The notes under the pieces were generated by a model. It did not search any database. It was given only the letters and a program-made list of their open reading frames with translations, and was not told the DNA's origin. Both the position numbers and the translations under genes were made by a program. A stretch of 64,000 nucleotides of DNA from Martelella endophytica. GTDB taxonomy: Bacteria > Pseudomonadota > Alphaproteobacteria > Rhizobiales > Rhizobiaceae. The DNA is taken from contig NZ_CP010803.1 of the NCBI RefSeq assembly GCF_000960975.1, forward strand, positions 558,001 to 622,000. Reading direction: 5' to 3'. Of the stretch, positions 1-64,000 are shown piece after piece (within the stretch, counting starts at the first letter, position 1; every line of letters begins with the position of its first letter).

Positions 1-405
1 GCTCACCATCGAGGCCGAGCGATAATGCCCCGCAGCCGTTGCCGGCATGTTGCGCACGGCGGAGGCAAAGAAACGGAAGACATCGGCGACATTGGCGAGT
101 TCGCCGGCGAGCACGAACCGCAGCGGCTTGCCGGCATTGACGGATTCGATTTTCGCCAGTTCCGCATTGCCCTCGATCCTGTCGGCAATCGCGTTCAGCG
201 CCCGGGCCCGCTCCTTCGGCGTCGTCACCCCCCAGCCACGCCGTGCCCTGTCGGCGGCCTCGACGGCGCGGTTGATCTGCCCGGCCGAGGCCGATGCGAC
301 TTGCGCCAGAGCCTTGCCGGTTGCGGGTTCATAGGCGGTCTCGGCCGCCCCTTCGCCCGCCTCGAACCGGCCGTCGATGAACAGTCGTGTCTCGAAATTT
401 TCCAT
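1..405 (-). CDS. Aldehyde dehydrogenase, probably gamma-aminobutyraldehyde dehydrogenase (N-terminal part, cut by window edge)
   Basis: Only the first 135 codons are inside the window; the gene continues to the left. The visible part has the N-terminal NAD(P)-binding half of an aldehyde dehydrogenase, with YEPATGK near residue 30 and VFRFFASAVR near residue 115. This spacing, and the AAGHYRS stretch that follows, resemble the PatD/YdcW aminobutyraldehyde dehydrogenases as I remember them. Those enzymes oxidise 4-aminobutanal from putrescine to GABA. The ATG at 405 is preceded by an AGGAGG core. The gene lies 18 bases after a PotA-like ATPase and is the last gene of the polyamine-type operon, which supports a polyamine role. 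Catalytic Cys and Glu lie outside the window, so the substrate call is an inference. Confidence 0.75.
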   Translation of the reverse strand, partial: MENFETRLFIDGRFEAGEGAAETAYEPATGKALAQVASASAGQINRAVEAADRARRGWGVTTPKERARALNAIADRIEGNAELAKIESVNAGKPLRFVLAGELANVADVFRFFASAVRNMPATAAGHYRSASMVS

Positions 406-423
406 CGCAAACGCCTCCTGGAC

Positions 424-1449
424 CTAGCGCGCGAGCACGCGCACGCGGGCGGGATCGATGGCGAGGAAGACGTCCTCGCCGGGTTTCAGCACCACTTCAT
501 TGCCGGTGAGCAACCGGATGGTCTCGCCGGCAAGGCTCAGCACATAGCGGTTGCGCGCGCCGAGGAAGACGCGGGTCTTCACGGTCGCCTTCAGCCCGGC
601 ATCGGCGACGGCGAGGTCCTCCTGCCGCAGCACGATGGCGGCATCACCTGTAACCGATGCATCGGCGACGGCGAGCTTCTGGCCATCGGCAAGCACGGCG
701 ACCGGTCCGATCTCCATGGTCGCCGGCAGCACATTGGCCGAGCCGATGAAGCCGGAGACGAATTCGGTTTCCGGCCGCGCATAGATCTCGGCAGGCGCGC
801 CCTCCTGCTCGACCTTGCCGGCATTCAGCAGCACGACCCGGTCGGAAAGGCTCAGCGCCTCCTCCTGATCGTGGGTGACGAACAGCGTGGTGAGGCCGAG
901 ACGGCGGTGGATCTCGATCAGCTCCACCTGCATGTCCTCGCGCAGCCTGGCATCGAGATTGGAGAGCGGCTCGTCGAGCAGCAGCACCTTGGGATTGGAA
1001 ACGATAGCGCGGGCGAGCGCGACGCGCTGCTGCTGGCCGCCGGAAAGCTGGCGCGGATAGCGGTCGGAGAGATGCGGAAGCTGCACCGTCTCCAGCGCAT
1101 CCTTCACCCGCTGGTCCTGTTCGGAGCGGCTGCCGATGCGGCGCATCCTGAGCGGGAAGCGGACATTCTCGTAGACGCTCAGATGCGGCAACAGCGCATA
1201 GGACTGGAACATCATCGCGATGTCGCGCCTTTCGGGCGGCAGGCGCGTCACGTCCTGGCCGTCGATGACGACGCGGCCGGAGGACACGCCCTCGAGCCCC
1301 GCCACGGTGCGCAAAAGCGTGGTCTTGCCGCAGCCAGAGGCGCCGAGCAGGCTGACGAACTCGCCGGAGGCGAGGTTCAGGTCGATGCCGTGGAGAACCT
1401 CCACATGGCCGTAGGATTTGCGGATCTGGTCGAGATGGATATCGGACAT
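424..1449 (-). CDS. Polyamine-type ABC transporter ATP-binding protein (PotA-like)
   Basis: 341-residue ATPase that would power the membrane pair encoded just upstream. Walker A GASGCGKT is at 36-43, the Q-loop FQSYALLPH follows residue 80, the signature LSGGQ is at 135-139 and Walker B LLLDEP at 156-161. A C-terminal regulatory TOBE-like region follows residue 240, as in PotA, PotG and other spermidine/putrescine importers (TC 3.A.1.11). The ATG at 1449 has AGGAAC upstream. Nine bases separate it from the permease stop, and the aldehyde dehydrogenase follows 18 bases downstream. Polyamine specificity is inferred from subfamily and neighbours; opine, phosphonate and Fe(III) ATPases look similar. 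Confidence 0.85.
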   Translation of the reverse strand: MSDIHLDQIRKSYGHVEVLHGIDLNLASGEFVSLLGASGCGKTTLLRTVAGLEGVSSGRVVIDGQDVTRLPPERRDIAMMFQSYALLPHLSVYENVRFPLRMRRIGSRSEQDQRVKDALETVQLPHLSDRYPRQLSGGQQQRVALARAIVSNPKVLLLDEPLSNLDARLREDMQVELIEIHRRLGLTTLFVTHDQEEALSLSDRVVLLNAGKVEQEGAPAEIYARPETEFVSGFIGSANVLPATMEIGPVAVLADGQKLAVADASVTGDAAIVLRQEDLAVADAGLKATVKTRVFLGARNRYVLSLAGETIRLLTGNEVVLKPGEDVFLAIDPARVRVLAR

Positions 1450-1458
1450 GTTCTGTTC

Positions 1459-2262
1459 CTAGGCGCTCGCGAACTTGCGGATGCCAAGCACCCGGTCGAT
1501 CACCAGAATGAGGATCACGGTGAGCGCGATCATGATCGAGGAGACGGCGGCGACAGAGGGATCGGGGCTGAATTCGAGCTGTCCGTAGATGCGCACCGGC
1601 AGCGTCGTCATGTCCGGCGTTCGAAGGAACAGCGACAGCACCGCCTCGTCGAAGGAAATGTTGAAGGCGAAGAAGGCGCCGGCGGCAAGGCCCGGCCGGC
1701 ACTGCGGCAGCACCACGAAGATGAGCCGCTGCAGCCGCCCTGCCCCCATCGTGCGCGCCGCCTCCTCGATGAACGGATCGGCCTCGGTCAAGACGGCAAG
1801 CGTCGTCCGCACCACGTAGGGCAGCGTGATCAGCGTGTGGCCGATCCAGAGCGTGACGAAGGAGACCCGGCCGAAGGTGGAGCTCCAGAACATCAAGAGC
1901 CCGATGGCATAGATGATCGTCGGCAGGATCAGCGGCGACAGGAACAGAGCGCCGAGCAATTCCGACTGCGGCAGCTTGCGGCGGTGAATGGCGATCGCGG
2001 CGGAACCGCCGATGATGACGGCTGAAAGCGTCACCAGAAGGGCGATGACGAGACTGAGGCCGGCGGACGCCAGATATTCGTTCGACGATAGCACCTTGCG
2101 ATACCATTCAAGCGAGAACCCCTTCGGCGGAAACGAGATGAACTGGTTCGCCGAAAACGAGGTGCCGATGACGACGACGAGCGGCGCCAGCATGAGGATG
2201 ACGACGAGCGCGACGAAAACCCATGTCGCGATCTTCAGCCAGAGCGGAACGGCCTTAACCAT
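1459..2262 (-). CDS. Polyamine-type ABC transporter permease (PotC-like)
   Basis: 267-residue inner-membrane permease with about six hydrophobic helices and the binding-protein-dependent transport signature EEAARTMGAG (EAA loop) in the middle, which docks on the ATPase. Length, a first helix close to the N-terminus and a last helix ending near the C-terminus fit PotC. The gene overlaps the end of the PotB-like gene by 8 bases, so the two are probably translationally coupled and form the heterodimeric channel. The ATG at 2262 gives a full-length protein. Substrate identity comes only from operon context. Confidence 0.85.
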   Translation of the reverse strand: MVKAVPLWLKIATWVFVALVVILMLAPLVVVIGTSFSANQFISFPPKGFSLEWYRKVLSSNEYLASAGLSLVIALLVTLSAVIIGGSAAIAIHRRKLPQSELLGALFLSPLILPTIIYAIGLLMFWSSTFGRVSFVTLWIGHTLITLPYVVRTTLAVLTEADPFIEEAARTMGAGRLQRLIFVVLPQCRPGLAAGAFFAFNISFDEAVLSLFLRTPDMTTLPVRIYGQLEFSPDPSVAAVSSIMIALTVILILVIDRVLGIRKFASA

Positions 2263-3079
2263 GCCGGCCTCCCGTGAGCCTGAAATAGGGAATGAGCGTC
2301 AGCGCGATACCGAGGAACAGGATGACGGCCTGGGCGGCGGCAAAATGCCAGTCGAGCGTCTGCGTGACGGAACTGTAGATCGATGAGGCCAGCACCTGCA
2401 GCCGCGGCCCGCCAAGCAGGCTCGGCGTGACGAAGGAGCTCGCCGACAGCGTGAAGGCAAGCAGCGAGCCGGCGGCGATGCCCGGCATCGCAAGCGGCAG
2501 CACCACGTGGCGGAAGGCCTGCAGGAAGGTGCAGCCCATGGTGCGCGCGGCCTCTTCGAGGCGGGCATCGATCCGCGAGATCACGCCGAGGATGGAAAGC
2601 GTCATGAACGGCAGCAGCACCTGCACCATGCCGATCACGATCGCCGTTTCGGTGCGCATCAGGTTGAAATTGCGCTTCACCAGGCCGAGGTCGTAGAGCG
2701 TGCCCGAGACGATGCCGCCGCGCTCGAAGATCACCATCCAGCCGAAGGTGCGGATGACGACGCTGGTCATCAGCGGCAGCAGAATGACGATGATGAGCCA
2801 CAGCCGCACGGTGGCTCCTGCACGGGCCATGATATAGGCGAGCGGAAAGCCGATCAGTGCGGAAATCAGGGTGATGATGAAGGAGAGCCGGATCGTGCGC
2901 CACAGCACGCCCAGATAATAGGGTTCCTTCACGAATTCGGCGAAATGGTCGAGCGTGAGACCCTCGGGGCCCATGACCGAGAGCATCAGCATGCGGGCGA
3001 TCGGCAGGAAGAAGGCGAGCGCCAGCAGGATCAGGCCTGGCGCGACCAGAAACGCGTTTTCCGCTCGATCAGTGTTCAT
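2255..3079 (-). CDS. Polyamine-type ABC transporter permease (PotB-like)
   Basis: 274-residue permease starting MNTDRAENAF at an ATG preceded by AAGGAA. The frame is open further upstream, but that extension reads through a non-coding repeat and lacks a ribosome site, so the shorter start is chosen. About six membrane helices are visible, with an EAA loop (EEAARTMGCT) near residue 195. It pairs with the overlapping PotC-like permease. A long gap of 412 bases separates it from the binding-protein gene. That gap contains a strong hairpin and a palindromic repeat, which suggests the permeases are made in smaller amounts than the binding protein. Confidence 0.85.
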   Translation of the reverse strand: MNTDRAENAFLVAPGLILLALAFFLPIARMLMLSVMGPEGLTLDHFAEFVKEPYYLGVLWRTIRLSFIITLISALIGFPLAYIMARAGATVRLWLIIVILLPLMTSVVIRTFGWMVIFERGGIVSGTLYDLGLVKRNFNLMRTETAIVIGMVQVLLPFMTLSILGVISRIDARLEEAARTMGCTFLQAFRHVVLPLAMPGIAAGSLLAFTLSASSFVTPSLLGGPRLQVLASSIYSSVTQTLDWHFAAAQAVILFLGIALTLIPYFRLTGGRHG

Positions 3080-3491
3080 CCGCGTTCCTTCTGACTGTGG
3101 AGACAATCGCAATATCCACCTTCCGCGCAAAAAGCGCGAGCCTTTCCAAACTGCAATAGCGGCGGGCCCGGCCTTTTGCTTCGCCGCACAGCCTCCAAAC
3201 CTTCTCGCCCAGGAGGGGAGAGATGTCGCGACAGCGACAGCGAGGGCGGAGAACTTCAACACGGGCGCCCTCGCGAACTGACTTGCAGCTTCACCCTCAC
3301 TGCCCCTTTCGGGGCATCTCTCCCACAGGCGGGAGAGAGTATTTGGAGCAAGCGGCAAGGCCTCTGATAAATCTACCTGCACTCGAAGCGGAGGCTGTCC
3401 ATAACAGGTTCCTGCTGCCAGTTGCCGTGTTGAGGATTTCGTTCGCCCCGCATCCCGGTTGGGGGCGGGATACGGGGCGGGCGCACCACTT
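3080..3491. repeat. Intergenic stretch with two inverted copies of a short palindromic repeat
   Basis: This 412-base gap inside the polyamine-type operon has no credible gene. Near 3202-3226 a segment reads CTTCTCGCCCAGGAGGGGAG and continues AGATG. Near 3317-3345 the sequence CATCTCTCCCACAGGCGGGA appears in the opposite orientation. They look like two facing copies of the CTCTCCC/GGGAGAG palindromes scattered between genes in rhizobia (RIME/REP-like elements). The family assignment is from memory and not tested. The post-SBP hairpin at 3444-3479 lies in the same gap and is listed separately. Confidence 0.45.
3444..3479 (-). terminator. Hairpin just after the polyamine-type binding-protein gene
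   Basis: CGCCCCGCATCCCG (3444-3457) pairs with CGGGATACGGGGCG (3466-3479), a 14-bp stem with one G-T-type pair and an 8-base loop. It begins 12 bases after the binding-protein stop in the direction of transcription. There is no U-tract, so partial termination or 3'-end protection of the upstream mRNA is more likely than full termination. Confidence 0.6.
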
Positions 3492-4523
3492 TTATTGGGC
3501 GATGGCCTTGTTCCATTCGACGACCCAGTCGGCGCGATTGGCCTCGATAACGGCCGGATCGAAGCGCAGCAGGCTCTTCACGCCTTCCTCGCCATAGGCG
3601 ACGTCGGCGGCGACCTCCTCGGGCAGTTCCGTCTTGGAATTGGTCGGCGTGTAGCGCAGCGCCTCGGCGAAGCAGGCCTGCGCTTCCGGCGAAAGCTCCA
3701 TGTCGATGAACTTCAGCGCCAGATCCTGATTGTCGCGACCGGCGACCAGATTGGCGGTGATGTAACTTGCCGGCGTGCCTTCCTCGCCCTGCTGGAATTT
3801 CACCGGCAGGCCGGCCTTGCGCAGCGTATAGGCATAATCGGAAGCGTAAGGCGCGATGAAGGTGCCGCCCTGGGCGAAAGCCTGCTGGATTTCCGGCGAT
3901 TTCGAAACCACGAAGGCGCCGTTCTCAAGCATCGTCTTCACCGCGTCGAGACCCGGCTGAATGTTGTCGAGATCGCCGCCGGCGACCTGGTTCAGCATCA
4001 GGAAGCCGAACAGGCCGTAGGTGTTGGAAATGTCGGTCAGCACCAGGCCTTCCGCCATGTCCGGCTCCATCAGGTCCGCCCACTTGGCGGGCGCCTCGGC
4101 GAGCTCGTCGCTGTTATAGAGCAGGCCGATCGCGGCGATCTGATAGGCCGGGCCCTCGCCCTTGTCCATGTTTGCCCCGGCAAAGGGGTAGAGATCGGCG
4201 GCGTTAGTGAGCTTCGAGGCGTCGATCGGCGCCAGCAGGCCTTCTTCGGCGCCGACGATTTCCTGACCGCCGGAGAAGTGGATGACGTCATACTGCGGCG
4301 CATCCTTCTGGGCGCGCAACTGGGCGAAGGCGTCCGCCGAATAAGCGGTGACAATCTTCACATCGGCGCCGGTTTCCGCGGTGAACGGATCGATGACGCA
4401 TTTGCGGTGCGCCTCTTCATAGGCGCCGCCGAACGAGTTGATGGTGATTTCCGCAGCGAAGGCCGAGACCTGCGAGGCGGCGAGAACCGATGCTGTCGCC
4501 AGCAATGTGGTGAGACGTTTCAT
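3492..4523 (-). CDS. Polyamine-type ABC transporter periplasmic substrate-binding protein (PotD/PotF family)
   Basis: 343-residue secreted protein. A Sec signal peptide covers about residues 1-23 (positive MKR, hydrophobic core, AFA cleavage). The mature start ITINSFGGAYEEAHRK has the compact beta-strand and GG motif of family 1 binding proteins for spermidine/putrescine and related cations. No lipobox cysteine is seen, so it should be a free periplasmic protein. It sits second in a six-gene minus-strand operon, after the DUF3830 gene and before two permeases. The true ligand (putrescine, another polyamine or an amino-acid-like amine) cannot be read from the sequence. Confidence 0.85.
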   Translation of the reverse strand: MKRLTTLLATASVLAASQVSAFAAEITINSFGGAYEEAHRKCVIDPFTAETGADVKIVTAYSADAFAQLRAQKDAPQYDVIHFSGGQEIVGAEEGLLAPIDASKLTNAADLYPFAGANMDKGEGPAYQIAAIGLLYNSDELAEAPAKWADLMEPDMAEGLVLTDISNTYGLFGFLMLNQVAGGDLDNIQPGLDAVKTMLENGAFVVSKSPEIQQAFAQGGTFIAPYASDYAYTLRKAGLPVKFQQGEEGTPASYITANLVAGRDNQDLALKFIDMELSPEAQACFAEALRYTPTNSKTELPEEVAADVAYGEEGVKSLLRFDPAVIEANRADWVVEWNKAIAQ

Positions 4524-4568
4524 GCTATTCCCTTCCTCTTGTTTTTCTAAGGTTATTCGGCCGAACCG

Positions 4569-5045
4569 TCAGACGAGACGGCCGATCTCAACGCGCTTCG
4601 CGCCCTCGGTGCGGATCAGCCGGCACTGGGCCGCAACCGCCTCGAGATTTTCGGTCATCTTGCCGAAATAGGTGCATGAAATCCATCCGGTCGGACCGAA
4701 TGTGCGGCCGCCGACGCCGTAGAACATGCCGATTTCCCAGAACTCGTCCGGATCGATCTTGAAGAAGTTCTTGGGCTGGTAGAACCACAGAAGCTCGCCC
4801 GGTTCCGGCAGGATGGTCTGGTTTTCCGGCGGCAGTTTCGTCGGATCGAAATTGCGGGCCTCTTCCGGCAGGCCCATCATGATTTCAGGCCCCGAAAAGA
4901 TCGCATGGGTCGCCGGCCACTGGATCGGCTTTTCCAGCGCACCCCAGATCGCCTTGCATGTCTCGGGAGCATTGTCCCAATAAAGAGAAATGATGCCTGT
5001 AACATCGGCATCGATAAATTTCAGGTAGAGTTTCTTGTCGCTCAT
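4569..5045 (-). CDS. DUF3830 family protein (cyclophilin-like fold)
   Basis: 158-residue soluble protein without a signal peptide. It matches what I know of DUF3830: an opening beta strand LYLKFIDADVTG, the APETCKAIWGAL helix, HAIFSGPEI, a PPENQTILPEPGELLWFYQP turn, and IGMFYG followed by TFGPTGW near the end. The family is described as cyclophilin-like, but no activity is established. A TTG lies just before the ATG at 5045; the ATG is chosen because AGGAG is 6 bases upstream. It is the promoter-proximal gene of the polyamine-type operon, so it may act on the imported compound. Function is unknown. Confidence 0.75.
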   Translation of the reverse strand: MSDKKLYLKFIDADVTGIISLYWDNAPETCKAIWGALEKPIQWPATHAIFSGPEIMMGLPEEARNFDPTKLPPENQTILPEPGELLWFYQPKNFFKIDPDEFWEIGMFYGVGGRTFGPTGWISCTYFGKMTENLEAVAAQCRLIRTEGAKRVEIGRLV

Positions 5046-5428
5046 CAACCGCTCCTGCTGGATTTCAGCAACAGAAAACCGAACTTCACGTGATTGTGTC
5101 CAATTTCAAATTTACATACGGCGATAAATGCTTTTTATGCATCCGGCTGCTGAAGCGGTTCGTTTTTGTGTTGGTCCCATCGGTAAGGTCGTCGCTTTGC
5201 GACTTGCCGTTTTTTTTCGGACCAGACCGCCAGTTGCTTTCTGGAGTGAAAATCGAAAACGGTCCTTTGCGACCGAACGGTGAGGGGTTCGCGTGATCCA
5301 CGCGGGCCGGTGTGCGCCCTCGCCGTGCCGAAAGGCATGTCCTTCGATTTTTGTTGAACCCCGCGGGCCTCAGGCATCGATGCCGCGTGCCCGCACGCAT
5401 GACTACGATCCAAGGAACCAAAAAAAGA
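5046..5428. promoter_or_regulatory. Divergent intergenic region between the polyamine-type operon and the DsbA-like gene
   Basis: 383 bases with no credible gene. The left 150 bases are clearly more AT-rich than the flanks, as expected for the promoter of the leftward operon. Near 5188-5216 a short stem GTCGC-TTT-GCGAC is followed by a run of eight T on the plus strand. It looks like a weak terminator but ends no visible gene. No palindromic operator could be fixed with confidence. Confidence 0.35.
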
Positions 5429-6037
5429 ATGCACAATCGACGCAGTTTCATGACGGCAATGGTCGCCGTCGCCGCAATGCCGCTTTTCCCCCTGCCAACC
5501 TTTGCCCGTACTGTCGGGCGCATCGCCGAGGACCCTGCAGCGCCCGTGCTAGGCAATCCGAATGGCGATGTCACCATCGTCGAATTCTTCGACTTCCAGT
5601 GCGGTTATTGCCGCTCCGGTTACCGGGCCCTGCGTGAGGCCGTTGCCGAGGACGGCCAGGTCCGCCTCGTTCTGAAGGACTGGACCGTTTTCGGGTCGTC
5701 GTCCGTCTATGCCGCCGAGGCAGCACTCGCAGCACGCCGCCTCGGCGTCTACGAGAACGCGCTCAGCGCGCTGATGTCGACCCGTGGTCGCCTGACCCCG
5801 CGCGGCATAGACCGGGTGCTGGCACGCAAGGGTGGCCTCAACATGGACGCCATCCACGCCGAAATGGCCACCGGCAAGGCATCTGCCACAGCATTGCTTG
5901 CCCGCAACGACGCCGAAGCACGTTCGTTGCGCCTTGAGGGCACGCCCTCTTTCGTCATCGGGCGACAGCTCATCGCCGGCGATATCGGCAAGCGAGGCTT
6001 TGCCGCCGCTATCGCCAACGCGCGGGCTTCTGCCTGA
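5429..6037 (+). CDS. Exported DsbA-like thiol-disulfide oxidoreductase
   Basis: 202-residue protein of the DsbA/DSBA-like thioredoxin fold. The active site FQCGYC puts the cysteine pair at 58 and 61, and the cis-Pro loop LEGTPSF follows near residue 170. The N-terminus MHNRRSFMTA has a twin-arginine-like RRSFM motif followed by a hydrophobic stretch and an alanine-rich cleavage region near 26, so Tat export is possible. An in-frame ATG ten codons upstream (5399) would also work; 5429 is chosen because it places the signal at the N-terminus and AAGGAA is upstream. It would oxidise or reduce cysteines in the periplasm. It stands alone, followed by a terminator, and no partner DsbB/ScsB gene is near. 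Confidence 0.8.
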   Translation: MHNRRSFMTAMVAVAAMPLFPLPTFARTVGRIAEDPAAPVLGNPNGDVTIVEFFDFQCGYCRSGYRALREAVAEDGQVRLVLKDWTVFGSSSVYAAEAALAARRLGVYENALSALMSTRGRLTPRGIDRVLARKGGLNMDAIHAEMATGKASATALLARNDAEARSLRLEGTPSFVIGRQLIAGDIGKRGFAAAIANARASA

Positions 6038-6047
6038 CGCCGCCCCC

Positions 6048-6076
6048 GCGGCACGCTGCAATTTGCAGCGTGCCGC
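6048..6076 (+). terminator. Intrinsic-type terminator after the DsbA-like gene
   Basis: A perfect 13-bp stem, GCGGCACGCTGCA (6048-6060) with TGCAGCGTGCCGC (6064-6076), loop ATT, is followed by TTTC. It begins 11 bases after the stop codon. The T-run is short, so efficiency is uncertain. Confidence 0.7.
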
Positions 6077-6108
6077 TTTCATCTGGAATTTTCCCGAAAA
6101 GCCTTGCC

Positions 6109-6135
6109 TTGACGCTATCGGAAGCTTTCTATGAT
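6109..6135 (+). promoter_or_regulatory. Possible sigma70-type promoter for the adenine deaminase gene, followed by a hairpin
   Basis: TTGACG (6109-6114) and TATGAT (6130-6135) are separated by 15 bases, shorter than ideal. Immediately after, AAAGGCC (6139-6145) pairs with GGCCTTT (6153-6159) ahead of a T-run. This could be an attenuator-like leader structure, or it could simply overlap the transcript start. No purine riboswitch core is visible. Confidence 0.3.
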
Positions 6136-6184
6136 GGGAAAGGCCTGTTCGGGGCCTTTTTCATTACCCGCAGAAAGGCCGCCG

Positions 6185-7984
6185 ATGACCAGACTGACCC
6201 GCTTTTCCGTTTCCCCGCTCTCTGACATGACGCGCCGGCTTGCCGACGTCGCCTCCAGCCGCGCCGAGCCAGATCTCGTCATCACCGGCGCGCGGGCGCT
6301 TTCGACCTATTCCGAGCGGATGCTGGACAATCGCGAACTCTGGATCGCCGGCGGCCGCATCGCCGCGATGAAGCCGGCCGGCAGCTACAAGGGTGCCGCC
6401 AAACGCTATGACGCGAAGGGCGGCATCATCGCGCCCGGCCTCGTCGATCCGCATCTCCACATCGAATCGAGCATGGTCACGGCCTGTGCCTATGCCGAGG
6501 CCGCTCTTCTGAACGGCACCACCACGATCTTCTGCGACAGCCACGAAATCGGCAATGTCATGGATGTCGCCGGCGTCGAGGCGATGCTGGAGGACGCCCG
6601 CCAGGCGCCGCTTTCGATCTTTCTGACGGTGCCTTCCACCGTGCCGGCCACCTCGCCGGAAATGGAAACGGCCGGCGGCGACCTGACGCCGGAGAAGATT
6701 GCCGCAATCTTCGACAACTGGCCGGAAGCCATGGCGCTCGGCGAGAAGATGGACTTCGTGCCGGTGGCCATGAGCGACGAACGCTCGCACGCCATCATCG
6801 CCGAATCGCTGAAGCGCGGAAGGCCGGTCTCGGGCCACGTCTATGGCCGCGATTTCGTTGCCGCCTATGCCGCTGCCGGCGTTACCGACACCCACGAGGC
6901 CATCGACCGCGAGATCGCCAACGACCTTCTGGAAGCCGGCGTCTGGATTTTCCTGCGCGGCGGCCCGCCGACGACGCCGTGGCACTCGCTGCCGGAAGCG
7001 ATCAAGGCGATCACCGAACTCGGCGCCTCGCACAAGCGCGTCGCCGTGTGCACCGACGACCGCGATGCCGACGACCTGTTGCTCTTCGGCCAGGACTGGG
7101 TAACGCGCCAAGCCGTGAAGGCCGGCATGACGCGCGAACAGGCCTGGGCGATGGGCTCGCTCCACGGCGCCACCCGCTTCGGCATCGGCGACGAAGTCGG
7201 CGGGCTCGGCGGCGGCAGGCGCGCCGATATCGTGCTGCTCGACGATGAACTGAAACCGGTCAACACCTGGTATGGCGGCGAGCTGGTGGTCGAGGACCGC
7301 AAGGTAACGCCGCTGCTCGACGATGCGCTGTCATCGCCCTACCGCTATCCGGAGGCCGCCTATCACACCGTGAAGCTACCCGAGCAGGTGAAGCTGACGC
7401 CGGAGCTTCCGACCGAGAAGGTCATCGCCCACTGCATCCGCACCGAACTCCCCGGCATCACGCTCGTCCACGACCGCATCGAACTGGAGCCGGCCAATGA
7501 CTGGCAGACCCATTTCGAGCGGCACAATCTCTGCTTTGTCACGGTGGTCGAGCGGCATGGCAAATCGGCCGGCAATGTCGCCCATGGCCTGCTTTCCAAC
7601 TTCTCGCTGAAGAAGGGCGCAATCGCCTCCTCCGTCGGCCATGACAGCCACAACATCATCGTCGCCGGCACGGACGAAGCCGACATGCAGGTGGCCTTGC
7701 GCGCGCTCGAAAAGACCCAGGGCGGCGTCTGCGTCGTCGATGACGGCAAGGTGACTGCGATGGTTGAACTGCCGATTTCGGGGCTCCTCTCCGACAAGCG
7801 CATTCATGCGGTGGCCGACGAGGTGAAGGCGCTGAAGGTCGAATGGGAGAAGGCCGGCTGCACCATTCCCTACATGGGTTTCAACCTTATCCCGCTCTCC
7901 GTCATTCCCGATATCCGCATCACCGACAAGGGGCTGGTGCTCGTGCCGGAAATGGAAATCGAAGCGCTGTTCGAACCGGCCTGA
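6185..7984 (+). CDS. ade: Adenine deaminase
   Basis: 599-residue cytoplasmic metallo-hydrolase of the amidohydrolase superfamily; it deaminates adenine to hypoxanthine for purine salvage. Visible landmarks are the metal-binding strand [13 protein letters not shown] (84-96), a second segment [10 protein letters not shown], the GHVYGRD histidine, [10 protein letters not shown] and the late [11 protein letters not shown] block typical of Ade. The frame is open to an ATG at 6131, but that lies inside the promoter/leader; the ATG at 6185 has AGAAAGG 7 bases upstream. Length is near the usual 550-600. It is monocistronic, converging on the DUF4432 gene 22 bases downstream. Confidence 0.92.
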
Positions 7985-8006
7985 ATGCCGCCGCGGCGGG
8001 CGGGCG

Positions 8007-8957
8007 TCACCATTGCCCGCCGGAAAACGTCATTTCCAGGAAAAACGCACGGCTTGCGCCGCGTTCCAGCGGAACCAGTTGACCGGCCTCGCGCAATTCG
8101 GCGCGCGGCCGGCGGTCATGGGACACCGGCTCGATGGCGACGACGTTGATCCCGTCTGCGCGGTTCGAGAATGTCTGCAGGTATGGAAGGGTGTCGGCCC
8201 GGTAGGCAAGCTCGAAGGCTGGGTCCCCCGGCTGCGGCCCGCCGGCAAGCCGCACCCTGGCGGTTTCCGCACCGGATAGGCCGATGTCGATCGGCTTTTT
8301 GAGTCTGGCGGAGATATCCGCATCATTCAGCATCAGCACGCTATCCTCGCCGATCAGCGGAAAGCCGAGATTGATGTGGTAGAGCGCCATCAGCGGCGCC
8401 TCGCCGGAAAGCAGCGTCACCGTGTCGCTGACCGAGAGCGAGCGGCCACCGAGCGGAACGCCAATACGGCGCAATAGCCGGAACGCGCCGCCCGACAGGC
8501 TGAACTGGGTCACCTCGGCAACGATCTCGAACACGCAGTCATCGCCGATCCACACCGGCGCTGCGGAAAGGATCTTCGCCGGCACATGCATCGCCGAGCC
8601 ATGCAACGGATAGTCACGCCCGTTGTCGTGCACCGGCTGGCGCACGTGCTCGAAGCCGCAGGTGGTCATCAAGCCCGAAAGCGGGCTGTTGTTGCGCGCC
8701 GCCGAGGGGGTCGGATAGCCCATCGGGTTTGTCCATGCGAACGGCGTGCCATTGCACCAGACCTGGCCGATATCGCAGCTCCGGTCCGGCAAGAGGTCGA
8801 CCCTGAGCCCGCCGCCGCTGTCGATCTGGATCAGCCGCGCGCCGCGGCCACTGCCATCTTCGAACGCGAGAGGCCGGATGCCGGCGACTTCACCGATATC
8901 GGGGAGAAGCCGATCGAGCTCGGCTCGCGTCCATTGCCTTCCAAACAACGTGGTCAC
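8007..8957 (-). CDS. DUF4432 family protein (aldose 1-epimerase-like fold)
   Basis: 316-residue cytoplasmic protein of the galactose-mutarotase-like beta-sandwich superfamily, DUF4432 type. Recognisable segments are LLPDRSCDIGQVW, a central HGSAMHVPA histidine strand, and the terminal FLEMTFSGG strand. Such proteins bind sugars at a His/Glu pocket and some epimerise the anomeric carbon, but DUF4432 itself has no firm assay that I know of. It begins at a GTG behind a G-rich ribosome site and is the last gene of the sulfatase/CUT1 importer operon. That suggests mutarotation or isomerisation of the imported, desulfated sugar. Ring form and substrate are unknown. Confidence 0.72.
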   Translation of the reverse strand: MTTLFGRQWTRAELDRLLPDIGEVAGIRPLAFEDGSGRGARLIQIDSGGGLRVDLLPDRSCDIGQVWCNGTPFAWTNPMGYPTPSAARNNSPLSGLMTTCGFEHVRQPVHDNGRDYPLHGSAMHVPAKILSAAPVWIGDDCVFEIVAEVTQFSLSGGAFRLLRRIGVPLGGRSLSVSDTVTLLSGEAPLMALYHINLGFPLIGEDSVLMLNDADISARLKKPIDIGLSGAETARVRLAGGPQPGDPAFELAYRADTLPYLQTFSNRADGINVVAIEPVSHDRRPRAELREAGQLVPLERGASRAFFLEMTFSGGQW

Positions 8958-8996
8958 GATCCCGCCCCCTGCTCAGTTCACGGTCCCGCCCCCGTC

Positions 8997-10118
8997 TCAG
9001 GTGAGCAGGTTATTACCCGTTACGCCATCGAAGAGATGCCAGCGGTCGGTCTGTGGGACCAGGCCGATGACGTCGCCGTTCTTCGGCAATGCCGTCGCAT
9101 CGATGGACCCGTCCGTTTCCGGCGCACGCACCGCAACCTGCTTGCCGGCGCAATCGCCGAAGATGAAGACCTCGTGGCCGAGCCATTCGACCGCGATGAC
9201 CTCCATGCGCACGGCATCCTTTCGCGACGCCTCGACGATGACGAGATGTTCGGGCCGGATCCCGAGCTGGACGCTTGTCGAACCGTGGCCTGCTGCCCGC
9301 ACCGCGGCAAGCCTTTCGGCGCTCGCCGGCAACGCCATCGACGGCGTTCCCGAAAACCGCAATCCGTCATCGCCAATGGCGAGATCCCCTTCGAAGATGT
9401 TCATCTCCGGCGTGCCGAGGAAGGTGGCCACGAAGACGTTGTGCGGTGTCAGATAGAGCTCCTGCGGGGTGCCGATCTGCTGCAGATGACCGTCCTTCAG
9501 AAGCGCGATCCGGTCGGCCATGGTCATCGCTTCGACCTGGTCGTGGGTAACGAAGATCGACGTCGCCTTCAGTCGGTCGTGCAGGCGTCGAACCTCCAGA
9601 CGCGTCTGCGCCCTCAGCTTTGCATCGAGGTTGGAGAGCGGCTCGTCGAACAGGAAAAGCTTCGGATTGCGCACCACACAGCGCCCCATGGCGACGCGCT
9701 GGCGCTGGCCGCCGGAAAGCTGGCCGGGTTTGCGCTTCTCCAGCCCCTTGAGGCCGAGCATCTCGACCGAATCCGCCACCCGGTGCGCAATCTCCTCCGG
9801 GTCCATGCCGCGCATCTTCAGCGCAAAGCCCATATTCTGTTCCACCGTCATATGCGGATAGAGCGCATAGGTCTGGAACACCATGGCGAGATCGCGCAGC
9901 GCCGGATCCTGTCCGGTGATATCCTCGTCATCGACGATGATCTTGCCGCCGGTGGTTTCCTCAAGGCCCGCAATCATCCTGAGAAGCGTGGATTTGCCGC
10001 TGCCGGAGGGGCCGACGAGCACGACGAACTCGCCGCTCTTGATATCGAGGCTGATGCCGGGAATGACGTCCAGCTTGCCGTATGATTTCTTGACGTTTTG
10101 AAGTTCAAGCTTGGCCAT
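8997..10118 (-). CDS. CUT1 carbohydrate ABC transporter ATP-binding protein (UgpC/MsmK-like)
   Basis: 373-residue ATPase with Walker A GPSGSGKS (36-43), Q-loop FQTYALYPHM (81-90), signature LSGGQ (134-138), Walker B LFDEP (156-160) and a C-terminal TOBE/MOI-type regulatory domain after about residue 235. These are the features of MalK/UgpC ATPases that energise CUT1 importers. The frame is open far upstream across the permease gene, but the ATG at 10118 directly precedes the conserved N-terminus MAKLELQNVKKSYG and follows the permease stop by 8 bases. Its permease pair and binding protein are encoded in order upstream. Confidence 0.88.
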   Translation of the reverse strand: MAKLELQNVKKSYGKLDVIPGISLDIKSGEFVVLVGPSGSGKSTLLRMIAGLEETTGGKIIVDDEDITGQDPALRDLAMVFQTYALYPHMTVEQNMGFALKMRGMDPEEIAHRVADSVEMLGLKGLEKRKPGQLSGGQRQRVAMGRCVVRNPKLFLFDEPLSNLDAKLRAQTRLEVRRLHDRLKATSIFVTHDQVEAMTMADRIALLKDGHLQQIGTPQELYLTPHNVFVATFLGTPEMNIFEGDLAIGDDGLRFSGTPSMALPASAERLAAVRAAGHGSTSVQLGIRPEHLVIVEASRKDAVRMEVIAVEWLGHEVFIFGDCAGKQVAVRAPETDGSIDATALPKNGDVIGLVPQTDRWHLFDGVTGNNLLT

Positions 10119-10126
10119 TGTCCTAC

Positions 10127-10960
10127 CTACTTGACTGCGCCGGCGAGAAGGCCGCGCACCACGAAGCGTTGTCCGAATAAAATGAAGGCGAGCGCCGGCA
10201 GCATCGACAGCACCGCCGCCGCCGCCATTTCGCCGTAGCGGATCTGATATTCCTGCGCGAAGGTCGCGATCGCCACCGGCGCGGTCATCGTGTCCTTGTC
10301 GGAAAGATTGAGCGCGATGGCGAAATCGCTCCAGGAATAGATGAAGGCGAGCGCGCCGGCCGCCGCCATGCCGCCGAGCGAGAGGGGCAGCACAAGATGG
10401 CGGAACACCTGCCCGTAATTGCAACCGTCGAGGCGAGCGGCCTGGATCAGCTCCTTCGGGATGTTCATGACGAAGCCGGTCATCAGGAACAGCGCCATCG
10501 GCAGATTGTGCACCACGTGGGTGAGTATCAGCGCCAGATAGGTGCCGTGCAGGCCGAGCTCGGCGAACATCACGTACCACGATCCGACGAAGGTGAGCGT
10601 CGGCAGCATGTGGAAGATCAGCGTCCAGCCGAGCACCAGATAGGTCACCCAGCGCGGCGGCTGCAGCCTGACGATGGTGAAGGCGGCAAGCGTGGCGACG
10701 AAGAGCACGATCGCTGTCGAGACCACCGCGACCACGGCGCTGTTGAACAGGTTCATCAGGAAGTCCGACTGCCTTGAAAACAGAACCGACTGGTAATTCG
10801 AGAGCGTTGCCGGCGCGATCGTCACGCCCATCAGGATGTCGATCTGGCGCTTGAACGAATTCGACAGAATCCACAGCATCGGACCGGCGATCATCAGCGC
10901 GTATCCCCAGACGACGAGGTTTCCTCCTGCGGCTCTGAGGCCGCTCGAACGGGGCGTCAT
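10127..10960 (-). CDS. CUT1 carbohydrate ABC transporter permease (MalG/UgpE-like)
   Basis: 277-residue inner-membrane protein with six predicted helices and the CUT1 EAA-type loop, PKELIQAARLDGCNYGQVFR, near residue 180. It is the second permease; its start overlaps the first permease's stop by 4 bases (ATGA), so the two are translationally coupled and should form a heterodimer. Pairing with a family 1 binding protein and a UgpC-like ATPase indicates oligosaccharide or polyol uptake. The adjacent sulfatase gene hints at a sulfated sugar. Confidence 0.87.
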   Translation of the reverse strand: MTPRSSGLRAAGGNLVVWGYALMIAGPMLWILSNSFKRQIDILMGVTIAPATLSNYQSVLFSRQSDFLMNLFNSAVVAVVSTAIVLFVATLAAFTIVRLQPPRWVTYLVLGWTLIFHMLPTLTFVGSWYVMFAELGLHGTYLALILTHVVHNLPMALFLMTGFVMNIPKELIQAARLDGCNYGQVFRHLVLPLSLGGMAAAGALAFIYSWSDFAIALNLSDKDTMTAPVAIATFAQEYQIRYGEMAAAAVLSMLPALAFILFGQRFVVRGLLAGAVK

Positions 10961-11880
10961 GCGTGCACCTCCTTGTTGCGACGCCAGCGCCGGACAACGG
11001 CATTGGCGAGAATGGCGATGAAGGCGACGGAGAACAGGGTCAGGAAAGACATCGCCGAGCCGAGGCCGACATTGTCCTGGCCGAAGAACACCCGGTAGAT
11101 CGAGAAATTGATGACTTCCGTTGCAGTGCCCGGCCCGCCTGCTGTGAGCAGGAACACCTCGTCGAACACCTTGAACGACAGGATCAGCCGGAAGGCGACC
11201 GTGATCAGGATGGTCGGCAGCATCAGCGGGATGGTGATATGGCGCAGTTCCTGCCAGCCGTTGAGGACATCGATGCGCGCCGCCTCGAACACTTCTTGAT
11301 CGAGCGATTCAAGCCCGGTCAGCATCAACAGGAAGACAAACGGCGTCCAGTGCCAGATATCGACCGCGATGACCGAGGGCAGCGCCAGCCTGGCGCTTCC
11401 GAGCCAGTCGAACGGCCCGAGCCCGATGAAGCCGAGGATGTTGTTGACGATGCCGAAATCGCTGCCGAGCAGCAACCGCCACATCGCACCGATGACGATC
11501 GGCGGAATGACGATCGGCAGCAGATAGATCGCCGTCAGTACACCGCGACCGATCTTCGAAGCCCTCTGCACCGACAGAGCCATGAAGAAACCGAGCACCA
11601 TCTGGCAGCTGACGGCCGCCACAGCAAAGATGATGTTGTTGCGCACGCCGGCCCAATAGACCGGCTGGTCGGTGAACAGCTCGATGAAGTTCGCCAGACC
11701 GACAAAGCTGAGATCAGCCTTGCCGTCCGACCATTCCAGCGAGGACAGGCTCAGGATGGCGACGTTGATCACCGGCCAGATGGTCAGCGCCACAAGCAAC
11801 ACGACCACGGGGGCGAGCGAGCCGATCACCCACAGGCGGTTCGCCCGCATGAGCCCCTTTGTCGTAGTGGAGGCACGCAT
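10957..11880 (-). CDS. CUT1 carbohydrate ABC transporter permease (MalF/UgpA-like)
   Basis: 307-residue permease with six helices and an EAA loop (EVFEAARIDVLNGWQ) near residue 205. AAAAGGAG lies 7 bases before the ATG at 11880. A second in-frame ATG at MRANRL is about ten codons later, so the exact N-terminus is slightly uncertain. The gene follows the binding-protein gene after a 128-base spacer that carries a long hairpin. Confidence 0.87.
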   Translation of the reverse strand: MRASTTTKGLMRANRLWVIGSLAPVVVLLVALTIWPVINVAILSLSSLEWSDGKADLSFVGLANFIELFTDQPVYWAGVRNNIIFAVAAVSCQMVLGFFMALSVQRASKIGRGVLTAIYLLPIVIPPIVIGAMWRLLLGSDFGIVNNILGFIGLGPFDWLGSARLALPSVIAVDIWHWTPFVFLLMLTGLESLDQEVFEAARIDVLNGWQELRHITIPLMLPTILITVAFRLILSFKVFDEVFLLTAGGPGTATEVINFSIYRVFFGQDNVGLGSAMSFLTLFSVAFIAILANAVVRRWRRNKEVHA

Positions 11881-11962
11881 AAGCGCTCCTTTTCAAAGCG
11901 AAGGTTTTCAATGCCCTGCAGGGCCGCGGTTTCCGACGGCACCATGGTCATGGGCAAGACAG

Positions 11963-11993
11963 GCCGGACCGCGCCACCGGTGCGCGGTCCGGC
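11963..11993 (-). terminator. Hairpin between binding-protein and permease genes (sulfatase-linked importer)
   Basis: GCCGGACCGCGC (11963-11974) pairs perfectly with GCGCGGTCCGGC (11982-11993) around a 7-base loop. It begins 16 bases after the binding-protein stop on the minus strand. There is no T-run, so it probably stabilises the upstream message and trims permease expression. Confidence 0.65.
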
Positions 11994-12008
11994 AATCCGA
12001 TGGCGGTG

Positions 12009-13358
12009 CTAGAGGCTTCCCGGCGGGGTGACGTCATAGCCCGCCTCGACGAGGATCTTGTTCATGTCCTCGGCCGCGCCGTTCAGCGCCTCGGTCGGCG
12101 TGATTTCGCCGATCACCGCACGGTTGAGGTAGAGCGAGATGACGTCCTTCAGCTCGGTTCCCTCGATCAGCGGCATGTTCATCACCGCGTTCTTCGCATT
12201 TTCCGAAAACGCCTTGATGTAATCATACTTGGCATCATCGGCGAGCGCCGTATCGGTCAGGTCATCGCGCACGGGAATACCGCTCGCCTCGACATAGGCG
12301 ACCTGCTGGTCCTTGCCGATAAACCACTTCATGAAGGCGAGTGCAGCCTGCTGGCGGTCTTCCGGCACGTTGCCGGCGATACCGGCATACCACTGCCCGG
12401 CCGCAGAATAGTGCTTCTGTCCGGGCTCGGCGGGGATGAGCGCCGTTCCGATCTTGCCGGCAACGATCGAGCTGTTGGGATCCTCCAGCGGCGCAACGGC
12501 AGCGGCAACGGCGATCGCCTGGGCCCCCTTGCCGGTCGACAGCAGCTGGATGAGTTCGGCCTGCGCGATGGCACCGGGATTGGGCGGCCCCGCCTCCTGG
12601 CCGAGCTTGATGTACATTTCGAGCGCCTTCAGCCCTTCGGGACTGTTCAGCGTCACGGAGTAGTCACCCTTTTGCGGGTCCTTGAAGAAGGTGGCGCCAT
12701 AGCCGAGGAGGTATGGCGTGAAATTGTAGAGGATCGAGTCACGGCTGGCGCGCGGCACGAAGCCGTAGATTTTCGGCGGGTCATTGAGAGCGTTGGCATT
12801 GGCGAGCAGCTCGTCCCAGGTTTCGGGAACCTTAAGCCCCTTCTCCTCGTAGAGATCCTTGCGATAGTAGAGAAGCTGGACATTGCCGTTCGTCGGAATG
12901 CCGTAAAGCGTGCTGTCGGGATCGAAGCTGTGGGTATCCGCATTCCAGTAGGCCGCCCCACCGAAGCCGATAATACCGTCCGGCAGCGTGAAGTCCGGAT
13001 CGATCTCGTTGATCGGCTTCAGAAAACCGCCGGCATAGATTTCAGCCGCACCGGAAGCATTGATGTTGACGATGTCGTAATTGCCCTCCTCCGATCTCAG
13101 CGAGTTGCGGGTCTTCTCGAGCATGCCGCCGAACGGGGTGACATCGAGTTCGATCTTGTTGCCGGTCTCATCCTCATAGCGGTCAACCATCGCGATGAAG
13201 GAATTCAGCCACGGCGACTGATTGATGAGCATCCTGATCTCGGGCTGGTCCGCGGCAAGCGCCGGGGCGGCCAGACCGAATGCGAGCGTCGCCGCGGCGG
13301 CGGTCAGGCGAAGCGAACGGGCGAAACGCCGGTCCGTCGATTTCATGTGCATTTTCAT
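12009..13358 (-). CDS. CUT1 ABC transporter substrate-binding protein (family 1, SBP_bac_1)
   Basis: 449-residue secreted binding protein. A Sec-type signal (positive start, alanine/leucine core, APALA cleavage near residue 35) precedes a mature chain of the size usual for oligosaccharide-binding family 1 proteins. The typical YDIVNINASG and YYRKDLYEEKGLKVPETWDE segments are present. GGAGG sits only 4 bases before the ATG at 13358; the next in-frame ATG at 13352 has better spacing, so either start is possible. It lies directly downstream of the first sulfatase gene and leads the transporter genes. Confidence 0.85.
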   Translation of the reverse strand: MKMHMKSTDRRFARSLRLTAAAATLAFGLAAPALAADQPEIRMLINQSPWLNSFIAMVDRYEDETGNKIELDVTPFGGMLEKTRNSLRSEEGNYDIVNINASGAAEIYAGGFLKPINEIDPDFTLPDGIIGFGGAAYWNADTHSFDPDSTLYGIPTNGNVQLLYYRKDLYEEKGLKVPETWDELLANANALNDPPKIYGFVPRASRDSILYNFTPYLLGYGATFFKDPQKGDYSVTLNSPEGLKALEMYIKLGQEAGPPNPGAIAQAELIQLLSTGKGAQAIAVAAAVAPLEDPNSSIVAGKIGTALIPAEPGQKHYSAAGQWYAGIAGNVPEDRQQAALAFMKWFIGKDQQVAYVEASGIPVRDDLTDTALADDAKYDYIKAFSENAKNAVMNMPLIEGTELKDVISLYLNRAVIGEITPTEALNGAAEDMNKILVEAGYDVTPPGSL

Positions 13359-13387
13359 TCTCCTCCCACTTGTGAGCGTTTGCGCCG

Positions 13388-14929
13388 CTAGCGGCGCTTA
13401 AAGGATGGTGCGGCCTCCTCAACCGCCAGTCCCATCCAGTTCATGAATGTCTCCGTTGCGTCATGGCGCGCCAGATGCCCGAGGATGGCCTCCCGCAGGC
13501 GCGCCTCGACGGCCTGGTCGCGGATCGGCTGTTGCTGTTCCGGATCTTGGCGCAGATCATAGAGCGCCGTCTCGAAACCCGTGAAGGCCTTTCTGTACTC
13601 GCCTGGCGGCCGGCGGGCGCTGGTGAGCGCCGCGATGGAAAATACCGGCACCCCCTTGGTGAAATCCATCGGCGGATGCATCGTCGCCGTCCGCAACTCA
13701 TCGATCCCGAACAGGGATTTGAGATGGGTCGGCATGATCGTGTATTCCCTGAGGCTCTCGTCACCGAGGTCAGGCGGGTAGAGAAAATAGCTGTAGTCAC
13801 CATCCGTCACGCCGATGGGACCGCCGAACATGCCGAAGATCACCTCGCGGTCGCCGGGCCTTCCCGCCATTCTTTCGAACAGGGAAAGGCCCGTGGTCTC
13901 GGGAGGGATCGGCTGCGAAAAGACGTCGAGCATGGTCGGCATCAGGTCCGGCGTCTGGGTCAGCGCATAGACGCGCGTACCCTGCCGGTCGGCGAGGTCG
14001 GGATGATGCATGATCAGTGGAATATGCGCGATCTCTTCGTAATAGGGCGTGACGTTCTTGCCCCACCAGTCATGCTCCGACAAAAGGAAACCGTGATCGG
14101 TCGTCAGGATCAGGCTGGTATCCTTCCAGAGGTCATGTTCATCAAAGTAGTCCAGCAGCTTTCCGAGATACTCATCGCACATGGCGACGAGGGCGGCATA
14201 ATTTGCGCGCACCTCGGCGATCTCCTCCGGGCTCTCGGTGACCGCGACATATTGCGGCCAGTCCAGGATCGGCCCGTCATAATCGGTCGGCACCTTGTCG
14301 CGGAAACGCTTCGGCGCAAAGAACGGCTCGTGCGGATCGAAGCATTCGAGCTGCAGCATCCAGTTGTCGGCATCGCGGTTCTCGTCGAGGAAGGCGAAAG
14401 CCTTCTCGAAGCACTGGTAGGCCGGGAAGTCTTCCTCTTTGAGGATGAAGTCGCGGTTTACCTGGTGCTGAAGCCGGTTCGCCTGTTTGGGGCCGTTATA
14501 GTTGCGGTCCGAATAGTCCCTGCGATAGCGCTCGAGCGGCGGCTTCACCTTGGCCTTCCAGGCGTCATATTCCTGACCGCGCACGAATTCCCAGGTCGAA
14601 TAGCGCGGATGATAGGTCGCGCCGCCATCTTCGAAATAGTGGAAGTGATCGGTGATCAGATGGGTGTAGACGCCCGCATCCTTCAGCAGTTCCGGCATGG
14701 AGTTGTCGAACGGCTCGAGCGGTCCCCATGAACGGTGCATGAAGCTCAGCCGGCCCGTATGCATGTCCCGCCGCGCCGGCATGCAGGGCAGGCTGCCGAC
14801 ATAGTGGCTGTCGAACGTCACGCCGCGCGCTGCAAGTCGATTGAAATTGGGCGTCGCGATGAGCGAACCGCCATAGCACTCCAGGGCCAGCCTGTTGAGC
14901 GAGTCAAAAAGCACCAATACCGATCGCAT
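13388..14929 (-). CDS. Cytoplasmic sulfatase (FGly-type), copy 1
   Basis: 513-residue type I sulfatase that hydrolyses sulfate esters. The formylglycine motif C-M-P-A-R starts at Cys49, and the metal-binding opening VLFDSLNRL places Asp9 where sulfatases bind calcium. A later TTDHGFLLSEHDWWGK block supplies the Asp-His pair. No signal peptide is present, so it should act inside the cell after uptake. The frame is open upstream, but the ATG at 14929 has GGAGG 5 bases before it and begins the conserved core. It is the first gene of the sulfatase, binding protein, permeases, ATPase and DUF4432 operon. It needs a maturase (FGE or anSME) not encoded here. Choline-sulfatase-like or sugar sulfatase activity are the alternatives. 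Confidence 0.87.
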   Translation of the reverse strand: MRSVLVLFDSLNRLALECYGGSLIATPNFNRLAARGVTFDSHYVGSLPCMPARRDMHTGRLSFMHRSWGPLEPFDNSMPELLKDAGVYTHLITDHFHYFEDGGATYHPRYSTWEFVRGQEYDAWKAKVKPPLERYRRDYSDRNYNGPKQANRLQHQVNRDFILKEEDFPAYQCFEKAFAFLDENRDADNWMLQLECFDPHEPFFAPKRFRDKVPTDYDGPILDWPQYVAVTESPEEIAEVRANYAALVAMCDEYLGKLLDYFDEHDLWKDTSLILTTDHGFLLSEHDWWGKNVTPYYEEIAHIPLIMHHPDLADRQGTRVYALTQTPDLMPTMLDVFSQPIPPETTGLSLFERMAGRPGDREVIFGMFGGPIGVTDGDYSYFLYPPDLGDESLREYTIMPTHLKSLFGIDELRTATMHPPMDFTKGVPVFSIAALTSARRPPGEYRKAFTGFETALYDLRQDPEQQQPIRDQAVEARLREAILGHLARHDATETFMNWMGLAVEEAAPSFKRR

Positions 14930-15015
14930 GAATTCCTCCGTGGCCCGCAAACTAGCGCTTCCCCCGAAGCCGCACCAATAGTAAAAGCTCAATAAGCGAT
15001 AACCGGGAGATATCG
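14930..15015. promoter_or_regulatory. Divergent control region between sulfatase operon and LysR gene
   Basis: 86 bases between the two starts hold both promoters. The half next to the LysR gene is AT-rich (ATAGTAAAAGCTCAATAAGC near 14979-14998). A CTTC-CCCC-GAAG inverted repeat lies near 14957-14968. The arrangement is the classic one for a LysR protein controlling its divergent neighbour, but no single T-N11-A box stands out. Confidence 0.45.
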
Positions 15016-15924
15016 ATGAGCCTGCATCACGTCTGGAGGCTGAGGCACTTTCTGAGCATTGCCGAAAACGGCAGTTTCCACGCCGCCTCGCGGGCACTCA
15101 ACATCAGCCAACCGGCCCTGACGAAGTCGATCCGGATTCTTGAGGAGGAGTTCGGCACGGCGCTGTTCGTGCGGCTGCCGCGCGGTGTCTGCCTGACGGA
15201 GCCGGGCGAGACGCTGCTGGTGCGTGCCCGCGAGATCGATGCGGCGTGGAATGCGTGTCTTGTCGAGCTCGGCGGCCAGGGGCGCGGCCTCGGCGGCCGC
15301 ATCCACATCGGTGGCGGGCCGGTTTATTCCGCCGTCTATTTCCCGCAGCTTCTGGCGGAAATGCACGGGTTCTTTCCGAACCTCAGGGTCTCGGTGTCGA
15401 TCGGGGTCGGTGCGGATCTGCTGCCCGCGCTCAAGAACGGGGATTTGAGGGCCTATGCCGGCGGCGTTCCGGAGGGTTCGGAGGCGCTCGGCCGCGATTT
15501 CGAGACAGAGGTGCTGACCATGCAGGCCAATTCGATCTTCGCCTCGCGCAAGCATCCCCTCGTCGCCCAGGACAAGATCGAAATCAAGGACTTGCTGAAA
15601 TACCCCTGGCTGAGCCTCTACAGCGGCCAGTATGCGAGTTTCAAGATCGACCAGTTCTTCCAGAAACACGGGCTTCCGAGCCCAAAACTATCGATCGACG
15701 CCCATTCCCTTCAGATCGGGATGACCATGCTTTCGGAACACAATTTCATCGCCTGCATGCCCGAACCGCTGGCCCGCTGCTTTCCGAATGCGGAACTGAA
15801 GAATATCGGCGAGGACGACTTCCGCTGGAGCATGGCGACCGGGGTCTCGTTCCAGAAGAAGGATGCCGAATTTCCGCCGATCCGCTTCATGCTGCGTGCG
15901 TTGAAGCGGATGACGACGGCCTAG
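15016..15924 (+). CDS. LysR-family transcriptional regulator
   Basis: 302-residue regulator. The winged HTH covers about residues 6-65 (LRHFLSIAENGSFHAASRAL, then ISQPALTKSIRILEEEFG) and is followed by a LysR substrate-binding domain. GGGAGA precedes the ATG by 6 bases. Being divergent from the sulfatase/importer operon and convergent with the second sulfatase, it is the obvious local activator. The likely inducer is the sulfated compound or its desulfated product. The gene ends in a terminator-like hairpin shared with the convergent sulfatase. Confidence 0.88.
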   Translation: MSLHHVWRLRHFLSIAENGSFHAASRALNISQPALTKSIRILEEEFGTALFVRLPRGVCLTEPGETLLVRAREIDAAWNACLVELGGQGRGLGGRIHIGGGPVYSAVYFPQLLAEMHGFFPNLRVSVSIGVGADLLPALKNGDLRAYAGGVPEGSEALGRDFETEVLTMQANSIFASRKHPLVAQDKIEIKDLLKYPWLSLYSGQYASFKIDQFFQKHGLPSPKLSIDAHSLQIGMTMLSEHNFIACMPEPLARCFPNAELKNIGEDDFRWSMATGVSFQKKDAEFPPIRFMLRALKRMTTA

Positions 15925-15943
15925 GGCGGCGCTGTCGCCGCCC
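15924..15943. terminator. Bidirectional hairpin between convergent LysR and sulfatase genes
   Basis: GGGCGGCG (15924-15931) pairs with CGCCGCCC (15936-15943), loop CTGT. It overlaps the last base of the LysR stop and lies 8 bases from the sulfatase stop. There is no strong T-run on either strand. Confidence 0.5.
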
Positions 15944-15950
15944 CAAGCCT

Positions 15951-17468
15951 TCAGGGCTGGTCGAGGTCGTACCAGCCGTAGAGCTCCGACGGCGTGTCGT
16001 GGCGCGCCAGCTCAGTAATCATCGCGCCATAAAGCCCTTGCAGAACCGCCGGATCCACGACCGGGGCCGTCTGCGCCGGGTCGGCAACCAGGTCGTAGAG
16101 GCGGGTGCCGAGATCAGCGAAACTCTTGCCGTCATTATAGGGGATGCGCTTTGCATCCTTGCGCGCATCAATGCCCAGAACCGGAACGCCCTTGGTGAAA
16201 TCGAAAGGCGGGCAGAGCCGCGCGGTCTTGAGCTCCTCCAGCGTGAAGGGCGCCGTCATATGGTTCGGCACCAGAGTATATTCCGTGAGCCCTTCCCGCG
16301 TGAGATCCGGGGGATAGTGGTAGAGAACATGGTCGCCATCGGTCACGCCGATCGGACCGGCAAAGACGCCGAAGATGGCGGCATCCCGGATCGGCTCGCC
16401 GCGGGAAAGCAGTGGCATGATGCTCTGCCCTGTCACCTCCTCTGGCGGGTTCAGATTGTAGAGTTCCAGGATGGTCGGCATCAGGTCGACGGTCTGTGTC
16501 AGCGCACCACGCCGCTCTCCCGCAAGCGCCTGATGATCGGGATGATGAACCATCAGCGGAATATGGGTGACCTCCTCGTAGTAGGGCATCCGGCACTTGC
16601 CCCACCAATCGTGCTCGGAGAGCAGGAAGCCGTGATCGGTGGTCAGGATGACGCAGGTGTCGTCCCACATATCGTGGGCGTCCATATAGTCCATCAGCCT
16701 GCCGAAATAGTCGTCGCACATGGCAACGAGGGCTGCATAATTGGCGCGGATTTCGGCGATTTCCTCCGGCGTCTCGCTGACCTGGTCATATTGCGGCCAG
16801 TCGAGAACGCGGCCGTTATAGCCGGTCTCGTAGGCCGCCTTGAAGCGCTCCGGCGCATGGAAGGGTTCGTGCGGGTCGAAGCATTCCAGCATCAGCAGCC
16901 AGTCGTCGGCACTGCGGTTACGATCGAGAAATTCGAAGGCGGAGGCAAAGCAGCGCGGCCCCGGAAAATCCTTCTCCTCGACGATCGCCTCGCGGTTGAT
17001 CGCATGCTGCAGCCGCTTGTCCGGCTTTTCGGTGTTGTAGTGGCGCGGATCGAAGGTTTCGCGGATGCGCTCCAGCGGCGGCTCGACCGTGGCGACCCAC
17101 GGATCGTATTCCTGGCCACGGACATAGTCATAGCTCGAAAAGCGGGTGTGAAAGCCGTGGCCGCCGTCTTCGAAATAATGCAGGTGATCGGTGACCAGGT
17201 GAGTGTGGATGCCGTTCTTCCGAAGGATATCGGCGAAGGAATTGTCGAACGGCTCCATCGGCCCCCAGGAGCGGTGGGGAAAGTTCAGGCGCCCCGAATG
17301 CATGTCCCGGCGCGCCGGCATGCAGGGCAGCGAACCGACATAGTGGCGGTGAAAGGTGACAGCGCGGGCGGCGAAGCGATCGAAATTGGGGGTCTTGACT
17401 GTCGTACCGCCATAGGCGCCGAGCGCGTTGCGGTTCAGGCTGTCAAACAGGACGAAAATGGTTCTCAT
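15951..17468 (-). CDS. Cytoplasmic sulfatase (FGly-type), copy 2
   Basis: 505-residue paralogue of the sulfatase encoded about 1 kb upstream. The two share an identical GSLPCMPARRDMH block with the formylglycine cysteine at residue 49 in both, plus DPHEPF, YAALVAMCDEY/DDY and TTDHGFLLSEHDWWGK. The N-terminus has no signal peptide. The ATG at 17468 has GAGGAG 6 bases upstream, and the gene appears monocistronic with its own promoter in 17469-17565. The two genes flank one LysR regulator, so they probably belong to one regulon. Divergence in the C-terminal third suggests different sulfate esters or positions. Confidence 0.87.
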   Translation of the reverse strand: MRTIFVLFDSLNRNALGAYGGTTVKTPNFDRFAARAVTFHRHYVGSLPCMPARRDMHSGRLNFPHRSWGPMEPFDNSFADILRKNGIHTHLVTDHLHYFEDGGHGFHTRFSSYDYVRGQEYDPWVATVEPPLERIRETFDPRHYNTEKPDKRLQHAINREAIVEEKDFPGPRCFASAFEFLDRNRSADDWLLMLECFDPHEPFHAPERFKAAYETGYNGRVLDWPQYDQVSETPEEIAEIRANYAALVAMCDDYFGRLMDYMDAHDMWDDTCVILTTDHGFLLSEHDWWGKCRMPYYEEVTHIPLMVHHPDHQALAGERRGALTQTVDLMPTILELYNLNPPEEVTGQSIMPLLSRGEPIRDAAIFGVFAGPIGVTDGDHVLYHYPPDLTREGLTEYTLVPNHMTAPFTLEELKTARLCPPFDFTKGVPVLGIDARKDAKRIPYNDGKSFADLGTRLYDLVADPAQTAPVVDPAVLQGLYGAMITELARHDTPSELYGWYDLDQP

Positions 17469-17565
17469 AGTGTCTCCTCTCCCGCCTCTTCTGAACCGTT
17501 TTTACCGCGTGCGGTAATGAAACTTGCGGCCGGATCGATAACCTGAAACGATCGCTCGGAAGGCC

Positions 17566-19401
17566 TCAACGCCGGCCGGGCGGCCTTCGGTCAACGCCGC
17601 TCATGTCCATCCTGACCTTGTCCAGCTCTTCCGCATAACGGCGCAGCAGATAGCTCTCGCTCAGCATGCCGAGCACCTGGTTGGAGGACCGGTCGGTGAC
17701 GACGGCGAGCGCATCGGAGGAGCGATCCTCGAACAGCTGGGCGGCCTGCCGCGCGCTCATTTCCGGCGTCAGCGCAGCGTCCTTCAGTGCCAGGAACTCG
17801 TCAAGCGGACGGTCCAGCATCTCCGCATCGAGCGCATAGATCTCCGGCATCAGCGCCATGCCGACATAGGCACCGGCATCATCGACGACCACGACCTGCT
17901 TGGAGGCACCGAGCGGAAAATCGCGCTGGAAGGTCCTGACGGTGATACCGGAGCGGGCAGTGCGGATGTCGCGGCGCATCATCCGCCCGACGGTGAGCGA
18001 ACGGATGAGGCCGATATCATGCGCGCTGCGGATCGTTTCGCCGCGCTGGTGGAAGCGCCATGTAGCGAAGGAGTAGCCGAAGAACTGACGGATGAGCACG
18101 GAGGAGACGGCGGCAACCGCCAGCATGGTGATGGCGAGCGACAGAGAGCCGGTGTCCTCCAGCGTCAGGAACACCATGGTCAACGGCCCGCCGACGACGG
18201 CCGCGGCAAGCCCGGTCATGCCGGCAAAGGCGGCAACCCGGCCATCTGCGACCATGCCGGGGGCGACAATCTCCAGCACGTGGAAATAGGCAAGGCCGAT
18301 CAACGCACCGACGAACAGCGACGCAAAGAACAGGCCGCCCCGGAAACCGCTGCCGAGCGACACCGCCGAGGCCACCATCTTGGCGCCGATCATGAATACG
18401 AGCAGCCAGAGCGAGGCCGGCGGTTCCTCGAGGACGGCCTGCAACGCCCCATGGCCGGACGACAGCACGAAGGGCGTGAAGGCCACGGCAATGGCCAGCA
18501 CGGCGCCGCCGACGAGCGGCCGGACCAGCGCCGGGATCCGTAGCCTGGTAAACAGTTTCTCGGTCTCGCTGACGAGAAGCATCAGGGCGACGCTGAAAAG
18601 CGCCGTCACGACGGCAAGCCCCATCAGGGCTGCAAAGGTGTTGACGTCGATCTGCGGCAGGGCGCCGAGCTGGTTGCCGTGGTAATCGGTCAGCCAGCCG
18701 GAGACGAAGGTGGCGGCGATGCTGGCCGCCATCACCGGCGCCAGCGCGGCGATCGAATAGGTGCCGATCACCAGTTCGAAGGCGTAGAAGGCGCCTGCGA
18801 GCGGCGCCTGAAAGGCTGCGGCAATCGCCGCGCCCGCACCACAGCCGAGCAGGAGTCGCATGTCCGAGCGGCGCGCATGCAGGAAGGCGCTCAGTTTCGA
18901 GCCGAAGGCACCGCCCATCTGCGCATAGGCGGCCTCAAGCCCGACGGATGCGCCGAAACCATTGGAGACCACCGTCTGCAGGGTGATGATCAGGCTGTCG
19001 TAGAACGAGAGATGTCCACCGTGCAGCGCATTGGCCTCGATCGGGTCGACCAGGCGGCGGCCGTTGCGCTTCACCAGCCAGGCGATGGGCACCAGAATGG
19101 CGCCGCCGACGAGCGGCACGAAGAGCGCCAGCTCTCCGAGCGAGCCGGACACGGCGCTCAGCCGCTCATCCCCGGAGAGACCGAAAAGCAGTTGCTGCAA
19201 TCCATGCGCCGCGGAGGAAATCGCCGCCTGCGCCAGACCTGCCGCAACACCGATCATGGAGGCGATCGCCACCAGCCAGATCTCGCTGCGACGCACCAGC
19301 AGGCGCAACCGCAGCACCGGCGAGAGAAGGTGCATCCAGGCATTGGTGGTGCGGAGCGTCGAACGCAGGACGGGCGAATTCAAATCTGGCAGGAAAGACA
19401 C
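17566..19401 (-). CDS. ClC-family chloride channel/antiporter with C-terminal CBS pair
   Basis: 611-residue inner-membrane protein. Roughly the first 430 residues carry the ten or more helices of a ClC pore. SVGLEAAYAQ corresponds to the GREGPxxQ helix and keeps the gating Glu, and GSGFRGGLFFASLFVGA matches the GGxxxPxLxxG helix. Two CBS-like segments follow residue 470 and may sense nucleotides. The usual GSGIP anion-filter motif is not recognisable. The start is a GTG at 19401 with a poor ribosome site; an ATG at MHLLSPV, 22 codons later, is an alternative. It lies downstream of the GH3 gene but separated by 139 bases, so it is probably a separate unit. Confidence 0.82.
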   Translation of the reverse strand: MSFLPDLNSPVLRSTLRTTNAWMHLLSPVLRLRLLVRRSEIWLVAIASMIGVAAGLAQAAISSAAHGLQQLLFGLSGDERLSAVSGSLGELALFVPLVGGAILVPIAWLVKRNGRRLVDPIEANALHGGHLSFYDSLIITLQTVVSNGFGASVGLEAAYAQMGGAFGSKLSAFLHARRSDMRLLLGCGAGAAIAAAFQAPLAGAFYAFELVIGTYSIAALAPVMAASIAATFVSGWLTDYHGNQLGALPQIDVNTFAALMGLAVVTALFSVALMLLVSETEKLFTRLRIPALVRPLVGGAVLAIAVAFTPFVLSSGHGALQAVLEEPPASLWLLVFMIGAKMVASAVSLGSGFRGGLFFASLFVGALIGLAYFHVLEIVAPGMVADGRVAAFAGMTGLAAAVVGGPLTMVFLTLEDTGSLSLAITMLAVAAVSSVLIRQFFGYSFATWRFHQRGETIRSAHDIGLIRSLTVGRMMRRDIRTARSGITVRTFQRDFPLGASKQVVVVDDAGAYVGMALMPEIYALDAEMLDRPLDEFLALKDAALTPEMSARQAAQLFEDRSSDALAVVTDRSSNQVLGMLSESYLLRRYAEELDKVRMDMSGVDRRPPGRR

Positions 19402-19540
19402 GGAATTTCACTGAATTGAGGGGCCAAGGCTTTGCGGGCTGACGTCTATCAACCCCGGCCGGACCGATCCAATGAAAAGATGACTCCAAGCGATAACCAG
19501 TATTGATCGCCGTCAGTTCTCCGCCCCGACGAAGCCGCCA

Positions 19541-21226
19541 TCAAAAACGGGCCTGCTCCTGTCCGCAGAAGGCATCGACCGGGCTTTTGCCCACAAACGG
19601 CTTCACGCCGGTCATGCAGTCCAGCACGGCAGCCTGCATCTCGTCGGAGGTCGCATAGGCATTGATGACGCTCGGCATGCGCGGCGCATCGTAGAGATAA
19701 TAGGGATAGCCGAAGGAAACGAGCGCGGTCGGCACCTCATGCCAGGGCCGCTTCATCGCCATGCGGAAATCGCCCATCAGCCGCATCCAGTCGAGGAAGA
19801 TGTGGCTGCGGGTGAGCAGCGTCTCTTCCGCGAGCAGATAAAGAACGAGATCGTATTCCTTCGGCTGCCAGGGATCGCCCGGCCTGTAGAGCGTCACGTC
19901 GAAGCCCCGCGCCCGCATCATCTCCGGCAGCGCAAGCGGCAGCGCGGCGCCGTGGATCGGCGAGATGATGCCGCCCGAGATGACCAGTACGCGGCGATGG
20001 GTTTCGGCGGAGAGCGGAAACAGGCCCGGCACGTCCTTCACCAGCGTCGGCGCACGCGCAAAGGCATCGGCGGCAATCGCCTTCGCCTCCGGCACCGCAA
20101 GCCGTGCAAGCCGAACGCTCACCGCTTCGGCTTCGCGAGTGGCCTTGTGCAGGCCGAGCGCCGCCTTCAGCCCCAGCACCCGTGTCAGTGCCTCGTCGAG
20201 ACGGGCCTGGCTCAGGCTGCCATCGGCAAGGGCGGCGCGCACATGGGCAATGTCGCCGGTCAGGTCGCCGGTGAACAGCACCATGTCGCAGCCCGCCCTC
20301 AGCATTTCGACCTTGGCCGGGCCTGCCGCCATGTAGGACGTCGCCCCCGCCATTTCGGATGCATCCGACACGATGAGGCCGTTGAAACCGAGCCTTTCAC
20401 GCAGAAGCTTCTGATTGAGCAGACGCGACAGCGATGCCGGCCGATAAAGCTCCTCCGGTCCCGCATCCGGCTCGACCGCCCGCACGAAGGCGGGCAGCGC
20501 GATATGCGCCGACATGACGGAGAGCACCCTATTGGCGATGCCCGCCCGGTAGAGCCTGCCGAAGGTTTTCTCCCAGTCTTCAAGCGACAGCGGGTTCACT
20601 GTCGTGACGAGATGCTGGTCGCGATCGTCATAGCCTTCGCCCGGCCAGTGCTTGAGGCAGGCGGCGATGCCGTGGTCCTGCAGCGCCTCGATCTGGACCA
20701 TGGCGTGACGCAGGATCAGATCCGGATCGGCACCGAAGCCGCGGGTGGCGACAATCGCCGAGCGAAAGGCCGCGTTGATGTCGACGACCGGCGTGAACGA
20801 CCAGTTGGTGCCGACGGCACGAGCTTCCCCGGCGAGCAGGGCATAGATGTCGCGGGTGAGTGCTGTGTCGTCCGCAGCGGCCAGCGCCAGCGGGTTCGGC
20901 ACCTGGGTGCCGAAGGAAAACGACATGCGCGACCCTTCGAGATCGGCGGAGACGAGAAGCGGAATGGAGGCCTGACGCTGCAGGGTGTCAAGCAGGCCGA
21001 TCTCGGCCGCGCCATCGTTCTGGAAGAAGCGGGTGACGCCGCCCGGCCGCAGCCGCGCGATCTCCTCTGCCCAGGGGGCCGCCGGCCCATGAAGACCGAG
21101 AATGAAGAGCTGGGCAATCTTGCCTTCGATATCGTCATCAAAGGTCGCGGCTTTTTCCCGCACCCAGCCGATCGCCTCGTCATCAAGGCTGAACGGCGGC
21201 TCTCTCAATATCTGCAACGGATCCAT
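19541..21226 (-). CDS. Glycoside hydrolase family 3 protein (beta-N-acetylhexosaminidase/beta-glucosidase type)
   Basis: 561-residue cytoplasmic glycosidase. The N-terminal TIM barrel has the GH3 landmarks KHWPGEG (192-198), DRDQH ending at His205, and the nucleophile strand GLIVSDASEM with Asp288. In NagZ-type enzymes the first motif is usually KHFPGHG and the His of DSH acts as acid/base; the GEG variant here is uncommon. A smaller C-terminal alpha/beta domain (about 390-550) follows. GGGGAGG lies 5 bases before the ATG at 21226; a GTG two codons upstream is less likely. As last gene of the LacI-type operon it probably trims the imported glycoside. The exact sugar is not readable. Confidence 0.82.
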   Translation of the reverse strand: MDPLQILREPPFSLDDEAIGWVREKAATFDDDIEGKIAQLFILGLHGPAAPWAEEIARLRPGGVTRFFQNDGAAEIGLLDTLQRQASIPLLVSADLEGSRMSFSFGTQVPNPLALAAADDTALTRDIYALLAGEARAVGTNWSFTPVVDINAAFRSAIVATRGFGADPDLILRHAMVQIEALQDHGIAACLKHWPGEGYDDRDQHLVTTVNPLSLEDWEKTFGRLYRAGIANRVLSVMSAHIALPAFVRAVEPDAGPEELYRPASLSRLLNQKLLRERLGFNGLIVSDASEMAGATSYMAAGPAKVEMLRAGCDMVLFTGDLTGDIAHVRAALADGSLSQARLDEALTRVLGLKAALGLHKATREAEAVSVRLARLAVPEAKAIAADAFARAPTLVKDVPGLFPLSAETHRRVLVISGGIISPIHGAALPLALPEMMRARGFDVTLYRPGDPWQPKEYDLVLYLLAEETLLTRSHIFLDWMRLMGDFRMAMKRPWHEVPTALVSFGYPYYLYDAPRMPSVINAYATSDEMQAAVLDCMTGVKPFVGKSPVDAFCGQEQARF

Positions 21227-21313
21227 GCGCACCTCCCCATCGACGCTCCATCATTCCGGACCGTACCAGCTTCCGGCCGGCGGCAGCGGGTTTATTCTCG
21301 CGCCGGGGCCACT

Positions 21314-23242
21314 TCACGGCTCTCGCCGCAGCCAGACCAGCATTTCGCCGGGCGCACGATTGTCCCAGAGATAGTAGGGGATCGCCTTCAGGGATGCCGG
21401 CCGGCGCTCCGGTGGGCTTTCGGCATAGAGCCCTTCAGCCGGCTGGCTTTCGAAGAGCGCATCCAGCGACAGCCCGACAGCGCCGGGCAACCCGTCGATA
21501 TCGGATGGCGTCATCCGCACGCCGTCTTTGATGACATAGGAATTGAGCGCTGCGGTATTGTCGGTTTCCTCCACGCAATAGACGAACGGCCCGCGCAGGA
21601 TGGCCGCACGCCCCTGATCCGGCGCGACCTTCGGATGGGCATAGAGCAGTTCCGCTTCCATGGTGAGCTCAAGCGCGACCCGGTCGCCCGCATTCCACTG
21701 CCGCCGAATGCGCAGATATCCATTTTCCGGCTGCGCCACCAACGGCTCCCCGTTGATCGCGAGCGAAAAGCCCTTCGCCCAGCCCGGCACCCTGAGCGAC
21801 AGGGTGAAGTCGACCGGCCGCTCGGGATCCAGCGTGAGCGCGATGCTGCCGTCATCGGGATAGCGTGTCGTAAGGCCGAGGTTCAGCCTTGTGCCCGCCA
21901 CCTCCAGCTCGGCGTCGTTCTCGCAATAGAGATGCACCGCGACCTCGTCTTCCGCAACGCCATAGAAATAGGTGCCGATCGATGTGACGAGGCGGGCGAT
22001 ATTCGGCGGGCAGCACGGGCAGAAATGCCAGCGCCAGCGATGATGTGCACCGCGGCTTTCCAGCGGGTTGTCGTAGAAGAAATGCGTTCCGTCCTCGGAT
22101 ATGCCGGTCAGCGCGCCGTTATAGAGCGCCCTTTCCATGACATCGGCAAAGCGGGCATCCGGCGCGCGGCCGAGCATGCGGCTTGCCCAGAAGACAAGCG
22201 CCACCGACGCGCAGGTTTCCGCATAGGCCGTCGCATTCGGCAGGTCATAGTCGTAGGTCAGGCCCTCATTGTCCTTCGAGGGACCGAAGCCACCGGTCAC
22301 ATAGAGGTTCTTCTCCGTCAGGTGGCTCCAGATCGCCTCCAGCGCCGGATCGAGGCTCGGGTCGGAAAATTCCGTCGCGACATCCGCCATGCCGGCATAG
22401 AGATAGGCCGCGCGCACGGCATGGCCAACGATTTCGCGCTGCTCGCGCACCGGCTTGTGGGCCTGCGCGTATTCGTAGTTCTTGAAGTGGAAATCCTCAG
22501 GCTTCTCGCCGCGCGCGACCGCTTCCTGATCGAAGTAGTGCGGTTCTTGACCACGGGCGTCGACGAAGAATTTGGCGAGATCGAGATAGCGTTGCTCGCC
22601 CGTCACCCGGCCAAGCTTGATCAGCGCCAGTTCGAGTTCCGGATGGCCCGGATAGCCGTGCTTCTGATCCGCGTTCGGACCAAAGGTCCGGTCGATCAGA
22701 TCGGCATAGCGGCAGAGCATGTCGAGGAACTTGCGCTTGCCGGTCGCCTGATAATAGGCGACGGCCGCCTCGATCATGTGGCCGGCATCGTAAAGCTCGT
22801 GCTGGTCGCGCAGATTGGCCCAGCGCGTGCCGGGCTCGATGCGCAGGAAGAACGAGTTGAGATAGCCGTCCTCCGCCTGAAGCCGGCCATAGGTATCAAT
22901 CACCGCATCGATGCGCGCTTCGAGCGCAGCGTCGCGTTGGCGATAGAGCGCGTAAGCCGCCGTCTCGATGCTTTTGGCGAGGTCGGAATCCCAGAACATC
23001 TGGGTCGTGACCTTGCCACCCGGATGATAGGGAATGACGATGCCGGGGCTGGGCTTGTCCGGATCGATCTGCTCCAGCATGCCGGCTTCCACGCAGCGAT
23101 CGAAAAGAAGCGCTGCGGTCTTGGTGGCGATGACGTCGATGCGCGGCCCGAAGAAGCCGCCGACCCGGACCTGGTTGACCGCGAGCGGCCGGAATTTCGA
23201 CTTCGGCGTCAGGGCAGCCGGGTGTTGGGCATTGGTGTTCAT
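21314..23242 (-). CDS. Glycoside hydrolase family 127 protein (beta-L-arabinofuranosidase type)
   Basis: 642-residue cytoplasmic enzyme of the former DUF1680 family, founded by the bifidobacterial beta-L-arabinofuranosidase HypBA1. It has the expected (alpha/alpha)6-barrel length and the unusual zinc-thiol active site: E342 and C344 in YAETCASVAL, and C408, C410 and C411 in HFCPCCPPN. In HypBA1 a cysteine of this cluster is the nucleophile. No signal peptide is present, so the substrate is hydrolysed after import. It lies between the importer ATPase and the GH3 gene. Arabinose specificity is typical for the family but not proven here. Confidence 0.9.
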   Translation of the reverse strand: MNTNAQHPAALTPKSKFRPLAVNQVRVGGFFGPRIDVIATKTAALLFDRCVEAGMLEQIDPDKPSPGIVIPYHPGGKVTTQMFWDSDLAKSIETAAYALYRQRDAALEARIDAVIDTYGRLQAEDGYLNSFFLRIEPGTRWANLRDQHELYDAGHMIEAAVAYYQATGKRKFLDMLCRYADLIDRTFGPNADQKHGYPGHPELELALIKLGRVTGEQRYLDLAKFFVDARGQEPHYFDQEAVARGEKPEDFHFKNYEYAQAHKPVREQREIVGHAVRAAYLYAGMADVATEFSDPSLDPALEAIWSHLTEKNLYVTGGFGPSKDNEGLTYDYDLPNATAYAETCASVALVFWASRMLGRAPDARFADVMERALYNGALTGISEDGTHFFYDNPLESRGAHHRWRWHFCPCCPPNIARLVTSIGTYFYGVAEDEVAVHLYCENDAELEVAGTRLNLGLTTRYPDDGSIALTLDPERPVDFTLSLRVPGWAKGFSLAINGEPLVAQPENGYLRIRRQWNAGDRVALELTMEAELLYAHPKVAPDQGRAAILRGPFVYCVEETDNTAALNSYVIKDGVRMTPSDIDGLPGAVGLSLDALFESQPAEGLYAESPPERRPASLKAIPYYLWDNRAPGEMLVWLRREP

Positions 23243-23280
23243 GGAAAAGGCCTTTCCTGTTCGACCGGTCGAAGCCGGCC

Positions 23281-24342
23281 TCAGATACGCTGTTCCGTCT
23301 CTGCGTCGAAGACATGGACGAGTTCGGGATCGATGGTCAGTCCGATGACGTCGCCTTCCCGCACCCCTTCGCGCCCGCCTGAGACGACCGTAATCAGGTC
23401 ATCGGGGCTTGAGAGATAGGTGACGGAGCCGGTGGATTCGGCCAGCCCGACCTTCATGTGCAGGGCAGCATCGTTCTTTGCTAGCTGCAGGTGTTCCGGT
23501 CTCAGCCCGAGCGTCACGCGTCGATTGGGCGCAAGCGTGTGCGACACCGCCAGCCGTTCGCCATTCAGCGCATCGAGCGACACCGACTTTCCGTCCTCGC
23601 ACACCGTGCCGTCAACGAAATTCATCGCCGGCGAGCCGATGAAGCCGGCGACGAAACGGTTGACCGGCTGCTCGTAGAGTTCGAGCGGCCGGCCGCGCTG
23701 TTCGATCACGCCCTTGCGCATGACGACGACGTAGTCGGCCATGGTCATCGCCTCGATCTGGTCGTGGGTGACGTAAACGGAAGTGGCGCCGAGACGATTG
23801 TGGAGGGCGCGGATTTCCTTGCGCATCTGCACGCGCAGAGCGGCGTCGAGATTGGAGAGCGGCTCGTCGAAAAGGAAGGCGCGCGGATTGCGGATGATGG
23901 CGCGCCCCATGGCCACCCGCTGCCGCTGGCCACCGGAGAGTTCCCGCGGATAGCGATGCAGCAGTTCGCCGAGGCCGGTGGAGGCAGCGACCTCCTGCGC
24001 GCGCTTGTGCCGCTCGGCCTTCGCCACCTTCTTCCAGCGCAGCGAATAGGTCAGGTTCTGCTCCACCGTCATGTGCGGATAGAGCGCGTAGGACTGGAAC
24101 ACCATCGCCACATCCCGCTTTCTGGGCGGCATGTCGGAGACATCCTCGTCCTCGATCCTGATTTCGCCGGAGCTGATCGTTTCCAGCCCTGCCATGGAAC
24201 GCAGCAATGTCGACTTGCCGCAGCCCGATGGCCCGACAAGCGCCACGAAACTGCCCTTCTCGATCTCGAGTTCGATATTCTTCAGCGCATGGAAGGCGCC
24301 ATAATATTTCTCCAGACTGCGGATCGCGATCTGTGTGGTCAT
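23281..24342 (-). CDS. CUT1 carbohydrate ABC transporter ATP-binding protein (GH127 operon)
   Basis: 353-residue MalK/UgpC-type ATPase: Walker A GPSGCGKS at 37-44, Q-loop FQSYALYPHM, signature LSGGQ at 135-139, Walker B FLFDEP at 156-161, and a C-terminal TOBE region with LGLRPEHLQL. The ATG overlaps the preceding permease stop by 4 bases. It energises the two permeases encoded immediately upstream; the GH127 gene follows 38 bases downstream. Confidence 0.88.
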   Translation of the reverse strand: MTTQIAIRSLEKYYGAFHALKNIELEIEKGSFVALVGPSGCGKSTLLRSMAGLETISSGEIRIEDEDVSDMPPRKRDVAMVFQSYALYPHMTVEQNLTYSLRWKKVAKAERHKRAQEVAASTGLGELLHRYPRELSGGQRQRVAMGRAIIRNPRAFLFDEPLSNLDAALRVQMRKEIRALHNRLGATSVYVTHDQIEAMTMADYVVVMRKGVIEQRGRPLELYEQPVNRFVAGFIGSPAMNFVDGTVCEDGKSVSLDALNGERLAVSHTLAPNRRVTLGLRPEHLQLAKNDAALHMKVGLAESTGSVTYLSSPDDLITVVSGGREGVREGDVIGLTIDPELVHVFDAETEQRI

Positions 24343-25163
24343 TTGAGGGCTCCCGAGGTGAGGCCGGAGACGATGCGGCGCTGCAGGATGACGAAGACGG
24401 CGAGGATCGGGGTCACGTAGATCGCCGAATAGGCCATGATCGAGTTCCAGTCCGACGAGTTCGGCCCGAGGAAGCTGCTGAGCCCGACGCTTGCCGGCTG
24501 CAGGAGCGGATCCTGGATGATGGATTTCGAATAGATGTATTCGCCGAACGACGTCATGAAGGTGAGGATGGCGCAGACGAGAATGCCGTTTCTGGCAAGC
24601 GGCAGCACCACGAAGAAGAAGGCGCCGACGCGGGAATTGCCGTCGACCAGCGCTGATTCCTCCAGTTCGCGCGGCACGTTCATGAAGGTTGCCCTGACGA
24701 GCACCACGAAGAACGGCATCGCCTTGGCGGCGGTCGCGATGACCACGGCAGTGCGCGGAAAGTTCAGAAGGCCGATCTGGTTGAAGCCGACGAACAACGG
24801 CGTGATCATCACCGAGGCCGGCAAAACCTGGAGCATCAGGATGAAGAACAGGCCGATATCGATCCAGATGCTGCGATAGCGAGCCAGAACATAGGCGCAG
24901 CCCGTGCCGAGCAACACCGTCACCGCCGTGACGCCGCTCGCGATGATCAGCGAGTTGGTCAGGTAGGTCGGCATGGTGCGCCGCGCCCAGACTTCCGGAT
25001 AGATCGAAAACGCTGCATCACGGGGCCAGAAGGTCGGCGGGTTGGCGAAGATTTCCGAGCCGCCCTTCAGGCTGGTGACATACATCCAGTAGAGCGGAAA
25101 CAGGTAAACCCCCGCCAGCACAAGCGCGATGGTGATATAGAGGCTGGTGTTTGACCGGGTCAT
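24339..25163 (-). CDS. CUT1 carbohydrate ABC transporter permease (MalG-like, GH127 operon)
   Basis: 274-residue permease with six helices and the CUT1 loop PRELEESALVDGNSRVG near residue 165. The gene overlaps the neighbours on both sides by 4 bases, so permease, permease and ATPase are translationally coupled. It forms the membrane channel with the MalF-like partner. The sugar is unknown but fits beta-L-arabinofuranosyl or related oligosaccharides, given the GH127 gene. Confidence 0.87.
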   Translation of the reverse strand: MTRSNTSLYITIALVLAGVYLFPLYWMYVTSLKGGSEIFANPPTFWPRDAAFSIYPEVWARRTMPTYLTNSLIIASGVTAVTVLLGTGCAYVLARYRSIWIDIGLFFILMLQVLPASVMITPLFVGFNQIGLLNFPRTAVVIATAAKAMPFFVVLVRATFMNVPRELEESALVDGNSRVGAFFFVVLPLARNGILVCAILTFMTSFGEYIYSKSIIQDPLLQPASVGLSSFLGPNSSDWNSIMAYSAIYVTPILAVFVILQRRIVSGLTSGALK

Positions 25164-26059
25164 CCGCGCACCTCATGACGGGTGGAGCGGACATAGATGA
25201 TCGAGGCGAACAACACGATGACGAACAGCATCACCGAGATCGTCGCGCCCTTGGCGAAATCATAGAGCTTGAACGACATCTGCCACGACCAGAACTGCGC
25301 GACGTTCGAGGAATTGGCGGGTCCGCCCTCCGTCAGCGCCGGGAACAGGTCGAATTGCTGCAGTGTGCCGATCGTGCCGAGCGCCAGCACGGCGCCGATC
25401 GTCGAGCGCATCATCGGCAGCGTGATGGTGTAGAAACGCTCCCAGGCATTGGCGCCATCGAGCTCCGCCGCCTCGTAGATATCGCGCGGGATCGCGGCGA
25501 GACCGACGGACAGAAGCAGCATGTTGAAGGCAAGGCCGAGCCAGATATTGGCGATGACGACGGACCAGATCGAAAGGCTCGGATCGGATTTCCAGAACAT
25601 CGGTGAATCGATGATGCCGATCCCCTTGAGGATCGCGTTCAGCACGCCGAAATCGCCAGCCAGGATCCAGCTCCAGATGGCGCCGACGACGAGGCCGGGC
25701 ATCACCCACGACACCAGAAACAGGCCGCGAATGACCCTTGCGCCAGCGAAATCCTTGGCGAAGAACAGCGCCAGCGCGAAGCCGAGCGTGAACTGCCCCA
25801 GAATGGAAAAGAAGACGAAAATGAATGTGTTTTTCGCCACCAGCCAGAACTCGGGCTGACGATAGACGTCGATATAGTTCTGGAAGCCGGCGAAGGGTCG
25901 GATCAGCGCATTCAGCGTGAACATGTCGACCTGCTGGAAGCTCATCAGAACGTTATAGACCAGCGGCAGACCGGCGAGCAGAAACAGGAACAGAAGCGCG
26001 GCGCCAACGAGCGCCAGATCGAAGCCGATCCCGTCCCGCAGACTGGAAAGGGGTTTCAT
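25160..26059 (-). CDS. CUT1 carbohydrate ABC transporter permease (MalF-like, GH127 operon)
   Basis: 299-residue permease; six helices and an EAA loop (DIYEAAELDGANAWERF) near residue 205. The open frame extends further upstream, but the ATG at 26059 has GGGAGA 8 bases before it and starts just after the inter-gene hairpin, so it is preferred. It is downstream of the binding-protein gene and overlaps the next permease gene by 4 bases. Confidence 0.87.
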   Translation of the reverse strand: MKPLSSLRDGIGFDLALVGAALLFLFLLAGLPLVYNVLMSFQQVDMFTLNALIRPFAGFQNYIDVYRQPEFWLVAKNTFIFVFFSILGQFTLGFALALFFAKDFAGARVIRGLFLVSWVMPGLVVGAIWSWILAGDFGVLNAILKGIGIIDSPMFWKSDPSLSIWSVVIANIWLGLAFNMLLLSVGLAAIPRDIYEAAELDGANAWERFYTITLPMMRSTIGAVLALGTIGTLQQFDLFPALTEGGPANSSNVAQFWSWQMSFKLYDFAKGATISVMLFVIVLFASIIYVRSTRHEVRG

Positions 26060-26088
26060 CGCAAGAATCTCCCGATCAGGATAGGAAT

Positions 26089-26119
26089 GCGCCCGGCCAG
26101 GCTGATGCTGACCGGGCGC
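26089..26119 (-). terminator. Hairpin between binding-protein and permease genes (GH127 operon)
   Basis: GCGCCCGGCCAG (26089-26100) pairs with CTGACCGGGCGC (26108-26119), 11 of 12 positions, with one C-A mismatch and a 7-base loop. It starts 8 bases after the binding-protein stop on the minus strand. Confidence 0.65.
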
Positions 26120-26126
26120 GGCAACA

Positions 26127-27356
26127 TCAGTTGACGATCGTTTCGATCGTCGCCTGGGCCTGATCGAGCGCATCACGAGGCGACATCTGCCCGGTCAGCG
26201 CCGCCTGCTCGGCGTCGTAGATCGCCTTCGAGATCTTCTGCCAGTCCGGATGCGGGCCACGCGGCTGGGCATATTGCAGCTGATCGAGGAACACGGCGAT
26301 CGCCTCGTCCTTCTTGGCGTTGCCGCTCGGCTTGATCTCGATATCGCTGCGCGGCGCGACGTAGCCGAACTCATCGTAAAGCCGGTCTGCCTGGGAATCG
26401 AAATATTCGAGCGCGCGGAACGCCTCGTCGGGGTGCTTGGTTGTGGACATGATGCCCCAGTCGAAGCCGCCCAGAGCGGATGAGCGGTCGCCGCCCTCTT
26501 CCAGCGTAGGCAGCAGGGTGACGCCCCAGTCGAAATCGGCGTCTTCCACCATCCGGTCGATTTCCCAGTTGCCCGAGACCGCCATCGCGGCATTGCCGGA
26601 GTTGAAGGTGCCGGTCGAATCCCACTGGCCGAGCGACAGCACGTCCTTGGAGACCCAGCCGTTGTCGATCATCTTCTTCCAGGTTTCCAGCATCTCGACG
26701 GCGCCGTCGGTGTTGACGTTCTTGAAGCTGCCACCGGACATCTGGATGATCGGCAGGAACTGGAACGTGCCTTCCTCACCGGCACGCGCCGAGAAGGTGG
26801 CGCCATAGACATTGTTTTCCGGATCGGTAAGCTTCTCGGCATCCTCGGCGAATTCGGCCCATGTCTGCGGCGGATGGTCGATGCCGGCCTTTTCGAACAG
26901 GTCCTTGTTGTAGAATACGGCGATGGTGTCGGTGTATTTCGGGATGCCGTAATACTTGCCGTCCCAGGTCACCGAATTGAGCGGCCCCTCGAAGAAGTTG
27001 TCAGCGTTGATGATATCCGAATTGGCGATCCGGTCGGTGATGTCGAGCATCGCACCGCGCGACGAGAACAGCGCGAAATCCGGATTGTCGAGCGAGACGA
27101 TGTCCGGCGCGTTGCCGGTGGCATAGGCCCTCAGCGTCTCGTTGACGAGGTCGTCGAAGGGCAGATAGCGATATTCGATGGTGATGTCGTCGTTCATCTC
27201 ATCGAATTCCTTCGAGAAGGTGTCGGCGATACCGGGCCGGTCATCGCCGTCGATGGACCAGACCTTGAGTGTCACCGGATCGGCGAAGGCGGAATTCGCA
27301 AAGCCGATGCCGCCCAGTGCGACACAGGCAAGCAGGCTCAATCTGAAGTTCTTCAT
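26127..27356 (-). CDS. CUT1 ABC transporter substrate-binding protein (GH127 operon)
   Basis: 409-residue family 1 binding protein. A clear Sec signal (MKNFRL start, hydrophobic core, SAFA cleavage near residue 25) is followed by [15 protein letters not shown] and [13 protein letters not shown] segments typical of sugar-binding SBP_bac_1 proteins. The open frame begins nine codons earlier, but GGGAGG lies just before the ATG at 27356. It is third in the operon, after the dehydrogenase and isomerase genes, from which it is separated by 144 bases with a hairpin. It should be periplasmic and define the importer's specificity. Confidence 0.85.
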
Positions 27357-27389
27357 GCTTTCCTCCCATAGCAATGTTGCCAAAGACCG

Positions 27390-27412
27390 GCTGAAGCCTG
27401 CATGGCTTCAGC
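27390..27412 (-). terminator. Hairpin upstream of the binding-protein gene (GH127 operon)
   Basis: GCTGAAGCC (27390-27398) pairs perfectly with GGCTTCAGC (27404-27412), loop TGCAT. It lies between the isomerase stop (27501) and the binding-protein start (27356). It may end part of the upstream transcript or mark an RNA-processing point; there is no T-run. Confidence 0.5.
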
Positions 27413-27500
27413 GGTTTCCGGACGGCTCCTCTACCTTCCATCCGGAAATTCTGGTGTTGCCGGCCGCCAGGTTCAGGCGGTCGGCAGGCCTGACGCCAGG

Positions 27501-28442
27501 TCAGGCCAGCGACGGATCGCCGCCGGCATAGGCTGCGCTCTCGGCGATGAATTCGTGACCGCCACGCGCCGCCTTCAGATGATTCAGCGCCATCACCTGG
27601 CCCGTCATTTCGAGATCGCCGCGATAGACCGGATCGTGCCAGCCCTCGATGTCGATGGCGCCCGCGTAGCCTGCCAGGCGAAGCTCGGAGATGATGTCCG
27701 TCCAGTTGCTGTCGCCGAAGCCCGGCGTGCGCATGAACACGAATTTTTCCTTGCCGAAGACGCCGTGTTCGCGGATCACCTCCCAGCGGATCGTCGCATC
27801 CTTGCCGTGGACATGGAAGAACTTGTCAGCCCATTTGCGGATCTGCGGCATCGGGTCGATGAGATAGACCATCTGGTGGCAGGGTTCCCATTCGAGGCCG
27901 ATATTGTCGTCCGGCGTTTCGTTGAACATCAGTTCCCAGGCATCAGGATTATGTGCGATATTCCAGTCGCCGGTCTGCCAGTTGCCGTCCATGGCGCAAT
28001 TCTCGAAGGCGATCTTCACGCCCTTGTCAGCGGCGCGCCGGGCAAGTTCCGACCAGACCTCGCGGTAGCGCGGCAGGCTTTCGGTGAGCGGCTTGTTGCG
28101 GATGCGGCCTGTGAAGCCGGCAATGCAGGTCGCGCCGAAGTGATGGGCATTGTCGATGCAGTCCTTCCAGCCCTGAAGGGTCTGGCGGTCCATTTCCTCG
28201 TCTTCCAGCGGATTGCCGAACATGCCGAGCGTCGAGATCTCGATGTCCCGGTCGCCGACCGCATCGCGGCAGCGCTTGCCGAGTTCGGCAAGGTCCTGGC
28301 CATTGGTCGTCTGCCAGAAGAATGGCTCGAAGCTTTCGAAACCACGATCGGCAATGGCCGCGATATTCTCGGCGGCCTTGCCTTCCGTGGCCTGGATCAT
28401 GGTGCCGATGCGGATGGACTTGAGGGGATTGGTCACGATCAA
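27501..28442 (-). CDS. Sugar phosphate isomerase/epimerase family TIM-barrel protein
   Basis: 313-residue protein of the xylose isomerase-like TIM-barrel (AP endonuclease 2 / IolE-type) superfamily. Metal-site strands are visible: FENCAMDG (Glu), GLEWEPCHQ (Glu), FHVHGKDA (His-x-His) and DIEGWHDP (Glu). These enzymes isomerise or epimerise keto sugars or act on inositol-type substrates. The start is either the TTG at 28442, overlapping the dehydrogenase stop, or the GTG at 28436. The pairing with a Gfo/Idh dehydrogenase is common in sugar-oxidation pathways; the precise substrate is unknown. Confidence 0.8.
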   Translation of the reverse strand: MIVTNPLKSIRIGTMIQATEGKAAENIAAIADRGFESFEPFFWQTTNGQDLAELGKRCRDAVGDRDIEISTLGMFGNPLEDEEMDRQTLQGWKDCIDNAHHFGATCIAGFTGRIRNKPLTESLPRYREVWSELARRAADKGVKIAFENCAMDGNWQTGDWNIAHNPDAWELMFNETPDDNIGLEWEPCHQMVYLIDPMPQIRKWADKFFHVHGKDATIRWEVIREHGVFGKEKFVFMRTPGFGDSNWTDIISELRLAGYAGAIDIEGWHDPVYRGDLEMTGQVMALNHLKAARGGHEFIAESAAYAGGDPSLA

Positions 28443-29479
28443 TGTTCCTGTCTGGCAATGAGGACGCGCTGACGGGTCCTGGCGCTCTCGATGGCGGCAA
28501 ACACCATTTCGAGGCTTCTGATGTTGTCGGTCCCGACGGTTTCAGGCGCGGTGCGCGCTTCGACCGCGTCAAGGAAGTGGGCAATCATGCTGGCGTGCCC
28601 GTGGGTTTGTGCCTCATCCGGCACTGGCGGCACGTCGACGGCGGCGAGCGGCCGGAAAAAGCCTTCGTCACCGGCAACCACATTGGCGGACAAGCCATCT
28701 TCGCCATCCCAGAGCAGCGTGCCCTTCGTGCCGATGATGCGCCAGGCCGATTCCCAGCTGGTGTTGGCCCCTTCGGCGCACCATGAACCGCGATAGGTGG
28801 CGACAATATCGTCGGAAAATTCAAAGATGGCATTGGCGGCAGCGTCATGCGCATACCAGGAGCCGGCCGGATTGGTTTCAAGGCAGTAGACAGCAAGCGG
28901 ATCGGCGCCCAGCATGAAGCGCGCCGCATCGAAGGTGTGGATGGCCATGTCGAGCAGCAGGACATGCTCCATCTCGTCGCGGAACCCGCCGAAATGGGCG
29001 CCGATGAAGAAATCGCAATGCAGCCCGGTGATCTGGCCGAGCGCGCCGCTCTCGACCATGGCGCGGATGCGACGGACGCCGGCATTGAAGCGGCGGTTCT
29101 GCACCACGGCGTGAATGCGCCCTGCCCTTTCGGTTGCGGCGTTGATGGCGCGGGCATCCTCAAGCGAAGCCGCCATCGGCTTTTCCGTCAGCACGTCGCA
29201 ACCATGCCCGAGCGCCGTCTCGACGATTGCCCGGCGTGCGGCCGGTATCGCCACGTCGAAGACGAGATCGACGTCATGCGCATCGAGAAACGTCGCAAGG
29301 TTGTCTGAAATTTCAGCATCCGAAAGCGCGAAGGCGTCACGCAGCGCTTCGGCGGCCGATGTGTTGGTATCGATGAGGCCTGTGATTTTGACGCGCCCCC
29401 GGTTCATGGGCGCATCAAGGGCCTTCAGCCAGCCTGCAGCCATATTGCCGCAGCCGACCAGGACGGCAGTCTTGGTCAA
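28439..29479 (-). CDS. Gfo/Idh/MocA family oxidoreductase
   Basis: 346-residue NAD(P)-dependent dehydrogenase. The Rossmann motif GCGNMAAGW begins at residue 9, and the EKPMA strand (about 97-101) carries the catalytic lysine of the EKP motif. An alpha/beta C-terminal domain with DMAIHTFDAARFMLG follows. The gene begins at a TTG supported by GGGGAGGAG 6 bases upstream. It is the first gene of the long LacI-linked operon and overlaps the isomerase gene. It probably oxidises the sugar released by GH127/GH3, for example at C1 or C3, but the reaction is inferred. Confidence 0.83.
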   Translation of the reverse strand: MTKTAVLVGCGNMAAGWLKALDAPMNRGRVKITGLIDTNTSAAEALRDAFALSDAEISDNLATFLDAHDVDLVFDVAIPAARRAIVETALGHGCDVLTEKPMAASLEDARAINAATERAGRIHAVVQNRRFNAGVRRIRAMVESGALGQITGLHCDFFIGAHFGGFRDEMEHVLLLDMAIHTFDAARFMLGADPLAVYCLETNPAGSWYAHDAAANAIFEFSDDIVATYRGSWCAEGANTSWESAWRIIGTKGTLLWDGEDGLSANVVAGDEGFFRPLAAVDVPPVPDEAQTHGHASMIAHFLDAVEARTAPETVGTDNIRSLEMVFAAIESARTRQRVLIARQEH

Positions 29480-29497
29480 GTTACTCTCCTCCCCAGG

Positions 29498-29511
29498 AGT
29501 ATACTTATACT
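29498..29511. promoter_or_regulatory. Inverted repeat AGTATA-CT-TATACT at the operon start
   Basis: A 6-bp perfect inverted repeat with a 2-base centre lies 19 bases upstream of the dehydrogenase start, where a -10 region or operator would be. On the minus strand it reads AGTATAAGTATACT. Its role is not known. Confidence 0.35.
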
Positions 29512-29561
29512 TTTATTGTGCAGCGCGGAAACAAGACCTCCATCTTGTCCGCAGCACACTC

Positions 29562-29575
29562 CGTAAGCGCTTACG
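29562..29575. promoter_or_regulatory. LacI-type operator palindrome
   Basis: CGTAAGCGCTTACG is a perfect 14-bp palindrome with the central CG step and AAGCGCTT core typical of LacI/GalR-family operators. It lies in the 155-base divergent region between the sugar operon (start 29479) and the LacI gene (start 29635), so one dimer could repress both. No other copy of this exact palindrome was noticed in the window. Confidence 0.8.
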
Positions 29576-29586
29576 ACGCTAGTATT

Positions 29587-29598
29587 AAAACTTGTTTT
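29587..29598. promoter_or_regulatory. Second inverted repeat AAAAC-TT-GTTTT before the LacI gene
   Basis: AAAAC (29587-29591) and GTTTT (29594-29598) form a short inverted repeat 36 bases before the LacI start. It could be a promoter element or a second weak site. Support is limited to symmetry and position. Confidence 0.25.
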
Positions 29599-29634
29599 GT
29601 GTCAATAGCCGAATGGGAAGATGGGGAGAATTGA

Positions 29635-30672
29635 ATGAAAGGCATTGCGCAGCTGGCCCAGCAATTGGGGATTTCCACGGGCACGGTATCGCGCGCGTTG
29701 AACGGCAAACCGGATGTAAACGCGGAAACCAGACGCCGGGTTCTCGAGGCAGCACGCAGCCAGGGCTATGCGCCGAACCATGCTGCGCGCGCCCTGGCGC
29801 AGGGCGCGACCCATCAGGTGGGCTTCATGATCCAGCTTGCGCCGGAGAACGCCTCGAGCAATGACTACTTCTTCATGGGCGTGTTTGACGCGATGCAGCG
29901 GGTGCTCGACAAACACGAGCTCGATCTGCTGGTCTTGCCCTGCCCCAGCCATCAGGACCACTACACCTATTTGCAGCGTTTCGTATCCCGCAGTGCGGTG
30001 GACGGCATGATCCTCGCCTCGACGATGCGCACCGATCCGCGCATCACGCTGATGCAGTCCTCGGGCATTCCCTTCGTAACGCTGGGGCGCAGTTCCACCG
30101 GCAGCGGCTACTCCTGGATCGACCTTGATTTCGAGACCGCCGTCGAAACCGCGATCGACCGCTTCGTCGCCCGCGGCCATCGCCGCATCGCCCTGACCCT
30201 GCCGGATGGGGAGATCAATTTCGGCAGTGTCGTGCATCAATCCTACAGGCAGGCGCTCGCCCGTCACGGACTGGAATATGACGAGCAACTGGTGCTGACG
30301 ACCCATCGGCGGGAAGACGATGGCGATGGCGTTGTCGACAGGCTGCTGGCGCTTTCCGCGCCGCCAACCGCCATTTTCCTGATGTACGAGTTGACGGCGA
30401 TCGGCATCTATCGGCGGCTGCGCGAACGCGGCCTTGAGCCCGGCAGGGACCTCGCGATCATCAGCTTCCGCGACGAGCCGACGATCCGCTTCATCGAGCC
30501 CTCCCTGACCTGCTTCCACATCTCGCTCGATGACGTCGGGATCGCGCTGGCGCACGCACTGCTCGCCCAGATCCCGCAATTTTCCAAGGCCTATCCCGGC
30601 GGTATCATCGGCAAGCGACCGCCGGTAACGCTCGTCGCCGGCCGCAGCGACGCCTGCGACCCGCCCGCCTGA
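29635..30672 (+). CDS. LacI-family transcriptional regulator
   Basis: 345-residue repressor. The N-terminal LacI HTH (IAQLAQQLGISTGTVSRALN, residues 4-23) and hinge helix (NHAARALAQG near 48-57) precede a periplasmic-binding-protein-like effector domain to the end. GGGGAGA is 5 bases before the ATG. Divergent orientation from the dehydrogenase/isomerase/importer/GH127/GH3 operon, and the operator palindrome between them, mark it as that operon's repressor. The effector is probably the imported sugar or a catabolite. Confidence 0.9.
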   Translation: MKGIAQLAQQLGISTGTVSRALNGKPDVNAETRRRVLEAARSQGYAPNHAARALAQGATHQVGFMIQLAPENASSNDYFFMGVFDAMQRVLDKHELDLLVLPCPSHQDHYTYLQRFVSRSAVDGMILASTMRTDPRITLMQSSGIPFVTLGRSSTGSGYSWIDLDFETAVETAIDRFVARGHRRIALTLPDGEINFGSVVHQSYRQALARHGLEYDEQLVLTTHRREDDGDGVVDRLLALSAPPTAIFLMYELTAIGIYRRLRERGLEPGRDLAIISFRDEPTIRFIEPSLTCFHISLDDVGIALAHALLAQIPQFSKAYPGGIIGKRPPVTLVAGRSDACDPPA

Positions 30673-30842
30673 TGTTGGGCCCGGCATCGCTGACGGTGAC
30701 GATTGCGGCGGCGAAGCGAACCCGACCTATACGCCGCGAATGATCCCGCCATGGCGGAGCTGAGCCGCCACGTTGCTTCGCGCCGCGCTGCCGGTTCACC
30801 GACCGCAGGCCGAGAGGCAGAGCCTCCCTCGACCCGCGTGGA

Positions 30843-30950
30843 AAAGCGCTCGCGATAGTCGCTCGGCGTCACGCCCTGCAATGCCCTGAAGCGGCGCGAG
30901 AAATAGGAGGAATCGCGGTAGCCGAGCCGGAGGCCGATCTCCGGCGCTCC
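30843..30950 (-). pseudogene. Remnant of an AraC-family regulator (C-terminal HTH only)
   Basis: On the minus strand the frame reads IGLRLGYRDSSYFSRRF, then QGVTPSDYRERF. This is the second helix-turn-helix of an AraC/XylS activator, including the Y-FSRxFK-like motif and the family-typical G-x-TP-x-x-YR ending. Translation upstream meets an in-frame TGA at 30959-30957 and no domain precedes it, so the N-terminal 85-90% of the gene is missing. The frame continues open past the usual end into low-complexity sequence. It lies in the 334-base gap between LacI and MFS genes, a probable recombination scar. Confidence 0.75.
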
Positions 30951-31006
30951 TTTATCTCAAGAGAAAGCACAGAAATTACAAGACAAGCATTTCGCAGTCG
31001 GTGACG

Positions 31007-32221
31007 TCACCTTCGGGCAATCGCCGCGAGCCACAGGAAAGCCACGAGCGTGATCAGTGCCACGACGAGGAGAAGCGCGACCGCTGCCGTCGGTCCGAGC
31101 CGCCCCTCGACCAGAATGACGGCGAAGGGCGCCGCTGCCGCGACCACCAGCCGGACAAAAGAAAGATTGCCGGTGAGCGCGCCATAGCCGGCGGCACCGA
31201 AGAACTGCAACGGAATGGTGCCGCGGATGATCGAGGCGAGCCCCTGACCGACGCCATAGAAAAGCCCGAAGGCAAGCGCCAGCGATACGACAGGCGAGAG
31301 GACAGCAAGGAGAAGAAGGGCGATGCCGAGTGCCGTCGCCACGCTGGCGATCAGGGCCGTCGTCACGGGCGCCACGCTTCCATGGCGCATCAGTTCCCCG
31401 ATCCGGCCGAGTACCTGGGCGGGGCCGATCACCGCGCCGGCAAGTGCCGCCGTGCCGCTGGAAAAGCCGATCCCGCCGAGAAGCACGACGAGCGAGGCGG
31501 AAATGCCTGAAAACAGGAAGCCGGTTCCGGCAAAGGCGACCGCCATGATTGCCAGGATGAGCAGCCGTTCGCGCCCTGCCGGAACCGGCATCGCAGAAGT
31601 CGACGCTTTGGCCGTTTCTGCCAGCGGGGAAGAAGGTTCCTCCGCTGCCGCCGGTCGCCCGCGCAACAGCACAAGGTGGATCGGAAAGGCGATGAGGAGG
31701 TTGACGAGCGCCAGCACCAGATAGACCGCCCGCCAGCTCGCAAAGCCGAGCATCCATTCGATCACCGGCCAGAACAGGGTGGAGGCGAAGCCGGCGATCA
31801 GCGTGACGGTGGTGATTTGCCTCCGTGCCGCAGCGCCGAAATGAACGGCAAGCGCGGCAAAGCCCGCCTCATACTGAACCGCTATCGAAACCGTGGTGAT
31901 CAGGATCGTGACAACGCCGAACTGCAATGCCGATTGCGTGAGCGCGGCGAGCGCCAGAAGCAGGGCGGCCAGAAGCGAGCCCGTCGCCATGACCACGCGC
32001 GGTCCATAGCGATCGAGAACCCGCCCGCAGACCGGCGCGGCCAGCGCCTCCAGAAACAGACCGAGCGACAGCGCGCCGAAGATGAAGCTCTGGCTCCAGC
32101 CTTCCGCCGCAGCCGCGGCTGGCGCCAGCAGCGAAAAGGAATAGAACAGCGCGCCGTAACCGATCAGCATCGAAACGCCGAGGCCGAGGGTCAGAGCGGG
32201 CAGGCTTTTGAGGGAGATCAT
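31007..32221 (-). CDS. MFS transporter
   Basis: 404-residue inner-membrane protein with about 12 hydrophobic helices. The loop GRVLDRYGPRVVMATGS between helices 2 and 3 is the classic MFS G-x-x-x-D-R-x-G-R-R-like motif. A longer, polar stretch rich in proline and serine near residue 200 marks the central cytoplasmic loop. An ATG at 32221 starts the hydrophobic region; the frame is open 15 codons further, but that extension is arginine-rich and unlike a leader. The ribosome site is weak. Substrate and direction are unknown. It follows the isoaspartyl peptidase gene after 244 bases on the same strand and may or may not be cotranscribed. Confidence 0.8.
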   Translation of the reverse strand: MISLKSLPALTLGLGVSMLIGYGALFYSFSLLAPAAAAAEGWSQSFIFGALSLGLFLEALAAPVCGRVLDRYGPRVVMATGSLLAALLLALAALTQSALQFGVVTILITTVSIAVQYEAGFAALAVHFGAAARRQITTVTLIAGFASTLFWPVIEWMLGFASWRAVYLVLALVNLLIAFPIHLVLLRGRPAAAEEPSSPLAETAKASTSAMPVPAGRERLLILAIMAVAFAGTGFLFSGISASLVVLLGGIGFSSGTAALAGAVIGPAQVLGRIGELMRHGSVAPVTTALIASVATALGIALLLLAVLSPVVSLALAFGLFYGVGQGLASIIRGTIPLQFFGAAGYGALTGNLSFVRLVVAAAAPFAVILVEGRLGPTAAVALLLVVALITLVAFLWLAAIARR

Positions 32222-32465
32222 GAAACTCTTGCTGTGGGTTCGCACCTGCCGCGACGCTGCCAGCAAAGCCGACCAAAGGAAAGGGGCATAACACCCCTCT
32301 GCCTGACAAAACTCGCTTCAGCCCATGTGTTATGTCGGGGCTGTCCCGCATGAGGGCGGAGGGACTTCGACAAAGCGCTGCCCGCAATCATCTGGTTCTG
32401 GCTGCCGCGACAGGTGCAGGACATCGCCGCAACGATATCCTCCTGCCGGAACCGCTGCTGCGGGC

Positions 32466-33392
32466 CTACGAACGATAGATCGCCGTCACGGCCTCCTCGC
32501 CGGCGCGAACGAACCCTCGATACATGCCTTCCGAATTGAACGGCAGGGCAATGTTGCCGTCGCGGTCAACCGCGATGACGCCGCCGGAGCCGTCGTTTTC
32601 GCCGAGATCGACCATCACCACATGGCACGCGGCCTCTTCGAGGCTCTCGCCCTTGTAACGCATGCGGGCAGCGATCTCGGACGCCGCCGTCCAGCGGATG
32701 AATATCTCGCCGTGGCCCGTGCCGGACACCGCGCAGGTGGCATTGTCGGCATAGGTGCCGGCGCCGATCATCGGCGTGTCGCCAATGCGGCCCTTGGCCT
32801 TGCCGGTCCAGCCGCCGGTGGAGGTGGCGGCCGCCAGGTTGCCGTCCTTGTCGCAGGCCACCGCACCGACCGTGCCGTGGCGGCGCGCCGGGTCGGCATC
32901 ATCCTCGCCCTTGGCCTTCATCTTCAGCGTTTCCTGGAGCGCGTCCCAGCGGGCTTGTGTGAAAAAATAGTCCTTGTCGGCGAATTCGACGCCGGCTTTG
33001 CGGGCAATTTCCAGAGCATTCGGCCCGGTCATGCAGACATGAACCGTATGCTCCATCACCGCACGTGCCGCCAGAACCGGGTTCTTCGGGCCGAAAATGC
33101 TGGCGATCGTGCCAGCCTTCCGGTCGCGTCCGTCCATGACGGCGGCATCCATTTCCTGCTCGCCGTGATCGGTGAACACAGCACCACGCCCGGCATTGAA
33201 GAGCGGCTCGTCTTCCAGCGCGCAGACGGCGGCCGTCACCGCATCAAGCGCCGCCCCGCCATCCTTCAGCACGGCTTCACCTGCTTCCAGCGCCCGGCGA
33301 AGGCCTGCGTGATAGGCCGCTTCCTTTTCCGGCGTCATCTTCGATTTCAAAATGGTTCCGGCCCCGCCATGGACCGCGAGAGAATAACGCAT
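32466..33392 (-). CDS. Isoaspartyl peptidase/L-asparaginase (Ntn-hydrolase, IaaA type)
   Basis: 308-residue plant-type asparaginase precursor. The autocatalytic cleavage site is HGTVGAVA, with Thr174 becoming the new N-terminal nucleophile; the alpha part has the NAGRGAVFT strand, and GTGHGEIFIR in the beta part is the glycine-rich substrate loop. Such enzymes cleave isoaspartyl (beta-aspartyl) dipeptides and asparagine. The frame is open further upstream, but AAGGAG lies 5 bases before the ATG at 33392. It is the last tightly linked gene of the creatininase operon, 2 bases after the deacetylase stop, and fits peptide or amide catabolism with the divergent peptide importer. Confidence 0.88.
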   Translation of the reverse strand: MRYSLAVHGGAGTILKSKMTPEKEAAYHAGLRRALEAGEAVLKDGGAALDAVTAAVCALEDEPLFNAGRGAVFTDHGEQEMDAAVMDGRDRKAGTIASIFGPKNPVLAARAVMEHTVHVCMTGPNALEIARKAGVEFADKDYFFTQARWDALQETLKMKAKGEDDADPARRHGTVGAVACDKDGNLAAATSTGGWTGKAKGRIGDTPMIGAGTYADNATCAVSGTGHGEIFIRWTAASEIAARMRYKGESLEEAACHVVMVDLGENDGSGGVIAVDRDGNIALPFNSEGMYRGFVRAGEEAVTAIYRS

Positions 33393-33394
33393 GT

Positions 33395-34288
33395 CTACTC
33401 CTTCAGCCCGGCTTCGGTAGCGCAGTAGCGGGCGATATCGGCATGGGTGGCAATCCAGCAATCACCCTTTGACGTGATATGCGACAGAAGCTCTTCCAGA
33501 ATGAAAATCCGCGAACGATAGCCGGTGATGTGCGGGTGCATGGTCAGAAGGAACATGCCGCCCTCTTCATAGGCGCCGTCGAATTCGCGACGGAAGATAT
33601 CGAGCACATCGGTTGGCGGCGTATAGGGTCGCTGCGCGCCGAAACGGTTCATCATGAAATAGACCGCATCATCGCGGATCCATTCGACCGGCAGCTCGAC
33701 GATGCCTGTGCGCTCGCCATTGTCGAGGATCTCGTAAGGATCGTCATCGGCAAAAAGCGAACTGTCGTAGACGAGACCGAGTTCGCGCGCGATCTTCAGC
33801 GTCGCATCGGAGTAGTCCCATGACGGCGTGCGCATGCCAACGGGGCGGGTGCCGGTGATCTTCTCCAGCGTATCGGCGGAGCGCAGCATCAGTTCGCGCT
33901 CCTTATCGGCGGGCACCTGCGCATTGCGTTCGTGGATCCAGCCGTGAAGCGCGATCTCGTGACCATCCTCGGCCAGCGATTTCTGTTCTTCCGGGTGCAG
34001 CAGCGCGGAGACGGCGGGCACGAAGAAACTGACCTTTGCGCCGTAACGGTCAAGCACCTTGCGGATGCGCGGGATGCCGCACCTTGCACCAAACTCGCCC
34101 CAGCTGAGGCGGGCGGGGGATTCCCCGCCATCGCGCAACTCGTTGGTTTCGTGGTCGCTGTCGAAGCTGAGCGCCACCGCGCAGCGCGCGCCGCCGGGCC
34201 AGGCCTTCGGCAGCAGGCTCTTGCCCGCGCGCACCTGATTGACCCGGCCGCGCCAGGTCGCCTCGTCCCATTCATAGGGTTCGCTCAT
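33395..34288 (-). CDS. Polysaccharide deacetylase-fold hydrolase (PuuE/HP0310-like)
   Basis: 297-residue cytoplasmic protein of the NodB/carbohydrate esterase 4 fold. The metal/active-site features SFDSDHE (41-47), HGWIH (115-119) and RTPSWDYS (153-160) are present, as in the subgroup containing PuuE-type allantoinases and HP0310. The open frame extends upstream through the SDR gene, but the ATG at 34288 overlaps the SDR stop (ATGA) and is the natural start. Members act on acetylated sugars or on cyclic amides. Because its neighbours are a creatininase-family amidase and an isoaspartyl peptidase, a C-N bond hydrolase role is at least as likely as sugar deacetylation. Confidence 0.82.
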   Translation of the reverse strand: MSEPYEWDEATWRGRVNQVRAGKSLLPKAWPGGARCAVALSFDSDHETNELRDGGESPARLSWGEFGARCGIPRIRKVLDRYGAKVSFFVPAVSALLHPEEQKSLAEDGHEIALHGWIHERNAQVPADKERELMLRSADTLEKITGTRPVGMRTPSWDYSDATLKIARELGLVYDSSLFADDDPYEILDNGERTGIVELPVEWIRDDAVYFMMNRFGAQRPYTPPTDVLDIFRREFDGAYEEGGMFLLTMHPHITGYRSRIFILEELLSHITSKGDCWIATHADIARYCATEAGLKE

Positions 34289-35037
34289 GCATGGCCTCCA
34301 TCGACCGAAAGAATTTGTCCGCTGATCCAGCCCGCTTGCGGCGAGGCCAGAAAGGTGACGGCGTTTGCGATATCGGCCGGCGCACCAAGGCGGCGCATGT
34401 GTATTCCGCCGATGACGGCCTTCTGCCGCTCTTCCCCAAAGGCTGCCCACTGCTTTTCCGTGGACGGATTGGAAAGGATGAAACCGGGCGCCACGGAATT
34501 GACCGTGATGCCGAAGGGGCCGAGCTCGAGCGCAAGCTGTTTCGTCAGCCCGACAAGCGCGTGCTTGGCGCTGGCATAGGCCTGAATGCCGGTCAGGCTC
34601 GGACGAAGGCCCGCACCTGAGGAGATGGTGATAATCCGGCCTTCTCCGCGCGCCTTCATATCGGGCGCCGCAGCCTGCGCGCACCACATGGCGGCGTCGA
34701 CATTGGCCTGAAAGATCACGCGCCAGTCATCCTCGCCGATCTCTTCGATCGGACGCCCCGCCTGCCCGCGCACACCACCGGCTGATGTGACAAGCCCGTC
34801 GATACGGCCATACTGTGAAAGCACCGTCTGGATTGCCGCATGCGCGCCCTCGCGCGAGCCAAGATCGGCCTGATGCAGGCTGATGCCATCACCAAGAAGC
34901 GGTTTCATGCCATCGCCGTCGATATCGATGGCGGCGACAGCAGCGCCAGACGCCTTGAGCTGGCGGGCGATGGCCGCGCCGATACCCTGCGCCGCACCGG
35001 TTACGGCAAACACCTTGCTGGAAAGATCTAGCTGCAC
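34285..35037 (-). CDS. Short-chain dehydrogenase/reductase (SDR)
   Basis: 250-residue classical SDR. The NAD(P) motif TGAAQGIG is at 13-20, VTSAGG replaces the usual NNAG strand, Ser139/Ser140 precede YASAK with Tyr154 and Lys158, and the chain ends ILSVDGGHA. ADIDGD-like acidic residues after the second strand suggest NAD preference. The start is a GTG that overlaps the end of the PanE-like gene by 10 bases with a weak ribosome site, so translational coupling is likely. The substrate is unknown; it oxidises or reduces an alcohol/ketone in the pathway encoded by this operon. Confidence 0.85.
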   Translation of the reverse strand: MQLDLSSKVFAVTGAAQGIGAAIARQLKASGAAVAAIDIDGDGMKPLLGDGISLHQADLGSREGAHAAIQTVLSQYGRIDGLVTSAGGVRGQAGRPIEEIGEDDWRVIFQANVDAAMWCAQAAAPDMKARGEGRIITISSGAGLRPSLTGIQAYASAKHALVGLTKQLALELGPFGITVNSVAPGFILSNPSTEKQWAAFGEERQKAVIGGIHMRRLGAPADIANAVTFLASPQAGWISGQILSVDGGHA

Positions 35038-36047
35038 AGCGGCACCATCTCATCAACAAGGGCCGCCGATTGCTCGCGCTTGCCGTCCTCGATGTCATGA
35101 ATGAGGTCGACCATCTTCGCGAGGGCGGGAACGGCAAGACCATGCGAGGCGGCAAGCGGGATCATCGTGCCGATCTGCGCATCCACTTCCGTCTTGCGCT
35201 TGCGCACGGCAAGGTCGCGCCAGATGCCGGAATGGGTCTTGGCCGTCTTGCGGTTATGAGCCACCATCTTGTCGAGCGCCGCCTGCATACCTTCGGGATC
35301 AGCCGCCAGAAAGGCCGCCGGATCAAAACCGTTGAAGCCGAGCGGGCTTGCGCCCTCGGCCTCGGCCAGTTTCATCACCTCATGACCGAGCTTCTCGTAG
35401 ACGACGCGATGTTTCGGCCGCGCCATCGCATCCGACATGGAATCCGGCGTCAGTGCCGTACAGAACAGCAGTGAGCCATAGCCCATCTTGCCCCAGAGAT
35501 AGCCCCAGATATTGTCGGTCGCCACGGCATCCGGCTCGACCAGCGACAGGAGCCTGTGCACCTCGCCAACGCGCGGCGTCATCCGGCCATCAAGTTCGCC
35601 GACGGCAACGGCAGCGCGGTTGCCATAAAGAATGCGGCCCGGCTCCAGCCAGTCTGCGCCATAATTGACGAAGCAACCGACGGTGTTTTCGGCGCCGATC
35701 TTTTCGGCGATCACCTTTTCATTGAGACCATTCTGGGCGGAAACGACATAGCCGCCTTCCGCCAGATGCGGGATGAGCATGTCGAGCGCTTGTTGCGTAT
35801 GATGCGCCTTGACCGCCAGAAACACGCGATCGAACTGCCCTTCAAGTTCATCCGGCGTGCTCGCCGGCAGGACCTGCGTGAATTCCTCCACCGGGCCTTC
35901 GATCTTCAGGCCGGTGGTGCGTATCGCCTCGACATGTTCAGGCACGATATCGACCATGTGCACATCATGGCCGGCGCGGGCGAAATAGGCACCGAGAACG
36001 CCGCCGATCGCGCCGGCGCCCCAGATCAGGATTGGCGAATTGCTCAT
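35028..36047 (-). CDS. Ketopantoate reductase-like (PanE/ApbA family) oxidoreductase
   Basis: 339-residue dehydrogenase with the N-terminal Rossmann motif GAGAIGG (10-16), a KAHHT strand carrying the conserved lysine near residue 79, a NGLNEK asparagine segment and a helical C-terminal domain. Standard PanE makes pantoate, but here the gene is locked into a catabolic operon by an ATGA overlap with the creatininase gene. It is therefore more likely a paralogue that reduces or oxidises another 2-hydroxy/2-keto acid. Confidence 0.83.
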   Translation of the reverse strand: MSNSPILIWGAGAIGGVLGAYFARAGHDVHMVDIVPEHVEAIRTTGLKIEGPVEEFTQVLPASTPDELEGQFDRVFLAVKAHHTQQALDMLIPHLAEGGYVVSAQNGLNEKVIAEKIGAENTVGCFVNYGADWLEPGRILYGNRAAVAVGELDGRMTPRVGEVHRLLSLVEPDAVATDNIWGYLWGKMGYGSLLFCTALTPDSMSDAMARPKHRVVYEKLGHEVMKLAEAEGASPLGFNGFDPAAFLAADPEGMQAALDKMVAHNRKTAKTHSGIWRDLAVRKRKTEVDAQIGTMIPLAASHGLAVPALAKMVDLIHDIEDGKREQSAALVDEMVPLCS

Positions 36048-36745
36048 GCCCAGTCACCCTCGATCAGGGCGCGGGTCTCCTCGACAGCCACGGACCAGAC
36101 CCGGTCCATGTCTTCATCGGGGCGCTGGTAGAGACCGCCATAATTGCCATCGCCGATCAGCGCGCGAACGCCAGCGGCATTGCGATCGCGCAGGCGGTCG
36201 AAATCGACATAGGGCTTCTGCTCGGCCGGCATTTTGCGGCCCGGCAGGCGCGTCCAGGCAAAATTCTCCATCCAGCTGGCGTGGCTGGCGATGGGATCGA
36301 TCTCGCGCACCGTGGCAAACGTCTTTGGCGCCCGCCACCAGTCATGGAAGCGGCAGCGCGCGCCTTCGTGACGTTCCATCCATTCCATCGTCACCGGCTG
36401 CACCGGCGTGTTGCCGCCATGGCCGTTGACGATCAGGATACGGCGGAAGCCGGTCGCATAAAGGCTGTCGAGAATGTCTGATATCAGCGCTGCATAGGTC
36501 GAGAGCTTCAGCGTGACGCTGCCCGGAAAAGCCATGAAATAGGGCGTCAGCCCATAGGCGACGGCCGGAAACACTGGAACGCCGAGGGGCTCGGCGGCAT
36601 CGGCCGCGACCTTTTCGGACAGGATGCTGTCGACCGACAGGCTGAGCCAGGCATGCTGCTCGGTGCTGCCCAATGGCAGGACACAGCGGTCATCCGTCTT
36701 CAGATATTCCTCGACCTCAAACCAGTTGCTTTCGGAAATTTTCAA
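36044..36745 (-). CDS. Creatininase family protein (creatinine amidohydrolase-like)
   Basis: 233-residue metal-dependent amidohydrolase. The N-terminal LPLGSTEQH carries Glu29 and His31, Asp39 follows in SLSVDS, and NGHGGN (107-112) supplies another ligand, the pattern of creatininases and of FAPy deformylase-like relatives. They open cyclic amides or cleave formamides. The start is a TTG with an excellent GGAGG 6 bases upstream, placed so that the first 29 bases overlap the end of the GntR regulator gene. This makes it the first catabolic gene of the operon. Creatinine itself is only one possible substrate. Confidence 0.83.
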   Translation of the reverse strand: MKISESNWFEVEEYLKTDDRCVLPLGSTEQHAWLSLSVDSILSEKVAADAAEPLGVPVFPAVAYGLTPYFMAFPGSVTLKLSTYAALISDILDSLYATGFRRILIVNGHGGNTPVQPVTMEWMERHEGARCRFHDWWRAPKTFATVREIDPIASHASWMENFAWTRLPGRKMPAEQKPYVDFDRLRDRNAAGVRALIGDGNYGGLYQRPDEDMDRVWSVAVEETRALIEGDWA

Positions 36746-37742
36746 CGTTGCCCCTCCGTTTTTTCAGGATTTTTGTTCTGTAGGCCTCGATCGTGGGAAG
36801 CAGTTCCTTCCGCACGGCGTGGATATCGGGTGTGTGACGGTATTCGAATGCATGCTGGTCGGGTCGGAGCGTTTCGATGAGATAGTCGGCACCGGTGGCA
36901 TAAACCAGCACGTCGGCAGCGGCGATGGCGGCTTCCACACCTGCCTCGCCGCGTACCACGATCTGCAATTCGGTGATGTGCGGCCCGAAGCGGCGGATGC
37001 CAGCCTTCATGATGGTGACGAATGTATCGAAATAGGAGTAGCCGACGACGCGCGCATCGGTCGCAAGCGAGGCAAGCGCGACCCGCGTTGCCTCATCGGG
37101 AATGAGGGTGACGCCGGTAATCGGCGTATCGGTGAAATGTGCCTTTGCCGGCTCCAGAAGGCTGCGCGGCGAGATGACGAGATCGACCTGTTGCGGGTCG
37201 ATGCTGGCGAGATCATCCATGGTGCCGATCGACAGGAGATCGCCTGCAGCCAGATGCGGACGCAGCGCCCTTGCGTAGGCTTCCGTCGCCTCGACGAAAT
37301 TGCCGAGAATGAGAAGCCGCATGTTGACGTGCGTCTGACGCGACATCATCGAGACCCGCGTGGCAAGCTCGGTCGGATTGACCCCGCATTCACGGGCCAG
37401 TTCAACCAGTTCGACAATCTTCGCATCAAGTTCGCGCAGCCGGCCGGCATTGGCGGAAAGCGATATGCTCTTCACGAACGTGCCCGAGCCCACCCGGCCT
37501 TCGATATTGCCGACGTCCTGCAGGGCCGCATAGACTGTGCTGACGGTCACCGGCGATATGCCAAGCCGGGTGGCAAGCGCGCGCACCGATGGCAGCCGGG
37601 CGCCGGAGGGCAGATCGCCGGAGGCGATGCCGAACTCCAGCGCGCCGCGCAACTGCACGGAAACCGGGACCGTGGATGAACGGTCGATGGCCTCGATGAT
37701 GCGATCCATGGCCTGATCGAATTGCGCCTGCGTATCTGTCAT
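36717..37742 (-). CDS. GntR-family transcriptional regulator
   Basis: 341-residue regulator. A winged GntR HTH spans about residues 20-90 (LRGALEFGIASGDLPSGARL, then LGISPVTVSTVYAALQ), followed by a roughly 240-residue alpha/beta domain resembling a periplasmic-binding-protein effector fold rather than FCD or UTRA. An open extension upstream is discarded because the ATG at 37742 opens a typical N-terminus. The gene is first in the creatininase operon and is divergent from the peptide importer. It probably controls both, using the inverted repeat beside its own start. Confidence 0.82.
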   Translation of the reverse strand: MTDTQAQFDQAMDRIIEAIDRSSTVPVSVQLRGALEFGIASGDLPSGARLPSVRALATRLGISPVTVSTVYAALQDVGNIEGRVGSGTFVKSISLSANAGRLRELDAKIVELVELARECGVNPTELATRVSMMSRQTHVNMRLLILGNFVEATEAYARALRPHLAAGDLLSIGTMDDLASIDPQQVDLVISPRSLLEPAKAHFTDTPITGVTLIPDEATRVALASLATDARVVGYSYFDTFVTIMKAGIRRFGPHITELQIVVRGEAGVEAAIAAADVLVYATGADYLIETLRPDQHAFEYRHTPDIHAVRKELLPTIEAYRTKILKKRRGNVENFRKQLV

Positions 37743-37766
37743 AGTGTTATAATGGATAAAAACACT
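37743..37766. promoter_or_regulatory. Inverted repeat likely bound by the GntR regulator
   Basis: AGTGTT (37743-37748) and AACACT (37761-37766) form a perfect 6-bp inverted repeat with a 12-base, A/T-rich centre, directly upstream of the GntR start codon. The spacing resembles GntR-type operators. Binding here would repress the regulator's own operon. Confidence 0.5.
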
Positions 37767-37839
37767 CTGGCTGCCAAGCCACCAAAACGACATTTTTCTG
37801 ACGAGGCAGCTCAGATTTTGTACCAATTTAGGCTTGACC

Positions 37840-37868
37840 GTATCATTTTTTCGGCCCTACTGTATCAC
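37840..37868. promoter_or_regulatory. Direct repeat GTATCA pair upstream of the peptide importer
   Basis: Two copies of GTATCA, near 37840 and 37862, lie on either side of an A/T-rich stretch about 30-55 bases upstream of the binding-protein start. They could be regulator half-sites or promoter elements. Support is repetition and position only. Confidence 0.25.
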
Positions 37869-37895
37869 TCAGATGAAACAAAGGGGAACAAACCT

Positions 37896-39467
37896 ATGAC
37901 GAAATCCTTTCTGCGATCTGCCGTAACGGCCCTTGCCATCATGGCGGCGGCACCTGCTGTCTATGCTGATGACCTGATCATCGGCCTGCGTGCCGGTCCC
38001 GATTCCATTGATCCGCACTGGTCTACGCTCGGCAGCCAGGCCGAAGCGCTGCGCCACATCTATGACACGGTCGTTGATGTTGACGACAAGCTGCAGCTGA
38101 AACCCGGCCTCGCCGTCAGCTGGGAGCCGATCGACGACACCACCTGGGAATTCAAGCTGCGCGAAGGCGTGAAATTCCATGACGGCTCGGACTTCACCGC
38201 CGAAGACGTCAAGTTCTCGATCGAGCGCATTCCGGAAGTCACCGGCCCGATGCCGATGACGCTCTACACGAAATATGTCGACAGCGTCGAAGTGGTCGAC
38301 GACTACACGCTGCGCGTTCATACAAAGGGCATGGCGCCTGCGCTTCCGAACGACTTCACCCGCCTTTTCGTCGTCTCCGACGGCACCAGCATGGAAGCCC
38401 GCAACGAGGAGTTCAACTCCGGCGAAGCGGCCATCGGCACCGGCCCCTACAAGTTCGTCTCCTGGGAGCCCAAGGGCGACCTCGTGCTCGAGCGTTTCGA
38501 CGATTACTGGGGCGAAGAACCGGCCTGGGAAAAGGTCATTCGCCGCGAAATTCCCGATGACGCCGCCCGTGTCGCGGCCCTGCGTTCCGGCGATGTCGAC
38601 ATGATCAACTACGTTCCGGCGTCCGATTATCTGGCCTTCCAGAACGACGACAGCCTGGAAACCTTCATCTCCGACTCGATCTACATCCTCAACATCGCGC
38701 CGAGCGTGAAGGATGAAGAACCGCAGCCGATCACCGTCAACGGCGAGCCGGTCGACGGCAACCCGCTGCAGGACCTGCGCGTGAGAAAGGCGCTCGACCT
38801 TGCGATCAACCGCGACGTGCTGGTCAATGTCGTCCTCGAAGGCCTCGGCAACCCGGCCAACCAGCTGATGCCGGAAGGCTTCTTCGGCTATTCGGAAGAA
38901 CTCGGCCCGCGCGAATACGATATCGAACAGGCCAAGGCGCTCTTGGCAGAGGCCGGCTATCCGGACGGTTTCGAGATCGACTTCACCTGCACCAACAACC
39001 GCGTTCCCGGCGATGCCGTGGTCTGCGAAGCACTCGCCCAGATGTGGGCCCGCCTTGGCCTGAAGGTCAACGCACAGGCTCTCAACGGCACGGTCTTCTT
39101 CCCCGCCGCAGCGCGCGAGGAATACACGATGACCATGTCGGCATGGGGCACGCTGACGGGCGAAGCCGCCTACACCTATGGTGCGCTGACGCACACCAAG
39201 GACGCGGAAAAGGGCTTCGGCAACTTCAACCGCACCGGCTATTCCAACCCGGAATTCGACAAGGTCTTCGACGAAGGCACGCAGACGCTCGATGCCGAGG
39301 CACGCAAGAAGCTTTATGAAGAAGCCTCCTACATCGCCATGGAAGACCGCGCGCTGATCCCGACCGTCATCCTGCAGACCGTCTGGGCCGCAGACAAGGA
39401 CACCGTCGAGATCACGCCGCGCGTCGACCAGGAAACGCGCGCCTACGAAATCAAGCCCGCCAAGTAA
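37896..39467 (+). CDS. Peptide-type ABC transporter substrate-binding protein (family 5, DppA-like)
   Basis: 523-residue secreted binding protein. The signal peptide is about residues 1-24 (MTKSFLRS, hydrophobic core, VYA cleavage). The mature protein opens with LRAGPDSIDPHWSTLG, the SBP_bac_5 signature region, and has the TWEFKLREGVKFHDG block near 85-100. Length fits DppA/OppA. No lipobox is present. AAGGGGA is 8 bases before the ATG; the frame is open upstream through the promoter region, which is ignored. First gene of a six-gene plus-strand operon ending in a carboxypeptidase, so short peptides are the likely ligands. Confidence 0.88.
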   Translation: MTKSFLRSAVTALAIMAAAPAVYADDLIIGLRAGPDSIDPHWSTLGSQAEALRHIYDTVVDVDDKLQLKPGLAVSWEPIDDTTWEFKLREGVKFHDGSDFTAEDVKFSIERIPEVTGPMPMTLYTKYVDSVEVVDDYTLRVHTKGMAPALPNDFTRLFVVSDGTSMEARNEEFNSGEAAIGTGPYKFVSWEPKGDLVLERFDDYWGEEPAWEKVIRREIPDDAARVAALRSGDVDMINYVPASDYLAFQNDDSLETFISDSIYILNIAPSVKDEEPQPITVNGEPVDGNPLQDLRVRKALDLAINRDVLVNVVLEGLGNPANQLMPEGFFGYSEELGPREYDIEQAKALLAEAGYPDGFEIDFTCTNNRVPGDAVVCEALAQMWARLGLKVNAQALNGTVFFPAAAREEYTMTMSAWGTLTGEAAYTYGALTHTKDAEKGFGNFNRTGYSNPEFDKVFDEGTQTLDAEARKKLYEEASYIAMEDRALIPTVILQTVWAADKDTVEITPRVDQETRAYEIKPAK

Positions 39468-39505
39468 GGCGGCGCGGCGAACGCTCGTGCGCCAGGGCGT
39501 TCACG

Positions 39506-39532
39506 GGGCTGCGGCAGGTATCGCCGCAGCCC
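39506..39532 (+). terminator. Hairpin between binding-protein and permease genes (peptide importer)
   Basis: GGGCTGCGGC (39506-39515) pairs perfectly with GCCGCAGCCC (39523-39532), loop AGGTATC, followed by TTC. It starts 38 bases after the binding-protein stop in a 164-base spacer. Confidence 0.65.
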
Positions 39533-39631
39533 TTCATCGGCGAATTGATCCCCGGCCAGATGCCGGATGATGCCATTCGTGCGATATTCAGCGCGTCGCG
39601 CAGATGCGCATGCTCATTCCAAGAGGCTTAG

Positions 39632-40606
39632 ATGCTTGGTTTTCTTGTCCAGCGGCTGCTGCAGGCCGTTGTCGTCATCTTTGCAATGTCGATCATCGTC
39701 TTTCTTGGCGTCTACGCGATCGGCAATCCGATTGACGTGATGATCGACCCCGGCGCGACCCAGGCGATCCGCCAGAAACTGATCGAGCAATACGGTCTCG
39801 ACCAGCCGCTGTGGCAGCAATATCTGACCTTCCTGACCAATGTCGTGCATGGCGATCTCGGCACGTCGATGGTCTACAATGTCTCGGTCATCAAGCTCGT
39901 CTTTTCCCGGCTTCCGGCGACCGTCGAGTTGGTGTTCGTCGCCGTGATGATCGCGACCCTCATCGGCATCCCGGCCGGCATCTATGCGGGCTACCGCCCG
40001 AACAGCATTCCCGCCAAGGCGATCATGGCGCTGTCTGTCCTCGGATTCTCGGTACCCACCTTCTGGATCGGCATGCTGCTGGTCATGGCCTTCGCGGTCA
40101 ATCTCGGCTGGCTGCCATCCGGCGGGCGCGGCGATGTAGGCTCGCTCTTCAGCCTGCAGACCTCGCTTGTCACGCTCGATGGCTGGCGCCACGTCATCAT
40201 GCCGGCCTTCAACCTTTCGCTGTTCATGATGGGCCTGCTCATCCGTCTCACCCGCGCCGGCATGGTCGAGGCGATGCAGACGGACTATGTGAAATTCGCC
40301 CGCGCCCAGGGCCTGCCCGACCGGCAGATCGTGTTCCGCCATGTGCTGCGCAATATCTCGATCCCGATCGTCACGGTCTTCGGCCTTGAACTGGGTTCGA
40401 CGCTCGCCTTTGCCGTCGTGACCGAGAGCGTCTTCAACTGGCCGGGCGTCGGCAAGCTGATCATCGACAGCATCCTCCAGCTCGACCGCCCCGTCATGGT
40501 CACCTACCTCATTCTCGTGGTCATTCTCTTCGTGCTCATCAATCTTGTCGTCGACGTCATCTACGCCCAGCTCGATCCGCGCGTGCGGCTGAAGGGAGGC
40601 AAGTGA
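39632..40606 (+). CDS. Peptide-type ABC transporter permease (DppB-like)
   Basis: 324-residue inner-membrane permease with six helices. The N-terminal MLGFLVQRLLQAVVVIFAMS helix and the following extracytoplasmic domain are typical of DppB. The EAA-type loop VEAMQTDYVKFARAQGLPDR is near residue 215. AAGAGG precedes the ATG by 6 bases. It ends with TGATG, overlapping the DppC-like start. It forms a heterodimer with that protein. Confidence 0.9.
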   Translation: MLGFLVQRLLQAVVVIFAMSIIVFLGVYAIGNPIDVMIDPGATQAIRQKLIEQYGLDQPLWQQYLTFLTNVVHGDLGTSMVYNVSVIKLVFSRLPATVELVFVAVMIATLIGIPAGIYAGYRPNSIPAKAIMALSVLGFSVPTFWIGMLLVMAFAVNLGWLPSGGRGDVGSLFSLQTSLVTLDGWRHVIMPAFNLSLFMMGLLIRLTRAGMVEAMQTDYVKFARAQGLPDRQIVFRHVLRNISIPIVTVFGLELGSTLAFAVVTESVFNWPGVGKLIIDSILQLDRPVMVTYLILVVILFVLINLVVDVIYAQLDPRVRLKGGK

Positions 40607-41517
40607 TGGCTGACGCAACGCCCGCTGCGGCGCCGGTGGAAACCCGCCCCGCCCGGTTCCGCAATTTCTGTTCCGACTTTGCCCGCTCCCCAGTCGCCGT
40701 CGTCTCACTGATCATGATCGTGGGCCTGCTGTTCGTCTCCTTTGCGGCGCCGCTGGTGTCGCCGCAGGACCCCTATGACATGGCCAAGCTCGACTGGATG
40801 GATGCGTTCCTGAAGCCCGGAACGGTCGGCTCCGGCGGCTATACCCATCTTCTCGGCACCGACAACGTCGGCCGCGACATGCTTTCGGCGATCTTCTACG
40901 GATTGCGCACCAGTTTCGTCATCGGCCTTTCCGCCGGCGCCCTGGCGCTGATCGTCGGCATTTGCGTCGGCCTGTCGGCAGCCTATTTCGGCGGCCGGAT
41001 CGAGGCCTTCCTGATGCGCATCGTAGACCTGCAATTGTCGATGCCGGCGATCCTGCTGGCGCTGGTGCTGGTCGCCGTTCTAGGACAGGGCGTCGGCCAG
41101 ATCATTCTGGCGCTGGTGATTGCCCAATATGCCTATTTCGCCCGCACCACCCATGGCGCGGCGACCGTCGAGCGCGGCAAGGACTATATCGAGGCCGCGC
41201 GCTCGACGCCGCTTCCGACAGGCCGCGTTCTCTTCCGCCACCTGCTGCCGAATGTGCTGCCGCCGCTGATCGTGGTCGCGACGGTGCAGGTCGCAAGTGC
41301 GATCGCGCTGGAGGCGACGCTCTCCTTCCTCGGCGTCGGCCTGCCGCTCACCGAACCCTCGCTCGGCTCGCTGATTGCCAACGGCTTCAAATATATCCAC
41401 ACGGACCGCTACTGGCTGTCGATCTATCCGGGCCTGTTCCTGATGGTGACGGTGGTGACGATCAATCTGGTCGGCGACCAGGTCCGCACCGTTCTCGATC
41501 CGAGGCGCAGCCGATGA
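40606..41517 (+). CDS. Peptide-type ABC transporter permease (DppC-like)
   Basis: 303-residue permease. It has the DppC hallmark LLGTDNVGRDMLSAIFYG after the first helix and an EAA loop (DYIEAARSTPLPTGRVLFRH) near residue 200. The ATG at 40606 is selected because GGAGG lies 6 bases upstream; a GTG one codon earlier is less likely. The start shares bases with the DppB-like stop, and the end overlaps the DppD-like start. Confidence 0.9.
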   Translation: MADATPAAAPVETRPARFRNFCSDFARSPVAVVSLIMIVGLLFVSFAAPLVSPQDPYDMAKLDWMDAFLKPGTVGSGGYTHLLGTDNVGRDMLSAIFYGLRTSFVIGLSAGALALIVGICVGLSAAYFGGRIEAFLMRIVDLQLSMPAILLALVLVAVLGQGVGQIILALVIAQYAYFARTTHGAATVERGKDYIEAARSTPLPTGRVLFRHLLPNVLPPLIVVATVQVASAIALEATLSFLGVGLPLTEPSLGSLIANGFKYIHTDRYWLSIYPGLFLMVTVVTINLVGDQVRTVLDPRRSR

Positions 41518-42479
41518 CCAAAGCACTGGACGTCCGGGGCCTCACCACCCGGTTTGAAACCCGCCGCGGCGACGTCACCGCCGTCAACAATGTCAGCTTT
41601 TCGGTCGGGCGCGGCCGCATCATGGGTCTTGTCGGCGAGAGCGGCTCGGGCAAGAGCGTCACCGGCTTTTCCATTCTCGGCCTTGTCGAGGAACCCGGCC
41701 ATATCACCGGCGGCGAAGTTCTGGTCGATGGCCAGGACCTCAGGGCGTTGAAGCCCGAGGCACTGCGCAAGCTGCGCGGTTCCAAGGTCGCGATGGTGTT
41801 CCAGGACCCGATGATGACGCTGAACCCGGTCTTGCGGATCGGCGACCAGATGGCGATGGCCGTGCGCGTGCACGAGAAGATGTCGAAGCACGACGCCTGG
41901 GAGCGGGCGCGCCAGGCCCTCGAGACTGTCGGCATTCCGGCCGCCCGCGAAAGGCTGAAGGCCTATCCGCACCAGCTTTCCGGCGGCATGCGCCAGCGCG
42001 TGGCCATTGCCACCGCATTGCTTCACCGCCCGGCGGTGATCATCGCCGACGAACCGACGACGGCGCTCGACGTCTCGATCCAGAGCCAGATATTGGCCGA
42101 GGTGCGCAGGCTTGCCGACGAGACCGGCACGGCGATCGTCTGGGTCACCCACGACCTTGCCGTCATCTCCAGCCTCGCTGACGACATCTGCGTCATGTAT
42201 GCCGGCAGGATCGTTGAGCGCGGCACGGCCGAGGAGGTGATTGCCGCCCCTCGCCACCCCTATACGGTGGGCCTGATCGGCTCCGTGCCGAGCCTGCATG
42301 AGCCGGGCGCGCATCTGCCGCAAATCCCCGGCTCGACGCCACAGCTTGCCAACCTGCCGTCGGGCTGTCCGTTCAGGCCACGCTGTCCGCGTGCCTCAGA
42401 CATCTGTGCCACCGAGCCGCCCCTGCATGAGACCGGAACGCATTCGGTTTCCTGTCATCATCCGATGGAGGCCCCATGA
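41514..42479 (+). CDS. Peptide-type ABC transporter ATP-binding protein (DppD-like)
   Basis: 321-residue ATPase: Walker A GESGSGKS at 41-48, Q-loop VFQDPMMTLNP, signature LSGGM at 155-159, Walker B IIADEP after residue 175. The C-terminal oligopeptide/dipeptide domain has GCPFRPRCPRASDIC, the cysteine cluster that binds Fe-S in DppD homologues. A long in-frame extension upstream overlaps the permease gene and is not real; the ATG at 41514 overlaps the permease stop by 4 bases. Partner of the DppF-like ATPase. Confidence 0.9.
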   Translation: MTKALDVRGLTTRFETRRGDVTAVNNVSFSVGRGRIMGLVGESGSGKSVTGFSILGLVEEPGHITGGEVLVDGQDLRALKPEALRKLRGSKVAMVFQDPMMTLNPVLRIGDQMAMAVRVHEKMSKHDAWERARQALETVGIPAARERLKAYPHQLSGGMRQRVAIATALLHRPAVIIADEPTTALDVSIQSQILAEVRRLADETGTAIVWVTHDLAVISSLADDICVMYAGRIVERGTAEEVIAAPRHPYTVGLIGSVPSLHEPGAHLPQIPGSTPQLANLPSGCPFRPRCPRASDICATEPPLHETGTHSVSCHHPMEAP

Positions 42480-43507
42480 GCAAGCCGCTTCTGACAATCG
42501 ACGGCGTTCACAAGCGCTTCACCCGCAAGCCCGGCCTTGTCATCCAGGGTATCAACAGGCTCGCCGGCAAGCCCTCGGGCGAAACCGTTCATGCGCTTTC
42601 CGATATCTCGCTGGAGGTCGCCGAGGGCGAGGTGCTCGGCCTCGTCGGCGAATCGGGCTGCGGCAAGTCCACGCTCGGCCGCATCATCTCGGGCATCTAC
42701 ACGCCAAGTGAGGGCCATGTGTTTCTGAACGGCGCGCCCGTTGCCCGCAAGCATGGCAATAACGTCGACAAGCTCACCACCAAGGTGCAGATGATCCATC
42801 AGGATCCGTTCGCAAGCCTCAATCCGCGCATGAAGGTGGGCGAGACGATCGCCGAGGGCCCGCGCATCCACCATATCGTCAAGGCCAATGAAGTCCGCGC
42901 CCGTGTGCGCAGTCTGCTTGAGCAGGTGGGCCTTGAGGCCGCCTATGCCGACCGCCTGCCGCACCAGTTTTCCGGTGGTCAGCGCCAGCGCGTTGCCATT
43001 GCCCGCGCGCTCGCCATGGAGCCGGAACTGCTTGTGCTGGACGAAGCGGTCGCCTCGCTCGACGTGTCGATCCAGGCGCAGGTGCTGAACCTGTTCATGG
43101 ATTTGCGCCGCGAACTCGATCTCACCGCCGTCTTCATCAGCCACGACCTTTCGGTCGTCCGCCATGTGTGCGACCGTGTGGCGATCATGTATCTCGGACG
43201 CATCGTCGAACTGGCCACAGCGGAAGAGCTTTATGCGACCCCGCGCCACCCCTACACCAGGGCGCTTTTCGCCTCGATCCCGAAACTTGGCGCCGGGCGC
43301 GGCTCGTTCCAGCCGATCGAGGGCGAAATCCCCTCGCCGATCAATCCGCCGAAAGGCTGCGCCTTCCATCCGCGCTGTCCGATGGCAGGCCCGAGGTGCA
43401 AAATCGAACTGCCGCGCCTCAAGCCGGCGACAAGCGGAACGGCATCGGTTGCCTGCCACCTCAATGACGGCGGCACCGGCGCCACAGCAAAGCCGGAGGC
43501 CGCATGA
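42476..43507 (+). CDS. Peptide-type ABC transporter ATP-binding protein (DppF-like)
   Basis: 343-residue ATPase with Walker A GESGCGKS at 58-65, Q-loop [18 protein letters not shown]-type signature FSGGQRQR, Walker B LLVLDE and the C-terminal GCAFHPRCPMAGPRC cysteine region. A short insertion around 26-40 before Walker A lengthens the N-terminal strand region. ATGA overlaps on both sides couple it to the DppD-like gene and to the carboxypeptidase gene. Confidence 0.9.
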   Translation: MSKPLLTIDGVHKRFTRKPGLVIQGINRLAGKPSGETVHALSDISLEVAEGEVLGLVGESGCGKSTLGRIISGIYTPSEGHVFLNGAPVARKHGNNVDKLTTKVQMIHQDPFASLNPRMKVGETIAEGPRIHHIVKANEVRARVRSLLEQVGLEAAYADRLPHQFSGGQRQRVAIARALAMEPELLVLDEAVASLDVSIQAQVLNLFMDLRRELDLTAVFISHDLSVVRHVCDRVAIMYLGRIVELATAEELYATPRHPYTRALFASIPKLGAGRGSFQPIEGEIPSPINPPKGCAFHPRCPMAGPRCKIELPRLKPATSGTASVACHLNDGGTGATAKPEAA

Positions 43508-44994
43508 ACGCGTTCACGACCCGCATCGCGGAAATCAACGACATTCTTTCCGCCGTCAACCTGCTGCAATGGGATGCGCGGGTCATGATGCCGGCAGGCG
43601 GAGCGGCCACCCGCGGCCAGCAGATCGCCACGCTGAAGGCCAAGGCCCGCGCGATGCTGCTCGATACCGCCACGGAAGATGCCGCCGAAGCCTTACTGGC
43701 AAAGCCTGCCGATGAACGCGAGCGCCGCGCCGCCGAGGCTGTGCTTGCCGCTCGCAAGTGGCATCTGAGCGTGCCGCCCGAACTGCTGCGTCGCCAGGAC
43801 GAAATCTCGATTATTGCCGGCCGCGCCTGGCAAACGGCCCGCGCGAAAGGCGACTTTGCCCTGTTCCGCCCGCATCTTGCCGAGATCGTTTCGCTGGCGC
43901 GGCAGATGGCCGACGCAATCGGCTATGACGCCCACCCCTATGATCCCATGGTGCAGATCTACGAGCCCGGCGAGACCGCCGCCTCGCTGAAGGCTCTGTT
44001 CGACGACCTGCGCGAGGGCATCAAGCCGATCCTGGCGGCAGCGCTTGAGCGAGCGAAACCGCGCACGGATTTCCTCTACCGCGACTATCCCGTCGAGCAG
44101 CAGAAGGCCCTCTGTGCGGAGCTTGCCGAAGTTCTCGGCCTCGATTTTACCCGCAGCCGGCTCGACACAGCCGTCCACCCCTTCGAGATCTCGTTTACCC
44201 GCCAGGATGTGCGCATCACCTCGCGCTGGAACCCGAACTATCTGCCGATGTCGATCTTCGGCACCATGCACGAGACCGGCCACGCGCTTTACGAACAGGG
44301 CGTCGATCCGGCACTGACCCGCACGGCGCACACGACCGACCTGATCGGTCTTTATGCCGTCGGCGGCAGCAGTTTCGGCATGCATGAGAGCCAGTCGCGG
44401 CTCTTCGAAAACCATATCGGCCGCTCCGCTGATTTCTGGGCGCTGCATTTCGGACGGCTCAAGGCGCATTTCCCGGACCAGCTTGCCGATGTCAGCGAGG
44501 AAGAGTTCGTCAAGGCCGTCAACCGCACCGAGCCGGGCCTCATCCGCGTAGAAGCGGACGAACTGACCTATGACCTGCACATCATGCTCAGGGTGCGCAT
44601 TGAAATGGCGCTGATGGATGGTTCGCTTGCCGTTGATGACGTGCCGGCGGCCTGGAACGCCGCCATGCGCGACGACCTCGGCATCGATGTGCCGCATGAC
44701 GGGCTCGGCTGCCTTCAGGACGTCCACTGGTCAAGCGGCTATATCGGCTCTTTCCCGACCTACACGATCGGCAATGTCACCGCCGCCCAGATCATGGCGC
44801 GGCTCGATGAAACCGATCCGCAACTACGCGATGCCGCCAGGGCCGGTGACCTTGCGCCGCTGCGGCAAAAGCTCGGCGAGATCGTCTGGAGCCACGGCCG
44901 CTCGAAGGGTCGTCAGGCAGTGCTTTCCGCCATCGGCGCGGAAGCGGGCGATTGCAACGCTTATCTGACCTATCTGCAGAGGAAATTCGCATAG
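43504..44994 (+). CDS. M32 family metallocarboxypeptidase (Taq carboxypeptidase type)
   Basis: 496-residue cytoplasmic zinc carboxypeptidase. The HEXXH motif HETGH is at 256-260, followed by the third ligand Glu in GMHESQSRLFEN about 30 residues later, as in thermostable carboxypeptidase 1. Length matches M32 (about 500). The ATG overlaps the preceding ATPase stop by 4 bases, making it the last gene of the importer operon. It would release C-terminal residues from the imported peptides, complementing the isoaspartyl peptidase of the divergent operon. Confidence 0.92.
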   Translation: MNAFTTRIAEINDILSAVNLLQWDARVMMPAGGAATRGQQIATLKAKARAMLLDTATEDAAEALLAKPADERERRAAEAVLAARKWHLSVPPELLRRQDEISIIAGRAWQTARAKGDFALFRPHLAEIVSLARQMADAIGYDAHPYDPMVQIYEPGETAASLKALFDDLREGIKPILAAALERAKPRTDFLYRDYPVEQQKALCAELAEVLGLDFTRSRLDTAVHPFEISFTRQDVRITSRWNPNYLPMSIFGTMHETGHALYEQGVDPALTRTAHTTDLIGLYAVGGSSFGMHESQSRLFENHIGRSADFWALHFGRLKAHFPDQLADVSEEEFVKAVNRTEPGLIRVEADELTYDLHIMLRVRIEMALMDGSLAVDDVPAAWNAAMRDDLGIDVPHDGLGCLQDVHWSSGYIGSFPTYTIGNVTAAQIMARLDETDPQLRDAARAGDLAPLRQKLGEIVWSHGRSKGRQAVLSAIGAEAGDCNAYLTYLQRKFA

Positions 44995-45071
44995 AGCGCT
45001 GCGTCTTGCAGTATGCCTCTGCTTCTGCCTGAACTCAACGCCACGGGCGGAACGGACAACTCCGCAACCGC

Positions 45072-46109
45072 CTACCTGTCGCCGATCAGCATCCGGTAGC
45101 GGAACTGGTCGATGACCACGGCGAGCACCAGCAGGCCGCCAAGCAGGATCATCTGCATGTAGGAACCGATCTGCATCAGGTTCATGCCGTTTTGCACCAG
45201 CACGATGAAGAAGGCGCCGAGCACGACGCTTTCCACCCGGCCGATGCCGCCGCGCAGCGACACGCCGGCGATGACGCAGGCGGCAATCGATTCCAGCGCG
45301 ATCGTGCCGCCGAGATTGGTCTCGCCGCTTTCCACGCGCGCCGTCAGCAGCACGCCGGAAAGGGAGGCGAGAAGCGCGCAGAGCATATAGGCGATAAAGA
45401 GCGTGCGGGCGGTGTTGATGCCGGAGAGTTTTGCCGCCTTGACATTGCCGCCGACGGCATAGATGCGCGCGCCGGTGCGGGTACGGTTCATCAGCGTCCA
45501 GATGACGATGATGGCAAGCACGGCAACGACGACCGGAACCGGCACCCCGGCAATCCGCCCGAAGCCGAAGAAATCGCCGAAGGCATAGGGCAGCCCGCCA
45601 ATCGGCACGCCGCCGGTGATGAACAGCGCAACGCCTGCTCCCATCGACTGGACGCCGAGCGTCATGATGAAGGGCGACACGCCGAATTTGGCAACGCCGA
45701 GACCATTGAGCGCGCCGATGGCAAGCGCCGCAACAAAGCCCGTCAGGATGCCGAGCGTGACCACCAGGAAGGCAGCGTCGGGAAAAACACTGGCGAAATA
45801 GACCATTGCGGTGGCGGATGTGACCGAGGTGAGCGCGATCGCGGTTCCGACAGAAAGATCGAAGCCGCCGGTGACCAGCACGATCATCTGCCCGAGCGAA
45901 ACGAGCACGAGATAGACCGACTGGCGGGCCACATTGACGATATTGTCGACCGTCAGGAATTGTTTCGAGGCAAGCGCGAAGATGATCAGCGCCGCGACCA
46001 GAAAGAAGGGCAGCACGCCGAGCTTCAGGAAGACATCGCCAAAAAACTGCCGGAGGGAAAAGCCGGCGCCCGGCTGCGTCGTTTTCACGGCTTCCGCTTC
46101 ATTGGTCAT
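45072..46109 (-). CDS. CUT2-type ABC transporter permease (RbsC-like)
   Basis: 345-residue inner-membrane permease with about ten helices. The central conserved block GALNGLGVAKFGVSPFIMTLG and the GGTIALESIAACVIAG region are hallmarks of RbsC/XylH-type BPD_transp_2 proteins. It probably works as a homodimer with the two-domain ATPase encoded upstream, whose stop it overlaps by 4 bases. It is the last gene of the biotin-carboxylase/PxpABC operon and should carry that pathway's substrate. Confidence 0.88.
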   Translation of the reverse strand: MTNEAEAVKTTQPGAGFSLRQFFGDVFLKLGVLPFFLVAALIIFALASKQFLTVDNIVNVARQSVYLVLVSLGQMIVLVTGGFDLSVGTAIALTSVTSATAMVYFASVFPDAAFLVVTLGILTGFVAALAIGALNGLGVAKFGVSPFIMTLGVQSMGAGVALFITGGVPIGGLPYAFGDFFGFGRIAGVPVPVVVAVLAIIVIWTLMNRTRTGARIYAVGGNVKAAKLSGINTARTLFIAYMLCALLASLSGVLLTARVESGETNLGGTIALESIAACVIAGVSLRGGIGRVESVVLGAFFIVLVQNGMNLMQIGSYMQMILLGGLLVLAVVIDQFRYRMLIGDR

Positions 46110-47623
46110 GCCGTCTGCCTTTCTTCATGGAAAAATGCTTTGAGAATTGTCTCTTCCTCGATCTCGTCGCCTGAAAGCGATGCCGAGATCCGGCCCTGGC
46201 TAAAGACCAGCATGCGGTGCGCCAGGTTCATCGCCTCCGGCAGGTCGGAGGAAATCACCACCACCGCCTTGCCAGCCTCGCAGATCTGCTTGATCAACTG
46301 GTAGAGAGCGGCGCGCGTGCCGACATCGACGCCGACCGTCGGTTCATCGAAAATGTAGACGTCGCGATCGCTGGCAAGCCCCTTGCCGAACAGGATCTTC
46401 TGCTGGTTGCCGCCGGAAAGTTTTGAAGCCGTGCGCGCGAGATAGGCGTCTGACAGATCAACGCGACCGCCGATCTCTGCCGTCAGCCGATTGACCGCCT
46501 TTGGCCTTCTGAGGCCGAAGAGGCCACGGGTCTCCTGGTGGTCGAGCGTGGAAAGCGCGATATTGTCGCCGGCAGTCGCGCCCAGCATCAACCCCTCCTC
46601 CTTGCGGTCGGAAGGAAGGTAGAAGATGCCGTCCTTCAGGAGTTTTGCCAGCGGCGCTCCTGTTACATCGCGGCCCTTATAGGTGACGCTTCCGGCCGCA
46701 ATGCCGCCAAGGCCGATGGCAGCCCGGAAGGCGCGGGACTTGCCGCAGCCGACGAGACCGGCAACGCCTAGTACCTCGCCGCGGCGGACATCGATATCGA
46801 CGCCTTCGACGCCAGCCGCCTTCAGGCCGCGGATCTTGAGCACGGGTTCTGCTTCAGGATTTGCGGCAATCGCCGGATAGATCTCGCTGATCGCCCGGCC
46901 CGTCATCATCTCAACCAGCGCATTGTGGTCGAGGTCGCGGGCGCCGACGGTGCCAACAAGCTTGCCATCACGCAGAACCGTGATCCGGTCGGCGATCTGG
47001 GTGAACTCCTGGATACGGTGGGAGATATAGATAATGCCGGTTCCCGCCGCTTTCGCGTTGCGCACGAGGCGGAACAACTCCTTGGTCTCACGTTCTGTCA
47101 GCGACGCAGTCGGCTCATCGAGAATCAAAATCTTGGCGCGGGCATGGATGGCTTTCGCAATTTCCACCATCTGCTGCTCGGCGCGCGACAGGCTCAACAC
47201 CTGACGGCGAACATCGAGCGCGAAGCCCATTTCATCGAAAATCTCCTGCGCACGATGGCGCATGGCGGCGTGGTCGATCAGCATGCCCGTCAGCGGCTCG
47301 TCGCCGAGGAAGATGTTTTCGGCAACAGTGCGCGTCGGCACCAGCGAAAACTCCTGAAAAACCGCGCCAATGCCGGCTGCCCGCGCATCCCGCGCGGAGG
47401 AAAAATGCACCGAATGCCCGTCGATCAGCACTTCGCCTTCGCTCGGCTTGTACACGCCAGCGAGAATGGAAATCAGCGTCGATTTGCCGGCGCCGTTTTC
47501 GCCGAAGAGCACGTGGACCTCGCCCGCCTCAAGGCTGAAGTCGACATTATCGAGCGCCTTGACGCCCGGAAACTGTTTCGAAATACCGCTCATACGCACG
47601 AGCGGAATGGCTTTCTCAGCCAT
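46106..47623 (-). CDS. CUT2-type ABC transporter two-domain ATP-binding protein (RbsA-like)
   Basis: 505-residue tandem ATPase. Domain 1 has Walker A GENGAGKS at 41-48, a Q-loop FQEFSLVP, signature LSRAEQQ and Walker B LILDEP. Domain 2 has the altered Walker A GLVGCGKS near residue 275 and signature LSGGNQQK, with Walker B IFDEP, the asymmetric pattern usual for RbsA/MglA. The open frame extends 19 codons upstream, but the ATG at 47623 follows GGAAGGGG and begins MAEKAIPL. It lies after the TorT-like binding protein and before the permease. Confidence 0.88.
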   Translation of the reverse strand: MAEKAIPLVRMSGISKQFPGVKALDNVDFSLEAGEVHVLFGENGAGKSTLISILAGVYKPSEGEVLIDGHSVHFSSARDARAAGIGAVFQEFSLVPTRTVAENIFLGDEPLTGMLIDHAAMRHRAQEIFDEMGFALDVRRQVLSLSRAEQQMVEIAKAIHARAKILILDEPTASLTERETKELFRLVRNAKAAGTGIIYISHRIQEFTQIADRITVLRDGKLVGTVGARDLDHNALVEMMTGRAISEIYPAIAANPEAEPVLKIRGLKAAGVEGVDIDVRRGEVLGVAGLVGCGKSRAFRAAIGLGGIAAGSVTYKGRDVTGAPLAKLLKDGIFYLPSDRKEEGLMLGATAGDNIALSTLDHQETRGLFGLRRPKAVNRLTAEIGGRVDLSDAYLARTASKLSGGNQQKILFGKGLASDRDVYIFDEPTVGVDVGTRAALYQLIKQICEAGKAVVVISSDLPEAMNLAHRMLVFSQGRISASLSGDEIEEETILKAFFHEERQTA

Positions 47624-47643
47624 GGCCGGCCCCTTCCAGAGGT

Positions 47644-47672
47644 TTCCGCACCGCCGGCAAGGCGATGCGGAA
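47644..47672 (-). terminator. Hairpin between binding-protein and ATPase genes (CUT2-type importer)
   Basis: TTCCGCA-C-CGCC (47644-47655) pairs with GGCG-A-TGCGGAA (47661-47672), 11 pairs with one C-A mismatch, loop GGCAA. It starts 20 bases after the binding-protein stop on the minus strand. Confidence 0.6.
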
Positions 47673-47692
47673 TGCTTCATCTGTTGCGGATA

Positions 47693-48766
47693 TCAATCGA
47701 CCGAGAAGACCGGACGGAAGCCGTTCGGCGGCAGGATGTCGGTCTGCGGCACAGAGTCGATATTGTCGCCGTCGACGACAAAGATCTTCGGACCAACATG
47801 CTTGACCAGTTCCTTGCCTTCCAGCGCGCGAACCGCCTGATCGACGGCGATACGCCCCTGGATCACCATTGAATCCGCCGGCGCTGCCTCGATGAAGCCG
47901 CGCTTGATGCCCTCATAGACGCCGGGCGTCATGTAGAAGGCCAGAAGCCCAACCTTGTCCTTCAGGCCGCGTTCGCGAATGAGGCCCTGCGCGGCTTCGG
48001 CGGTCACGGCCGTGCCGGCGATATAAGCGACGTCAGGCTCGGCCTGCAGCACGTCTTCCACCAGTTTCAGCTGGGCTTCCTTGCCGGTGTCGCCGTATTT
48101 CGGCTCCAGCACGGTCAGCGCCGAACCTTCGACCGCTTTCAGGAAACCTTCATTGGCGGCTTCCACCCAGCCGGCACCGGCCGGACCCGGGAACCAGCCG
48201 ACAATTGCCGGTTCGCCGCCTGCCGGATGCTTTTCGGCGAGGTATTTGCCGGTCTCAAAGCCCATCGTGTAGAAAGAGACGAGCGACTTGGCGGTAATAT
48301 CGGGAGAAGAAATGCCGTTGATGACATCGATGACCGGAATACCCTTGGCCGCCACTTCCGAAACGAGGCTGTTCAGCCCGTCATAGGAAATCGCGCCGAT
48401 GACCACGGCATCCGCGCCACCGGCAACGCAGTCCTCGATCTGCGAAATCTGCTTGGCAAGCTCGGTATAACCGCCGGCCTCGACGACGTTCAGCTTGACG
48501 CCGAGGTCCTTCGCTTCCTCGACCACGCCGTAATCGACGCCGAGCCAGTAGGCGTCCTTCATATGCGGGAAGGATACGCAGATATTGTAGGCTTCCTCGG
48601 CCTTTTCGAGCGGCACATACTTGACGTCGGAAGCCGTGCCGTCGGCCGCAAAAGGCGGCGTGATTTCGACGGCATCATAGGGATACCAGGTCTCGGCAAG
48701 CACCGGCGATGCTGCGGAAACGGCGAGCGCCGAGATGGCGACTTTAAGAATTGAATGTGCTTTCAT
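47693..48766 (-). CDS. Periplasmic binding protein, TorT-like type 1 fold
   Basis: 357-residue secreted binding protein. A Sec signal of about 24 residues (MKAHSILK start, SPVLA cleavage) precedes a type 1 periplasmic fold. The mature start ETWYPYDAVEITPPFAADG and WLGVDYGVVEEAK resemble TorT, the TMAO-sensing binding protein, more than RbsB. Here it is linked to RbsA- and RbsC-like components, so transport rather than signalling is expected. It is downstream of the PxpABC/biotin carboxylase genes by 49 bases, suggesting the ligand is their substrate, perhaps a small lactam. The ligand identity is inference. Confidence 0.82.
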   Translation of the reverse strand: MKAHSILKVAISALAVSAASPVLAETWYPYDAVEITPPFAADGTASDVKYVPLEKAEEAYNICVSFPHMKDAYWLGVDYGVVEEAKDLGVKLNVVEAGGYTELAKQISQIEDCVAGGADAVVIGAISYDGLNSLVSEVAAKGIPVIDVINGISSPDITAKSLVSFYTMGFETGKYLAEKHPAGGEPAIVGWFPGPAGAGWVEAANEGFLKAVEGSALTVLEPKYGDTGKEAQLKLVEDVLQAEPDVAYIAGTAVTAEAAQGLIRERGLKDKVGLLAFYMTPGVYEGIKRGFIEAAPADSMVIQGRIAVDQAVRALEGKELVKHVGPKIFVVDGDNIDSVPQTDILPPNGFRPVFSVD

Positions 48767-48815
48767 TGAAGTTCCCCTTCGTGGTTATAGAAAAAGCAGC
48801 GTTCGGTTGGTATTC

Positions 48816-49787
48816 CTAGAAAAGCGCCCGGATTTTTCCGATAAGGGCGGCCCGGTCTTTCCGGGCGGCCAAGGCGGTTTCCATATCCACCTTGACGAAA
48901 CGGGTTGGCGTGTGTGGCTGAAGCTGGCCGATCAGGTCCATGTCGGCCGAGATCACCGTGCCGACCATGAAATAGCCGCCGCCGGAAACGGCGTCGCGAT
49001 GCAGAACGATCGGCTCCGAGCCGCCCGGCACCTGCACCGAACCATAAGGGTAGCAGGCGTCGACGATATTCGATGGATCGGACCCGGCGCCGAATGGCTG
49101 TTCGCGTTCGACAAACGCGATCGGATGACCGCCGCGGAAGCGATAGCCCATGCGGTCCGCCTCCGGCGCGACCTTCCATTCATCGGAGAAGAAATGCTCC
49201 AGTGAAGCATCCGTCATGCGGTGATCGTAGAGACCGGGAAGCACCCTGAGTTCGGCAGGCGTTCCCGGCTTGCGGCGCAGCGCCTCGGGGATTTCCTTGC
49301 CGATCTCCGCCTTTTTGGCAGGCGTGCCGACGGGAAGCTCGTCACCGACAGCAATCGCCCTGCCCTCGACACCGCCGAGCGCGCCGATGGGATAGGTCGA
49401 GCGGCTGCCGAGCGCCATCGGCACATCGATACCGCCGGCAACGGCGATATAGATACGCGCGCCGGTCTTGAGGAAGCCGAAGGAGAGCTTCTGCCCTGCC
49501 TTGATCGAGAGCGCGGTCCAGCCCGGCACTTCTTCCTCATCGATCAGCACCGGCATTTCGGCGCCGGTGACCGCGATGACCGCGTCTTCGGTGAATTCAA
49601 GCGCCGGCCCCATGAACACGGCTTCCAGGCCCGCAGCCCCCTCGTCATTGCCGACGAGATGATTTCCGGCGATCAGCGCCAGGCGATCCATGGCGCCGCC
49701 TTCGGGAATACCGAGGTGATAGTAGCCGGGGCGACCGAGATCCTGAACGGTGGTGGCAAGACCGGGATGGAGAACCTTAATGGTCAT
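48816..49787 (-). CDS. pxpC: 5-oxoprolinase subunit C / biotin-dependent carboxyltransferase subunit (KipA/PxpC family)
   Basis: 323-residue cytoplasmic protein of the KipA (AHS2) family. TIKVLHPGLATTVQDLGRPG is the family N-terminus, and the GIPEGGAMDRLAL and GSRSTYPIGALGG loops are conserved. In E. coli, PxpC works with PxpA and PxpB to hydrolyse 5-oxoproline with ATP. The same fold forms half of the carboxyltransferase domain of urea carboxylase. The frame is open upstream, but the ATG at 49787 overlaps the PxpB gene by 11 bases and starts the conserved region. It is the last enzyme gene of the operon before the importer. Confidence 0.87.
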   Translation of the reverse strand: MTIKVLHPGLATTVQDLGRPGYYHLGIPEGGAMDRLALIAGNHLVGNDEGAAGLEAVFMGPALEFTEDAVIAVTGAEMPVLIDEEEVPGWTALSIKAGQKLSFGFLKTGARIYIAVAGGIDVPMALGSRSTYPIGALGGVEGRAIAVGDELPVGTPAKKAEIGKEIPEALRRKPGTPAELRVLPGLYDHRMTDASLEHFFSDEWKVAPEADRMGYRFRGGHPIAFVEREQPFGAGSDPSNIVDACYPYGSVQVPGGSEPIVLHRDAVSGGGYFMVGTVISADMDLIGQLQPHTPTRFVKVDMETALAARKDRAALIGKIRALF

Positions 49788-50652
49788 TGAGAATGCCCTC
49801 CAGCTTGGCATTGTAGCCGTCAATGTCCTTGTTGAATTCGTTGAGGTCGAAGGAGACCTCGCGGATCGGCGGGGCGAAGGTGCCGTTCTCCACCGCCTTG
49901 ACCTCGGCATCATAGGTTTCGCGGTCGATCGGCTTGAACTTGACGATGTCGCCGGGCTTGAAGAACACCATGAAGTCCTTCAGGTAGCTGGTCGTCTGGG
50001 TCGGGTCGTAGATCGGCATCGGGGTGATGCCGAACATCTGGTAGCCGCCGGCCCCGCGCACCGAATAGATGCAGGAGAAGCAGCCGCCATAGCCGACAGT
50101 CAGCTTCGGCGTATCGGTGCGGGGGCGCAGATATTTCGGCACCTCGATCTGACGCTGGCGCTCGACCATCTGGTACATGAACGGCAGGCCCGAGACGAAG
50201 CCGACCATGGTGACAATCCACGGCGCGCCGGAATGGGCGTCGATGAAATCGGCGACGGATTTGTAGTCGTTGATCCGCGCGGCATATTCGAGATCAGTGC
50301 TTTCCGGATCCTGATGGCGCTCGCGGAAGCGCATCAGCGTCTCATGCGTCCACGGGTCGTTGTAATAGACCGGAATTTCGATGATCCGGGTCTTGATCAC
50401 CGGCTCCGATTTCTGGTCGGCAAGCTCGATCGCCTGGACTTCCTTCAGCATGTCGTCCGGATGGATGATGTCCGGGTCAAACTTGATCTGGAAGGAGGCA
50501 TTGGCCGGGCAGATCTCTGTGACGCCCCTGATCTTCGCGTCGCGGACCCTATTGGTCATCGACAGCGAATGGAAAAACGCCTCCAGCGACATTTCCTCGC
50601 TGCATTCGACAAAGAGGTGTTCGTCACCTCCGAAGGAATAGCGCAGCTTCAT
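49777..50652 (-). CDS. pxpB: 5-oxoprolinase subunit B / carboxyltransferase subunit (KipI/PxpB family)
   Basis: 291-residue protein of the KipI (AHS1) family. Recognisable features are the RYSFGGDEHLFVE start, the IIEIPVYYND strand, FIDAHSGAPWIVTMVGFVSG with FMYQM, and YGGCFSCIYSVRGAGGYQMFG. Relative to stand-alone PxpB (about 220 residues) it is longer, as are the forms linked to biotin carboxylases. It overlaps the biotin carboxylase stop by 4 bases and the PxpC start by 11. Together with PxpC it would make a heteromeric carboxyltransferase or lactam-binding unit. Confidence 0.85.
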   Translation of the reverse strand: MKLRYSFGGDEHLFVECSEEMSLEAFFHSLSMTNRVRDAKIRGVTEICPANASFQIKFDPDIIHPDDMLKEVQAIELADQKSEPVIKTRIIEIPVYYNDPWTHETLMRFRERHQDPESTDLEYAARINDYKSVADFIDAHSGAPWIVTMVGFVSGLPFMYQMVERQRQIEVPKYLRPRTDTPKLTVGYGGCFSCIYSVRGAGGYQMFGITPMPIYDPTQTTSYLKDFMVFFKPGDIVKFKPIDRETYDAEVKAVENGTFAPPIREVSFDLNEFNKDIDGYNAKLEGILNDH

Positions 50653-52043
50653 GACGAGGCCTCCTCATGGACTTTGGCCGGGGTTTGAGGGTTGAAGTGC
50701 GTTTCGAGCCAGGGCTCGAGAAAGCGGGTGTGGAAGGCGCCCTCGGCAACGGCTTCATCGCGGCAAAGGGCAAGGTGAAGCGGAATGGTGGTCGTAAGCC
50801 CTTCGATGACAAGACCGGACAGCGCCGCCTCCAGCTTTTTGAGGCAGGCCGCGCGGTTCTCGGCATGCACGATCAACTTGCCGAGCAGCGAATCGTAGAA
50901 GGGCGGCACGGTGTAGCCTTCGTAGAGGAAGGTATCGAAGCGGATGCCCGCGCCTTCCGGCGCGACGAGCTTGGCCACCGTGCCGGGGCCAGGCATGAAC
51001 CCCTTTGCCGGGTCTTCGGCATTGATGCGGCATTCGATGGCGTGGCCGGATAGGGCGATATCATCCTGCGTGACCGAAAGCTTTTCGCCGCCGGCAACGC
51101 GGATCATCTCCTGCACGAGATCGATGCCGGTGACCATTTCCGTGACCGGATGCTCGACCTGGATACGGGTGTTGACCTCGATGAAGTAGAATTCACCGGC
51201 GTCCTCGTCATAGAGATATTCGACCGTTCCCGCGCCCTTGTAGCCGACCGATTTCGCCAGCGCGACAGCGCTCTCACACAGCGCCGTGCGCACATCGTCC
51301 GGCAGGCGGCAGGAGGGGGCTTCTTCCCAGACCTTCTGCCGGCGGCGCTGCAGCGAGCACTCGCGCTCAAAGCAATGAACTGCGTTTTCGCCATCACCGA
51401 GGATCTGCACCTCGACATGCCGCGCCTTGGTGATGACCTTTTCAATATAAAGACCGCCATCGCCGAAGGCCGCCTTGGCTTCCGCTGCGGCCAGAGGAAA
51501 CTGGCGCTCGAAATCCTCCATCGTGTCGACGATACGGATACCGCGCCCTCCGCCGCCGGCAGCAGCCTTGATCATCGCCGGAAAGCCCGTTTGCGCGATG
51601 ATGTCGCGGGCCACGGCCATGTCCTCGATACGGCCATCGGAGCCCGGCACGGTCGGAACCCCGGCCTTTGCGGCGACGCTGCGGGCTGCAACCTTGTCGC
51701 CCAAGAGGCTGATCGCATCGGCAGACGGGCCAATGAAGATCATCCCGGCGTCGGTGACGGCGCGGGCAAATCCGGCATTCTCGGAGAGAAAGCCATAGCC
51801 CGGATGAATGGCATCCACACCGGCGCTCTTCGCCGCCTCGATGATCTTCTCGATATTCAGATAGGATTTTGCGGCAGACGGCGGGCCGATATCCACGGCT
51901 TCATCGGCGAGCTTCACGGCCAGCATGTCGGCATCGGCGGCGGAGTGCACCTGCACCGTCCTGATGCCGAGGGCCTTTGCCGCGCGAATGATGCGCACGG
52001 CAATTTCCCCGCGATTGGCGATGAGGATCGAGCGAATGGTCAT
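50649..52043 (-). CDS. Biotin carboxylase subunit (AccC-like)
   Basis: 464-residue ATP-grasp enzyme: N-terminal SILIANRGEIAVRI, glycine-rich loop KAAAGGGGRGIRIV, the ECSLQRRRQKVWEEAPS segment, FIEVNTRIQVEHPVTEMVTG with the catalytic Arg/Glu cluster, and the C-terminal AECRINAEDP-like GHAIECRINAEDP. It carboxylates the biotin of the carrier protein using bicarbonate and ATP. Housekeeping AccC is usually next to accB alone. Here the gene is flanked by a biotin carrier and PxpB with 4-base overlaps, so it most likely serves a dedicated carboxylase rather than fatty-acid synthesis. Confidence 0.9.
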   Translation of the reverse strand: MTIRSILIANRGEIAVRIIRAAKALGIRTVQVHSAADADMLAVKLADEAVDIGPPSAAKSYLNIEKIIEAAKSAGVDAIHPGYGFLSENAGFARAVTDAGMIFIGPSADAISLLGDKVAARSVAAKAGVPTVPGSDGRIEDMAVARDIIAQTGFPAMIKAAAGGGGRGIRIVDTMEDFERQFPLAAAEAKAAFGDGGLYIEKVITKARHVEVQILGDGENAVHCFERECSLQRRRQKVWEEAPSCRLPDDVRTALCESAVALAKSVGYKGAGTVEYLYDEDAGEFYFIEVNTRIQVEHPVTEMVTGIDLVQEMIRVAGGEKLSVTQDDIALSGHAIECRINAEDPAKGFMPGPGTVAKLVAPEGAGIRFDTFLYEGYTVPPFYDSLLGKLIVHAENRAACLKKLEAALSGLVIEGLTTTIPLHLALCRDEAVAEGAFHTRFLEPWLETHFNPQTPAKVHEEASS

Positions 52044-52282
52044 GCCTCGACCTCGGCGAGCACCTGACCGGCCATCACGGGTTCTGCGTCATCCACCAGG
52101 AAAATAATGCTGCCGCCGGAAACGCCAGCGGGAATCTCGTGAAACGTCTTCATCACTTCGATCAGCCCGATCGTCTCCTTCTCGGTGACGCTGGCGCCAT
52201 CTTCCTTGAAAGCGGCTGCGTCGGGAGAGGGCTTGCGGTAGAAAGTGCCCGGAAGGGGCGACCTGATTTCGAGCTTGCTCAT
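52040..52282 (-). CDS. Biotin carboxyl carrier protein (short, biotinyl-lipoyl domain only)
   Basis: 80-residue protein consisting only of a biotinyl domain. The attachment motif E-V-M-K-T places the biotin lysine at residue 45, with an EIPAGVSG turn and a GQVLAEVEA closing strand. Housekeeping AccB is about 150 residues with a proline/alanine linker; this one lacks the linker, like a detached urea-carboxylase carrier domain. GGAGA is 7 bases before the ATG, which overlaps the PxpA stop. It should be biotinylated by BirA and shuttle carboxyl groups from the AccC-like subunit to PxpB/PxpC. Confidence 0.88.
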   Translation of the reverse strand: MSKLEIRSPLPGTFYRKPSPDAAAFKEDGASVTEKETIGLIEVMKTFHEIPAGVSGGSIIFLVDDAEPVMAGQVLAEVEA

Positions 52283-53076
52283 GCTGTTCTCCGGATTTTT
52301 TCATTTATGATTTCTGAAACGGGGGAAATGCGGATGCCGGCGGCGATCAGCGCCTCGCGCAGCGCCTTTGCGATGGCAAGCGCGCCGGGCGTATCGGAAT
52401 GGAAACAGATCGATTCGAAGGGAATGTCGACGTCGCGGCCCGTCACCGCCGTCACCTTGCCCTGCTTGCAGGCGCGAACGGCACGCGCGGCCAGCGCCTC
52501 AGGGTCAAGATGACCGACGGAACGGGTGAAGACGATCTGACCGTCCTCGCCATAGTCCCGGTCTGCAAAGAATTCGCGGATGACCGGAACGCCCGCTTCC
52601 ACCGCGATCTCTTCCGTCACCGAACCGGCCATGCAGAAAATGCTGACATTAGGAGCGGCGGTGCGCATGTAATCGACAAACAGATGCGAAAGCTCGGCGT
52701 TGACCGCCATCTCCATGTAGAGCGCGCCGTGCGGCTTCACATGCTGGAGGATACCGCCATGGCGGCGGGTGAATTCGCGCAGCGCACCGACCTGATAGAT
52801 GATGTCGTTGACCAGTTCCTTGGCCGTGCCGTCGATCTTGCGGCGGCCGAACCCCTGCAGATCGTTGTAGCCGGGATGCGCGCCGACGCCGATCCCGTGC
52901 TCGACGGCCATGCGCACTGTCTGATCCATCAGGTTCGGATCGCTGGCATGGAACCCGGTGGCGATGTTGGCGGATGTGATGAACTCCATGAGCTGCGCGT
53001 CATCGGTGTCTCCGATCTGCCAGCGACCGTAGGATTCGCCCATGTCACAATTGATGTCGACAACCTCGCGCTGCAA
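52279..53076 (-). CDS. pxpA: 5-oxoprolinase subunit A (LamB/YcsF family)
   Basis: 265-residue cytoplasmic TIM-barrel hydrolase of the LamB/YcsF family. The N-terminal VDINCDMGESYGRW carries the conserved DxNCDxGE motif, and GVGAHPGYNDLQGFGRR and VKPHGALYMEM supply the His and Lys active-site strands. PxpA opens 5-oxoproline, and Aspergillus LamB is needed for growth on 2-pyrrolidinone. The start is a TTG with GGGAG upstream. First gene of the eight-gene operon; all downstream enzyme genes are coupled to it by overlaps. Confidence 0.88.
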   Translation of the reverse strand: MQREVVDINCDMGESYGRWQIGDTDDAQLMEFITSANIATGFHASDPNLMDQTVRMAVEHGIGVGAHPGYNDLQGFGRRKIDGTAKELVNDIIYQVGALREFTRRHGGILQHVKPHGALYMEMAVNAELSHLFVDYMRTAAPNVSIFCMAGSVTEEIAVEAGVPVIREFFADRDYGEDGQIVFTRSVGHLDPEALAARAVRACKQGKVTAVTGRDVDIPFESICFHSDTPGALAIAKALREALIAAGIRISPVSEIINEKIRRTA

Positions 53077-53225
53077 AACCCTACTCCCTGAATGTGCGGG
53101 ACCGGCTGACCACGGACAAAACTGCCCTCAATTTAAGCGCCAATCCCGAATGCCTATGAATTCGTCAAAAAACAAGCTAGACCGGAAAAACGACTTTGAA
53201 AAATTCTATTTCTTGTTCAGCATTA

Positions 53226-53238
53226 TCTGAAAAACAGA
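53226..53238. promoter_or_regulatory. LysR-type T-N11-A box 1
   Basis: TCTGAAAAACAGA is a 13-base imperfect palindrome with TCTG/CAGA arms and the T-N11-A form of LysR operators. It lies about 150 bases upstream of pxpA. Confidence 0.65.
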
Positions 53239-53344
53239 ACGAAACGGCATCACGCACGCCTCGAAGTATCGGGCTTGAAACCTGACTTTCACGGGTTTTC
53301 TGACCGGAATGACAGCGTCTTTGGAGCCGAGAATGGCTGGTCAC

Positions 53345-53357
53345 TCAGAAAAACTGA
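53345..53357. promoter_or_regulatory. LysR-type T-N11-A box 2
   Basis: TCAGAAAAACTGA has TCAG/CTGA arms and the same A-rich centre as box 1. It ends 37 bases before the LysR start codon. Confidence 0.65.
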
Positions 53358-53367
53358 AAGACCACAT

Positions 53368-53380
53368 TCTGAAAATCAGA
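53368..53380. promoter_or_regulatory. LysR-type T-N11-A box 3
   Basis: TCTGAAAATCAGA has 5-bp arms TCTGA/TCAGA. Its first base is 23 bases, roughly two helical turns, after the first base of box 2. It ends 14 bases before the LysR start, suiting autoregulation. Confidence 0.65.
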
Positions 53381-53394
53381 AGGGAAATTGCTTA

Positions 53395-54294
53395 GTGTCG
53401 CTCAATCTCAGACAGCTCCGCTATTTCGTCGCCACCGCCGAACTCGGGCAGGTCTCGCAATCCGCCATGCATCTGTCGATTTCGCAATCGGCGATCACGA
53501 CGGCCATCAAGGAGCTGGAACAAACCGTCGGCACGACGCTGTTTACGCGTACCTCCCATGGCATGAGCCTGACGGATGCCGGACGGCAATTCCTGTCGCA
53601 CGCCTATGAGATCCTGCAGAAGGTCGAGGAAGCGACGCAGCTTACCAGCTACACGGAGGAGCTGACCGGCACGCTGACGGTTGCCACCAGCTATACCGTC
53701 ATCGGCTATTTCCTGCCGCTTCATATCGAGCGGTTGCGGCGGCGTTTTCCGGGGCTGGAAATCAAACTCTTCGAACTCAATCGCGAGTCGATCGAGGAGG
53801 GTCTGCTGACCAATCGCTACGACATTGCCGTCCTTCTGACCTCCAATATCCTCAACACCGAGCTGACCACGGAAAAGCTGCTCAGTTCCGAACGGCGACT
53901 TTGGGTCCCTGCGCGCCATCCGCTGCTAAGTGCGGAATCGGTCGGGCTGATGGAAACCTCTGAAGAAAGCTACATCATGCTGACGGTCGACGAGGCCTCG
54001 CACAGTTCGCTGAAATACTGGAGCCGGACGGCGTTTCAGCCGAAGATCACGCTGCGCACCTCGTCCATCGAGGCCGTGCGCTCGCTGGTGGCCAATGGCC
54101 AGGGCGTGGCGATCCTCTCCGACATGGTGCATCGCCCCTGGTCGCTCGAAGGACGGCGCATCGAGACGATCAATCTGCGCGACCCGGTCCCCTCGATGGA
54201 TGTCGGTCTTGCCTGGCGCAGGAATGCCGAGTTCACGCCGGCCATGGCGGCCTTCCGCTCCTATTTCCGGCAGGCCTTCCACATTCCGAACTGA
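53395..54294 (+). CDS. LysR-family transcriptional regulator
   Basis: 299-residue LysR protein. The HTH (LRQLRYFVATAELGQVSQSA, then SISQSAITTAIKELEQTVG) covers about residues 4-60 and a LysR effector domain follows. The start is taken as the GTG at 53395 because AGAAGGGA is about 10 bases upstream; the frame is open earlier but reads through the control region. Divergent position and the three T-N11-A boxes identify it as the regulator of the PxpABC/importer operon. The convergent XRE gene ends 13 bases after its stop. Confidence 0.87.
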   Translation: MSLNLRQLRYFVATAELGQVSQSAMHLSISQSAITTAIKELEQTVGTTLFTRTSHGMSLTDAGRQFLSHAYEILQKVEEATQLTSYTEELTGTLTVATSYTVIGYFLPLHIERLRRRFPGLEIKLFELNRESIEEGLLTNRYDIAVLLTSNILNTELTTEKLLSSERRLWVPARHPLLSAESVGLMETSEESYIMLTVDEASHSSLKYWSRTAFQPKITLRTSSIEAVRSLVANGQGVAILSDMVHRPWSLEGRRIETINLRDPVPSMDVGLAWRRNAEFTPAMAAFRSYFRQAFHIPN

Positions 54295-54307
54295 TGAAGG
54301 CTTCCCG

Positions 54308-54871
54308 CTAGAAGGTCGGCGGCGTGCTGGCGGAGACGATGACGCAATCCTCCGGCCCCACCTGACGGAAACGATGCGGCTCGCGGCTGTCGAAATAATA
54401 GGCATCGCCGGGGCCCAGGATCTTGCGCTGATCGCCGACGGTGATCTCGACCCGTCCGGAGATCACGATCCCGCCCTCCTCGCCCTCGTGGCGATACATC
54501 ACCCGGCCGGTATCGGCGCCCGGCCTGTAGGTCTCCTGCAGGATCATCATGGCGCGGCCGATGGAATTGCCCACCTGCTTCAGCGACAGCCGCGCCTTGC
54601 CGATCTCCGTCAGCTCCTCGGCGGCATAGAACACCTGCTTCTCGGCTTCCGGCGTGAAGGCGAAGAACTCCGACAGACCGATCGGAATGCCCTCGAGAAT
54701 CCGCTTCAGCGATCCGACCGAGGGGTTCAGCCTGCCGGACTCGATCAGCGAGATCGTCGAGCTCGACACATTCGCGTTTTTCGCCAGCGCCCGCTGCGAA
54801 AGCTTCGCCCGCTCGCGCACCGCTCTCAACGTCCGCCCGAGCTCGATATCGTCATGCGAAGCGCTGAGCAT
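54308..54871 (-). CDS. XRE-family regulator with C-terminal cupin domain (PuuR-like)
   Basis: 187-residue regulator: HTH_XRE at about 12-66 (LRAVRERAKLSQRALAKNAN, then SSSTISLIESGRLNPSVGSL) and a cupin beta-barrel at about 110-180 with RHEGEEGGIVISG and PGDAYYFDSREPHRF. PuuR, the putrescine repressor, has this layout. Divergence from gabT/gabD suggests it senses putrescine, GABA or a related amine and controls them. An AT-rich divergent region with an inverted repeat lies at 54872-55020. Confidence 0.87.
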   Translation of the reverse strand: MLSASHDDIELGRTLRAVRERAKLSQRALAKNANVSSSTISLIESGRLNPSVGSLKRILEGIPIGLSEFFAFTPEAEKQVFYAAEELTEIGKARLSLKQVGNSIGRAMMILQETYRPGADTGRVMYRHEGEEGGIVISGRVEITVGDQRKILGPGDAYYFDSREPHRFRQVGPEDCVIVSASTPPTF

Positions 54872-54901
54872 GCTTCATATCCTCATCATTTCCGTTCCAG
54901 T

Positions 54902-54948
54902 ATCAATTAAATCAATATCTTCCGATTATCAAGAAACAGACTTTCTTG
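54902..54948. promoter_or_regulatory. Candidate operator region between XRE-cupin gene and gabT
   Basis: Two direct ATCAAT repeats (54902-54907 and 54911-54916) are followed by a perfect inverted repeat, CAAGAAA (54930-54936) and TTTCTTG (54942-54948), with a 5-base spacer. Either could bind the XRE-cupin protein; the symmetric one is the better operator candidate. Confidence 0.5.
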
Positions 54949-55020
54949 CCGATCGAAAGCCACATACGCTCTTCCCACAATGACGGCGCTTGACGACCGT
55001 CACGGAGCAAGGAGCAGCTT

Positions 55021-56301
55021 ATGTTGAATTCGGATATCGCCACACGGCGGGATGCCGCCATTTCACGCGGCGTCGGCATGCAGACGCAGATCTATGTCGA
55101 CCGGGCCAAAAACGCGGAAGTCTTCGACGTCGAGGGCCGGCGTTATATCGACTTTGCCGCCGGCATCGCCGTGGTCAACACCGGCCATTGCCACCCGAAG
55201 GTCATGGCAGCGGTGGAAGATCAGTTGAAGCGCTTCACCCATACCTGCCATCAAGTGCTCCCCTACGAGCACTATATCCGCCTTGCCGAGCGGCTGAATG
55301 CCGCCGTTCCCGGCGATTTCGACAAGAAGACTGTCTTCGTCACCACCGGCGCCGAGGCTGTCGAGAATGCGGTAAAGGCCGCGCGCGCGGCCACCGGCCG
55401 TTCGGCCGTGATCGCCTTCAATGGCGGCTTTCATGGCCGCACCTTCATGACCCTGTCGCTGACCGGCAAGGTCGCACCCTACAAGACCGGCTTCGGGCCG
55501 ATGATGCCGGATGTCTACCACATTCCCTATCCTGCCGAACTGCACGAGACGTCGGCTGAAGACAGCCTGAAGGCGCTGAAGTCCCTGTTCAAGACCGATC
55601 TCGATCCGGCGCGCGTCGCCGCCATCATCATCGAGCCGGTACAGGGCGAAGGCGGCTTCTATCCGGCCCCCGCCGAACTGATGCGCGCCATCCGCGCCAT
55701 CTGCGACGCGCACGGCATCGTCATGATCGCCGACGAAGTGCAGACCGGCATCGGCCGCACCGGCAAGCTCTTCGCCATGGAAGCCTATGATGTCGCCGCC
55801 GACCTGACGACGATCGCCAAGGGCATTGGCGGCGGCCTGCCGCTTGCCGCCGTCACCGGACGGGCGACAATGATGGATGCGGCCGGCCCCGGCGGGCTCG
55901 GCGGCACCTATGGCGGCAACCCGCTGTCGATCGCCGCCGCCAATGCGGTGCTGGACGTGATCGAAGAGGAAGACCTCCTGAACCGCGCCAGCCGGCTCGG
56001 CTCCTACCTCAAGCAGCGGCTTGAGGCGATCCGCGCCGTGACGCCCGAGATTGCCGAGATCCGTGGCCCGGGCTTCATGGTCGCTGCCGAGTTCATGACG
56101 GAAGACGGCGCGCCGAACCCGGACATGACCAATGCGGTGCGGCTGGAAGCCCAGAGCCGCGGCCTCATCCTGCTGACCTGCGGCGTTTACGGCAATGTCA
56201 TCCGCTTCCTCGCCCCGCTGACGATCGAGGAAGAGGTTCTGGCGGAAGGCGTCGACATTCTCGAGGCATCGATCGCCGCCGTGAAGGAGAAGCAGGCATG
56301 A
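55021..56301 (+). CDS. gabT: 4-aminobutyrate aminotransferase
   Basis: 426-residue class III PLP aminotransferase that converts GABA and 2-oxoglutarate to succinate semialdehyde and glutamate. Landmarks are FAAGIAVVNTGHCHPKV, the FHGRT loop, IIEPVQGEGGFYPAP, MIADEVQTGIGRTGKLF and TIAKGIGGGLPL with the PLP lysine at residue 267. Length and motifs match GabT/PuuE-type GABA transaminases. AAGGAG is 8 bases before the ATG. It overlaps gabD by 4 bases, giving a two-step route to succinate. Confidence 0.92.
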   Translation: MLNSDIATRRDAAISRGVGMQTQIYVDRAKNAEVFDVEGRRYIDFAAGIAVVNTGHCHPKVMAAVEDQLKRFTHTCHQVLPYEHYIRLAERLNAAVPGDFDKKTVFVTTGAEAVENAVKAARAATGRSAVIAFNGGFHGRTFMTLSLTGKVAPYKTGFGPMMPDVYHIPYPAELHETSAEDSLKALKSLFKTDLDPARVAAIIIEPVQGEGGFYPAPAELMRAIRAICDAHGIVMIADEVQTGIGRTGKLFAMEAYDVAADLTTIAKGIGGGLPLAAVTGRATMMDAAGPGGLGGTYGGNPLSIAAANAVLDVIEEEDLLNRASRLGSYLKQRLEAIRAVTPEIAEIRGPGFMVAAEFMTEDGAPNPDMTNAVRLEAQSRGLILLTCGVYGNVIRFLAPLTIEEEVLAEGVDILEASIAAVKEKQA

Positions 56302-57749
56302 AATTGAAAGATCCAACCCTTCTCGAGCACCGCGCTTATATCAACGGCGCCTGGATCGAAGGCGAAAGAACCTTCGACGTGCTCAATCCTGCAACAGGCG
56401 ACAAGATTGCCGCCGTCACCGACCTTACCGTCGACGATATCCGCGCCGCAATCGACGCCGCCCATGCCGCAAAACCCGCCTGGGCAGCACTGACCGGCAA
56501 GGAACGTGCAGGCTATCTGCGCCGATGGTACGACCTGATGGTGGAAAACGCCGATGATCTGGCGACCATCCTGACGGCCGAGATGGGAAAACCCTGGCCG
56601 GAAGCGCGCGGCGAAATCCTCTATGGCGCAAGCTTCATCGAATGGTTCGCCGAAGAGGCCAAGCGCGTCTATGGCGACACCATTCCTGGCCACCAGCGCG
56701 ACAAGCGCATCATCGTGATGAAACAGCCCGTCGGCGTTGTTGGTTCGATCACGCCCTGGAACTTTCCCAATGCAATGATCGCCCGCAAGGTTGCCCCTGC
56801 CCTTGCCGCCGGCTGCACCTTCGTTGCCCGACCCGCCGAACTCACGCCCCTCTCGGCCCTTGCCATGGCGGTGCTCGCCGAGCGCGCCGGCATCCCCGCC
56901 GGCGTCTTCAACGTCATCCCCTGCGCCGATGCCGCAGCAGCAGGCGCAGAACTCTGCGCCAATGAGAAGATCGCCAAGATCACCTTCACCGGCTCGACCC
57001 GTGTCGGCCGCATCCTGATGCGGCAATGCGCCGATACGATCAAGAAGATGTCGCTGGAGCTTGGCGGCAACGCCCCGTTCATCGTCTTCGATGATGCCAA
57101 TCTCGATGCGGCCGTCGAGGGCGCGACGATCGCCAAATACCGCAATAACGGCCAGACCTGCGTCTGCGCCAACCGCATCTATGTTCAGTCCCGCGTCTAT
57201 GACGCCTTTGCCGAGAAGCTGAAGGCAAAGGTGCTTGCCCTGAAGGTTGGCGACGGGTTCGAGAACGGCGTCAGTGTCGGCCCGCTGATCAGCCCTCAGG
57301 CCCTGGTCAAGGTCGAGGATCATATCGCCGACGCCGTCGCCAAGGGTGCAAAAGTCATTGCCGGCGGCAACCGCTCGAACCTCGGCGCAACCTTCTTCGA
57401 GCCGACGGTCATGACCGGTGTAACGCAGGCGATGAAGGTCGCGCATGAGGAAACCTTCGGGCCCGTGGCGCCGCTCATTCGCTTCGAGAGCGAGGACGAG
57501 GTCATCGCCATGGCCAATGACAGCGAGTTCGGCCTCGCGGGCTATTTCTTCGCCCGCGATCTCGCCCGCGTCTTCCGCGTGGCCGAAGCGCTTGAAACCG
57601 GCATGGTCGGCGTCAATACCGGCCTGATCTCCACCGAAGTCGCCCCCTTCGGCGGCATCAAGCAGTCCGGCCTCGGCCGCGAGGGCTCGAAGTACGGGAT
57701 CGAGGACTATCTGGAGATCAAATATCTCTGCCTCGGCGGAATCGCCTGA
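56298..57749 (+). CDS. gabD: Succinate-semialdehyde dehydrogenase
   Basis: 483-residue aldehyde dehydrogenase. Catalytic Cys288 lies in NNGQTCVCANRIYVQ and the base Glu254 in SLELGGNAPFIVFDDANLD, the same residue numbers as I recall for E. coli GabD. The PWNFPNAMIARK and ETFGPVAPL blocks are also present. The second cysteine two residues after the nucleophile (CVC) is the redox-switch cysteine described in GabD. It oxidises succinate semialdehyde to succinate with NAD(P). Translationally coupled to gabT. Confidence 0.92.
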   Translation: MKLKDPTLLEHRAYINGAWIEGERTFDVLNPATGDKIAAVTDLTVDDIRAAIDAAHAAKPAWAALTGKERAGYLRRWYDLMVENADDLATILTAEMGKPWPEARGEILYGASFIEWFAEEAKRVYGDTIPGHQRDKRIIVMKQPVGVVGSITPWNFPNAMIARKVAPALAAGCTFVARPAELTPLSALAMAVLAERAGIPAGVFNVIPCADAAAAGAELCANEKIAKITFTGSTRVGRILMRQCADTIKKMSLELGGNAPFIVFDDANLDAAVEGATIAKYRNNGQTCVCANRIYVQSRVYDAFAEKLKAKVLALKVGDGFENGVSVGPLISPQALVKVEDHIADAVAKGAKVIAGGNRSNLGATFFEPTVMTGVTQAMKVAHEETFGPVAPLIRFESEDEVIAMANDSEFGLAGYFFARDLARVFRVAEALETGMVGVNTGLISTEVAPFGGIKQSGLGREGSKYGIEDYLEIKYLCLGGIA

Positions 57750-57861
57750 AACGCCGGATCCATCCTGTCCTCCGTCCGCTTTGGTCCACCGGCCTCTTCC
57801 ATCATCCTGACGGCAAACACCTCTGGCCCGCCCAAACCCAGCAGCTTTGGTGCAAAACAAC

Positions 57862-57891
57862 AAAAAGCCCTCGCGTTTTTGCGGGGGCTTT
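57862..57891. terminator. Bidirectional intrinsic terminator
   Basis: AAAAGCCCTCGC (57862-57873) pairs with GCGGGGGCTTTT (57880-57891), loop GTTTTT. The A-run before and T-run after allow termination in both directions. Downstream of gabD it could end that operon. On the minus strand it sits 10 bases after the tRNA 3' end at 57902, where a tRNA gene's own terminator would be. Confidence 0.8.
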
Positions 57892-57901
57892 TGTGTCAGA
57901 T

Positions 57902-57922
57902 TTGGTTGCGGGGGCAGGATTT
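57902..57922 (-). tRNA. 3'-end fragment of an initiator tRNA-fMet (possible att site)
   Basis: On the minus strand 21 bases read CAAATCCTGCCCCCGCAACC followed by A. This is the T-loop/T-stem, acceptor strand and encoded CCA of alphaproteobacterial tRNA-fMet as I know it. The 3' acceptor half CCCCGCA fits the initiator type, which has an unpaired position 1-72. The 5' two-thirds of the tRNA are absent. Such fragments are left at one end of elements that integrate in tRNA genes. Confidence 0.7.
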
Positions 57923-58151
57923 GGACACTGTTTTATTCAAACCGACGATCGTGTCGCCAATGCAATGTTGAAGCCGAGCGATACGTGAGGTTGCTCGGAG
58001 AGGTTCGGTTTCAAAGCCGGAGTAATGAAGGTTCATGGCGTTGGGCACTGCGGCTTAGTGGCTCGCATGCTTCTGCAGATTCGAGAACCCGCCTCCAAGC
58101 TCTATGGACAATAGCGATATTTTGCGCAACGTCCTGTTTTGAGTCGCATGT

Positions 58152-58259
58152 GAGCGCATCGATACATGCTTCGGCTGATGCGATAGATTTATGCCGATCC
58201 TTTGCCAGCCGCCGGCGTCGTCCGAGCCATGCAATGGGTGTTCGACAACGATCAAAGAG
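58152..58259 (-). pseudogene. IS5-family transposase C-terminal remnant
   Basis: The minus-strand frame reads LFDRCRTPIAWLGRRRRLAK and then D, followed by a stretch ending SAEACI. The IAWLGRxRRLAKD-x-x-x-SIASAEA pattern is the C-terminal end of IS5/IS427-type DDE transposases. Upstream of it the frame meets TGA, and downstream it switches to unrelated sequence, so it is only about 36 codons of debris. Confidence 0.65.
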
Positions 58260-58316
58260 CTGGCCCGGTTTGTCTGATCAGTTTGGGACGTTTTGCTAAG
58301 TGGATTTCCGCCTCGA

Positions 58317-58451
58317 TTATGCAACCACCATCATTGGTGCCAGCGTGTTGAAGTAGGCCTGATCCGGCGTCTGCCGGCCAAGGGATGAATGCGGTCGTCG
58401 GGTGTTGTAGAAGTTCAGATAACGACCGATGCCAGTGCGGGCTTCGGACAC
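58317..58451 (-). pseudogene. IS3-family transposase (OrfB) C-terminal remnant
   Basis: Minus-strand frame ending in TAA reads IGRYLNFYNTRRPHSSLG, then TPDQAYF. This is the conserved C-terminus of IS3-family integrase-type transposases (YNxxRPHSSLGxxTPxxY). The frame is stopped by TAG just upstream at 58454-58452, so only about 44 codons survive. No inverted repeats or intact orfA are seen. Confidence 0.85.
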
Positions 58452-58504
58452 CTAGATTGCGACGAGCGGGATATAGGCCGCATCAGCTAATGGGTCTGCG
58501 ATTT

Positions 58505-59377
58505 TTAGAGTGATCCTGCCAGCGCCTCCAGCGTCTTGATCAGTGCTGAATGGTCATCATCGCCGTCGCCCCTGGCGATCGCGGCATTCATCAGTTGCTC
58601 GGTCGCAGCCGCATTCGGCAGGGCGAGACCGATGTCGCGCGCGGCATTGACAGCAAGCGCCATGTCCTTGCGGTGGAGGCGAATGCGGAAGCCGGGCTCG
58701 AAGGTGCGTTCGATCATGCGTTCGCCGTGAACCTTCATGATCGTCGAGCCGGCGAAACCGCCCATCAGCGCCTCGCGCACCTTGGCGGGGTCAGCGCCCG
58801 CCTTCTTCGCGAACAGCAAGCCTTCCGCGACTGCCTCGATGGTCAGTCCGACGATGATCTGGTTGGCGACCTTGGCGGTCTGGCCGTCACCGACCGGGCC
58901 GACATGGGTAATGGTCTTGCCCATGGCTTCAAACAGCGGCCTGCCGCGTTCGACGTCAGCATCCGAGCCGCCGACCATGATCGTCAGCGCCGCGTTCTTC
59001 GCGCCGACCTCGCCGCCGGAAACCGGCGCATCGAGATAGCCGCAGCCCTTTGCCGCGATCCTTTCGGCAAAGGTCTTGGTTTCGACGGGCGAGATCGAGC
59101 TCATGTCGATGACCATCTTGCCTTCGGAAAGACCCTCCGCCACGCCGTTCTCGCCGAAGAGGACGGCGTCGACGTCAGGCGTATCCGGCACGATGGTAAT
59201 GATGATATCGGCGGCCTCGGCGACGGCCTTCGGCATGTCGCAGGCAACCGCCCCCTTCTCGACGAGGAATTCAGAGACCGGCTTCACCCGGTTGATGAAA
59301 AGTGTGTGGCCGGCGTCGATCAGATGCGCCGCCATGGGGCGCCCCATGAGGCCGAGGCCGATAAATCCGATGTTCAT
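58505..59377 (-). CDS. NAD(P)-dependent beta-hydroxyacid dehydrogenase (GarR/MmsB-like)
   Basis: 290-residue dehydrogenase of the 3-hydroxyisobutyrate/2-hydroxy-3-oxopropionate (tartronate semialdehyde) reductase family. The N-terminal MNIGFIGLGLMGRPMAAHL has the GLGLMG Rossmann motif (7-12), DAPVSGGEVGA is the family signature near 116-126, and the catalytic lysine is in GQTAKVANQI near 167-176. AAAGGA lies 6 bases before the ATG. It follows the large glycosidase-like gene by 18 bases, so it probably processes a sugar-derived hydroxy acid. Confidence 0.85.
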   Translation of the reverse strand: MNIGFIGLGLMGRPMAAHLIDAGHTLFINRVKPVSEFLVEKGAVACDMPKAVAEAADIIITIVPDTPDVDAVLFGENGVAEGLSEGKMVIDMSSISPVETKTFAERIAAKGCGYLDAPVSGGEVGAKNAALTIMVGGSDADVERGRPLFEAMGKTITHVGPVGDGQTAKVANQIIVGLTIEAVAEGLLFAKKAGADPAKVREALMGGFAGSTIMKVHGERMIERTFEPGFRIRLHRKDMALAVNAARDIGLALPNAAATEQLMNAAIARGDGDDDHSALIKTLEALAGSL

Positions 59378-59395
59378 GTGCTTTCCTTTCGTTTA

Positions 59396-61456
59396 CTACG
59401 CTTCGAACACCAACGCCTCGAACGTGCCGACCGGCGGCAACACGAACCAGCGAAGGTCGCCGCCCTCCGAAGGCTCGGCGGACACATCGGCTCCGGCCAC
59501 CAGCGTGCGCCCGGTTGGGCCAACGCCGCGGATGCCAAGCCTCAGGCCGGTGAGCACGGGCGGATCCTCATAGAGATTGTTGTGCTGGCCGCTGTAGTTG
59601 ACGAGATGAACCAGCAGCCGGCCGGTCTCGACCTGTCGCTGCAGCGTCACCTCGAAAAGCCCGTTGCCTTCGATCACGACCGGAAGCGCGTCCGGCCTTT
59701 CGGCGAGGAACGAGGTCACGAGGGTTCGATTGTCCGGCAGGCTATCGCGATGATAGAGCGCATCGGGATGCCAGGGGAAATAACAGCAGTCGCCTTCCCC
59801 GTATTGCCCCCGGATCACGCCCGGCAGATCGCTTTCGACCTCCGGGAAGCAGAGTTCCGGCGGGCCGAAGCGCTGCGGCGGAAGAAGTTTCAGCAATGTC
59901 ATGGCGCCATCGCGCGGTTCGCATGCATGGTAGACGCCGTCGAGCATATAGAGGCCAGCACCGGTTTTCTCCGCCTCGTCCGCATCCGCCTCGAAATAGG
60001 CGCCGCGCATGTCGCGCCGCATCGTAAGCCGCTCGCGGATCGGCAGGCTTTCGAGCGCCGGCTTTTCGCGGCGCGCGCCGCGCTCGTCGTAAAGGCCGGT
60101 CTCGCCGGTCGCGATCAGCAGTCCGCCAGCCTTCACCCAGGCATCCAGCGTCGCCGCCTCGCCGTCGGAGATGCAGGCGACATTCGGCATCACGATCGCC
60201 CGATAGCGGTCGAGATCGGTTTCGGCGAGCTTCTCGTCGCTGATGAAATCGAAGGGAATGCGGGCCTCGAGCAGCATCCGATAGGCGCCGCGGAAGGCCT
60301 GCGCACCCGCCGCGCGGGCATCCGTGCGGCCGCGATAGGCATTGGTGCCGAAGGAATGGTAGAGGCCGACACGGGCGGCGGACGAGAGACCGGTATAGTG
60401 TTCTTCGTTGCGGGCATGCCATTTGTAGAGACGCTCGATGGCCGGGAAGGCCTTCTTGTCCTGCTGGTCCATGACGCCGAGCAGGTAATAGTCGAGCGTC
60501 GCGCCGCTTGCGAGCTGCTGGGCCATGCGCAGTTCCTGGTAGGCGCCGGTTTCCGAGACGAAGCGCCAGGCGAAGTCGATGAAATTGGTCGCCGTCGACG
60601 CCGCCATCTTCTCCGGCGCATAGGCCCGCGCCCAGCGCGCCTGCTCACCCGACTGGTAGGGCCATTCCGGCTGCGCCCGGTCGACGGCGCGCTGCACCTC
60701 CATGCGGATGAAATCGTTCTTGCCGCGCTGGCCGCTCATGGCGACGCGCGGATTGACCGCCTTGATGTGGTCGTAGATGCGGCCGCTGAGCTCGCGCGAG
60801 GTACGGTCCTTGAATTCCACATAGTCGGGGTAAGCCTCGCAGGCAAAATCCTCGCGCTCGGGCAGCGCCTTGCCATACATCTGGCGAAACCGCCGCTGGC
60901 AGTTCTCGCACACGCAGATGCCGAAATCCTCCCCGGAATAGGTCGTGGTTCGGTAGCCGAACATGTTGAAGAACACGCCGTCGACGTCATAGCGCCCGAG
61001 CGCCTCGGAAATGATGTCGAAGGCATATTGCTGGTACCAGCCGCCGTTGACGCAGGCCTGGTAGGTGCCGTTGTATTCGAGTGGCCGGCCCTGCCTGTTG
61101 TGCACGAACCATTCCGGATGGGCCTCATAGGCGATCCGGGTCGCCTTCGACATGTCGAAGCGCCCGACCAGCGCCAGCCCCTCCTGATGCGCCGCCTCGA
61201 TCGCGTCGCCGAGGGCATCGCCCTTCATCATCGGGTTGCGGGCGTGGAGCGGCAGGTCGGTCGGGTAGAAGGCATAGATGCCGCCGATGTTGTAGAGCAG
61301 GACATTGGCGCCGAATTCCCGGGTCTCGCGGGCCAGCGCCTTCTGGTCGTAAAGCGCGTCCGGCTGGCGCAGGTTGGTCTGGACCATCCGGTAGGGCTTC
61401 TGCCACCACGCCTTTTCTCCGGCCAGATTGATATTTCCCCCGGTTTTCTCCGACAT
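59396..61456 (-). CDS. Putative glycoside hydrolase-like protein (GH42-like TIM barrel with glutamine-amidotransferase-like domain)
   Basis: 686-residue cytoplasmic protein without signal peptide. An N-terminal TIM barrel (about 1-340) contains AHPEWFVHNRQGRPLEYNG, the DGVFFNMFGY strand and a short cysteine cluster ICVCENCQRRF, frequent in alpha-amylase-like or GH42-like catabolic proteins. A middle domain (about 350-560) resembles the beta-galactosidase trimerisation/type 1 glutamine amidotransferase fold (IPFDFISDEKL, IVMPNVACISDGE, GGLLIATGETGLYD). A C-terminal beta domain follows. I do not recognise the exact family and the catalytic acids are not assigned. AGAGGAG precedes the ATG at 61456. 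It shares an operon with a GarR-like dehydrogenase and a peptide-type importer that may carry oligosaccharides. Confidence 0.65.
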   Translation of the reverse strand: MSEKTGGNINLAGEKAWWQKPYRMVQTNLRQPDALYDQKALARETREFGANVLLYNIGGIYAFYPTDLPLHARNPMMKGDALGDAIEAAHQEGLALVGRFDMSKATRIAYEAHPEWFVHNRQGRPLEYNGTYQACVNGGWYQQYAFDIISEALGRYDVDGVFFNMFGYRTTTYSGEDFGICVCENCQRRFRQMYGKALPEREDFACEAYPDYVEFKDRTSRELSGRIYDHIKAVNPRVAMSGQRGKNDFIRMEVQRAVDRAQPEWPYQSGEQARWARAYAPEKMAASTATNFIDFAWRFVSETGAYQELRMAQQLASGATLDYYLLGVMDQQDKKAFPAIERLYKWHARNEEHYTGLSSAARVGLYHSFGTNAYRGRTDARAAGAQAFRGAYRMLLEARIPFDFISDEKLAETDLDRYRAIVMPNVACISDGEAATLDAWVKAGGLLIATGETGLYDERGARREKPALESLPIRERLTMRRDMRGAYFEADADEAEKTGAGLYMLDGVYHACEPRDGAMTLLKLLPPQRFGPPELCFPEVESDLPGVIRGQYGEGDCCYFPWHPDALYHRDSLPDNRTLVTSFLAERPDALPVVIEGNGLFEVTLQRQVETGRLLVHLVNYSGQHNNLYEDPPVLTGLRLGIRGVGPTGRTLVAGADVSAEPSEGGDLRWFVLPPVGTFEALVFEA

Positions 61457-61546
61457 TTCTTTCTCCTCTGGCCTTTCTCAAGGCGATCGCAGCTATGGCC
61501 GCCGGTCGTCCGGCGCACCTGGAATTCGTTCATTCGCGACATGCTC

Positions 61547-63277
61547 TCAGCCGGCCGGCATCGCCCGCTCGTCGAAACGGGTGCGGTGGAGCATGCGCTT
61601 GTTGCGTGGGTCCGGATTCGGCACGGCGGAAATCAGCGCCTGCGTGTACGGGTGGTCCGGCGCCGTGCAGATCTTCTCCGCCGTTCCCGTCTCCACCACC
61701 CGGCCGCGATGCATCACCGCGACCCGGTCGCAGAAATAGCGCACCACCGAAATGTCATGGGCAATGAACAGGAAGGAGAGGTCGAGCCGGGTCTGCAGGT
61801 CGAGCAGCAGGTCGAGAATCTGAGACCGGATCGAGACATCCAGCGCCGACGTCGCCTCATCGGCGATGATGACGCGCGGGTTGAGCGCCAGCGCCCGGGC
61901 GATACCGATGCGCTGCCGTTGCCCGCCGGAAAAGGCGTGGGGATAGCGATCCATGGCATCCTGCGGCAGGCCGACCATCTCGAGAAGCGCGCCGACCCTC
62001 TCCTCGAGTGCCCTGCCCTTCGCCAACCCGTTGATCCAGAGCGGATCGCCGACGACCTGCTTGACCGTCATGCGCGGGTTGAGCGAGGCGAACGGGTCCT
62101 GGAAGATCAGGCGCATCTCGGCGTGGTAGCGGCGCAGCGCCTTCTTGTTCATCGTCAGGACGTCGGCCTCCCGGCCGCTCCTGTCGCGATAGGTGACCGA
62201 GCCGGAGGAGGCCTCGATGATCCTGAGGATCAGCCGGCCGAGCGTGGTCTTGCCCGATCCGCTTTCGCCGACGATGCCGAGGTTCTCGCCCGGCATCAGG
62301 TCGAGGTCGACATGATCGACCGCAAGCAGTCCCGAGGTTGCTCCCTTGCCGCCGCCGAAATATTTGGTGAGGCCGCCCACGGAAAGGATCGGCTTGGCCT
62401 CAGCGGTCGGAGCCGCCGTCTCCCGGACCTCGGCATGATGCTCCAGCTTGCGGGTCATCGACAGCAGATGGCGGGTATAGGGGTGGGCTGGCGCGTGGAA
62501 GATCCGGTCCACCGGCCCCTCCTCCACCAGCCGCCCGTAACGCATCACCGCGACATTGTCGGCGACCTCGGCGACGATCCCCATGTCGTGGGTGATCAGC
62601 AGCACCGCCATGCCGAATTCGACCTGCAGCCGCTTGATCAGGTCGAGGATTTCGGCCTGGGTGGTCACGTCGAGCGCGGTCGTCGGCTCGTCGGCGATCA
62701 GGATGTCGGGATTGCAGGCAAGCGCCATCGCGATGCAGACGCGCTGGCGCATGCCGCCCGAATATTCGAAGGAATAGCGTTTGGCCATCTCCTCCGGATT
62801 CTTGATTTCCACTTGCCGCAGCAGCTCGATCGTCCGCTTGCGCGCCTCCTTCTTGTCGAGATGGAGGTGGATCTCGATCGCCTCGTCGATCTGGTCGCCG
62901 ATCGTGTGCAGCGGCGAAAGCGCCGACATCGGCTCCTGGAAGATCAGCCCGATCCTGCCGCCGCGCACCGCCCGGATATGAGGTCCGGTCGGCTTCAGCG
63001 CGGTGATGTCGACGGGCTTGTCGCCACCGGAAAGCACGATCTTCCCCGCGCTGATCCGTCCGGGCTTGTCGACGATCTGCAGCAGCGAGCGCGCCGTCAC
63101 CGACTTGCCCGAGCCGCTTTCGCCGACGAGGCAGAGCGTCTCGCCGCGCTTCAGTTTGAAGCTGACCTCGCGCACCGCCGGAAAAACCGAATTGCGCAGC
63201 CTGAACTCGACCGAGAGGCCGTCGACCGACAGCACGATATCGTCCGTTTCGCCAGCGATCCCTGTTTCGCTCGTCAT
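61547..63277 (-). CDS. Peptide/oligosaccharide ABC transporter, fused DppD-DppF-like ATP-binding protein
   Basis: 576-residue protein with two complete ABC domains, like GsiA/YejF. Domain 1: Walker A GESGSGKS (52-59), [12 protein letters not shown], signature YSGGMRQR, Walker B LIADEP. Domain 2 (from about 320): Walker [21 protein letters not shown], signature FSGGQRQR, Walker B IIADEA, and a late [16 protein letters not shown]. The domains join at a linker rich in alanine and glutamate near 300. The long in-frame extension upstream overlaps the permease gene; the ATG at 63277 has AGGAGG 6 bases upstream. The DppC-like permease precedes it. Confidence 0.88.
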
Positions 63278-63288
63278 TACCGGTCCTC

Positions 63289-64000
63289 CTAGTCGCTGTA
63301 TGGATCGGCCGCGTCGCGCAGGCCGTCGCCAAGGAAGTTGAGGGCAAGCACGGTGACCACCACCGCCACACCCGGCAGAAGCAGCCAGGGCGCGGTGGCG
63401 ACCGTGCGGATGTTCTGCGCCTCCTGCAGCAGCACGCCCCAGCTCACCACCGGCGGCCGGAGGCCGATGCCGAGGAAGGACAGCGCGGTTTCGCTGAGGA
63501 TCATCACCGGAATGGCGAGCGTGACCGCCGCAATGATGTGGCTTGCGAAGGACGGCAGCATGTGGCGCACGATCGTGCCGATCTCTCTCGCCCCATCGAG
63601 CCGGGCGGCGACGACGAAGTCCTCGTTCTTCATCGCGAGGAACCGGCCGCGCACCACCCGGGCAAGCCCGGTCCAGCCGACGAGCGACAGGATGATGGTG
63701 ATCATGAAATAGACCTGCACCGGCGGCAGCGTCGGCGGGATCGCGGCTGCGAGCCCCATCCACAAGGGGATCGTCGGGATCGCCAGCAGGAACTCGATCA
63801 CGCGCTGGATGATCGTGTCTGCCGCGCCGCCGTAATAGCCCGAGATGCCGCCGAGCAGCACACCGAAGATAAGGCTGAGGGTCACGCCGATGAGGCCGAC
63901 CGTCATCGAGATGCGGGTGCCGAAGATGATCCGGCTCAGCATGTCGCGCCCGAGGCGGTCCGCGCCCCAGAGATACATCGGCTGGCTCGGGTCGATCGGG
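63289..64000 (-). CDS. Peptide-type ABC transporter permease, DppC-like (N-terminus outside window)
   Basis: About 237 C-terminal codons are visible; the gene continues to the right past 64000. YLWGADRLGRDMLSRIIFGT is the DppC hallmark after the first helix, and four to five further helices and the EAA-type loop VVAARLDGAREIGTIVRHML follow. The matching DppB-like permease and binding protein should lie further right. The internal ATG at 63978 is probably not the real start. The fused ATPase gene begins 11 bases downstream. Confidence 0.85.
   Translation of the reverse strand, partial: PIDPSQPMYLWGADRLGRDMLSRIIFGTRISMTVGLIGVTLSLIFGVLLGGISGYYGGAADTIIQRVIEFLLAIPTIPLWMGLAAAIPPTLPPVQVYFMITIILSLVGWTGLARVVRGRFLAMKNEDFVVAARLDGAREIGTIVRHMLPSFASHIIAAVTLAIPVMILSETALSFLGIGLRPPVVSWGVLLQEAQNIRTVATAPWLLLPGVAVVVTVLALNFLGDGLRDAADPYSD

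Follow-up and report, generated by a model that had tools for sequence, protein, structure and literature searches.

A putative split carboxylase of the urea carboxylase type, encoded with a PxpA/LamB hydrolase and an importer in Martelella endophytica

We consider it rather probable that an eight-gene operon of Martelella endophytica specifies a biotin-dependent N-carboxylase of the urea carboxylase (UC) type, split over several proteins, to which a PxpA/LamB hydrolase and a dedicated importer are coupled, and that this system stands apart from the ordinary PxpABC 5-oxoprolinase. As judged from sequence, the five-gene enzyme probably activates a small cyclic amide with biotin and bicarbonate, for opening and catabolism; we infer that the substrate is a lactam. 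The operon lies in a window of 64,000 nucleotides (contig NZ_CP010803.1, positions 558,001 to 622,000), to which all coordinates refer.

The eight genes occupy positions 45072-53076 on the minus strand, mostly overlap, and encode a PxpA/LamB-like protein, a biotin carboxyl carrier (BCCP), a biotin carboxylase (BC), two carboxyltransferase (CT) halves, and an importer trio. Every gene named in the sequence-only reading of this window was recovered as an open frame at its place, with its family matched by profile. Gaps between consecutive genes are -4, -4, -4, -11, +49, +69, and -4 nt, figures that assume a PxpC start at 49787 and an RbsA start at the inner ATG at 47623. Since neighbours are separated by -11 to +69 nt, the eight-gene set is likely a single transcript. 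The PxpC frame as listed (48816-49913) starts too early; its coding sequence is 48816-49787, overlapping the gene for P0004. The RbsA-like frame opens at 47680, and its likely start is 47623. The operon is likely under the control of a divergent LysR regulator (P0011; 53395..54294, plus strand; LysR domains; start placed at an inner GTG by comparison with relatives), and a LysR match was found in 77 of 80 near relatives of the P0004 locus.

The predicted hydrolase P0001 (52279..53076, minus strand) belongs to the LamB family (LamB_YcsF, PF03746, 301.8 bits; NF003814, 295.1 bits, cut-off 226). It also passes as a PxpA-family hydrolase, keeping the residues more than 93% conserved per PxpA group, including D11, E14, H43, H67, H116, H226, and D228. 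We propose that it hydrolyses a carboxylated cyclic amide. The PxpA family, which is named after LamB, is known for lactam opening. The carrier P0002 (52040..52282, minus strand; Biotin_lipoyl, 45.4 bits) is indeed the minimal one claimed earlier, with 80 residues and Lys45 inside the motif EVMKTF. The biotin carboxylase P0003 (50649..52043, minus strand; Biotin_carb_N/C and CPSase_L_D2) matches the biotin carboxylase 8hz5 with 505 bits. Elsewhere, the genome contains two further biotin carboxylase genes, an ordinary PxpB/PxpC, and a second PxpA.

The two CT halves are P0004 (C-D half, UC type; 49777..50652, minus strand; CT_C_D, 134.2 bits) and P0005 (A-B half, minus the first 42 residues; 48816..49787, minus strand; CT_A_B, 298.9 bits). 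Lys1605 of the yeast urea carboxylase KlUA is described in PMC5770610 as most likely its essential general base. Lys173 of P0004 aligns with this residue, and Tyr204 with KlUA Tyr1637. A survey of the KlUA 1605 column in 213 PxpB-like loci revealed lysine in all nine fused UCs, in P0004, and in 80 of 80 near relatives; 80 of the 89 lysine loci had been retrieved through likeness to P0004. Where no BC lies nearby, 93 of 94 loci have arginine at this position; of the 110 loci with BC, 22 have it. The lysine-type and arginine-type groups were defined by this residue itself, so that only the other columns are independent. Among these, the KlUA 1637 column holds tyrosine in all 28 UC and lysine-type rows (after thinning) and tryptophan in all 106 arginine-type rows. 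For the other CT half, the UC-type residues are P, S, N, D, and Y, and the window's P0005 has Pro238, Asn240, Asp243, and Tyr246. UC-only residues are found in both CT halves of the lysine-type set. The PxpC domains for the A-B residues and for both trees were located with a profile in which one of five seed rows was out of frame. The best solved relatives of P0004 are 3va7 and 5i8i; its AlphaFold model is poor (mean pLDDT 52; residues 139-231 below 50). The urea carboxylase cut-off of TIGR02712 (1303.85 bits) is not reached by single chains, because the enzyme is split: P0003 scores 518.5, P0004 114.7, and P0005 251.7 bits. On these sequence grounds, P0004 and P0005 are not an ordinary PxpBC, a distinction that is new in the present analysis.

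UC and the lysine-type split forms make up one branch with support of 100/100 in a tree with 13 chosen arginine-type rows; they also share a branch in the other tree, for which every third arginine-type row without BC was taken (29 of 85). Urea carboxylase itself falls among the split forms (AU p = 0.006). To judge from its features, the five-gene enzyme looks like a relative of the urea-breakdown enzyme and perhaps its ancestor. We put forward tentatively, at somewhat less than even chances, a wider scheme in which lactam rings are opened via N-carboxylation by the split UC-type enzyme, with PxpA cutting the activated ring, and urea carboxylase/urea amidolyase is a fusion product inside an older, mostly PxpA-linked split lineage; urea breakdown would thus have been borrowed from cyclic-amide breakdown.

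The lysine type is widespread. It was detected in 21 of 397 Pseudomonadota genomes, and also in haloarchaea and Thermomicrobium. This prevalence comes from a phylum sample separate from the listing of best PF02682 matches, in which the low-scoring lysine-type loci are undersampled. Wide flanks were retrieved for 120 of the listed PF02682 matches, and the rest were left out. Relatives of P0004 number at least 7,841 at E up to 1e-10 among the 8,000 candidates scored, and arginine types may be included in this count. The gene association exceeds chance, since PxpA, BCCP, and BC are kept in all 80 near relatives, which were retrieved by likeness to P0004, and PxpC in 79 of them. Among 20 lysine-type loci drawn from the phylum sample, BC was present in 18, BCCP in 17, and PxpA in 18. 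The corresponding figure for a nearby BC in arginine-type loci is 22 of 115 (p = 1e-9, a statistic that ignores kinship). Against the carboxylase reading, two of the 20 sampled loci, both from one genus (L308 and L309), lacked BC and BCCP in the stretch, and a genome-wide search gave no close copy of P0003 (best 53%). The BCCP of 106 of 109 lysine-type stretches (three loci counted twice) carries the xxMK motif, and no BCCP was found in the other three. The idea of a dissected urea carboxylase-like enzyme plus hydrolase, already voiced in the sequence-only reading, is well supported by the catalytic lysine, the UC-only residues, the shared UC branch, the BC and BCCP counts in the sampled loci, and the genome's separate BC, PxpB/PxpC, and PxpA genes.

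It is unlikely, in our estimate, that the enzyme carboxylates another nitrogen compound (urea, guanidine, hydantoin, creatinine, or similar), the product being hydrolysed by PxpA or another amidase. Such a role agrees with the position of urea carboxylase in the lysine clade and with the diverse importers of relatives. Many Rhizobium-type relatives carry a PotABCD-like transporter downstream (permease cluster at 33 of 88 loci, binding-protein cluster at 29 of 88), so that a single common substrate is not assured. HyuA-like genes near 7 and HyuB-like genes near 6 of 88 loci (names from sequence starts and one annotated case) also fit a role on another nitrogen compound, as do the amidase and amidohydrolase genes adjoining PxpA at the Haladaptatus locus. 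However, PxpA, a member of a lactam-opening family, accompanies 18 of the 20 sampled loci, and no separate allophanate hydrolase is named in the annotated lysine-type stretches examined, where "allophanate hydrolase subunit 1" is a CT half (by annotation).

The importer comprises a TorT/RbsB-like periplasmic binding protein (P0006; 47693..48766; Peripla_BP_4), an RbsA-like ABC ATPase with two ABC domains (P0007; 46106..47623; ABC_tran, two stretches), and an RbsC-like permease (P0008; 45072..46109; BPD_transp_2, 122.3 bits), all on the minus strand. P0006 is 79% identical over 330 residues to the solved chain 4yhs_A. The usual cargo of RbsA/RbsC-type transporters is sugars. An importer for a sugar or polyol, unrelated to the enzymes and accidentally co-transcribed, would also fit the 49-nt gap that separates these genes from the enzyme genes and the 57 of 80 near relatives in which the binding-protein match is absent from the stretch. 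This explanation is nevertheless quite unlikely: the importer accompanies 8 of 20 sampled lysine-type loci but none of the 93 arginine-type ones (p = 2e-7, ignoring kinship and with the window's own protein as query) and is also present beside the Thermomicrobium cluster.

An ordinary PxpABC 5-oxoprolinase, with BC and BCCP as incidental or accessory neighbours, is improbable. P0001 does pass the PxpA model, the database names for the parts are those of 5-oxoprolinase subunits, and arginine-type PxpABC without BC is common. However, P0004 scores 114.7 bits against the urea carboxylase model vs 68.8 bits against the PxpB equivalog TIGR00370, far under the cut-off of the latter (145.55 bits), whereas the genome's other PxpB passes it with 165.5 bits. 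The Lys/Tyr pair of P0004 is of the UC type, as opposed to the Arg/Trp of the arginine-type rows, and BC and BCCP are kept in near relatives and joined by 4-nt overlaps in the window. Against the PxpC equivalog NF045499 (cut-off 500), P0005 scores 210 bits, and the genome's arginine-type PxpC also just 220.9. A second acetyl-CoA carboxylase is scarcely credible: the NCBIfam labels for NF005457 (P0002, 117.8 bits, cut-off 87) and NF009471 (P0003, 752.3 bits, cut-off 686) are those of acetyl-CoA carboxylase parts, but the operon has no AccA or AccD, its sole CT genes are of the CT_A_B/CT_C_D type, and the genome has another AccC-like gene (a 454-residue frame).

Urea carboxylase/urea amidolyase (KlUA; 3va7, 5i8i) shares with the operon BC, BCCP, both CT halves, the catalytic lysine, the UC-type residues, and the branch, but is a single chain with allophanate hydrolase, whereas five separate proteins (PxpA included) occur here, with LamB/PxpA as the hydrolase. 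The PxpABC 5-oxoprolinase (E. coli YbgJKL) has the same PxpA family and CT_C_D and CT_A_B domains, but carries Arg/Trp in place of Lys/Tyr and usually lacks a neighbouring BC (as seen in 93 of the 115 arginine-type loci). Arginine-type sets with BC and BCCP (Lactiplantibacillus, Agrobacterium vitis, fused forms) possess PxpA, PxpB, PxpC, BC, and BCCP, but carry the Arg/Trp pair and fall outside the UC branch. Arginine-type PxpB also adjoins BC in 22 loci; the lysine is therefore not required for biotin use. The L. plantarum and Gemmobacter arginine-type records contain a putative hydro-lyase and an NRAMP transporter as extras. Compared by annotation, the S. aureus operon annotated pxpB, pxpC, pxpA, accB, accC in PMC11315280 possibly belongs to these sets. 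By its title, the M. smegmatis structure of a long chain acyl-CoA carboxylase complex (PDB 9yx5, released 2025-11-26), in which MSMEG_0435-0436 is bound, likewise combines a PxpB/PxpC-like pair with a BC complex, but this pair is of the arginine type by alignment. Lactam use through LamA/LamB in Aspergillus nidulans shares the LamB-family hydrolase but is fungal. LamA is reportedly urea carboxylase-like in domain make-up (UniProt entry). In PMC8016842, lamA and lamB are assigned to lactam catabolism under AmdR, with gatA and gabA, and AmdR is the common regulator of the lactam, omega-amino-acid, and acetamide genes.

The earlier remark that no characterised system possesses the complete set of components holds for biochemistry within the literature searched but is too strong otherwise, since the S. 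aureus operon has been annotated in print (PMC11315280) and the 9yx5 pair solved. No description of a biotin-dependent PxpABC or lactam carboxylase was found among the matches listed in this literature, to which subscription journals were mostly external; PMC8453981, PMC8844935, PMC11001197, PMC13390462, and PMC12344293 had no bearing on the split carboxylase question. The bare gene composition is already known from annotated genomes, and the UC-type CT halves are the new point. Where names are given among the 120 listed P0004 relatives, they read carboxyltransferase, 5-oxoprolinase subunit B, allophanate hydrolase, or urea carboxylase; the enzyme is usually mislabelled as other enzymes.

For the split UC-type enzyme and its importer, we envisage that the TorT-like protein and RbsA/RbsC would take up a small cyclic amide; the likeliest candidate would be a lactam, for instance 2-pyrrolidinone. 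As expected from its family, P0003 would carboxylate biotin on Lys45 of P0002 with ATP and bicarbonate, and P0004-P0005 would transfer the carboxyl to the amide nitrogen, with the conserved Lys173 presumably serving as base like yeast Lys1605. PxpA would hydrolyse the activated ring, and loss of the N-carboxy group as CO2 would yield an omega-amino acid. If this product were GABA, GabT and GabD might conceivably convert it to succinate.

The genes gabT (GABA transaminase; 55021..56301, plus strand; NF005692, 774 bits, cut-off 724; Aminotran_3) and gabD (succinate-semialdehyde dehydrogenase; 56298..57749, plus strand; TIGR01780, 728 bits, cut-off 646.35; Aldedh) lie on the strand opposite to the operon, 2 kb off, beyond the LysR gene and an HTH-cupin regulator (54308-54871, minus strand). 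They are neighbours, not operon members. The adjacency on which the earlier interpretation drew was confirmed, but the GABA link is weak: apart from Martelella, only a handful of lineages have a true gabT nearby (6 of 80 near relatives), and its linkage to 1 of 20 sampled lysine-type vs 0 of 93 arginine-type loci is not significant (p = 0.18). Arginine-type loci, too, have weaker matches to class III aminotransferases in their vicinity (5 of 93). Since this gabT is the only true one in the genome and is rarely linked elsewhere, gabT-gabD is probably the ordinary GABA shunt; a place for gabT as a downstream step of the operon's pathway is possible.

The Lys/Arg and Tyr/Trp columns provide a simple rule for telling the urea carboxylase type and the 5-oxoprolinase type apart. 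Should the proposed mechanism be right, these genes would represent a biotin route for opening cyclic amides and offer a testable origin of urea carboxylase.

The operon lies on a 4.81-Mb, Martelella-like chromosome (genome G000) and is encoded on the minus strand: pxpA (52279–53076), a biotin carrier gene (BCCP; 52040–52282), a biotin carboxylase gene (BC; 50649–52043), carboxyltransferase (CT) half C-D (P0004; 49777–50652), CT half A-B or PxpC (P0005; 48816–49787), a binding protein gene (47693–48766), an ABC ATPase gene (46106–47623) and a permease gene (45072–46109). The gaps between successive genes, from pxpA to the permease gene, are −4, −4, −4, −11, 49, 69, and −4 nt. Past the operon follow a divergent LysR gene, an HTH-cupin gene and then gabT-gabD on the plus strand. 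The gene set proposed in the sequence-only reading (PxpA, BCCP, BC, two CT halves, and importer) was recovered in its place; PxpC was present, with its start corrected to 49787. The nearest named relative is Martelella radicis (99% in P0004). The window also encodes (59396–61456) a 686-residue hypothetical glycoside hydrolase with GHL6 and beta-galactosidase trimerisation domains.

Judged by their sequences, the CT halves are not those of an ordinary PxpBC. P0004 scored 114.7 bits with the urea carboxylase (UC) model and 68.8 bits with the PxpB model (cut-off 145.55), with which the other PxpB gene of the same genome scored 165.5 bits. The solved structures closest to P0004 are Kluyveromyces lactis urea carboxylase and urea amidolyase (KlUA). 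In the yeast enzyme, Lys1605 has been named as most likely the general base essential to CT catalysis (PMC5770610). A total of 213 PxpB-like loci (the window, 80 near relatives, 12 plasmid records, and 120 stretches from a Pseudomonadota sample) were sorted by whether a BC gene lies at most 5.5 kb away, and the residue aligned to Lys1605 was read. Lysine occupied this column in all nine fused UCs and in 88 of 110 BC-linked loci, the other 22 having arginine; 80 of the 89 lysine loci had been chosen by likeness to P0004, and the remaining nine were the window, two haloarchaea, Thermomicrobium, Thioclava, Methylobacterium, and three further genomes. Loci lacking BC within 5.5 kb had arginine in 93 of 94 cases. 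The sole lysine locus among them, that of Thermomicrobium, adjoins genes for BCCP, PxpA, a TorT importer, and a BioY biotin transporter; the last (L135:8817-9422) ends the cluster and fits a biotin enzyme.

Thinning at 85% identity left 134 rows (9 UC, 19 lysine, 21 arginine with BC, and 85 arginine), which were grouped by the residue in the Lys1605 column, so that this column is split by construction; no third residue occurred there among the 134 rows. The independent column KlUA 1637 held tyrosine in 28 of 28 UC and lysine rows and tryptophan in all 106 others, and the D1529, N1561, R1598, Y1606, and T1613 columns also tracked the split, less sharply. Thus, P0004 shares the Lys/Tyr pair with UC, whereas arginine-type PxpB has Arg/Trp at these columns. 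In CT half A-B, UC and the lysine type, including the window protein, have in common a stretch of P, S, N, D, and Y near KlUA 1316–1324 (residues 238–246 of P0005, counted from the true start). Since the window PxpA keeps the residues conserved over 93% in all PxpA groups, it looks like an ordinary hydrolase. Homology and these residues predict an N-carboxylase of the urea-carboxylase type, split into separate proteins and paired with a hydrolase that would open the ring. The window BCCP and BC (50649–52282) are labelled acetyl-CoA carboxylase parts by the models NF005457 and NF009471. Such naming of BCCP/BC genes that travel with urea-carboxylase-type CT genes is likely a systematic error.

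Three BC genes were found in the genome: an AccC-like one, that of the window, and one within a 1167-residue frame, which fits pyruvate carboxylase. The latter frame was ruled out as a urea carboxylase because CT_A_B and CT_C_D matched at two places only, the window and 4.58 Mb. The CT pair at 4.58 Mb (G000:C1:4576334-4577895; L173) is of the arginine type, and a second PxpA is encoded at 0.49 Mb (G000:C1:491460-492173), about 730 kb from that pair round the circle, if circular. The genome therefore likely has an ordinary PxpABC as well, and the window operon appears to be an extra, dedicated set.

The sequence-only reading knew of no characterised system with this full composition, but the bare gene set already exists in annotated Lactiplantibacillus, Agrobacterium vitis, and fused-form records. 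These four records are of the arginine type, unlike the window. A six-gene Staphylococcus aureus operon with pxpB, pxpC, pxpA, accB, and accC is also in print (PMC11315280), likened here by gene names. The mycobacterial PxpB/PxpC-like pair bound to the long chain acyl-CoA carboxylase complex in PDB 9yx5 is likewise of the arginine type, in contrast to the lysine-type window pair. In Corynebacterium glutamicum, pxpTABC is reported to be required for growth on 5-oxoproline (PMC13274462). A second BCCP-like gene with the biotin-lysine motif replaced occurs in the arginine-type cluster of A. vitis (L136:5848-6291), and loci L197, L217, and L219 also have a second BCCP-like frame without this motif. 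Two arginine-type loci with BC and BCCP (L132 and L262) include a putative hydro-lyase and an NRAMP metal transporter, and possibly represent a different pathway. The literature searched gave no account of a PxpA-linked, biotin-dependent carboxylase of the lysine type and, within that literature, the lysine-type set has not been singled out as an enzyme type of its own.

This system is widespread. Of 397 Pseudomonadota genomes, sampled with a requested completeness of 90 or more, 21 gave a P0004 match at E up to 1e-30. Excluding the window's own genome left 20 loci (17 new and 3 refetched wider), all of which kept both lysine and tyrosine; BC was present in 18, BCCP in 17, and PxpA in 18. One stretch (L297) ends at a contig end. 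Loci L308 and L309, from two genomes of one genus, carry lysine-type PxpB/PxpC, PxpA, and LysR, but their stretches contain neither BC nor BCCP. The two genomes lacking a nearby BC, G210 and G302, encode other biotin carboxylases, the best of which reaches 53% to the window BC. TCP-1/cpn60-like chaperonin genes were seen near two distant lysine-type clusters (L131:1-291 and L313:3367-4992).

The TorT/RbsA/RbsC importer adjoins 8 of the 20 sampled lysine loci (7 counting 6.9 kb only) and none of 93 arginine loci without BC within 6.9 kb (Fisher p 2e-7 to 2e-6, uncorrected for kinship and with the window's own protein as query). Its binding protein was absent within 6.9 kb of 22 arginine loci with BC and of nine UC loci. 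The window binding protein shares 79% identity with the solved 4yhs, a structural-genomics entry whose ligand is a buffer component. It passes the 'TMAO reductase system periplasmic protein TorT' model (418.7 bits, cut-off 200); this name is probably wrong for the branch, since the gene sits with an ABC importer. Instead of this importer, many Rhizobium-type relatives have a GntR gene followed by a PotABCD-like transporter and by two SDR genes, so substrates may vary among relatives.

A lactam would be a plausible substrate by analogy with the family role of PxpA/LamB and with lamA/lamB of Aspergillus nidulans. The known job of PxpA/LamB proteins is lactam opening, and LamA carries a urea-carboxylase-like annotation in UniProt. 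The A. nidulans genes lamA/lamB are under AmdR along with GABA genes (PMC8016842). The adjacent gabT-gabD of the sequence-only reading is present, but its proposed link to the operon appears weak. True gabT (over 400 bits) lay within 6.9 kb of 5 of 89 lysine loci and 1 of 20 sampled ones, and of none of 93 arginine loci, 22 arginine loci with BC, or nine UC loci. Among near relatives it accompanied 6 of 80 loci: three Martelella-like, two Pannonibacter, and one metagenome Hyphomicrobiales. In one sampled genome (L300), gabT is directly behind the importer. Weaker class III aminotransferases near the haloarchaeal and L313 loci are no special mark of lysine loci, because 5 of 93 arginine loci have them too. 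Since no other true gabT exists in the genome (934 bits for the window gene versus 213 for the next) and linkage elsewhere is rare, we treat gabT-gabD as an ordinary GABA shunt, perhaps convenient to the operon.

Two trees of both CT halves joined were calculated, a first one of 79 rows and a careful one of 49 rows. UC and lysine-type rows grouped against all arginine types in both (SH-aLRT 100 and 100/100, respectively). Haloarchaea fell in the main lysine clade (100/100), and the UC stem carried Thermomicrobium and two other split forms, L313 and L310 (99/97). PxpA is encoded in the stretches of Thermomicrobium and L313 (= L240), and not in that of L310. Constraining all lysine rows together without UC cost 32.8 log-likelihood units (AU p = 0.006), for a residue-defined group, a question raised by the first tree, and long branches. 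The test is suggestive of UC nesting among split lysine-type forms; rooted on the arginine side, the tree would make urea carboxylase a descendant of split forms.
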